Below are positions 1 to 33,241 of a DNA stretch of 33,241 nucleotides, one piece after another. The stretch's first letter is position 1; each line of letters begins with the position of its first letter. The stretch comes from Candidatus Binatia bacterium (lineage in GTDB: Bacteria; Desulfobacterota; Binatia; UBA9968), in contig JAICEJ010000007.1 in NCBI GenBank assembly GCA_025924215.1, positions 1 through 33,241 on the forward strand. The letters run 5' to 3'. A program made the position numbers and the translations under genes. The notes under the pieces were generated by a model. It ran no database searches. It was not told the origin of the DNA and saw only the letters and a list, made by a program, of their open reading frames with translations.

Positions 1-1
1 G

Positions 2-184
2 ATCGCCAGGCGCTATCCGGCCAATTACCAGATGAGCGGCGGTGACGAAATTGTCCAAAATGATTTACCTGGCCGACTGACCAGCCGGATAAGCTATAAC
101 AACCAGCTGAACCTGTACATGAACTGGGCTAAAATGATGGAGGCAAACAGCTGGAATGAAATCGCCGGCACAGAGCGCGTATAG
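2..184 (+). CDS. Ring-hydroxylating dioxygenase alpha (large) subunit, C-terminal fragment truncated by window edge
   Basis: Open frame from base 2: IARRYPANYQMSGGDEIVQNDLPGRLTSRISYNNQLNLYMNWAKMMEANSWNEIAGTERV*; immediately followed by an RHO beta subunit, the usual gene order. Confidence 0.65.
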   Translation: MARRYPANYQMSGGDEIVQNDLPGRLTSRISYNNQLNLYMNWAKMMEANSWNEIAGTERV

Positions 185-695
185 AACAGACCACGACCTG
201 CGCCACTCGATCGAGGATTTTTTTTACTATGAGGCCGAGTTGCTGGACGATCGCCGGTTGCGTGACTGGCTCGATCTATTAACCGATGACGTGCACTACT
301 GGATGCCGGTCCGTTACAATCCTCTGGAACGATCGGCGGACTTAAACGACGAGCTATCGAAACCCGGCGAGGCTTATTACTTCAACGACACCAAGGAAAC
401 ACTGAAGGTGCGAGTCGAGCGGGTTTACGCGAAAAACGCCTGGGCCGAGATGCCGCCATCGCGAACTCGTCACCTCGTTTCCAACATTCGAGTCAAGAAG
501 GACAGCGGCTCAGAGATTGAAGTTCAATCGAATTTTTTATGCTACCGAACCCGTATGGAGAAGGACCAGGATCTCTTCGTCGGCACCCGGTATGACTTGC
601 TGCGCCGGGCCGACGACAACTTCAAGATTGCTCGACGAAAGATCATCCTGGATCAAGCCAATTTGGCAGCAAAAAACATCAGCATTTTTTTGTAA
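156..695 (+). CDS. Aromatic ring-hydroxylating dioxygenase beta (small) subunit
   Basis: 179 aa; RHO beta fold signatures (IEDFFYYEAELLDDRRLRDWLDLLTDDVHYWMPVR, SRTRHLVSNIRV, FLCYRTRMEKDQDLFVGTRYDLLRR). Confidence 0.9.
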   Translation: MKSPAQSAYRTDHDLRHSIEDFFYYEAELLDDRRLRDWLDLLTDDVHYWMPVRYNPLERSADLNDELSKPGEAYYFNDTKETLKVRVERVYAKNAWAEMPPSRTRHLVSNIRVKKDSGSEIEVQSNFLCYRTRMEKDQDLFVGTRYDLLRRADDNFKIARRKIILDQANLAAKNISIFL

Positions 696-886
696 ATCCG
701 GAACTTCTCGGTCAACTCATTGGCGTTATCGGCGCGCGCTGCCTGCGTCGGCGGTAGGAATGTGATAGCAAGCCGCGAACTGTGATCTCAAGCAAATAGA
801 AAAGATCGCCAGTAAGCGCGAGAAAAGAGCTCTTTTGCACGCGCTCGCATGTTAGTTTCGAACTGCCTTTGCTATAGGAGCATAGT

Positions 887-1012
887 ATGGAACGCGAAAT
901 TGAACGGCCAGACGATTTATACAAGTGTGTGATCTGCGGCGCGAAGTTCGATTCGCGAGAAGAACTGGAGCAGCATGAGAGCAAGTGCGCGAATAAACAA
1001 CCAGCTTCCTAG
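887..1012 (+). CDS. Small C2HC zinc-finger-like protein (41 aa)
   Basis: MEREIERPDDLYKCVICGAKFDSREELEQHESKCANKQPAS*; CX2C-X12-H-X4-C motif; TAGGAG ribosome-binding site at 875-880; below the ORF-track length cutoff. Confidence 0.7.
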   Translation: MEREIERPDDLYKCVICGAKFDSREELEQHESKCANKQPAS

Positions 1013-1113
1013 GCTCTCTTGAGCTGTATTTCCCACTTCAGGACTGCTCGCCGCGCCGGGGACATTGAGAATCCAATCGGACCTAAACGTGAGCGCGAAA
1101 ACACTCGGTCTGA

Positions 1114-1992
1114 TCAGCGCTTTGATCGCACTTCGATTTGACCCTCACGGACGCGAACCTCCAGCACAGGTTGAGGATGCACCGCTGGTCCGTTAACGAC
1201 TTTGCCGCTCTCGAGTGAGAAACACGAGCCATGCCATGGACACTGGACTACCGTACCCTGCAGCTTGCCCTCGGACAGAGGGCCGCCACGGTGCGAACAC
1301 GTTTCCGCGATCGCGTAAATCCGCATCCCTCTACGCACAACCAGTACCGGCATGCCACCGGCATCAACGCGGCGCAGCTCGTTATCGGACAGCTCCGTTT
1401 CAGCAAGAACCGGGAAGAAATCCTCCGGCGGCGAAAAACCCGCCGTGTGGTCGACGCCGATCCTTTCGCCATAAACCAGATGCCCGCCTAGATATGCAGA
1501 TAGGTTAGAGATCATGAAACCGGCCATCGCGAATTGGCGTCCAGCTCGACGGGAATGAACTCGTCGAAGGCAAAGCGACGTCACATAGCAGGCAGTGGCG
1601 GCCATGTTCAGCAGGCCATGTGCAAGACCAATGCGCCGGGGCCGGTCGCGACCAACTTTCGACCAATCGGCCAAACCGGTGACAGCCGCCGCCGTTGCCC
1701 CGACGAGACCGAACGTGATGGCGGCATCCGCTTTTCGGGCCATAGCCGTACTCCCGCTTGCTTGTTCCAACAGGTCGAACACAGCGGCGGCTGTCCAGGA
1801 GCCAATAGGCACATCGGTAAGCACCGCGTGCAGCGGATGTCCAAGCCAGGTTCCATGCAGGATGTTGGCATATGTTGGACCGATGGAACCGTTATCATCG
1901 AGCGCAGCTGCAATCGTTGGTTGTAGTTGATCTGCAATAGGCTCCAACCACCGCTGCTTCTCGATCAATCTGACAGGCAGGCTAGTCGACAT
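1114..1992 (-). CDS. DUF2231-like membrane domain fused to Rieske [2Fe-2S] domain
   Basis: N-terminal HGTWLGHPLHAVLTDVPIGSW (DUF2231-like) and C-terminal CSHRGGPLSEGKLQGTVVQCPWHGSCFSLESG (Rieske CxH...CxxH). Start moved to ATG at 1992 behind an AGGAGGAG RBS. Confidence 0.9.
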   Translation of the reverse strand: MSTSLPVRLIEKQRWLEPIADQLQPTIAAALDDNGSIGPTYANILHGTWLGHPLHAVLTDVPIGSWTAAAVFDLLEQASGSTAMARKADAAITFGLVGATAAAVTGLADWSKVGRDRPRRIGLAHGLLNMAATACYVTSLCLRRVHSRRAGRQFAMAGFMISNLSAYLGGHLVYGERIGVDHTAGFSPPEDFFPVLAETELSDNELRRVDAGGMPVLVVRRGMRIYAIAETCSHRGGPLSEGKLQGTVVQCPWHGSCFSLESGKVVNGPAVHPQPVLEVRVREGQIEVRSKR

Positions 1993-2395
1993 AGTCTCCT
2001 CCTGGTGATTCACGATTGTTTCATCTCGAGAACAGCAAAGCTCGTACCACTAGACAGAGTCGGCGTGCGGCTAATAGTTAATAGCAGTGATGAACGGGCC
2101 GAGTTCCATTCCGGCAGGTAATCATTTATAAGAATGCTTCTTAGCCGCAGCAAAAGACTACGACTTCAGATGAAAAGACCGGTTGCTCGAAAGACCCGCG
2201 AAAATTGCACCGAGGTTCGCGGTTTTTAGGCGCGGGATGGATCTGGTTGGAATGTAACGTCGATACCTTGTTCACATTCGCGAATCCAAGCTCCCTGCTT
2301 GTTCTGATTTCAACACAAAACAGACGGCTCAAAGTATCCGCGCATATTTGATACCACGAATTAAAAGCGCTTGGTGGTAAACTTCCGGATTAGAA

Positions 2396-2422
2396 AACTC
2401 CGGGCCAAAAGCCTGAGGAGTT
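2396..2422 (-). terminator. Candidate intrinsic terminator for the minus-strand FAH-family gene
   Basis: Minus strand reads AACTCCTCAGGC-TTTT-GGCCCGGAGTT followed by TTCTAAT; hairpin ~80 bp downstream of the stop codon, weak U tract. Confidence 0.4.
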
Positions 2423-2499
2423 CCCTGGCTCAAGCGCCGTACAGCGTGCCGGGTAGGTTCTTCATCGCAGGATCTGCATGTCTCCCGCTTTCTGCGCGG

Positions 2500-3513
2500 C
2501 TATTCCGATTCACTACTCACGATCTGGTTCGATAATGCGCCTATCCGCGGCGAGGAGACCTCGACGACGTCACCGATCTTAAGAAACAGATCGAGCGGTC
2601 GTTTGCCTTCGGATCGCCGCGATTGGTCGGCGGCGGTGCCGGCGGAAGTACCGCCGGCGATGACATCACCCGGCACAAAGGTGAAGTCTTGGGAAAGAAA
2701 TTCCAACACCTCGCCAAAGGACCAGATCATTTCTCTGGTATTGTAACTCTGACGCACGACCCCATTGATCCGTGTCTCGACATCGACGTTCTGAGGGTTC
2801 AATTCACCGACGACGATGCAAGGTCCCATCGATGCCGCGCCATCGAAGTTTTTCTGTAAATTGTAGCTGACTGCCCGGTCTGTTCCGCCGCCGTCGCGGA
2901 TACTCCAGTCGTGAAACAACGTAACGCCCCATATGTAGTGACCTACCTGATCGGCAGATATATTCTTGCCGCGTTTGCCGATCACAATCGCCGCCTCGCC
3001 TTCGTAATCGAAGTAAGTGACGCGCTTGGGAAAAGGAATGCGATCTTCCGGTCCAGCAATCTCTGCCAGCACTTTCCAAAAACCCCATTGCCCTGCTTTT
3101 TTTGCTTCACGAGCAACTTCTTCTAGCGTAACGTCGGTCTTGCCGAGCCGGTTGGCCCACATTCCCAGAAGATGAGCGGCGTAGTTGCCGCCGACGCAAG
3201 CGATGCGACGCTCCGGCCATGGAGCATGAAGCTTCAGCCGTGAGCGGCTGTGAACCACGTCCGATAGCTCACCACCATCCTCGCAGCCGATGCCGCCAAA
3301 GTGGTCGATCATGTGTTGGGCATTTTCCAGAGCAATCGGACCGTTCTCGATGAATGATTTCAGATCCGGCGGCAGCCGCTCGGCAGCATGTTCATTCGGG
3401 TTGCGATCGCCGCGTTCCTCGAGATACCTAGCAAATCCACGATTGAGATCGATCACACAATCGCCGGCCAACGCGCCCAAGCGACGTTCCGGTCCAAAGA
3501 TAACGATTTTCAT
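2500..3513 (-). CDS. Fumarylacetoacetate hydrolase (FAH) family protein
   Basis: RIACVGGNYAAHLLGM, YFDYEGEAAIVIGKRGKNI, FDGAASMGPCIV, FVPGDVIAGGTSAGTA match the FAH fold; GGAGGAG RBS. Confidence 0.9.
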   Translation of the reverse strand: MKIVIFGPERRLGALAGDCVIDLNRGFARYLEERGDRNPNEHAAERLPPDLKSFIENGPIALENAQHMIDHFGGIGCEDGGELSDVVHSRSRLKLHAPWPERRIACVGGNYAAHLLGMWANRLGKTDVTLEEVAREAKKAGQWGFWKVLAEIAGPEDRIPFPKRVTYFDYEGEAAIVIGKRGKNISADQVGHYIWGVTLFHDWSIRDGGGTDRAVSYNLQKNFDGAASMGPCIVVGELNPQNVDVETRINGVVRQSYNTREMIWSFGEVLEFLSQDFTFVPGDVIAGGTSAGTAADQSRRSEGKRPLDLFLKIGDVVEVSSPRIGALSNQIVSSESE

Positions 3514-3711
3514 TTCACTCTCCTCCGACTCTAATCAGCCTGATGTATTCCGACAGCTTCGCATCTCACGACATTTTGTTCGAACACTTTGTTAAATCGC
3601 TTCTCTGATACATGCACCACGTCGAATTTTTTGGGCCGATCCTCTTGAAACCTAAGCTTGAATTGCTAGTCTCGCCTGAATTACCTTCTCGCCTTGCGCG
3701 ACACCAAATCC

Positions 3712-5301
3712 ATGAGACGACGTGATTTTCTTAAATCTGCCTTGATCCTGGCAGGAGCACCCCTATCCATCCCTGCTGCGCGCCCCTCACATGGAAGCGC
3801 GCTGCCGGCCCGAGCACAGCAGTTCAATTATGACTGGCTTAAAAACCACGCGCGGCAAATAGCCTGCAGTGATTACAAAGCACCCGACCAGGTGCTGCCA
3901 AATCCGCTGACTCAACTTGACTACGATGCCTATCAGGCGATTCGGTTCGGCGCTCATAGAGCCTTATGGCTGAAAGAGAATCTCGCATTTCGGGTAGAGT
4001 TCTTTCATCGTGGCCCGATGTTTAAAGAGCCGGTGCGCATGCATGAAATTGTCGATGACCAGGCAAGCGCGATACTTTACGATCCGGCGATGTTTGATTT
4101 GCGCAGGGCTCGAATAGACGCCGCCGCCTTGCCGCGAGATCTCGGCTTTGCCGGTTTCCGATTGCATTTTCATACCGACTGGCGCGCCGATGTCGCAGCT
4201 TTTCTCGGCGCTAGCTACTTCCGCGCAGTCGGCAGCGACTATCGCCAGTACGGGATTTCTGCCCGCGGGCTGGCCATCGACACAGCGCTCGATAAGGGCG
4301 AAGAGTTTCCGCGCTTCACCGATTTTTGGCTCCAACGGCCGGTAAACAATTCTAAGCGATTAACCGTTTACGCGCTCATGGATTCTCACAGCGTGACCGG
4401 CGCCTATCGCTTTGAGATTAGCCCCGGGCCAACCTTGATCATGGATGTCGATGCCGCCATTTATCCGCGCAAAGCTATCGAGAGGATCGGTATCGCGCCG
4501 TTAACCAGCATGTACCAACATGGCGAGAACGATCGACGCATGGCCACCGACTGGCGTCCGGAAATACACGACTCAGACGGATTATCACTGCTTACCGGCA
4601 ATGGCGAATGGATCTGGCGGCCATTGATGAACCCTGCGGGAATTCGGGTCAACTCTTATTTTGACACTAACCCGCGCGGCTTCGGCCTGTTGCAGCGCGA
4701 TCGCAATTTCGATCACTACCAGGATGATTCAGTATTCTATGAGCGTCGCCCGAGTCTCTGGGTCGAACCGAAAAACGCTTCCGGTAGCGGTTGGGGCGCA
4801 GGCGCAGTGCAGTTGGCCGAGCTACCAGCGCAGGATGAAACCTTCGACAACATCGTCGCTTACTGGAACCCCGCCACTCGACCTCAACCCGGAGAGGAGC
4901 TGCTGTTCAGCTACCGGCTCTACTGGGGTTCGACAATGCCGTTTGCGCCTGCGCTCGCGCAAGTTGTCGCCACTCGAACAGGCATCGGCGGGGTCGTCGG
5001 TCAACCGCGAAAATATTTCTCCTATCGCTTCGCTGTGGATTTCACCGGAGGCAAGCTCGCGGCGCTTTCCAAAGGAGCGCAAGTGGAGCCGGTGATCAGC
5101 GCTTCGCGTGGCGAAATTGAGATTGCATCAGCGCGGCCTCAGGCCGAGATCAACGGTTACCGCGCCATGTTCGACTTGAAACCCAATGACGATAGCACCG
5201 AGCCCATCGATATCCGGTTGTACCTGCGCCAGGGCGGGCAGCCGTTGACCGAGACCTGGCTGTATCAGTGGACACCGCCGCCGCTCGCTGAGCGGAAGTA
5301 A
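3712..5301 (+). CDS. opgD: Periplasmic glucan biosynthesis protein, OpgD/OpgG (MdoG) family, Tat-type signal
   Basis: MRRRDFLKSALILAGAP Tat signal; FNYDWLKNHARQIA, YDAYQAIRF, LGASYFRAVGSDYRQYGISARGLAIDTALDKGEEFPRFTDFWLQRP, RDRNFDHYQDDSVFYERRPSLWVEP are MdoG-family blocks; internal ATG preferred to the tracked start. Confidence 0.92.
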   Translation: MRRRDFLKSALILAGAPLSIPAARPSHGSALPARAQQFNYDWLKNHARQIACSDYKAPDQVLPNPLTQLDYDAYQAIRFGAHRALWLKENLAFRVEFFHRGPMFKEPVRMHEIVDDQASAILYDPAMFDLRRARIDAAALPRDLGFAGFRLHFHTDWRADVAAFLGASYFRAVGSDYRQYGISARGLAIDTALDKGEEFPRFTDFWLQRPVNNSKRLTVYALMDSHSVTGAYRFEISPGPTLIMDVDAAIYPRKAIERIGIAPLTSMYQHGENDRRMATDWRPEIHDSDGLSLLTGNGEWIWRPLMNPAGIRVNSYFDTNPRGFGLLQRDRNFDHYQDDSVFYERRPSLWVEPKNASGSGWGAGAVQLAELPAQDETFDNIVAYWNPATRPQPGEELLFSYRLYWGSTMPFAPALAQVVATRTGIGGVVGQPRKYFSYRFAVDFTGGKLAALSKGAQVEPVISASRGEIEIASARPQAEINGYRAMFDLKPNDDSTEPIDIRLYLRQGGQPLTETWLYQWTPPPLAERK

Positions 5302-5339
5302 CGGTTCCGCCGGCTGCTGAAAGTTTCCACCGGCCGAAT

Positions 5340-5543
5340 CTATTTCTTTTTCGCTTTCCGGGTCGATGATTTTTTTCGCGGCACCTTGCCGCCGGCTCGG
5401 CGCGCCTCGGAAAGGCCGATTGCGATAGCCTGCTTGCGGCTAGTCACTTTTTTTCCGGACCGTCCACTCTTTAGTTTTCCTCTCTTGCGCTCGTGCATCG
5501 CCTTCTTCACTTTTTCTTTTGCCTTCGGACCGTACTTCGCCAT
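5340..5543 (-). CDS. DUF6496-like small basic protein
   Basis: MAKYGPKAKEKVKKAMHERKRGKLKSGRSGKKVTSRKQAIAIGLSEARRAGGKVP; strong AGGAGGAG RBS before ATG at 5543. Confidence 0.8.
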   Translation of the reverse strand: MAKYGPKAKEKVKKAMHERKRGKLKSGRSGKKVTSRKQAIAIGLSEARRAGGKVPRKKSSTRKAKKK

Positions 5544-5856
5544 GTTTGCTCCTCCTGACAATTAAACTATGTCACTTTGCGGGGCGTGGACCATACCATT
5601 AGTTCTCGATTATTAGGCACAGAAAGAATTTCAGCTTCGGATCTCACTTTCAGCTTATTAGGTTTTGCTTTGCTGACAAGTAGGCCGAGCAAGGTTATGA
5701 GGTTTAGACAATTGTATTTGCGATAGGCGTGACTTGCGTCAAGTCGAGCATCGATCCCTTCCAACCGGTTATCGCATGAGCTAATCGTAGAGAATTCGCG
5801 CACACTGGTTCTCAGTTGAGTTGTTTGTGTCCTGAAACATTACCTAAAAACAAACT

Positions 5857-7080
5857 ATGAATGCAGCCCGACATATGCTCGCCTCAGTGCGCTCGCTCGG
5901 CGCCGAGCGCATACGGCTCCTCGGTATTCTTACCGGCGGCCATTTTGTCATCCATTGGTTTCAACAGTTTTTTCCAGTCATCTTGCCCTCGATCAAATCA
6001 GGTCTCGGATTGACTAATGTGGAAGTCGGCGCGTTAACCTCGGCGCAGCAGATGATCATGGGGCTGGGCCAACTTCCCGTAGGCTTGCTCGCCGACTCGA
6101 TGGTACGCCATCGCGCCAAGATGCTGGCCTTGTCGTTGGTCGCGATGGCCGCTGCCTATTTTCTCCTGGGTTCGCCGGTCTTCGCTTGGGCGCTGCTTGG
6201 CTCGGGGTTGATCGGTTTAGGCACGGCGCTGTGGCATCCGACTGCAGCTGCATCGTTGTCGAATCGTTTTCCAGAACATCGCGCCACCGCGCTTTCGATT
6301 CATGGCACAGGAGCAACCATCAGCGATACGATCACCCCCCTGTTTGTCGGCGCTTTGCTGGCGAGTTTCTCGTGGCAAACCGTCGCGCGTCTGCAATTGT
6401 TACCAGGCCTTTTGTTCGCTCTGGTGGTCTGGCGCGCTCTCGCCGGAGTTTTCGTCGATGGCGATTCCGGTGCACTCCACAGATCAACTCAAATCCGCGA
6501 GGTAGTGGCCGTCATCGGCAACCCAGCTTTCCTCGGAGTTTCGGCAGCCACGGGCTTGCTCTCGATGGGACGTTTGGTGATTCTCACCTTTCTGCCAATC
6601 TATTTACAGGAACACCTGCACTATTCAGCCTTCGCGCTGGGAGTTTTCGTCGCTTTGATGCATGCTCTCGGCACAATTTCCCAGCCCGCCTTGGGTTTGC
6701 TCTCCGATCGCTTTGGCCGCAAAACCGTACTCGTCCCTTCATGCCTTTTGTTGGGCTTGTTCTTTGCGCTGCTGGCGATCGTACCCGCCGGCATTCCTCT
6801 GGCATTGGTGATCATCGCCATCGGCCTGTTTTTTTATACGCTTTTCAACATCATGAACGCCGCGGTAATGGATGTCGCAGGCGCCGCCGTTCAGGCATCG
6901 ACCTATGGGCTCATGACCCTCATCACCCAGCTTGTTGTGATTCCGACACCGATGGTTACCGGATTTTTGATCGGCGAACTTGGCATCAAGTTCTCGTTTG
7001 TTCTAGCGGGAGTTTTTCTCATCATCGCCGGCCTAGTACTGGCGCCACTGAAACTCTACCGGGGATCTCGCGGCCGATGA
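5857..7080 (+). CDS. MFS transporter
   Basis: 12-TM type; HFVIHWFQQFFPVILPSIKSGLGLTNVEVG, LGLLSDRFGRKTVLVPSCLLLG. Confidence 0.9.
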   Translation: MNAARHMLASVRSLGAERIRLLGILTGGHFVIHWFQQFFPVILPSIKSGLGLTNVEVGALTSAQQMIMGLGQLPVGLLADSMVRHRAKMLALSLVAMAAAYFLLGSPVFAWALLGSGLIGLGTALWHPTAAASLSNRFPEHRATALSIHGTGATISDTITPLFVGALLASFSWQTVARLQLLPGLLFALVVWRALAGVFVDGDSGALHRSTQIREVVAVIGNPAFLGVSAATGLLSMGRLVILTFLPIYLQEHLHYSAFALGVFVALMHALGTISQPALGLLSDRFGRKTVLVPSCLLLGLFFALLAIVPAGIPLALVIIAIGLFFYTLFNIMNAAVMDVAGAAVQASTYGLMTLITQLVVIPTPMVTGFLIGELGIKFSFVLAGVFLIIAGLVLAPLKLYRGSRGR

Positions 7081-7241
7081 CCGCGGCAGATGGGAAAGGT
7101 TTGCCAACTTAGCCATCGAAAACTGGATATCAGCTCGGCTGATTCAATCGGCAGCTAAAATTTCCAATGGCTATTCGTCGCCGCGTGTTTGAGCTTCCCT
7201 CTACCGTCTGGCATAAGAACAACACGCCTTCTGTTGCTGCC

Positions 7242-8456
7242 ATGAAAATTTCTCGCACCACGGTGTTACTGCTCTCCACGGCTGTCGTTACTATGACTTC
7301 CATCGGCATGAGCTCCTTTAGCCTGTTCCTTAGGCCCATGGAGGCGGATTTCGGCTGGTCGCGAGCAATGGTGACGCTGCCTTATATGTTTGCCATGCTG
7401 GGTTGGGGTGCCGGCGCGGTTCTGTTTGGCAAGCTCGCCGACGACTACGGCGCGCGACGGGTGATTCTCGGCGGCATTCTGCTCATGGCGGCGGGATTTT
7501 TCGGCATGAGCTTGTCATTAAATGTGTGGCAGCTTTCACTCACCTACGGCCTCATGGTGGGATTAGCTATGGGCGCGTGCGGCCTGGCAATCGCGTCGCT
7601 TTTGGTGTCGCAGCATTACCAGGCCAAGAGCCGCGGCCTGGCAGTGAGCGTGCTGCAAACTTCGGCGCCTCTAAGCCCGCTCCTTTTCGCTGCGCCGCTC
7701 TATTTCTTGATCAACCGTTTTGGCTGGCGCGCCGGCGCGTTATCGACAGCGATCCTGCTCATGGTAGTAGCCTTACCGCTGGCGTGGCTGGGCGCGCGTG
7801 AGCCGCGGGCTGCAGGCAGCCAACGGGTCCGCCTGGGCTGGGGCGCGTGTCTCCCCTACTTGCGCAATCGCTCCATGCTGGTGATGTTCGCGGCGCGGTT
7901 TTCCTGCGGCGTGGCTTTCTTTCAGATTGCTCACCTGGTGGCACTGGCCTTGAGCAAGGGTTTTACCGCCGCCACGGGCGCGGCCGCTGTCAGCGTATTC
8001 GGCGCTGCAGCGGCCGCATCGGCGCTGCTCTTCGGTTGGCTTTCCGACCGCTACGGCAGAGCCCGGATGCTTGCCCTTAGCTACGTTGTCCGTGGGGTCG
8101 GCACGTTCTTCTTATCGTTTGAAGTTGCCAACGAGCTGGTGTTTTTCATTCTGGTGGCTGTGGCCATCGGTCCGACGTTTGGCACCGTAGCCGTGCAAAA
8201 CGTGATGTTCTATGAAATCGCCGGTCCACGACTTGCCGGAGTAATTCTCGGCCTCAGCTTCATCGTGCACCAGATCGGCTCGGCCGGCGGCCCGATGTTT
8301 GCCAGCATCGTCTTTGATAGAACCGGCAGCTACGACGGTTTCATGGCCGTCATTGCGTTGATTCTGCTCGCCTCGGGCGCCCTTGTCTACAGCAACACCA
8401 ACCGGCAGAGGCATTTTCCCGAACTCGCCTTAGGCTCGAGCCCGGCGCGTTTATAA
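7242..8456 (+). CDS. MFS transporter (monocarboxylate/oxalate-formate antiporter-like)
   Basis: FSLFLRPMEADFGWSRAMVTLPYMFAMLGWGAGAVLFGKLADDYGARRVILGG; LFGWLSDRYGRARML; start at internal ATG (MKISRTTVL). Confidence 0.88.
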   Translation: MKISRTTVLLLSTAVVTMTSIGMSSFSLFLRPMEADFGWSRAMVTLPYMFAMLGWGAGAVLFGKLADDYGARRVILGGILLMAAGFFGMSLSLNVWQLSLTYGLMVGLAMGACGLAIASLLVSQHYQAKSRGLAVSVLQTSAPLSPLLFAAPLYFLINRFGWRAGALSTAILLMVVALPLAWLGAREPRAAGSQRVRLGWGACLPYLRNRSMLVMFAARFSCGVAFFQIAHLVALALSKGFTAATGAAAVSVFGAAAAASALLFGWLSDRYGRARMLALSYVVRGVGTFFLSFEVANELVFFILVAVAIGPTFGTVAVQNVMFYEIAGPRLAGVILGLSFIVHQIGSAGGPMFASIVFDRTGSYDGFMAVIALILLASGALVYSNTNRQRHFPELALGSSPARL

Positions 8457-8493
8457 CCGGTTGCGCCGATTTACGCATTCCGACGCCAGATTA

Positions 8494-8916
8494 TTAATCT
8501 TGCTGATCAGGCCGGACAGCGGCGCGGCGCGATTTCTTTTCCGCCAGGTGGCGCTTATCCGCGAGCAGCTTGAGCTTGGCGCGGCGTGAGCGCTTTCTTT
8601 TTTGCCGACGGATTCTAGCGATCTTTTGCTCTTCAGCGGCTTGGATCCCTTTGAACTTTGCTTCGATTTTCTCGACCAGAATGCGGCGGGCAAGAAAACG
8701 GTTAAGCGCTTGCGAGCGCTCCTGCTGGCACTTAACGCGAATACCGCTGGGCCGGTGATAGAGAACGACGCACGAAGATACCTTGTTGACGTTTTGGCCG
8801 CCGGCTCCAGACGAGCGAACGAACTGTTCCTCCAGGTCCTGCTCCCGGATGCCTAAGGTCTGCATTCGATGCTGTAGTAGTTTCTCTTTTTGAGAAGAGA
8901 CCGAGTTCGCGGCCAT
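8494..8916 (-). CDS. Peptide chain release factor-like (ribosome-rescue) protein with GGQ motif
   Basis: LEEQFVRSSGAGGQNVNKVSSCVVLYHRPSGIRVKCQQERSQALNRFLARRIL, basic C-terminal tail; lacks RF1/RF2 codon-recognition domain. Confidence 0.88.
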   Translation of the reverse strand: MAANSVSSQKEKLLQHRMQTLGIREQDLEEQFVRSSGAGGQNVNKVSSCVVLYHRPSGIRVKCQQERSQALNRFLARRILVEKIEAKFKGIQAAEEQKIARIRRQKRKRSRRAKLKLLADKRHLAEKKSRRAAVRPDQQD

Positions 8917-8945
8917 GATGAATTTTAAGGTAGAACCGGTGGGGA

Positions 8946-9299
8946 CTACAGCTGGCGGGCTGAAAAAAGTTTTTCGAATTCACCGCCATCGAGCCAGATG
9001 CCTCGGCAATCGGCGCAGGCGTCGATAATTACCGATTGATTGACACTGCTGTAAACCCGTAAAAGCTCTGAGCCATCGCGCGGGCAGAAGCCCTTCTTGC
9101 CTTCCAGTTCCTGGTTATCGCGCCCGCGGCGCAGCGAAGCGACCTGGCGAGCATCTTGTTCGAGCAACTGGCTGAGCTCCCGGGCATCGAACCAAATTCC
9201 GTTACAAGACGAGCAGCGCTCCAAGGCCACCCCTTCTACTGAAAATACATTCATAGTCTCAGTACGGCATTTTGGACATTTCATGAAGCGGATACTCAC
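8946..9299 (-). CDS. Double zf-TFIIB domain protein
   Basis: CPKCRTETM...CSSCNGIWFDARELSQLL and CPRDGSELL...CADCRGIWLDGGEFEKLF. Confidence 0.88.
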   Translation of the reverse strand: MSIRFMKCPKCRTETMNVFSVEGVALERCSSCNGIWFDARELSQLLEQDARQVASLRRGRDNQELEGKKGFCPRDGSELLRVYSSVNQSVIIDACADCRGIWLDGGEFEKLFSARQL

Positions 9300-9680
9300 A
9301 CACTTTCTTGCAGAGAAATTGTAACGCTAAAGCGGCAAGAACAACCCTGCGAACCATTCAATTTATACGCGCATAACTATCAGATTGAGTTAAGAAGGGA
9401 TACGAATTTAGATAAAAGTCTTCCGCGACCGGGCGCATTCCGAGCGAGACTCGCATCCTCATTCATACCATTGGGTACTGGTCATATCGGATGATGGACG
9501 AAAAGCCAATTCCCTAGTTACGAATTGCTTCTTAACTTCTGTATTCACCATAAATTCCCCGCCGCTGTCGCTCTGAGCTGACGCGCAGGAGTTGCTTTGT
9601 TTGTTTCCCAAGGTGGCTGCAATCGGTGATCTTTATGGTGGATTACTTTTTATATCAATGCACAGCCAACGTTTCTCACG

Positions 9681-9695
9681 TTAGACGACGTCTAA
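9681..9695. promoter_or_regulatory. Perfect dyad TTAGAC-GAC-GTCTAA, candidate regulator binding site
   Basis: Read directly; ~190 bp upstream of the -24/-12 element. Confidence 0.45.
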
Positions 9696-9749
9696 TCATC
9701 AAAGAGGGGAACGGTTGAGTTGATTCGTCAGAGCGAACTTGGTCGGAAA

Positions 9750-9811
9750 GAGCCGGCTCACTGCAGGATAAACCTGCACTGAAGTGCTGCCTTGAGGCAA
9801 ATTGAGCGCTC
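9750..9811. promoter_or_regulatory. Cluster of five short inverted repeats upstream of the glycan cluster
   Basis: GAGCCGGCTC (9750-9759), TGCAGG-ATAAA-CCTGCA (9762-9778), GCACTGAAGTGC (9776-9787), TGCC-TTGA-GGCA (9788-9799), GAGCGCTC (9804-9811). Confidence 0.5.
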
Positions 9812-9820
9812 CAAAGTAAT

Positions 9821-9835
9821 TTAGACACCGTTAAA
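9821..9835. promoter_or_regulatory. Second, degenerate copy of the dyad (TTAGAC-ACC-GTTAAA)
   Basis: Same left half-site and spacer length as 9681-9695; right half matches at 4 of 6 positions. Confidence 0.35.
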
Positions 9836-9873
9836 CCATTATTTATAAAAGTAAATCGTTTTCAGAACGTTAT

Positions 9874-9889
9874 TGGCATTATTGTTGCT
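9874..9889 (+). promoter_or_regulatory. Sigma54 (RpoN) -24/-12 promoter element
   Basis: TGGCAT-TATTG-TTGCT versus consensus TGGCAC-N5-TTGCW; invariant GG (9875-9876) and GC (9887-9888) separated by exactly 10 nt; ~86 bp upstream of the likely GTG start at 9975. Confidence 0.7.
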
Positions 9890-9974
9890 TTGCGCCACCG
9901 TTGCTACTCGGATAGCGTTTTCGCACCATTCTGTCTCTCTGACGCGGTTTTATTTTTCAATAGGAGAAACACCA

Positions 9975-12584
9975 GTGAATATGCCGCTGCCGCAACTTTT
10001 CAAACCTTATCCTGAAACCTTAGAACCTTTACCACTACCGAGCCGGCTTGATTTCACCCCGCTAAGCACGTCGGAAAAAATCACAGCGCAGGGACGTTTT
10101 TTCTTCAACAATCATGAGAAATTTTTCCTGAAAGGAGTCACCTACGGCCCTTTTGCTCCCTCACTTCAAGGGGTTCCTTTCCCAGAAGCAGCACGCGTCG
10201 AGATGGATTTTACATTGATGAGGAAACTCGGAGTCAACTGTTTCCGCACCTTTACACCGCCGCCGGATTGGCTCCTAGATATGGCGGCAGCCTGCGGCCT
10301 GAGAGTGATCGTCGGCATTCCATGGGCTCAGCATATATCTTTTCTTGACTCACCTCGCACCCAGTCTGACGTTCGTAAAACTATCGTCGGCAGTGTTGAG
10401 GCTTGCAAGCGACATCCCGCGACCTTCGCCTATCTAATTGGAAATGAGATTCCCCCCGACATTGTGCGATGGCATGGCGCACGGCGAGTTCGATCGTTTC
10501 TCCGCAGCTTATTCAAAGCGGCGAAAGCAAGCGATCCGGAGCGATTCGTCAGTTACGCGAATTTTCCTTCTACTGAATATCTGGAGATAGATTTTACGGA
10601 CTTCTTGGCCTTCAATGTCTACCTTCATCGCGAGCAAGACTTCCGTCGTTACCTTTTTCATCTCCACAATTTAGCCGGTGATCGGCCGCTCGTGCTGACT
10701 GAGATTGGCATCGACTCGGTCAGCCAGGGGCTCGACTTTCAGGCCAAAGCGATGTCCTGGCAATTGCGTGTGAGCTTCGAAACCGGTGTCGCGGGCACCG
10801 TGATCTTCTCATGGACCGATGACTGGCATGCCTATTCCGGCGCTGAGGGATTTCAGGTTGATGATTGGGCTTTCGGTTTGGTTGATCGTAACCGTCAACC
10901 TAAACCGGCTTACTGGGAAGCAAAAAAGTACTACGCTAATACGCTTCCGGCGGATCTCAAGCGCTATCCCAAGGTTTCTGTAGTTGTATGCGTGTACAAC
11001 GGGGAACGCACAATAGATGCCTGCCTCGCTTCTTTAGAAAAACTCAATTACCGAAATTATGAAGTTATTGTGGTAAACGATGGCTCCACGGATCGAACCC
11101 AAAAAATCGCCGAGAGCTACGACTACATTCGGCTTATTAACCAGGAAAATAGAGGACTGAGCGAGGCGCGCAACGTCGGTATCCGCGCTGCCACAGGTGA
11201 TATCATTGCCTTTACCGATGCCGATTGTATGGCCGATGAAGATTGGCTGACCTATCTGGTCGCCCGTTTTCAATCGTCTGAATTCGGCGCTGTTGGCGGC
11301 CCGAATCTCGCGCCGCCAGACGATTCAATGATCGCCGCATGCGTGGCCCTATCGCCCGGCGCGCCGGCTCATGTGCTTTTGGACGATGAGGTAGCCGAAC
11401 ACATACCGGGATGCAATATGGCATTCCGGCGGGAAGCCTTAGAAGCAATCTCAGGGTTTGATCCGATCTTCCGCGCCGCCGGCGACGATGTGGATGTTTG
11501 CTGGCGGCTCCAGAATAAAGGCTACAAGATCGGCTTCAGCCCGGCGGCGCTGGTTTGGCATTTTCGCCGCAATACCGTGCGAGATTACGTAAAGCAGCAA
11601 CGCGGCTATGGCAAGGCTGAGACTCTGCTGTTCTTTAAACATCCAAGTCGTTTTAACGTGCTGGGTCAATCACGTTGGTTCGGCAGAATCTACGGCGATC
11701 TCTCTTCTTTCTTGTCGAGCCGCCAGCCGAGGATTTACTCCGGAGTTTTCGGCCGTGGACTTTTTCAAACGCTCTACCAGCCACCGCCCTCCGTCTTAGC
11801 ATGCCTGCCGATGACCCTCGAGTGGAACTTGCTTTCTCTCGCGTTAATCGCATGCGCGTTTATTTTTGGCGGCTGGTTTTGGCTTGGACTGGCGCCATTC
11901 GGCATTACCGTAGCGCGGTGTCTGGCAAGCGCGCTACGAGCTCGTGTCCCCAAGGCTTACCGTGGGCGGGCGGCGACTCTGCTGATTACATTTCTAATTT
12001 TCGTGGGGCCACTCTTCCGAACCCTGGAGCGCTATCGCTGGCGCATTCGCAGGCTGCGCGAGGTAAAGCGGGTTGAGTGTAACGGGCCGCGTCAGTCGCC
12101 GCGCATCTCGCTGCGCGAGCGCGCCTTTTATCTGTCGTACTGGAATGAGGCGGGCCAAGAAAAAGAGAGCCTGCTCGGCGCCGCCATGGACTTTCTTGTG
12201 CCGCGAAAGTATCTCATCGCGATGGATCAGGGATGGAGCCAATGGGATCTGGAGATTTGCCAGGGGCCGTGGGCAAAAGCTCAAGTGAAGACAGCGGTTG
12301 AAAATCATGGCGGCTCAAAGCGGCTATTACGTGTGCGCTGCGCCCTAAGGATGTCGAGGGTTTCGCTCATCTGCCTTTCCCTCTACGCCGTATTGACAAC
12401 GACCGCCGCTATCCTCGGGATGCCGCAGATTGCCCTAGCGACACTTGGTAGCGGATTAATTCACGGAGGCGCGATCCTGTATCAAAAATTCCGCCTCGGC
12501 CACGTGCTCTATCACGTCATGGAATCTTTGGCGCACAAACTCGAGTTTGTGCCGGTCGCGAAATCATCGGCAGAGGTGCTATGA
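9975..12584 (+). CDS. GH (TIM-barrel, GH2/GH5-like) - glycosyltransferase family 2 fusion with C-terminal TM region
   Basis: N-term FFFNNHEKFFLKGVTYGPF, LIGNEIP and LTEIGIDS (candidate acid/base and nucleophile Glu); GT2 block PKVSVVVCVYNGERT...VVNDGSTDRT...FTDADCMAD...GDDVDVCWRL...QQRGYGKAE; AGGAG RBS before GTG 9975. Confidence 0.9.
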   Translation: MNMPLPQLFKPYPETLEPLPLPSRLDFTPLSTSEKITAQGRFFFNNHEKFFLKGVTYGPFAPSLQGVPFPEAARVEMDFTLMRKLGVNCFRTFTPPPDWLLDMAAACGLRVIVGIPWAQHISFLDSPRTQSDVRKTIVGSVEACKRHPATFAYLIGNEIPPDIVRWHGARRVRSFLRSLFKAAKASDPERFVSYANFPSTEYLEIDFTDFLAFNVYLHREQDFRRYLFHLHNLAGDRPLVLTEIGIDSVSQGLDFQAKAMSWQLRVSFETGVAGTVIFSWTDDWHAYSGAEGFQVDDWAFGLVDRNRQPKPAYWEAKKYYANTLPADLKRYPKVSVVVCVYNGERTIDACLASLEKLNYRNYEVIVVNDGSTDRTQKIAESYDYIRLINQENRGLSEARNVGIRAATGDIIAFTDADCMADEDWLTYLVARFQSSEFGAVGGPNLAPPDDSMIAACVALSPGAPAHVLLDDEVAEHIPGCNMAFRREALEAISGFDPIFRAAGDDVDVCWRLQNKGYKIGFSPAALVWHFRRNTVRDYVKQQRGYGKAETLLFFKHPSRFNVLGQSRWFGRIYGDLSSFLSSRQPRIYSGVFGRGLFQTLYQPPPSVLACLPMTLEWNLLSLALIACAFIFGGWFWLGLAPFGITVARCLASALRARVPKAYRGRAATLLITFLIFVGPLFRTLERYRWRIRRLREVKRVECNGPRQSPRISLRERAFYLSYWNEAGQEKESLLGAAMDFLVPRKYLIAMDQGWSQWDLEICQGPWAKAQVKTAVENHGGSKRLLRVRCALRMSRVSLICLSLYAVLTTTAAILGMPQIALATLGSGLIHGGAILYQKFRLGHVLYHVMESLAHKLEFVPVAKSSAEVL

Positions 12585-12608
12585 CAAAATCAGCCCTCTG
12601 ACACATCC

Positions 12609-14390
12609 ATGAAACGCACGGTTCGTTCCTATCTAAAGCCGTATTGGCCGGCCTTCGTTCTAGCACTCGGTCAGGTTTTTCTCATTAGCGCGCTGGAGCT
12701 TCTCAAGCCGTGGCCGCTCAAGATCATTATTGACAATATTCTGAGCGACAAGCCGTTGCCGTTTGGATTGGCTCTTAATTGGTCTTCGGAAACCCTTCTA
12801 ATAGCCGCTTGCATCGGCCTAGTCGTTATTTACATCCTGCTGGGCGGTGTGCGCTTCTTGAATGATTGCGCAACAGTTCGGATTGGCCAGGGAATGGTTA
12901 ACGATCTTCGTCGAGACCTCTACAGCCGGATCCAGCGCCTGTCGCTCTCCTTTCACACCCGCCAGCAGGTCGGCGACCTCATGTATCGGATTACCGCCGA
13001 CACTATGTGCATTCAGGCGCTTACTATGAATGGTTTTTTCTCAGTCCTCTCAGCCTCAGTGCTGCTAGCAGGAATGTTCGTGGTGATGCTCTCGCTCGAT
13101 ACCTCTCTCACTTTACTGGCTTTGGCTGTGTGCCCGGCACTCTTCGTTGCCATCGGGCTTCTTAATAGGAAGATGTCCTCTGCAGCTGCACAGGCTCGTC
13201 AAAAGGAGAGTTTAGTCTATTCGCTCCTGCAGCGGACGCTCTCAGGAATACGCGTCATCCAGGCTTTTACCAAAGAAGAGGACGAGGAGCGGCGCTTTGT
13301 CAAAGCAAGCACCGAGAGTCTGGCAGCCGAGTTGCGGCTCTACAACCTCCAAAATTTTTATTTTGGCGTCGTAAATGTCACGATCGCGGCCGGAACCGCC
13401 GCTGTTTTGTGGGTAGGCACCCGCCACGTTCTATCAGGACAGCTTTCGATTGGTGACATGGTTGTATTTACCTCGTATCTTGCTTCCCTCTACATCCCGC
13501 TGAACAGCATCTTCGAAACTTATGGGCTGGTGCAGAGCGCAAAGGTTGGGGTGCGGCGAGCGTTCGACATTCTGGACTCGGAACAGAGCATGCCCGAGGG
13601 CCATAGGAATCTTGGAAGGCAACGGGCGAAAGGTGAGATCTCGTTTGAACAAGTTTCGTTTGGATACGACTCTTCCCGACAGATTTTAAAAGAGATCAAT
13701 CTTCGCGTTGCGCCGGGTCAAAGGATTGCGATTGTCGGCGCGACCGGCGCCGGGAAGTCCACGTTGGTGAGTCTCCTGCCGAGGTTCTACGACCCGCAAT
13801 CGGGGCGGGTAACCATCGACGGCGTCGACATTCGTGATTTTCAACTGAAATCCCTGCGTCGCAATATAGCTATGATTCTTCAACCTCCGCTGGTCTTTCC
13901 TTTCAGCATCCGGGAAAACATCGCTTATGGTCGACCGGGGGCATCTCTGGAAGACGTCATCAGTGCAGCTAAGGTGGCTCAGGTTCATGAGTTTGTTGAG
14001 CAGCTCCCGGACAAGTACGAAACTATGATCAGCGAACAAGGATGCACTTTATCGGAAGGACAGAAATTACGTCTCACCATCGCGCGCGGCATCTTACTCG
14101 ATGCGCCTATACTGATTCTGGACGAGCCCACTTCTTCCGTGGATTCGGAAACCGAGGCTCTGATTATGGATGGGCTGGAGCATCTGATGGAGGGCAAGAC
14201 CACTTTCATTATCGCGCACCGGCTCTCCACGGTTCGACAAGCGGATCTCATTCTCGTCGTCCGCGCCGGCCAGATTGTTGAGCAGGGCACGTTTAGCGAG
14301 CTACTGCATCGCGGTGGCCCGTTTGCGTCTCTGTACAGGACTCAGTTTGGCTTACGCGACGATGAGCGGAAATTCCGTCTGGTCAAATAG
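12609..14390 (+). CDS. ABC exporter, fused permease-ATPase (MsbA/NdvA type)
   Basis: N-terminal TM domain; Walker A GATGAGKST, variant signature LSEGQKLRL, Walker B ILILDEPTSSVDSE, H-loop IAHRLS. Confidence 0.95.
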   Translation: MKRTVRSYLKPYWPAFVLALGQVFLISALELLKPWPLKIIIDNILSDKPLPFGLALNWSSETLLIAACIGLVVIYILLGGVRFLNDCATVRIGQGMVNDLRRDLYSRIQRLSLSFHTRQQVGDLMYRITADTMCIQALTMNGFFSVLSASVLLAGMFVVMLSLDTSLTLLALAVCPALFVAIGLLNRKMSSAAAQARQKESLVYSLLQRTLSGIRVIQAFTKEEDEERRFVKASTESLAAELRLYNLQNFYFGVVNVTIAAGTAAVLWVGTRHVLSGQLSIGDMVVFTSYLASLYIPLNSIFETYGLVQSAKVGVRRAFDILDSEQSMPEGHRNLGRQRAKGEISFEQVSFGYDSSRQILKEINLRVAPGQRIAIVGATGAGKSTLVSLLPRFYDPQSGRVTIDGVDIRDFQLKSLRRNIAMILQPPLVFPFSIRENIAYGRPGASLEDVISAAKVAQVHEFVEQLPDKYETMISEQGCTLSEGQKLRLTIARGILLDAPILILDEPTSSVDSETEALIMDGLEHLMEGKTTFIIAHRLSTVRQADLILVVRAGQIVEQGTFSELLHRGGPFASLYRTQFGLRDDERKFRLVK

Positions 14391-14400
14391 GACAGAGCAC

Positions 14401-15129
14401 GTGCCATTTATACCGGACTTTACAGATCCACGGTATGTGGATGAAGTTGGCTGGTTCCTCTATCACGAGAAATACGGTCGTGATGAGTTTGGCGGCTCCT
14501 ATGATGCCGAGCGGCGCGCATACTCCCGACTCTTGCTTGAAGAGGTCGCTCAGTACTTAAAGCAAGAGCCGACCTGGCTGGAAGACAAAACAGTCGTTAG
14601 CATCGGCTGCGGCTGTAGCGGTGACCTGGTTACATTCCCTTCCCGAATCAAAATTGCAATAGACCCGCTTCTTTATGTTTACCAACAGTTGGGGTTGCTG
14701 ATGCCGGACGAAGCCGGTAGCCCGACTGTTTATTTATCGACAGGCGCTGAGGAGCTTCCGTTACTGTCTGATTATGCCGACCTGGTGATCTGTCGGAACG
14801 CCCTCGATCACATGCATAATCCCGCAGTGGCGTTGAAAGAAATGAGACGGATTCTCAACAAAGAAGGAGCATTGTTCTTAAGCGTTGATCTTGGCGGTGA
14901 GCCCACCCCGGATGAACCAACAGTTTTCTCAACCGACAGCCTTGAAGCTCTTCTGCTGCAGGAGCAATTCGAGATCGTTGATTCTGTCCGCGACGAACAG
15001 CCTCATAGCGCGTGGCGTCCTAGCAGCACGCGCATCATGGTGCGGAAAAAACCGCAAAATGGGAGGACGCTCGACAAGGAAGAGATCCTCCGGCGCTATA
15101 CGGCACGACTAGGCGAGCACGATAAGTGA
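14401..15129 (+). CDS. Class I SAM-dependent methyltransferase
   Basis: VVSIGCGCSGDLVTFPSRIKIAIDPLL, ADLVICRNALDHMHNPAVALKEMRRILNKEGALFLSVDLG; GTG start at 14401 preferred because the upstream part overlaps the ABC gene. Confidence 0.85.
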   Translation: MPFIPDFTDPRYVDEVGWFLYHEKYGRDEFGGSYDAERRAYSRLLLEEVAQYLKQEPTWLEDKTVVSIGCGCSGDLVTFPSRIKIAIDPLLYVYQQLGLLMPDEAGSPTVYLSTGAEELPLLSDYADLVICRNALDHMHNPAVALKEMRRILNKEGALFLSVDLGGEPTPDEPTVFSTDSLEALLLQEQFEIVDSVRDEQPHSAWRPSSTRIMVRKKPQNGRTLDKEEILRRYTARLGEHDK

Positions 15130-15167
15130 CAATGGGACGAGTGTAGCCGCTGAGAGAACCACCACAC

Positions 15168-16331
15168 GTGACATCGAAGCTTCGCATTATTGTGTCAGGG
15201 CTCATCGCTCAATACCCACTCGGCGGTGTGACTTGGGATTACTTTCAATATGTTCTTGGCCTCGCTCAGCTAGGTCACGATGTCTACTATCTTGAGGATA
15301 CCGGGCAATGGCCTTATAACCCGCAAGAAGGCGGGCTCGGCAAAGACTGTGACTTCAATGTTCAATATCTCGCTGCCGTCATGTCGCGCTATGGACTAGC
15401 TGAGCAGTGGGCCTATCGCTTTCCGTGGCAATCGCAGTGGTTTGGGCTTGCCGATGCGAAACGACGAGAGGTCATTCGCTCGGCTGACTTGCTCATCAAC
15501 ATTTCCGGAACTCTAGAGCGACCTGAGGAGTATCGACAGGTAAGCCGCTTGGCCTATATCGACTCGGATCCTGTCTTTACACAGGTAAAGTTGGCGCGTG
15601 GCCAACTCGATTTTCGCAAATGGATCGATGCGCATGATGTTCAGTTCAGCTTCGGTGAATGCCTCTCGCCCGAGGTGCCTGAGACTGGGCACCACTGGCG
15701 TCCGACGCGGCAGCCGATTGTGCTCTCAGAGTGGCATCCTGAGAGACCGTTTCGCGAGGTTTTCACTACCGTGATGAACTGGACTAGCTACAAGCCTGTC
15801 GTTTACGGTGATCGAAGTTATGGGCAAAAAGATCTCGAGTTCGCACGCTTTCAGGAGTTGCCGCGCCTTATCGCCCCCACAGCTCTGGAGATCGCTGTCA
15901 ATGCCGGGAAAACTCGCCGCACACCACGTCAGTTGCTAGCCCGCAAGGGATGGCGCGTTGTCGATCCGGCCGAGGTCTGTCCTGATCTCGAAAGTTATCG
16001 CGATTACATCGAATCGTCCAAGGCCGAGTGGAGCGTCGCGAAGAATGGCTATGTCGTCGGGCGGCCCGGGTGGTTCAGTTGTCGATCGGCATGCTATTTA
16101 GCGGCGGGGCGCCCCGTCGCCGTTCAGGACACTGGGTTCAGCGCGGTCCTCCCTACAGGCGCGGGCCTCCTGGCCTTCAGTACCGTGGAGGAGGCGATAG
16201 CGTCGATCAAAGAGATCGAAGCAGACTATGAGCGGCATGCGAAGGCTGCCCGTGAGATCGCTTCGGAGTATTTCGATGCGACGACGGTGCTCACAGGTTT
16301 AGTGGAGGAGGCGATGAATGGTCGCGGCTGA
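15168..16331 (+). CDS. Glycosyltransferase-like protein (copy 1 of tandem pair)
   Basis: LRIIVSGLIAQYPLGGVTWDYFQYVLGLAQLGHDVYYLEDTGQWPYNP; SGWF-like C-terminal block PGWFSCRSACYLAAGRPVAVQDTGFSAVLPTGAGLLAF. Confidence 0.8.
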   Translation: MTSKLRIIVSGLIAQYPLGGVTWDYFQYVLGLAQLGHDVYYLEDTGQWPYNPQEGGLGKDCDFNVQYLAAVMSRYGLAEQWAYRFPWQSQWFGLADAKRREVIRSADLLINISGTLERPEEYRQVSRLAYIDSDPVFTQVKLARGQLDFRKWIDAHDVQFSFGECLSPEVPETGHHWRPTRQPIVLSEWHPERPFREVFTTVMNWTSYKPVVYGDRSYGQKDLEFARFQELPRLIAPTALEIAVNAGKTRRTPRQLLARKGWRVVDPAEVCPDLESYRDYIESSKAEWSVAKNGYVVGRPGWFSCRSACYLAAGRPVAVQDTGFSAVLPTGAGLLAFSTVEEAIASIKEIEADYERHAKAAREIASEYFDATTVLTGLVEEAMNGRG

Positions 16332-17649
16332 TCGCCCTGTGAGAAAGCGCACCCCGGGTAGCGACATCCCGCCGCTGTCACATCGGAAAGGTGCGACCGC
16401 GCTGCCTGAACGTGCGGACCGCGCCGCAATGCTGCCTCACGTTGATCGATCTTTCGAAAGAGTTGAGGGGAAAAGAGACCGCGTGCACGTCGTCAAGCCA
16501 AAGGTCGTTGTGGTTTTAGGAATCATGGGCTGTCTACCCGTGGCCGGAACCGGTGTGGCTTGGAATACCCTGCAGCATCTTATCGCACTTCGTCGCCTCG
16601 GCTACGATGTCTACTACGTGGAAGCGACTGCCGTATGGCCTTTTAATGCCACCACCGATGACTGCACGTTTCCGGTAACCTATATCAGCAATCTGCTAAA
16701 CCGCTTTGGCTTTGAAAATAAATGGGCCTATGTCGCCGCGCACAGTGACAACCGGTGCTACGGGCTCTCAGAGCTTCAGGTGAAAGATTTATACTCCCGT
16801 GCAGACGCAATCATCAATCTCTTCGGCGGAACGATACTGCGCGACGAGCACATGAGATGTCCGATCCGGATCTATCTTGAAACCGATCCGGTAGTGCATC
16901 AAATCCGCATCGCGAACGGTGAACAAAGATATATCAATCTCGTGGCAGCCCACACGGCGCTGTTCACGTGGGGAGCGAACTACGGAGCATCGGACTGCGG
17001 TGTCCCGCTGCAATCCTTTGAGTATAAACCTACCCGTTCCCCCGTCCTCCTCGATTGTTGGGAGTCGCCCTGTAATCCGGCGGCACGCTACTTTACGACT
17101 ATTGGCCATTGGGATCAGTCTGTCAAAGACCTGGAATATGACGGCGAACGTTACTCCTGGAGCAAGCATCGCGAGTTTTTAAAACTCCTCGAGTTACCCA
17201 GGCGCACGACTCAGGAATTTTCCCTGGCCTTGGCCATAGATGATCCCGCTACCGTACAGATGCTCAAAGGCTACGGGTGGCGTATCGAAGATGCGTATCG
17301 GATCTCCGAGACCCTGGAGAGTTACCGCGGGTATATCTGGGGGTCGCGGGGCGAGCTCACGGTGGCCAAGGATATGAACGTGCGCTTGCGTAGTGGTTGG
17401 TTCAGCGAGCGGAGCGCCTGCTATCTCGCCGCCGGCAAGCCAGTGATCACTCAGGAAACGGGTTTTAGCAAGTCCATTCCCACGGGACTCGGTTTATACG
17501 GATTTCAGAAACTCGAGGATATTCCTCCTGCCATTGAGGCCATCAACAGTGATTACCCGAGACATTCCCAGGCCGCCAAAGAAATTGCCGCGGAGTATTT
17601 CGATGCTGAAAAGCTCCTCCGGCAGGTGACGATTGAAGCAGGCTTGTAG
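16318..17649 (+). CDS. Glycosyltransferase-like protein (copy 2 of tandem pair); translation may begin downstream at GTG 16483
   Basis: KVVVVLGIMGCLPVAGTGVAWNTLQHLIALRRLGYDVYYVEATAVWPFN; SGWFSERSACYLAAGKPVITQETGFSKSIPTGLGLYGF aligns with copy 1. Confidence 0.8.
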   Translation: MVAADRPVRKRTPGSDIPPLSHRKGATALPERADRAAMLPHVDRSFERVEGKRDRVHVVKPKVVVVLGIMGCLPVAGTGVAWNTLQHLIALRRLGYDVYYVEATAVWPFNATTDDCTFPVTYISNLLNRFGFENKWAYVAAHSDNRCYGLSELQVKDLYSRADAIINLFGGTILRDEHMRCPIRIYLETDPVVHQIRIANGEQRYINLVAAHTALFTWGANYGASDCGVPLQSFEYKPTRSPVLLDCWESPCNPAARYFTTIGHWDQSVKDLEYDGERYSWSKHREFLKLLELPRRTTQEFSLALAIDDPATVQMLKGYGWRIEDAYRISETLESYRGYIWGSRGELTVAKDMNVRLRSGWFSERSACYLAAGKPVITQETGFSKSIPTGLGLYGFQKLEDIPPAIEAINSDYPRHSQAAKEIAAEYFDAEKLLRQVTIEAGL

Positions 17650-17663
17650 GCCAAGGCGAGGCA

Positions 17664-18431
17664 ATGGCAGGATCTGAAAATCGCGTACATTCCGAGGCAA
17701 CCAGTCGCGCCAAATACTTGATTGTCAACGCCGATGATTTTGGCCAGAGTCGCGGGATCAACCGCGGCATCATCACCGCGCATCGCGACGGCATCGTCAC
17801 CAGCGCGAGCCTCATGGTGCGCTGGCCGGCTGCCGCTGAAGCGGCCGCTGATGCGCGACGACATCCGAGCCTAAGCGTTGGGTTGCATATCGATCTCGGC
17901 GAGCAGATTTTGCGTTCCGGAGAATGGCTGTCCCTCTACAGCGTCCTTCCAGTGCATAATGAGAGTACGGTGCGAGAAGAAATCTCCCGGCAACTCGGGA
18001 TGTTCGATCGCCTAGTGGGACATGCCCCGACTCATCTCGACTCGCACCAGCACGTTCATCTGCGCGAGCCCGCCCGCGTTATTCTCGTGGAAATCGCAGC
18101 GCGCCTCGGAGTTCCGCTCCGAAATTGCTCTCCGGAAGTTAGTTATTGCGGCAGCTTCTATGGGCAAGCAGACGATGGTACGACCTTGCGTGACGTGATC
18201 AGCGTCGACGGCCTGATTCGTATTTTCGAAACGTTGCCGGCGGGTTGTACAGAGCTGGCATGCCATCCAGCGGCCGAGTGCGATCTGGAGACGTTGTATT
18301 CTCAGGAGCGCCTCGAGGAACTGAAAATTTTGTGTGATCCCCGGGCGCGAGCCGCGCTAACGGCCGCCGGGATCGGGCTGCGTTCGTTCGCAAACCTTGC
18401 GCATGATAACGAGCGGTCGGTCTCCGGATGA
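17664..18431 (+). CDS. ChbG/YdjC-family carbohydrate deacetylase
   Basis: YLIVNADDFGQSRGINRGIITAHRDGIVTSASLMV, LSVGLHIDLGEQI, PTHLDSHQHVHLREP, TELACHPA. Confidence 0.92.
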   Translation: MAGSENRVHSEATSRAKYLIVNADDFGQSRGINRGIITAHRDGIVTSASLMVRWPAAAEAAADARRHPSLSVGLHIDLGEQILRSGEWLSLYSVLPVHNESTVREEISRQLGMFDRLVGHAPTHLDSHQHVHLREPARVILVEIAARLGVPLRNCSPEVSYCGSFYGQADDGTTLRDVISVDGLIRIFETLPAGCTELACHPAAECDLETLYSQERLEELKILCDPRARAALTAAGIGLRSFANLAHDNERSVSG

Positions 18432-18495
18432 GCGCACCTAGATTGCATTCGGGGAGCACTAGCCTGAACGTCCGCGCGAACAGGAAATAGGAGCG

Positions 18496-19359
18496 GTGAT
18501 GGAGAAGTTATTGCCCGAGCACTTGAAGGACTTTTGGCAGACAGTGGAGCGCCACGAGCATTCCGCCGAAGACTACACTCGCGAATACGACCGCGCGCTC
18601 GCCGAATACCGGCAAGCCTGGGAGCGTGGCCTTATGTTGCCTGGACACGACAATTTACGTGAGAGTCTCTTGTCTGAGCTCGGCAACTACACGCAATGCC
18701 CCGACGCTGCTGAGGTGCGGCGCCGCTGCGAGCAAGCAGTCGCCAGCCTGAAGCGTGAGTGGGAAGACAAGGTTCAATCGGAGGATCTGCGGTCCATCGA
18801 GCGGTTCTACGATGACACTCCGGCTATGCTGCACGAGCTCATGTGGTGGCATACATTGGGCGACGATCTTTCGCCGCTCGCCTATGTCCTAGCGTTGCGC
18901 TTTGCCCAGCAGCACGGCTGCAAAAGTTACCTCGACTTTGGCGCCGGGGTGGGAGCCGGTGGGCTCCTCTTCGCGAGCCATGGGCTACAAACTACCCTGG
19001 CAGACATCAGCTCCTCTTTATTGCGCTTCAGCGCCTGGCGATTAGGTATCAGGAAGTTACCGGCCCAATACATTGATCTAAAGGAGTGTGAGCTTCCAAG
19101 TGAGGGCTTCGATATAATCACCGCGATGGATGTCTTCGAACATCTCATCGACCCAGTAGAATCGGTCGAGAAGCTCTGGAACGCGCTAAAGCCCGGCGGA
19201 TTCCTCTACGGGCGGATCTCGGCAGAAGAGGACGAGGATCGGCCTCAGCACATTGTGCACGATTTTGGACCCACGTTTGAACGTATGCGCGGACTCGGCC
19301 TGGTCGAGGTCTGGCGTGATGAGTGGCTTTGGGGTCACCAAGTTTTTCAAAAACTGTGA
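18496..19359 (+). CDS. Class I SAM-dependent methyltransferase
   Basis: YLDFGAGVGAGGLLFA, FDIITAMDVFEHLIDPVESVEKLWNALKPGGFLY. Confidence 0.85.
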   Translation: MMEKLLPEHLKDFWQTVERHEHSAEDYTREYDRALAEYRQAWERGLMLPGHDNLRESLLSELGNYTQCPDAAEVRRRCEQAVASLKREWEDKVQSEDLRSIERFYDDTPAMLHELMWWHTLGDDLSPLAYVLALRFAQQHGCKSYLDFGAGVGAGGLLFASHGLQTTLADISSSLLRFSAWRLGIRKLPAQYIDLKECELPSEGFDIITAMDVFEHLIDPVESVEKLWNALKPGGFLYGRISAEEDEDRPQHIVHDFGPTFERMRGLGLVEVWRDEWLWGHQVFQKL

Positions 19360-19377
19360 GGAAGAGGAGAGAATCCG

Positions 19378-20031
19378 ATGATCGAGCGCGAACTCGTCGA
19401 CCAAAAAATGCGCAGTTTCATGGACAGCCTGTGGGACCGCGGTGACTTCTGGGACATCGAAAAATCGGCTTATGAGCGCGATCGATGTGTACAGCTGCTC
19501 AAGATGCTTGAGGACAAGCGTTACCGTCGCGTACTCGAAATCGGATGCGGCGCCGGTTATCTCACACGCCTGCTCGCCGCTCATGCCGACCACATTGTTG
19601 CTCTCGACATTTCTCAGACGGCCATTGACCGGGCGCGTTCACTTAGTGCAGCCCAGCCAGACGTGGATTTCCGCGTAGCGAATATCATGGATTACAAGCC
19701 ACAGCCCGACGGGCCATGGGATCTCGTCGTTTTTAGCGACACGATATGTTATCTGGGCTGGCTTTATCCATTGTTCGATGTGGCTTGGCTCGCGGTGCAG
19801 ATTTTTGAGGCGACACGCAGCGGCGGACGGCTGATGCTCGCCAATAGTATGTACGAAGGTGAGGATTGGCTTCTCCGTCCCTGGCTCATCCGCACCTACC
19901 GCGATCTGTTTGTCAATGTGGGCTACACCATCGAGACCGAGACGGTCTATAAGGCTACAAAACGGGGCGTTGAGTTCGAGGTACTCATGACGCTCTTTTG
20001 CAAGACGGAAGAGAAAAAGCCCGCAAAGTGA
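19378..20031 (+). CDS. Class I SAM-dependent methyltransferase (NodS-like)
   Basis: VLEIGCGAGYLTRLLAAHADHIVALDISQTAIDRAR, WDLVVFSDTICYLG. Confidence 0.87.
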   Translation: MIERELVDQKMRSFMDSLWDRGDFWDIEKSAYERDRCVQLLKMLEDKRYRRVLEIGCGAGYLTRLLAAHADHIVALDISQTAIDRARSLSAAQPDVDFRVANIMDYKPQPDGPWDLVVFSDTICYLGWLYPLFDVAWLAVQIFEATRSGGRLMLANSMYEGEDWLLRPWLIRTYRDLFVNVGYTIETETVYKATKRGVEFEVLMTLFCKTEEKKPAK

Positions 20032-21998
20032 TCGTTAGCAAGTGGCTGGTGCCGAGCATCTGCATCATCCTTTTCAGCGGTCTGACCGTGGCCTGCACAG
20101 ACTCTCGGACGGTCCTTTCCAGCCGTTCACGGCTCGCGTGTACCGACCTACGCGAAGCGCCTCATTCGCGCTGGGAGACGACTGTTGATGGCGGAGTGCA
20201 TTGGCTACTTACACCATGTGGCGAGCGCTTTTTTTCGGTTGGAGTCAATGTCATGGACGGCGGCGAGCCGCAGCGATTTTCCAACGGGCGTATCGCTTAC
20301 CATTGGGGAGCCTTCTATCCCGACTTGGACGGCTGGGTCCAAGCGGCACGGCGCCGAGTGTTAGCGTGGGGCTTCAACACTGCCGGTGGATGGTCGTTGC
20401 ATCCCACGGTCTTAGGGCTGCCGATAACTCCCAATCTCGAATTGGGCCGAACCGCCCAGTTTCATTGGTTTGATCCGTTTGATCCCGCCACCGCCGAGCG
20501 CATGCATGCGTGGGCACGCCGCCTGGTCGCCCCCTACAAAGGCAACCCGTACCGCATCGGCTATTTCATCGATAATGAAGTCGGCTGGTGGAATGGTGCT
20601 CTATTTCTATTTTATCTGAAGCAGCCCGCCACCAATCACACCAAGCAGCATCTTATCGCTCGACTGCGTGAGCATTACGGCAGCAACTGGGAGCGCTTCA
20701 CGCGGGACTTCGTGCCGCCTCAAGGCACGGCCTCGTTTGAGCATTTGCTTCACCACACGCATGCCACGCAGTTGCGACCTGGTGGTGCGGGAATCAACTT
20801 TGTTCGCCAATGGACGGGGATCATCACGGGCCTCTACTATCGGCTAGCTCATGACGCCATTCGTGCGGCCGATCCTGACGCCCTGATACTCGGTGATCGA
20901 CTACCCATCTATTACGATCCGGTCGCGGTGCGGACAATGGTGCGGCATGTCGACGTCTTATCCACCAACTATAACGTTGATAGCCCTGACGGATGGCTCG
21001 CCCGGTACTTTTTTGATGGTCTGCGACAACTCGCCCCGGGCAAGCCGATTCTGATTTCTGAGTGGTTTTTTGCCGCAGACGAAAATCGCTCCGGCAACCT
21101 TAACAATACCCACTTGATGACCGTGCCAACCCAGGCTGAGCGTACTCGCGGTGCCATCGCAGCCGCCCAGCGATTCGCCCGCGAGCCACAGATCGTCGGT
21201 CTCCACTGGTTTCAGTATTATGACCATCCGTACGGAGGGCGTGAGGACGGCGAGGATCATAACTTTGGGCTCGTCGATATCAACGACCGGCCTTATGAGC
21301 GGCTTGTCGAGGCATTCAGTCGGATCAATCCTCGTCTTGGGGACCTCCATCACCAGCTACCTGACACTGTCCAAGGAAATCGACAGGATCCGTGGCAGAT
21401 TCCTCACGCGGGGATCGATGCGCGGGATCGCTCCCTCGAAGAATGGCCGAAACAGCGAGCCTTGATCGCCCCGCTGATTGCACCCGAGCCCGAAATACCT
21501 TTTGGGGATTTCTACTTAGCGTGGAGTGCCAATGGCTTACACCTGGCTATAATCGCAATGGATTATTACGATCCCGATCTGCTCGCGTATGACGGCGAAT
21601 TCCCCCTGCAGGAAGCCTTTCGCGTCGACTGGGGCGTGAATGCAGGCGGCGAAGTGCGTCACTTTACGCTCTATGTCGTCCCACCTCGAGTGTTTCCCGA
21701 AAGCGGCACGCCGATGATGCAGCCCTGGCTATGCAGCGCGGACCGGGTCTCATGTCACTCTGTACCTGGAGCAGTAACGACCTACTTCGGAAGCGATCAG
21801 CCGCGTATCACGATTGAGGTCTCGCTGCCCTGGCAGGCGCTGGGAGTGACGCAGCCGGCTTCGGTGGGACATCTACGAATGGAGGTTGCTGCCACGGCGT
21901 GGCATCGCTCCCGCTGGATGTCATGGAGCGGAGTTCCTCCCCTTCTGGCGATGCAAGATCCCTCGCAATGGCGTCCTGTACGACTGGCAGGCGATTGA
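20028..21998 (+). CDS. Secreted glycoside hydrolase (agarase/beta-galactosidase-like TIM barrel) with possible C-terminal CBM9-like domain
   Basis: Signal peptide/possible lipoprotein MIVSKWLVPSICIILFSGLTVAC; YFIDNEVGWWNG and PILISEWFFAADENRSG catalytic-Glu-like blocks; C-term FGDFYLAWSANGLHLAIIAMDYYDP...FRVDWGVNAGGEVRHFTLYVVPP; GTG start overlaps upstream TGA. Confidence 0.82.
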   Translation: MIVSKWLVPSICIILFSGLTVACTDSRTVLSSRSRLACTDLREAPHSRWETTVDGGVHWLLTPCGERFFSVGVNVMDGGEPQRFSNGRIAYHWGAFYPDLDGWVQAARRRVLAWGFNTAGGWSLHPTVLGLPITPNLELGRTAQFHWFDPFDPATAERMHAWARRLVAPYKGNPYRIGYFIDNEVGWWNGALFLFYLKQPATNHTKQHLIARLREHYGSNWERFTRDFVPPQGTASFEHLLHHTHATQLRPGGAGINFVRQWTGIITGLYYRLAHDAIRAADPDALILGDRLPIYYDPVAVRTMVRHVDVLSTNYNVDSPDGWLARYFFDGLRQLAPGKPILISEWFFAADENRSGNLNNTHLMTVPTQAERTRGAIAAAQRFAREPQIVGLHWFQYYDHPYGGREDGEDHNFGLVDINDRPYERLVEAFSRINPRLGDLHHQLPDTVQGNRQDPWQIPHAGIDARDRSLEEWPKQRALIAPLIAPEPEIPFGDFYLAWSANGLHLAIIAMDYYDPDLLAYDGEFPLQEAFRVDWGVNAGGEVRHFTLYVVPPRVFPESGTPMMQPWLCSADRVSCHSVPGAVTTYFGSDQPRITIEVSLPWQALGVTQPASVGHLRMEVAATAWHRSRWMSWSGVPPLLAMQDPSQWRPVRLAGD

Positions 21999-22214
21999 CC
22001 AAGAGGAAGACTGATGGATACGCTTCTTGTTATGTGTCCTCCTAACTTCGAGCAATCACCTTACGGATGACGCTCTGCCGAACTCCCACGGGCTAGCTAT
22101 GGCGACCCGCAATAAAGCATCAGCTATGTTCACTGGGTATGCCGGGTGTCTCACTGCACTCGACGACCGAATGATAACACAAAGGAGGCCGCGCATGCCG
22201 ATGCGCTCACTACG

Positions 22215-23762
22215 GTGAAATCACAAGAACCTCATTATAAGAGGTTGGAGCTCGCTCTTCTCCTTGCAGTGATCTCTTTAGGCGTATCATGTCGGCTCAT
22301 CCAAGTATCCCAGCCGTTCATAGACGCTTATTCCTGGCGACAAGCAGATGTTGCCTTGATCGCCGAAAACTTTTACTTGCACGGCTTTAATATCTTTTAT
22401 CCGCAGATCAACTGGGCGGGAAACTGGCCTGGCTACGTCGGCACAGAATTTCCGCTCGTGCCCTTCTTCGCGTCCTTACTCTACCTGGTATACGGGGTCC
22501 AGGATTGGATCGGCAGATCTGTTTCCGTGTTTTTTTTCGTTTTATCGGTTCCGTTCTTTCATTTGCTTGTGAGGAAGGTTTTCAATCAACGGAGCGCATG
22601 GTTCGCCGCGGGAATCTACACGCTCGCTCCGCTCAGCGTTTTTGCCGGCCGCTCGTTCATGCCCGACATGGCATACCTGGCTTTTTCTATCGCCGCGCTT
22701 TATCTGTTTACACACTGGCTCGAGGAAGAGAAATCGTTTTTTCGGTTCTTCGTCGCATGCGCAGCGACGACACTGGCGATTCTTGTCAAGCTTCCGGCAA
22801 TCATCATTGGCCTGCCGATGCTTTATGTGGCTTGGGCAAAGTACGGAGCAATGCTGTTGCGCCGACAAAGACTGTGGGCGTTTGCCGTTTGCTCACTCCT
22901 CTTCCCCTTGATCTGGTATTCTCATGCTTATTGGGTCAGCCTCTCACACTTTCCGCATCACATGTTCGGCAGCGGGGCGTTGGAGACTGTGAGCCTTGAC
23001 TGGTACGTTAATATCGTTCAGCAAGCACTTACATCCGTGGCGACACCGGTCACATCGGCTGCAATGCTCCTAGGCATTTGCCTACCGGCGCAAGCGAAGT
23101 TCGGTCGTCTGTTCCATTGGTGGCTCGTGGCTATTCTGCTGTTCATTATTGTCGCGGGCCAAGGACACAGACATCCTTGGTATCTTTTACCGTTTGTGCC
23201 TGTCGCAGCCGCCTTGGCTGGATACGCCTGCGACTTTGCGCTGTCCAGAATTGCGCGACCGGCGCGGTGGAAAACCCTCTTCCTAGGATTGATCTTTTTC
23301 TCTTCAATGTCGTATTTTTCTTTCGTTTACTTAAAGCCGCTTTATGAACCCGTAGCTGTGGCACCGTGGCGCGCGGGAAACGAGCTCAATCGAATGGCTC
23401 CGCTGGAAATTCTCATTGCCGCTGGCGATGGCGGCGATCCAACTTGCATTTACTATAGCAAGCGAAAGGGCTGGCATTTCCTTGAAAACTTCGGCGCGGC
23501 GCCCATCGATAGCGAGCAAGCCATAGCCGAGCTCGAACGATTGAAGCAGAGAGGCGCAGCCTACCTGGTACTGACGCGACACCAACCCTGGTGGTGGTCG
23601 GAACGTTACGACAACTTCTGGAGTTACCTTGATTCGCATTACGCGCGCGCGCGGGATGCGGAGGACTACGTTATCTTCGACCTGGGGAACACCGAACCAG
23701 CCAACTGGCCAGTCGTCTCTGTACCTCCTTCAAAACTGACGGCCCCATTTCAACCCGGTTGA
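22215..23762 (+). CDS. GT39/ArnT-like integral membrane glycosyltransferase (copy 1)
   Basis: QPFIDAYSWRQADVALIAENFYLHG...YVGTEFPLVPFFASLLYLVYG, multi-TM; candidate GTG start at 22215. Confidence 0.85.
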   Translation: MKSQEPHYKRLELALLLAVISLGVSCRLIQVSQPFIDAYSWRQADVALIAENFYLHGFNIFYPQINWAGNWPGYVGTEFPLVPFFASLLYLVYGVQDWIGRSVSVFFFVLSVPFFHLLVRKVFNQRSAWFAAGIYTLAPLSVFAGRSFMPDMAYLAFSIAALYLFTHWLEEEKSFFRFFVACAATTLAILVKLPAIIIGLPMLYVAWAKYGAMLLRRQRLWAFAVCSLLFPLIWYSHAYWVSLSHFPHHMFGSGALETVSLDWYVNIVQQALTSVATPVTSAAMLLGICLPAQAKFGRLFHWWLVAILLFIIVAGQGHRHPWYLLPFVPVAAALAGYACDFALSRIARPARWKTLFLGLIFFSSMSYFSFVYLKPLYEPVAVAPWRAGNELNRMAPLEILIAAGDGGDPTCIYYSKRKGWHFLENFGAAPIDSEQAIAELERLKQRGAAYLVLTRHQPWWWSERYDNFWSYLDSHYARARDAEDYVIFDLGNTEPANWPVVSVPPSKLTAPFQPG

Positions 23763-23801
23763 AGCAGATGATGAGCCAAGGGTTCATTTGAGACCGCACC
23801 T

Positions 23802-25235
23802 ATGAAATCCGAGGCCAGCGACTCTCAGGTTGACTCAAGTGCCTTCGACCGTAGCGACTTTGCCCTAGCGATCGCCCTTGCCGGCATTGCCGGCATCGTC
23901 ATACTCCCCGGACTCGGGGCACAAAGCCTTGCCAATTGGGATGAAGCGATCTACGGCGTCGTGACTCGCGAACTACTCGCTGATCTAAGTCTAACCTTAC
24001 ACTATGGCGGCCGTCCCTGGTTTGAGAAACCACCGTTTGCATTCTGGCTCATGGCCGCCAGCTCTTCGCTCTTTGGCCTAACAGAGTTCGCCCTGCGCCT
24101 GCCAAGCGCGTTCTTCGGAATAACTGCCGTCGTGCTTCAGTACTTGGCAGGTCGCAACCTAGGCGGACGACCCGCCGGTCTGCTGGCGGCACTCTTACTG
24201 CTTGGTACCCCTCAGTTCGTCGCTTATAGCCGGCTGGCGATGACCGACGTTCCTCTTGCAGGTTTGGGAATGCTTTCGGTTGTTCTGCTATTGTACGCCA
24301 AGGGACGTTCCTCTCTGATCATGGCAGCCGGCGCAGCCTTCGGCCTTGCCATTCTCACAAAATCCGCCGCCACCTTTCTGTTCCTCCCTGGATTACTAGC
24401 GATTGCCATTGCCCAGGATGGTCTCCGTTTTCTACGTTCGAGGGAGACTTGGCTAGCGGCCATCGTGACCATTGCGATTGCGCTACCCTGGCACGCATGG
24501 CTGGGGTTGACCTACGGTGATTCGTTCGTTGACCAATATTTGGGCTTCCATATCTTGGCTCGTTTTGCTTCGCCACTCGAGGGTCACGAAGGGAGTTCGC
24601 TTTATTATCTGGATACCTATTTTCAAAAGGGCGGGTTCCTTGCTCCTTTCCATGCGGCTGGACTAGGGCTTGCGGTAAGTCTCGCAATCCTCAGGCGCGA
24701 TCGCTTGCTCGCCGCGGTCAGCATACTGGCGTTGGCTGCCTTCGCGATCGTGAACGTGCAAGGGACTAAAATCGGCGGATACCTTACGCCGGTTTATCCA
24801 GCTGCAGCGCTTGCAGCGGCGCTCGGTCTCACTAGATTCATCCAGAACACCCGGGCGGTCGTTGCCCTGATCGCAGTCACTACTCTCCTCGCACTGCCCG
24901 GCATTATGTTTGGCCGCGGTCGGTTTGTAGAAACCGCGGACCTTGTCCATTTCAGTCCCGAGGTTCGTTCCTTAACAACCGCGCCAGTCTTCGCGGAAGG
25001 CCGTATTTCACAGCTTTATTCGTTTGGACTATCGGAACCGGCGTTGCGCTTTTATCTCGCTGATCAGGTCCAATCTATTGGAGAGAACGAACTGGAGCGG
25101 CTATTTGCGCAAGGCAAACCTTTTCTCTGTTTGACGTTCAATTCTGAGGCAGCCAATTTTGCAAGTAAGCACCCGTATTTGCAGCTCGAGATTATCGCCT
25201 CCACAAAATCACTCGCACTGATTGGCCATCGTTAA
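23802..25235 (+). CDS. GT39/ArnT-like integral membrane glycosyltransferase (copy 2)
   Basis: LANWDEAIYGVVTRELLADLSLTLHYGGRPWFEKPPFAFWLMAASSSLFGLTEFALRLPSAFFG, SRLAMTDVPLAGLGML. Confidence 0.9.
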   Translation: MKSEASDSQVDSSAFDRSDFALAIALAGIAGIVILPGLGAQSLANWDEAIYGVVTRELLADLSLTLHYGGRPWFEKPPFAFWLMAASSSLFGLTEFALRLPSAFFGITAVVLQYLAGRNLGGRPAGLLAALLLLGTPQFVAYSRLAMTDVPLAGLGMLSVVLLLYAKGRSSLIMAAGAAFGLAILTKSAATFLFLPGLLAIAIAQDGLRFLRSRETWLAAIVTIAIALPWHAWLGLTYGDSFVDQYLGFHILARFASPLEGHEGSSLYYLDTYFQKGGFLAPFHAAGLGLAVSLAILRRDRLLAAVSILALAAFAIVNVQGTKIGGYLTPVYPAAALAAALGLTRFIQNTRAVVALIAVTTLLALPGIMFGRGRFVETADLVHFSPEVRSLTTAPVFAEGRISQLYSFGLSEPALRFYLADQVQSIGENELERLFAQGKPFLCLTFNSEAANFASKHPYLQLEIIASTKSLALIGHR

Positions 25236-25628
25236 CGAGCGTCACGCGGTTGCCTCACAGTGTGTACATCGACAGTTCTCTTCTGGATATGACAATAGTA
25301 AGTAGTAGCCTAACGCTGGGTATGATATAGCCGATTGTGCTCGCCGAGGATCACTGGTGAGGTATATGATCGTGCACGGACTCGATGAAACGGAATCGTA
25401 AAAATCGGCTCGAACTCGATCGATCGCTGATTAGCGCTGATGACGCCGGCTCAACGCCATAGTAGATCGGAAACCAGACCGCCGAGTCGAGTATTTGCTC
25501 GGCACGCATGGCTCCCGAAGCTCCCATCAGACGCAAGTGTGTGGCTTGAAGGGGGGACCGCGTTACCGTCTCAGTAGGCGTCGATCTCTCGTTGCTTTCG
25601 TTGTTTGAAAGAGCACAGAAGATATTTT

Positions 25629-26951
25629 ATGAAAACTGTCACCGCCCGTGATTTACAGAAGAATTTTAGAGAGTGGGTAGACGGCCTTCGACAGGACCAG
25701 ACTCTCGTCTCACATCAAGGCAAACCGGCAGCCGTGTCAGGGGCCAACGAAGAGAGTGACCGTAGAGAGCTTATGAGCATTGTGAATAGTCGGGCCATGG
25801 TACGCGACCTGCGGCTGGATTTTTTTCGCGGCCTCGCCCTTTTTTGCATATTCATCGATCATATCCCGAATAATATCCTGGCGAAGTTTACGCTCCAATC
25901 GCTAATGTTCGCCGATGCGGCCGAAGTGTTCATCTTGATTTCCGGCTACACCGCAGGCATGGTGTACGGTCGCGCCATGGAACGCCAGGGTTTTTTAATC
26001 GCCGCGGTCCGCATCTACCACCGAGTATGGCAGCTCTACGTCGCTCACATTTTTCTGTTCATGATATTCATGGCGACAATGGCGTACACCGCCGGCGCCC
26101 TCAACACCTCGCTTTACGCCGAGGAATTTGGCGCCGCCAATTTCCTCAACGAACCGGGCTTAGCCGTGGTGAAGGCGCTAACGCTACAGTTCCAGCCGGC
26201 GTTCATGGACATCCTGCCACTCTACATCGTGCTGTTGGCGATCCTCCCGCTCGTGGTGGCCGGGTATCGATCTTGGCCCGGCGTAGTGCTTTTCGCCTCC
26301 ATGGCGATTTGGCTCGCGGTCCAGATCGATAAACGGATCGCGCTACCGGCCTATCCCGGGCCGGACCAATATTGGTTTTTTAACCCGTTCGCATGGCAGG
26401 CGCTGTTTTTCTTGGGGGCGTGGTTCGGCTGGCGCGCCAGCCACGGTGGACTTTCCTGGCTCAACCGTCGCTGGTTGTTCTACCTCGCGGCGGGCCTCTC
26501 GCTGGCCGGATTTCTAACCCGGTTTAGCTGGACGCTACACGAATTTTACGATCCGATTCCGGTTTCCGCCAGCGGCGAGCTTTTGTGGCCGTTCTTGAGC
26601 AAGGGAGATCTGGGACCCCTCCGTTTCGCCAATGTACTCGCCCTCGCGCTTCTCGTCTCACGCATGATCCATCCGCAGGCGTGGTTTTTGGCTAGTCGCG
26701 CCGCGCGGCCCTTGGTTATCAGCGGGCGCAACTCCCTGCACATCTTCTGCCTTGGCATCCTGCTCTCAGTGCTTGGGCAACTCGTGCTCAACGAATTCTT
26801 CGGCGGTATTCTCATGCAGTTTGCGGTATCCGCGGCCGGCATCGCGATCATGATCGGCGTTGGTATGTTCATGGAGTGGTTCGATGCCGCACAGCGCACA
26901 TCAGGCGGTCCCGTTGGTGCACCGATGGCGGGAAGAGGAGCGACACGATGA
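25629..26951 (+). CDS. opgC: OpgC-family membrane protein with Phd/YefM-antitoxin-like N-terminal extension; alternative starts ATG 25773 or 25797
   Basis: MKTVTARDLQKNFREWVDGLRQDQTLVSHQGKPAAVSG (Phd-like) then RDLRLDFFRGLALFCIFIDHIPNNILAKFTLQSLMFADAAEVFILISGYTAGMVYG (OpgC). Confidence 0.88.
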   Translation: MKTVTARDLQKNFREWVDGLRQDQTLVSHQGKPAAVSGANEESDRRELMSIVNSRAMVRDLRLDFFRGLALFCIFIDHIPNNILAKFTLQSLMFADAAEVFILISGYTAGMVYGRAMERQGFLIAAVRIYHRVWQLYVAHIFLFMIFMATMAYTAGALNTSLYAEEFGAANFLNEPGLAVVKALTLQFQPAFMDILPLYIVLLAILPLVVAGYRSWPGVVLFASMAIWLAVQIDKRIALPAYPGPDQYWFFNPFAWQALFFLGAWFGWRASHGGLSWLNRRWLFYLAAGLSLAGFLTRFSWTLHEFYDPIPVSASGELLWPFLSKGDLGPLRFANVLALALLVSRMIHPQAWFLASRAARPLVISGRNSLHIFCLGILLSVLGQLVLNEFFGGILMQFAVSAAGIAIMIGVGMFMEWFDAAQRTSGGPVGAPMAGRGATR

Positions 26952-27742
26952 CAGCTGGTGCCTTTGTCCGACAAGTTTTTATCTTGATTACCGCGGCTGG
27001 CGTCGGGTTTGTACCTGCACCGGTCGGTTCCTCCGACCAGGCGCACGAGTGCCCTATGCCCGAGCGTTTCTACGAATTTGAGCCGCCGCTGACAAAGACG
27101 GCCAAAGCGCTCGCCACCGGTCGGGAAGTGGTTATTGTCGCGCTTGGCGGGTCCTCAACTCTCGGACTTGCCGCCGGGGCGACCGCTCTCGCCTGGCCCA
27201 CGCGCCTTGGTTCGGTGCTTACCGATCGGTTTCCATCTGCGCGCATCAAGGTTGTCAACCGCGCCGCCGCGCGACAAACGGCAAAGCAGGTGCTAGAGCG
27301 CCTGGACCGCGATATTCTACCCGTGAAACCCAACCTTGTGATCTGGGAGACCGGCACGATGGAGGCAGTTCGTGGCTCCGACGTCGACGCATTCCGCGAG
27401 ACGGTGCGGACCGGAATCGACGAACTGCGCGCCGCCGGAGCCGAGATAGTGCTGATGAATATGCAATTCTCACGTGAGACCGAGGCGATGATTCACTTCG
27501 AACCCTACCTCATTGCGCTTCGCCAAGTGGCGGACGCCACTGAGACCCCGCTGTTCCGCCGCCGTGGCATTATGCGCTATTGGGCCGAGAGCGGTTTGCT
27601 CGATCTGAGGGTCAAAGAGGATACGAAGCGCCGTCAGCTCGCCGTGAAGCTTTACGACTGTATCGGACGCGCAATGGCTGACTTCGTGACGCGCGGCATA
27701 CCTGACAGTAACTCCGCGGCTAATCCCGGGAGCGGCCGATAA
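26948..27742 (+). CDS. SGNH/GDSL-type hydrolase-like exported protein
   Basis: VVIVALGGSSTLGLAAGATALAWPTRLGSVL...VVNRAAARQTAKQVLERL...PNLVIWETGTMEAVRG; ATGA overlap with opgC stop; N-terminal signal. Confidence 0.8.
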   Translation: MTAGAFVRQVFILITAAGVGFVPAPVGSSDQAHECPMPERFYEFEPPLTKTAKALATGREVVIVALGGSSTLGLAAGATALAWPTRLGSVLTDRFPSARIKVVNRAAARQTAKQVLERLDRDILPVKPNLVIWETGTMEAVRGSDVDAFRETVRTGIDELRAAGAEIVLMNMQFSRETEAMIHFEPYLIALRQVADATETPLFRRRGIMRYWAESGLLDLRVKEDTKRRQLAVKLYDCIGRAMADFVTRGIPDSNSAANPGSGR

Positions 27743-27792
27743 ACGCGTCTCGGCGGGCACTTCCCTCATCTGCGATGTTCATGCTGCTGAGC

Positions 27793-28809
27793 CTATTTGC
27801 TCTTATACGCCGTATTGAAGAATCCTTCGTCGTCGAGTTTTTTTAGCCAGCTGGAATCGACGATCCGCTCAGCTTTGACCGAGGCCACTTTCGGATTTTG
27901 CTCCGCAACGTATTTGATCACAGTTTGGGTTCCTTCGACCGTCGGATAAGGTTTGCGATCGAGTTCCTCAAGGGCCTCTGTGTAGAAATCTTCAGCCGCG
28001 TCCGGATTGGGCAATCTAAGATTTTTCGCCAGAACTTCCTTAACCGATTGCTTGTTTTCTTTGTTAAACACATAAGCGTAGCCTTCGATTACGGCGCGAA
28101 TGAAGCTGTCATAGAGTTTCGGATTTGCCGTCATCTGATCTCTGCGTGAGGCCAGCACCGTGTTCTGGTACGGAATCTTCGCCTGATTGAGATTCAACAG
28201 TTGGGTATAGCCCTTGCTGATCATCGTTTTAGTAGCAAGCCGCTGCAGCATCGCGGCATCGAGCCCCCTTTGCTCCAGCGCCGCCATCCGTTCTGGGTCC
28301 AGGCCGGTTTGCATCAGTATGATCCTGTCCCGCTTTGGATCCAGGTCCAGGTGGTCCAAAGCGATCAAAGCTGAAATATGGGAGGAGCCGCCGAATCGTG
28401 CCGTGCCGAGGCGCTTCCCCTTGAGATCTGCCGCAGTCTTGATCGCAGGCTGGGTGATCAAAGTAAAAGGTGACGTGTTGCTGATGCCCAGAAACATGGC
28501 GATGTCGGCGCCCCCGGCAATTAGACTCACCAGAGCGGCGGGCGCATTTGCCGCCACCTGGATTTCACCGGCCGCCAACATCTGGCTAACGAGCGAGCCG
28601 CCCATGACAAATAACATTTGGACATCGAGCCCGTACTTTTCGAATATTTTCTTGTCCCTTGCGACCCAAAGCGGAGTGTTATGCGGAGTCGCAGTAGAAA
28701 CAGCCAATTTTAACTGCGACAGCTTCGAAGATTGCGCCGGCGCAGATGCACTGAAGATGAGAACGATACAAAGCGCCAACAATCCAGCCAATAGAGATTT
28801 TATCCTCAT
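27793..28809 (-). CDS. ABC transporter substrate-binding protein, NMT1/SsuA-like
   Basis: Signal peptide; LKLAVSTATPHNTPLWVARDKKIFEKYGLDVQMLFVMGGSLVSQMLAAGEIQVA; start at the ATG spaced 6 nt from GGAGGA. Confidence 0.9.
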   Translation of the reverse strand: MRIKSLLAGLLALCIVLIFSASAPAQSSKLSQLKLAVSTATPHNTPLWVARDKKIFEKYGLDVQMLFVMGGSLVSQMLAAGEIQVAANAPAALVSLIAGGADIAMFLGISNTSPFTLITQPAIKTAADLKGKRLGTARFGGSSHISALIALDHLDLDPKRDRIILMQTGLDPERMAALEQRGLDAAMLQRLATKTMISKGYTQLLNLNQAKIPYQNTVLASRRDQMTANPKLYDSFIRAVIEGYAYVFNKENKQSVKEVLAKNLRLPNPDAAEDFYTEALEELDRKPYPTVEGTQTVIKYVAEQNPKVASVKAERIVDSSWLKKLDDEGFFNTAYKSK

Positions 28810-28838
28810 TACCATTCCTCCAAGTTTAGATCTCGCCA

Positions 28839-28849
28839 TGATCAGATCA
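28839..28849. repeat. 11-bp palindrome TGATC-A-GATCA upstream of the substrate-binding protein gene
   Basis: Read directly; lies in the divergent intergenic region. Confidence 0.35.
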
Positions 28850-29012
28850 AATCATATATTCCCGCTCCCGAACAGTAGTGACCATTTTCCTGGCGCGGGC
28901 CGATCAGGCAACTTGTCTCCGTCTCACATCGAAATTCCGGTTGCAATTCCCTACAACCGGTAATATGGCAGAAGCAGACAAAGCAATCCTGTGGCGAAAG
29001 GAGATTGTTCCA

Positions 29013-29207
29013 ATGGCCGATCGATACAAAGTCGATTGCAGAAAATTTCCCAGCGATCAGGGCTGCACCGTGACCATCTCGGGATCGATCGATGAAGTCG
29101 TCGAGCTCGGATGGCTCCACGCCAAAACACACCATGCGCACAAGGACGAAGAAGAAACCGGCATCAAAGAATGGATTCGAGGTAACGCTGAAGCAGCAAA
29201 CGACTAG
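29013..29207 (+). CDS. DUF1059 family small protein
   Basis: MADRYKVDCRKFPSDQGCTVTISGSIDEVVELGWLHAKTHHAHKDEEETGIKEWIRGNAEAAND; GGAG upstream. Confidence 0.82.
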   Translation: MADRYKVDCRKFPSDQGCTVTISGSIDEVVELGWLHAKTHHAHKDEEETGIKEWIRGNAEAAND

Positions 29208-29408
29208 TTTTGAGTTTCTGTCTCGGAATGGTTGCTTGCAGGCACATTGGCGGCCTAAGAGCCGCCGGAACCATACTCAATTGATAATTTCGCGGTGCTT
29301 TGAACCTAACCGGCGTATCATCCGGGAAGTGTGAAGCAGTGGAGGCCTGGTACCTTAACGATTCACGTTTGAATTTTTGCCCGTTGAACATCACAGGAGG
29401 GTGATAGC

Positions 29409-30272
29409 ATGAGCATTGCCTACAATCCCGCGGATAATTTTGCAGTAAAGATTTCGGAAGTGGAATTTCGTCGCGCTCCGGCGCGAACCTTAATGGCAAG
29501 AATCTATCAGCCGCAAGGCGATGGGCCGTTTCCGGCATTGTTAGATGTGCATGGCGGCGCGTGGAACAACCAGGACCGCACAGCCAATGCTCCAATGGAC
29601 GAGAAACTCGCGGCCAGCGGCCTTCTCGTCGTCGCCATCGACCTGACTGTTGCGCCGGAAGCGCCATATCCGGCTTCCGTGCAAGACGCCAACTATGGGG
29701 TGCGCTGGCTGAAAGCGAACGCAGCCAAGTGGAACGGCGATCCGAAGACGGTCGGCGCGCTCGGCAGCTCCAGCGGTGGCCATGTAATGGAACTTTGCGC
29801 CATGCGCCCGCATGATCCGCGCTACAGCGCGCATTTATTGGCGGAAGCCGCAGATATCGACGCCACGTTGGCCTACTTAGCGACGCGATCGCCGGTAAGT
29901 GATCCTTTTACTCGATTTAAGCACGCCGAGAAAATGGGTCGCGAGGAGATGGTGCAATACACTAAAAATTATTTCAATCCATGGGAAACCATCCACGAAG
30001 GCAATCCACAGGAAATTCTTGATCGCGGCGAGGCGGTAACCTTGCGGCCGCTGCTGATTATGCAGGGTGAATTGGACGACAATGTGCTGCCATCGGCTCA
30101 GGAAAAGTTCGCCGCATCCTACCGCGCCGCCGGGGGTGACTGTGAACTGGAAATTTTCGCAGGCTGCGAACACAGGTGGGTCGCCGAACCTGGACCGCAG
30201 ACCGATCGAGCGGCGGAGATGGTCAAGGATTTCATCGCCCGGCAGTTAAGCACGTTTCGTCGAGCTGCTTAG
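29409..30272 (+). CDS. Alpha/beta hydrolase (esterase/lipase, HSL-like)
   Basis: LLDVHGGAWNNQDR, VGALGSSSGGHVMELCAM (GxSxG-like), PLLIMQGELDDNVLPSAQEKF, GCEHRW; GGAGGG RBS. Confidence 0.9.
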   Translation: MSIAYNPADNFAVKISEVEFRRAPARTLMARIYQPQGDGPFPALLDVHGGAWNNQDRTANAPMDEKLAASGLLVVAIDLTVAPEAPYPASVQDANYGVRWLKANAAKWNGDPKTVGALGSSSGGHVMELCAMRPHDPRYSAHLLAEAADIDATLAYLATRSPVSDPFTRFKHAEKMGREEMVQYTKNYFNPWETIHEGNPQEILDRGEAVTLRPLLIMQGELDDNVLPSAQEKFAASYRAAGGDCELEIFAGCEHRWVAEPGPQTDRAAEMVKDFIARQLSTFRRAA

Positions 30273-30305
30273 GCAAGCTGCAGCCGTCGGTGTTTGTTGC
30301 GAGGT

Positions 30306-30343
30306 ATAAGGAGGCCCGACCCAGTCGCGCCTCCTTATTTTTT
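30306..30343 (+). terminator. Rho-independent terminator after the alpha/beta hydrolase
   Basis: ATAAGGAGGC / GCCTCCTTAT 10-bp stem followed by a T run. Confidence 0.9.
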
Positions 30344-30457
30344 GAATCGAAGTCTCAGACTCTTAGAACAACGCGCGGAACAGTCCGCCTTGACTTCACA
30401 CAGCAGCTAAACTGCTAGGAAACAGCGCACCCGTGTGTTCCCGGCAGAGAGCTGCCT

Positions 30458-32290
30458 CTATGCCTTCTCCGCCGCTGCATTCCTACCTGCGATGAAACCC
30501 TGAGTCGTGCAGCGCCCCATGCCGTGCTGATTAAAGCCGCCTGCCGACTCGCCGGCGCAATAAAGTCCCGGGATCAGCTGTCCGTTGAGGTCGATCACCT
30601 GGCATTTCGCATTGATGCGTAGACCGGTGCGGGTGTCGTGAACCAGCGGAGTTCCCCAGGCGGCGTAAAACGGCGGCGTCTGAATCTTGAATTTGGGCGT
30701 CGGCTTGCCGAAATCTTTATCTTCTCCGGCATCGACAAACGAGTTGTACCGAGCCACCGTCGCTTCCAAGGTTGCGCCATTCATCGGCTTGGCCTGATAC
30801 TCGTTCTTTATCGCTACCGCCAAGTCCCCAAGCGTTTTCGCACTGAAAAAATACCCGTCGGGATCCACGTACGGCGGCGCCACATTCCAACCGTTACGAT
30901 TGACCGCGTCGGCGTCAAAGATCGCCCACACCGGACCGGGGGAATAATCCGGCGGCTGGGAATATTCGTTCATCGCCACCGCGGCGTTGAAAAAGTTATA
31001 CTTCGTCGGATGAAACTCTATGTTCTCATTGTTGCGATAATCGTTGGGCGTGTAAGGACAAATATCATTGCACACATTGCCGTGCGGGTAGTCACCCTTG
31101 GTTTCATCATAGAATCTCTTGCCGACCTGATTAACTAAAATGAGATCGTGCCAATTCTTGACGCTCAATCCCTGGGCTTTAACCACCGGGAAGATCGGGC
31201 TCTCAAGCTCCCACGTCATATAGTTGAATTTTGTGCCGATGGCGCGTTGGGTCCGGATGTTGTCGCCGTTTTCCAAAATCTGATTGGCAAAGCCCCAGAG
31301 TGATGCGCCAATGGCCATGCCAGCCAGTTCGCCGCTGGCGTCCTGGTAGGAGTAAGGCTCTCCGGCAACCTGCAACACATCGGTCAGACGCGGGTCGAAC
31401 ATGCGGCGGAAATGCAGATTACTGGTCATCCCGCCGGTGGCGACGACGATCCCCTTCTTGGCGCGAATGTTCACGTTGGGCTTGGTGCTGTCGATATTGC
31501 CATCGGTGCGGAAGCTTTTCAGCGGTTTCGACTCACTCGGCATAATCCGGGGCCGGTAGTAGGCTGACATCCCGACCACCCGCCGCGCGCCTTGCGTCTC
31601 ACGGATCAAGCTTGTCATCTTATAGTTTAACAGGAACTTTACGCCCTTCTTGCGCGCGCTTGCCTCGAGCGGCCGGATAAGACCGGTTCCCGGGCGGGCG
31701 TTTGGGCTTTCCGGCCCTGCGCCCTTCTTCCAGAACGTATGATTTTCCCGCGGCGCCGAGTTGCCGGTGGTATGCGCCCCTTGGTTGTCCGGCGGGATGT
31801 CCTTGAACTCCACGCCATTGGCGACTAGAAACTCATAAGTCGGCGCGCAGTGATCAGCAAAGGCGCGCATCACCTCACGATCGTTGTAGCGGTAATCCGG
31901 CCAACCATTCGGCTGCACTATCGACCAGTCGGTCAGATCGCTAAAGACCACGTCAGGAGAATCCTCGATACCGAATTTTCTCTGGGCGCTAGTCCCGCCG
32001 CCGAGCGGAATATTGCCGCCGCTCAAGATGGCGTGCCCGCCGACGTCGTAATTTGCTTCGACCACGATCACTGAAGCGCCCTCTTCGACCGCTCGGATAG
32101 CGGCAGGAAGACCGGCCGCTCCCGAACCGATCACGATCACGTCGGCTTCAAAATCCCAGGTCTGCGGCAATTTCCCATAGCTGGCGCCCAATGTGCCGGG
32201 TCCGAAGCTCTCATCGGTGTCATCTGCCGTTGCCGTGGTCGTCACCAAATCACGTCGTGAGAGATCGCTCTTTCGTCCGCCTATTTCCAT
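30458..32290 (-). CDS. FAD-dependent oxidoreductase (fumarate reductase/ketosteroid dehydrogenase-like)
   Basis: ADVIVIGSGAAGLPAAIRAVEEGASVIVVEANYDVGGHAILSGGN; C-term PGLYCAGESAGGFNQHGMGRCTTQGFIAGRNAA; start ATG 32290 behind GAAAGGAGAG. Confidence 0.93.
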   Translation of the reverse strand: MEIGGRKSDLSRRDLVTTTATADDTDESFGPGTLGASYGKLPQTWDFEADVIVIGSGAAGLPAAIRAVEEGASVIVVEANYDVGGHAILSGGNIPLGGGTSAQRKFGIEDSPDVVFSDLTDWSIVQPNGWPDYRYNDREVMRAFADHCAPTYEFLVANGVEFKDIPPDNQGAHTTGNSAPRENHTFWKKGAGPESPNARPGTGLIRPLEASARKKGVKFLLNYKMTSLIRETQGARRVVGMSAYYRPRIMPSESKPLKSFRTDGNIDSTKPNVNIRAKKGIVVATGGMTSNLHFRRMFDPRLTDVLQVAGEPYSYQDASGELAGMAIGASLWGFANQILENGDNIRTQRAIGTKFNYMTWELESPIFPVVKAQGLSVKNWHDLILVNQVGKRFYDETKGDYPHGNVCNDICPYTPNDYRNNENIEFHPTKYNFFNAAVAMNEYSQPPDYSPGPVWAIFDADAVNRNGWNVAPPYVDPDGYFFSAKTLGDLAVAIKNEYQAKPMNGATLEATVARYNSFVDAGEDKDFGKPTPKFKIQTPPFYAAWGTPLVHDTRTGLRINAKCQVIDLNGQLIPGLYCAGESAGGFNQHGMGRCTTQGFIAGRNAAAEKA

Positions 32291-32401
32291 CCGTAACTCT
32301 CCTTTCAATGATCAGCTAATTAATTATCGATTCAACTACTTAATAAATTTTACGAAAGAGTTGCACTAGCATCGACAGCTCTTAGTAGGGCCGGAGGGAT
32401 T

Positions 32402-32893
32402 CTAGCGGCTGATCATCCGGTCGATTGAGAACGCCCCGGCACCGCCAAACAGAAGCGCCAGCGCCATGAGCAGCAGCGCAAGGGTATACTCGATTCCGCT
32501 TCCACCGCCTTTTTGCTGCAGAAAAAAACCGTGGCCCCAATGGCTTTTGAACATGGCCGTCGCAATAAAGATCGCCAGAAAGAAGGCTGCGGGCCTGACT
32601 AAGAAACCAAGCGCCATCGAGACTACGGTAAATAGTTCGACGAAGGTGCCGAACATGCCAATGGCAACAGGAATGTGATACTTGTTGCGCCAGTTAGTAA
32701 CCTGATCCTTGATGCCTTTGCCCCCGTGCCAGCCGAATGCATGCTGGGTGCCGTGAAAAAAAAACGTCACCGCCAAGCCAAAACGTAAAAACACATAGGA
32801 CAACGAGTTAGTCGTTTGAAATAACCAATCCACTCTTCCTCCGGATTTAACACCTGTTTTGATAGGGATCGAGCCGCCATCAAAGTTGTTCAT
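32402..32893 (-). CDS. DoxX-family membrane protein
   Basis: LSYVFLRFGLAVTFFFHGTQHAFGWHGGKG...PVAIGMFGTFVELFTVVSMALGFLVRPAAFFLAIFIATAMFKSHW. Confidence 0.88.
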   Translation of the reverse strand: MNNFDGGSIPIKTGVKSGGRVDWLFQTTNSLSYVFLRFGLAVTFFFHGTQHAFGWHGGKGIKDQVTNWRNKYHIPVAIGMFGTFVELFTVVSMALGFLVRPAAFFLAIFIATAMFKSHWGHGFFLQQKGGGSGIEYTLALLLMALALLFGGAGAFSIDRMISR

Positions 32894-33133
32894 GCGATAC
32901 CCAGGCGATTACGATTATCCGTTTCTCTTATTTCAATTTTATCCCTCTCGTCAATCCGAAAGTTCGCGCCATCTTCATGGCAAGACCATAACGAGTGGGC
33001 ATTGATCGTCAGAATTATCCGGCAGGAAATTCTAGACCAGCGCAAAGAAAGCCGATGAGTTGACAGCGCCTGGCAATGATCATTGGATGAGAAATTTTTG
33101 AAGAAATTATTCCGTTGGCCCGCTTCGCGTGGT

Positions 33134-33241
33134 CTACAACTCTTCGCTTAGCCAAGCGGCGGCACTTGTGGTGTTATCAAACACGGCCACTCTGAAGCCG
33201 CGGCTACATAGCGAATCACGCAGCAGCTGCAGCCGCCCGCA
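33134..33241 (-). CDS. C-terminal fragment of an uncharacterised protein truncated by window edge
   Basis: Minus frame open to the edge: CGRLQLLRDSLCSRGFRVAVFDNTTSAAAWLSEEL*; coding-like composition only. Confidence 0.4.
   Translation of the reverse strand, partial: CGRLQLLRDSLCSRGFRVAVFDNTTSAAAWLSEEL

Follow-up and report, generated by a model that had tools for sequence, protein, structure and literature searches.

The window analysed here, a stretch of 33,241 nucleotides from a Candidatus Binatia genome assembly, contains a gene cluster for the assembly, export and modification of a glycan, whose core recurs in unrelated genomes. This core is composed of a glycosidase domain fused to a GT2 glycosyltransferase (GH-GT2), an ABC exporter of the MsbA/ChvA type and a GT-B glycosyltransferase of an unassigned sequence family, a trio present in about nine phyla, including Nitrospirota, Verrucomicrobiota, Rokubacteria and Planctomycetota. 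The trio is the system proper, and the methyltransferases, the YdjC-type deacetylase, the GT39 enzymes and the secreted glycosidase that accompany it in the window are lineage-specific tailoring functions. The proposal of the first-pass annotation that the locus encodes a glycan assembly, export and modification system is supported in part, as a conserved system.

Organization of the cluster

All the genes named in the first-pass annotation (at least ten, encoding the GH-GT2, the ABC exporter, three methyltransferases, two glycosyltransferases, the YdjC deacetylase, a secreted GH and two GT39 enzymes) were recovered on the + strand, with slightly shifted start codons (Table 1). The GH-GT2 reading frame is open from position 9873, and a GTG at 9976 constitutes an alternative start. 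GTa, GTb and the secreted GH have no Pfam family and were assigned from their predicted fold and from a sequence search against the PDB. Locus maps of other genomes were anchored on homology; naive ORF calls in high-GC loci favoured long antisense ORFs.

Table 1. Features of the cluster and its flanks, with positions in the window.
Feature	Position	Strand	Evidence and remarks
OpgG	3694..5301		Flanks the cluster
Sigma54-type promoter-like site, TGGCATTATTGTTGCT	9874..9889	+	Predicted; 11/12 consensus positions; ~100 nt 5' of likely GH-GT2 start
GH-GT2 fusion: N-terminal clan-A GH, GT2, C-terminal TM segments	9981..12584	+	Pfam GT2 3.7e-35, GH2_C 3.3e-12
ABC half-exporter, single chain carrying membrane and ATPase domains	12609..14390	+	ABC_membrane 4.4e-45, ABC_tran 4.1e-32
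MT1, SAM methyltransferase	14362..15129	+	Methyltransf_11 1.1e-9; ORF open from 14275
GTa, GT-B fold glycosyltransferase, unassigned sequence family	15168..16331	+	Model pLDDT 95.7; Foldseek to GT-B enzymes
GTb, GTa paralogue	16318..17649	+	37-40% identity to GTa; true start probably near 16490
YdjC-type sugar deacetylase	17664..18431	+	PF04794 4.6e-47; NADDFG and HLDSHQHVH motifs
MT2, SAM methyltransferase	18496..19359	+	Methyltransf_12 9.1e-14
MT3, SAM methyltransferase, weakly NodS-like	19378..20031	+	Methyltransf_25 1.7e-14
Secreted lipoprotein GH, agarase-like	19998..21998	+	PDB beta-agarases E 1.5e-20; lipobox-like LTVAC, DNEVG and ISEW motifs
GT39a, PMT/ArnT-like membrane glycosyltransferase	22146..23762	+	PMT_2 2.9e-14
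GT39b, PMT/ArnT-like membrane glycosyltransferase	23802..25235	+	PMT_2 2.9e-25
OpgC-type acyltransferase, possible accessory	25605..26951	+	PF10129 1.8e-111; OpgC domain from ~25803
SGNH-type (NonGDSL) hydrolase-like, possible accessory	26876..27742	+	PF25182 2.1e-64; overlaps OpgC

Since the intergenic gaps range from -34 to +64 nt, with the single exception of 147 nt ahead of GT39a, the cluster looks like one or two transcripts. Scans for sigma70-type promoters and terminators gave results at or below background. Upstream of the GH-GT2 gene, a -24/-12 element is predicted, and sigma54-type sites were observed 5' of homologous operons in 8/34 upstream regions, against 1.1 expected. The sigma54 control postulated in the first-pass annotation is therefore consistent with the predicted site and with the enrichment among relatives, but it is confined to part of the range of the system, and we rejected it as a universal trait.

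Conservation of the core and exchange of its neighbours

By our count, 31 of the 34 readable loci have an ABC half-exporter gene that lies closely downstream of the GH-GT2 gene and shares its strand. Among 198 genomes from the phylum of the window, strong matches to GH-GT2 and strong matches to the GT family occur in one identical set of five (p about 4e-10), the two genes being sometimes on separate contigs. GTa has 27 related loci, and GH-GT2 was found in all twelve GT-bearing genomes checked (E below 1e-180), in ten of them beyond the initially retrieved stretch. Failure of the genes to co-occur elsewhere, which the first-pass annotation had named as its refutation, was not what we observed. 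Five minimal operons (L040-L043 and L056) consist of GH-GT2, the ABC exporter and one or two glycosyltransferases, and nothing else. The exceptions are two loci (L074 and L081) that carry GH-GT2 with no ABC gene nearby, and a divergent copy (L060) likewise devoid of it. Plasmid-borne copies were also sought, and none with useful annotation was found.

The gene content surrounding the core differs from locus to locus. MT1 is kept at three loci (L009, L037 and L044), MT3 also at three (L037, L044 and L045), MT2 at one (L039), and a homologue of the secreted GH is present in L045. A single secreted-GH family across loci was ruled out, as no relationship could be detected between the window GH, c22, which bears a CBM9, and c5, a protein of unknown type. 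The tailoring genes are exchangeable, which fits a surface or secreted glycan. The 'methylated, deacetylated' product predicted in the first-pass annotation consequently applies to the window's lineage and does not extend to the system at large, the methyltransferases and YdjC being lineage-specific.

The source assembly comprises 745 contigs (completeness 98%, contamination 6%), and genome-wide absences are therefore not absolute. No initiating phosphoglycosyltransferase (PF02397), Wzy polymerase (Wzy_C, PF04932) or exosortase (PF09721) was matched in the whole assembly, so that these absences, noted earlier for the window, hold well beyond it; Wzx had no Pfam match among the window proteins scanned. 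Neither the initiating enzyme nor the Wzy polymerase that characterize Wzx/Wzy systems was matched in the assembly. The only PF00953 protein is MraY, the sole phosphoglycosyltransferase found, and the lipid linkage considered possible in the first-pass annotation is unsupported in its usual undecaprenyl-diphosphate form; another lipid acceptor is possible. An exosortase/PEP-CTERM exopolysaccharide, suggested by the sigma54 site, was rejected, as no exosortase was found.

The GH-GT2 fusion compared with known systems

The fold of the GH domain matches GH2/GH157, and the domain is a distant relative of GH2, GH157 and GH72, with about 19-24% identity. Glu156 and Glu241 correspond to the acid/base glutamate of an NE motif and the nucleophile glutamate of clan-A retaining glycosidases and are retained in every family copy that reaches them; Glu241 aligns with the LaGH157 residue altered in the E224A structure (9g4n). 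The domain is distantly related to beta-1,3-glucan enzymes, and at such a distance the 'beta-glucan' nature of the product is a lead only. The structure model of the fusion is only moderately confident (pLDDT 74.5, 14 sequences). No signal or transmembrane segment is predicted ahead of the GH domain, and none between GH and GT2, which would place the GH on the cytoplasmic side and call for an exporter. At the position of the Q(Q/R)xRW motif the GT2 domain reads QQRGYGKAE, with the QQ, YG and E residues conserved among family members.

In the rhizobial cyclic beta-1,2-glucan system, a glycosidase-type domain is built into the ChvB/NdvB synthase, and the ChvA/NdvA exporter is a single-chain ABC protein. 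The window locus, with its membrane synthase plus exporter, would work like such cyclic-glucan pairs, in which NdvB acts as membrane synthase and NdvA as exporter to the periplasm (PMC4881576). However, neither component belongs to these families: Pfam detected no GH94 or GT84 domain (E 1e-3), the ABC protein scores far under the ChvA cut-off (318 bits against 585, and 397 against 733 for PRK13657), and GT-B enzymes are constant extra partners. The Pseudomonas-type cyclic glucan synthase likewise joins a TIM-barrel GH to a GT2 in one membrane protein, with a periplasmic GH17 behind a signal peptide, transmembrane helices and a BcsA-like GT2 carrying Q(Q/R)xRW, and the published model has the GT2 product cut and cyclised by the GH (PMC10237404). 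In contrast, the window GH has no GH17 Pfam match, is predicted to be cytoplasmic with no transmembrane segment before GT2, is joined to a GT2 devoid of Q(Q/R)xRW, and has an ABC exporter as usual partner.

The GT2 domain has its best NCBIfam match in MftF, which has been connected with the cellulose-like chain that mycofactocin carries (PMC7491314), and MT2 weakly matches MftM. Nevertheless, the MftF score (176 bits) is under the cut-off of 280, no mycofactocin genes were seen in the window, and the GH domain and the exporter are additional. A deacetylase gene adjoining a NodS-like methyltransferase gene recalls the decoration of Nod factors, in whose N-methylation NodS is involved (PMC4881576), but the deacetylase is YdjC-type rather than NodB-type, MT3 reaches 56 bits against a NodS cut-off of 300, and NodC, NodA and NodIJ are absent.

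Proposed route and competing explanations

We tentatively favour, at somewhat less than an even chance, a route in which the cell makes an oligosaccharide or glycolipid in its cytoplasm with no priming on undecaprenyl diphosphate; the GH would remodel this product and the ABC protein would export it before it is tailored. In the order that we infer, GTa, GTb and the membrane-anchored GT2 would use nucleotide sugars to assemble the oligosaccharide at the cytoplasmic face, and the fused GH, likewise cytoplasmic, would cut or transfer the growing, putatively beta-linked glycan, thereby setting its length, branching, closure or release. Transglycosylation is here presumed over hydrolysis, and the GH may clear by-products rather than shape the product. 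A homodimer of the ABC half-exporter would carry the product out of the cytoplasm. In the window's lineage, YdjC would deacetylate the sugar and MT1-3 would methylate the product; that MT3 N-methylates the amine so freed is a guess. Outside the cytoplasm, the GT39 enzymes may add sugars and the lipoprotein GH may trim.

The role of the ABC protein bears on a rather unlikely alternative, in which the glycosyltransferases and GH-GT2 assemble a sugar chain on a membrane lipid other than undecaprenyl diphosphate, the exporter acts as an MsbA-like flippase and the GH trims or proof-reads the head group. MsbA (MsbA_lipidA) is indeed its best NCBIfam match, but at 436 bits, below the curated cut-off of 602. 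By Foldseek, GTa resembles GT-B enzymes, many of GT4 type (best E 2.6e-12, TM mostly 0.5-0.6), including the phospholipid mannosyltransferase PimA, while no Pfam or NCBIfam model, GT4 models included, exceeded its cut-off (best PF13524, 18.5 bits against 25). A housekeeping lipid would explain why the minimal operons lack an obvious acceptor gene, yet the core has no conserved lipid-modifying gene, and a hopanoid acceptor, suggested by the HpnK-like YdjC, is unlikely, since the cyclase match was weak and partial at best (22.9 bits). Flipping of an undecaprenyl-diphosphate-linked oligosaccharide by a PglK-like exporter, followed by periplasmic polymerisation or ligation, would accord with PglK being a single-chain ABC flippase and with the use of polyprenyl-phosphate sugars by GT39 enzymes; the missing priming and Wzy_C genes, and 189 bits against a PglK cut-off of 1000, make it very improbable.

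It is improbable, though less so, that GH-GT2 is an alternative synthase of the ordinary osmoregulated periplasmic glucan (OPG) pathway. OpgG and the only OpgC of the genome flank the cluster, and OpgC followed by the SGNH protein is linked to it in two further genera belonging to this family (L038 and L045); the neighbourhood may reach to these genes (25605-27742). Against this, a second OpgG lies together with the OpgH synthase on a separate contig (C400), the window OpgG is cut off from the cluster by MFS and opposite-strand genes, and the matches made in other phyla include no Opg genes near the core. We therefore rejected this pathway for the core; OpgC is possibly an accessory of the cluster or a servant of the ordinary OPG pathway. 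That the sugar genes are unrelated and neighbours by chance, as the variable content around the core might suggest, is hardly credible: it is contradicted for the core by the shared genomes and the recurrent exporter, and could still be true of individual accessories, OpgC for example.

No published description of the combination of GH-GT2, ABC exporter and GT-B enzyme was found in a literature search of incomplete coverage, with few subscription journals, in line with the first-pass statement that it was not a recognised pathway. The system might, although we would not count on it, represent a distinct class of bacterial route for assembling and exporting glycans, separate from those of the Wzy, Wzm/Wzt, synthase and sucrase types. 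In this class, synthesis independent of undecaprenyl diphosphate, by a GH-GT2 with its own cytoplasmic transglycosidase and by dedicated GT-B enzymes, would be combined with export through a half-transporter of the MsbA type and with tailoring cassettes that are exchanged horizontally, across those phyla. If so, many environmental bacteria would share a glycan machine that annotation scatters as 'glycosyltransferase', 'ABC transporter' and 'hypothetical protein', and a marker gene pair would allow a class of modified glycans to be located. It also raises the mechanistic question of the role of a cytoplasmic glycosidase fused to a glycosyltransferase. Tateyamaria pelophila DSM 17270 (L018 and L081) is a cultured bacterium that carries the system, which can thus be tested experimentally.

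Gene content of the locus and its relation to known systems

We found, through ORF listing and Pfam/NCBIfam scans, all genes that the first-pass annotation had grouped into a candidate glycan assembly, export and modification system (Table). Intergenic gaps range from -34 to +64 nt, except that the first GT39 gene is preceded by 147 nt and opgC by a longer stretch. Although the reading frame of GH-GT2 is open from TTG 9873, a sigma54-type site occupies the positions that follow, which makes GTG 9976 or ATG 9981, with AGGAG shortly upstream, the more likely translation start. No Pfam family reaches threshold for GTa, GTb or the secreted GH; the AlphaFold2 model of GTa (pLDDT 95.7) finds its best PDB matches among GT-B enzymes, of which many belong to the GT4 type, and the secreted GH, with a lipobox-like LTVAC, matches beta-agarases (E 1.5e-20, PDB sequence search). 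The start of the OpgC ORF (about 66 residues) shows a weak in-frame Phd/YefM antitoxin match (E 0.00099), which may reflect either the remnant of an antitoxin gene or simply the choice of start.

Coordinates of features in the window and in related loci
Location	Feature	Position	Strand
Window	sigma54-type site	9874-9889	
Window	GH-GT2 (from ATG)	9981-12584	+
Window	ABC half-exporter	12609-14390	+
Window	GTa	15168-16331	+
Window	GTb	16318-17649	+
Window	secreted GH (lipoprotein)	19998-21998	
Window	Phd/YefM-like stretch of OpgC ORF	25605-25802	
L060	divergent GH-GT2	8704-11100	
L034	four APH-like kinase genes	3892-8748	
L013	c5	13935-15710	

At 98% completeness, with 745 contigs and 6% contamination, the assembly contains no match to PF02397 or Wzy_C and no detectable exosortase, and its sole PF00953 protein is MraY (441 bits, cut-off 192), so that no enzyme for polyprenol priming of the glycan was found; the lack of an initiating phosphoglycosyltransferase and of an exosortase, first noticed in the window, thus extends assembly-wide. 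The locus did not qualify as a member of the ChvB/ChvA, Pseudomonas NdvB, MsbA or PglK families, nor of Wzy, exosortase or OPG systems, and no published description was found in the literature searched (partial coverage), in agreement with the first-pass annotation, which recognised no characterised pathway in the combination. In its predicted workings it resembles a cyclic-glucan synthase/exporter pair, yet belongs to neither known family, and there is a fair chance that it forms a class of its own.

Recurrence of the core and probable gene exchange

GTa, used as query in a genome-collection scan, retrieved 27 loci across many phyla. The full set of window proteins was compared with these loci, with relatives at family and class level, with loci found by the GH domain alone, and with the GH-GT2 loci of those genomes from which the initial loci came. 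The recurring core consists of GH-GT2, an ABC half-exporter and at least one GT of the GTa/GTb family. By our count, the ABC gene lies on the same strand a few genes downstream of GH-GT2, mostly as the next gene, in 31 of the 34 loci with readable surroundings, the exceptions being L074, L081 (in whose genome a tandem ABC pair adjoins the GTs, L018) and L060. Co-occurrence outside the window is confirmed for the core, in unrelated genomes: besides the window's phylum, named carriers include members of Rokubacteria, Nitrospirota, Verrucomicrobiota, Planctomycetota, Pseudomonadota, Acidobacteriota, Bacteroidota and Chloroflexota, an approximate phylum count, as MAG labels can err. One same-family genome (L036, same contig as L013) bears the label of a groundwater deltaproteobacterium. 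The divergent GH-GT2 of L060 (34% identity, genome G185) has no ABC exporter nearby; G185 also holds a standard GH-GT2 and ABC pair elsewhere (L059).

In a sample of 198 genomes of the window's phylum, strong GH-domain matches occur in five and strong GT-family matches in the identical five (Fisher p 4e-10; 1.6e-8 minus the window's own genome), p values that are optimistic given the shared descent of these genomes. In one of the five, G185, the GTs and GH-GT2 are on separate contigs. All 12 GT-bearing genomes tested contain GH-GT2 (E below 1e-180), ten of them outside the GT stretch first examined.

The GH-GT2 and GT trees disagree with the phyla, which points to cassettes having been spread and exchanged horizontally; members of the window's family split between separate halves of the GH-GT2 tree. 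GTb neighbours copies from its own genus and family, and GTa neighbours Rokubacterial (72% identity) and Nitrospirota (68%) copies, both closer than those of its own family. The window GH-GT2 and ABC proteins are closest to a same-family genome (75-77%), and these differing affinities are a sign of gene exchange within the operon. The GTs of L029 and L030, from MAGs labelled Betaproteobacteria and Bacteroidetes, nest in a Methylacidiphilales clade, and these MAGs are probably mislabelled or misbinned.

The GH-GT2 enzyme and a possible mechanism

Both catalytic glutamates of clan A, acid/base and nucleophile, are present in the GH domain as E156 and E241 (numbered from ATG 9981) and are kept in all GH-GT2 copies reaching those positions. 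By fold and sequence the domain falls near GH2 glucuronidases and GH157 beta-1,3-glucanase and, weakly, near GH72 beta-1,3-glucanosyltransferase; in the alignment E241 corresponds to the residue mutated in the E224A structure of LaGH157. The GT2 domain has QQRGYGKAE in place of the Q(Q/R)xRW of processive synthases. Hydropathy revealed no N-terminal signal or TM segment in any of 22 homologues, and no TM segment separates the two domains; since GT2 uses cytoplasmic nucleotide sugars, the GH domain should be cytoplasmic, opposite to the arrangement modelled for the Pseudomonas GH17-GT2 protein, which has its GH in the periplasm (PMC10237404).

A cytoplasmic GH would account for the regular pairing of GH-GT2 with an exporter. 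We tentatively favour a scheme in which an oligosaccharide or glycolipid would be made in the cytoplasm, remodelled by the GH fused to GT2, exported by an ABC homodimer and then tailored. The main rival, in which the product is a glycolipid and the ABC protein a lipid flippase, seems somewhat less likely.

Tailoring genes and sigma54-type sites

Minimal operons, in which GH-GT2 and ABC are accompanied by just one or two GTs, occur in L040-L043 and L056; the genes that follow in L040 and L042 proved, on inspection, to be unrelated. Extras in other loci include pyruvyltransferase-like, sulfotransferase, polysaccharide-deacetylase, APH-like kinase, epimerase, UDP-sugar dehydrogenase, GT4 and CBM9 proteins. 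In the family and class of the window, the characteristic set is YdjC with at least one methyltransferase (L037, L039, L044 and L045), with additional methyltransferases in L037 and L044 and another GT39 in L044. This pairing recalls Nod-factor deacetylation and N-methylation, but the match of MT3 to the NodS model is weak (56 bits, cut-off 300) and no more than a lead. Linkage to OpgC and an SGNH protein is retained in L038 and L045; because the window's genome, with its single OpgC, also has OpgG-OpgH on another contig (C400), OpgC may serve an ordinary periplasmic glucan.

Sites with at least 10/12 of the sigma54 consensus lie upstream of 8/34 GH-GT2 genes (1.1 expected, Poisson p ~2e-5), four of at least 11/12 (0.17 expected, p ~3e-5). 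Since they are concentrated in relatives of the window, Rokubacteria and Nitrospirota, the sigma54 control proposed in the first-pass annotation is likely for a subset of loci rather than generally.

In L034 (Anaerolineae), four consecutive APH-like kinase genes separate the ABC exporter from the GTs. A protein of ~590 aa without Pfam match, c5, is encoded after a GT4 gene in five loci (L013, L010, L015, L019 and L022) and is possibly a further unassigned enzyme of the system.
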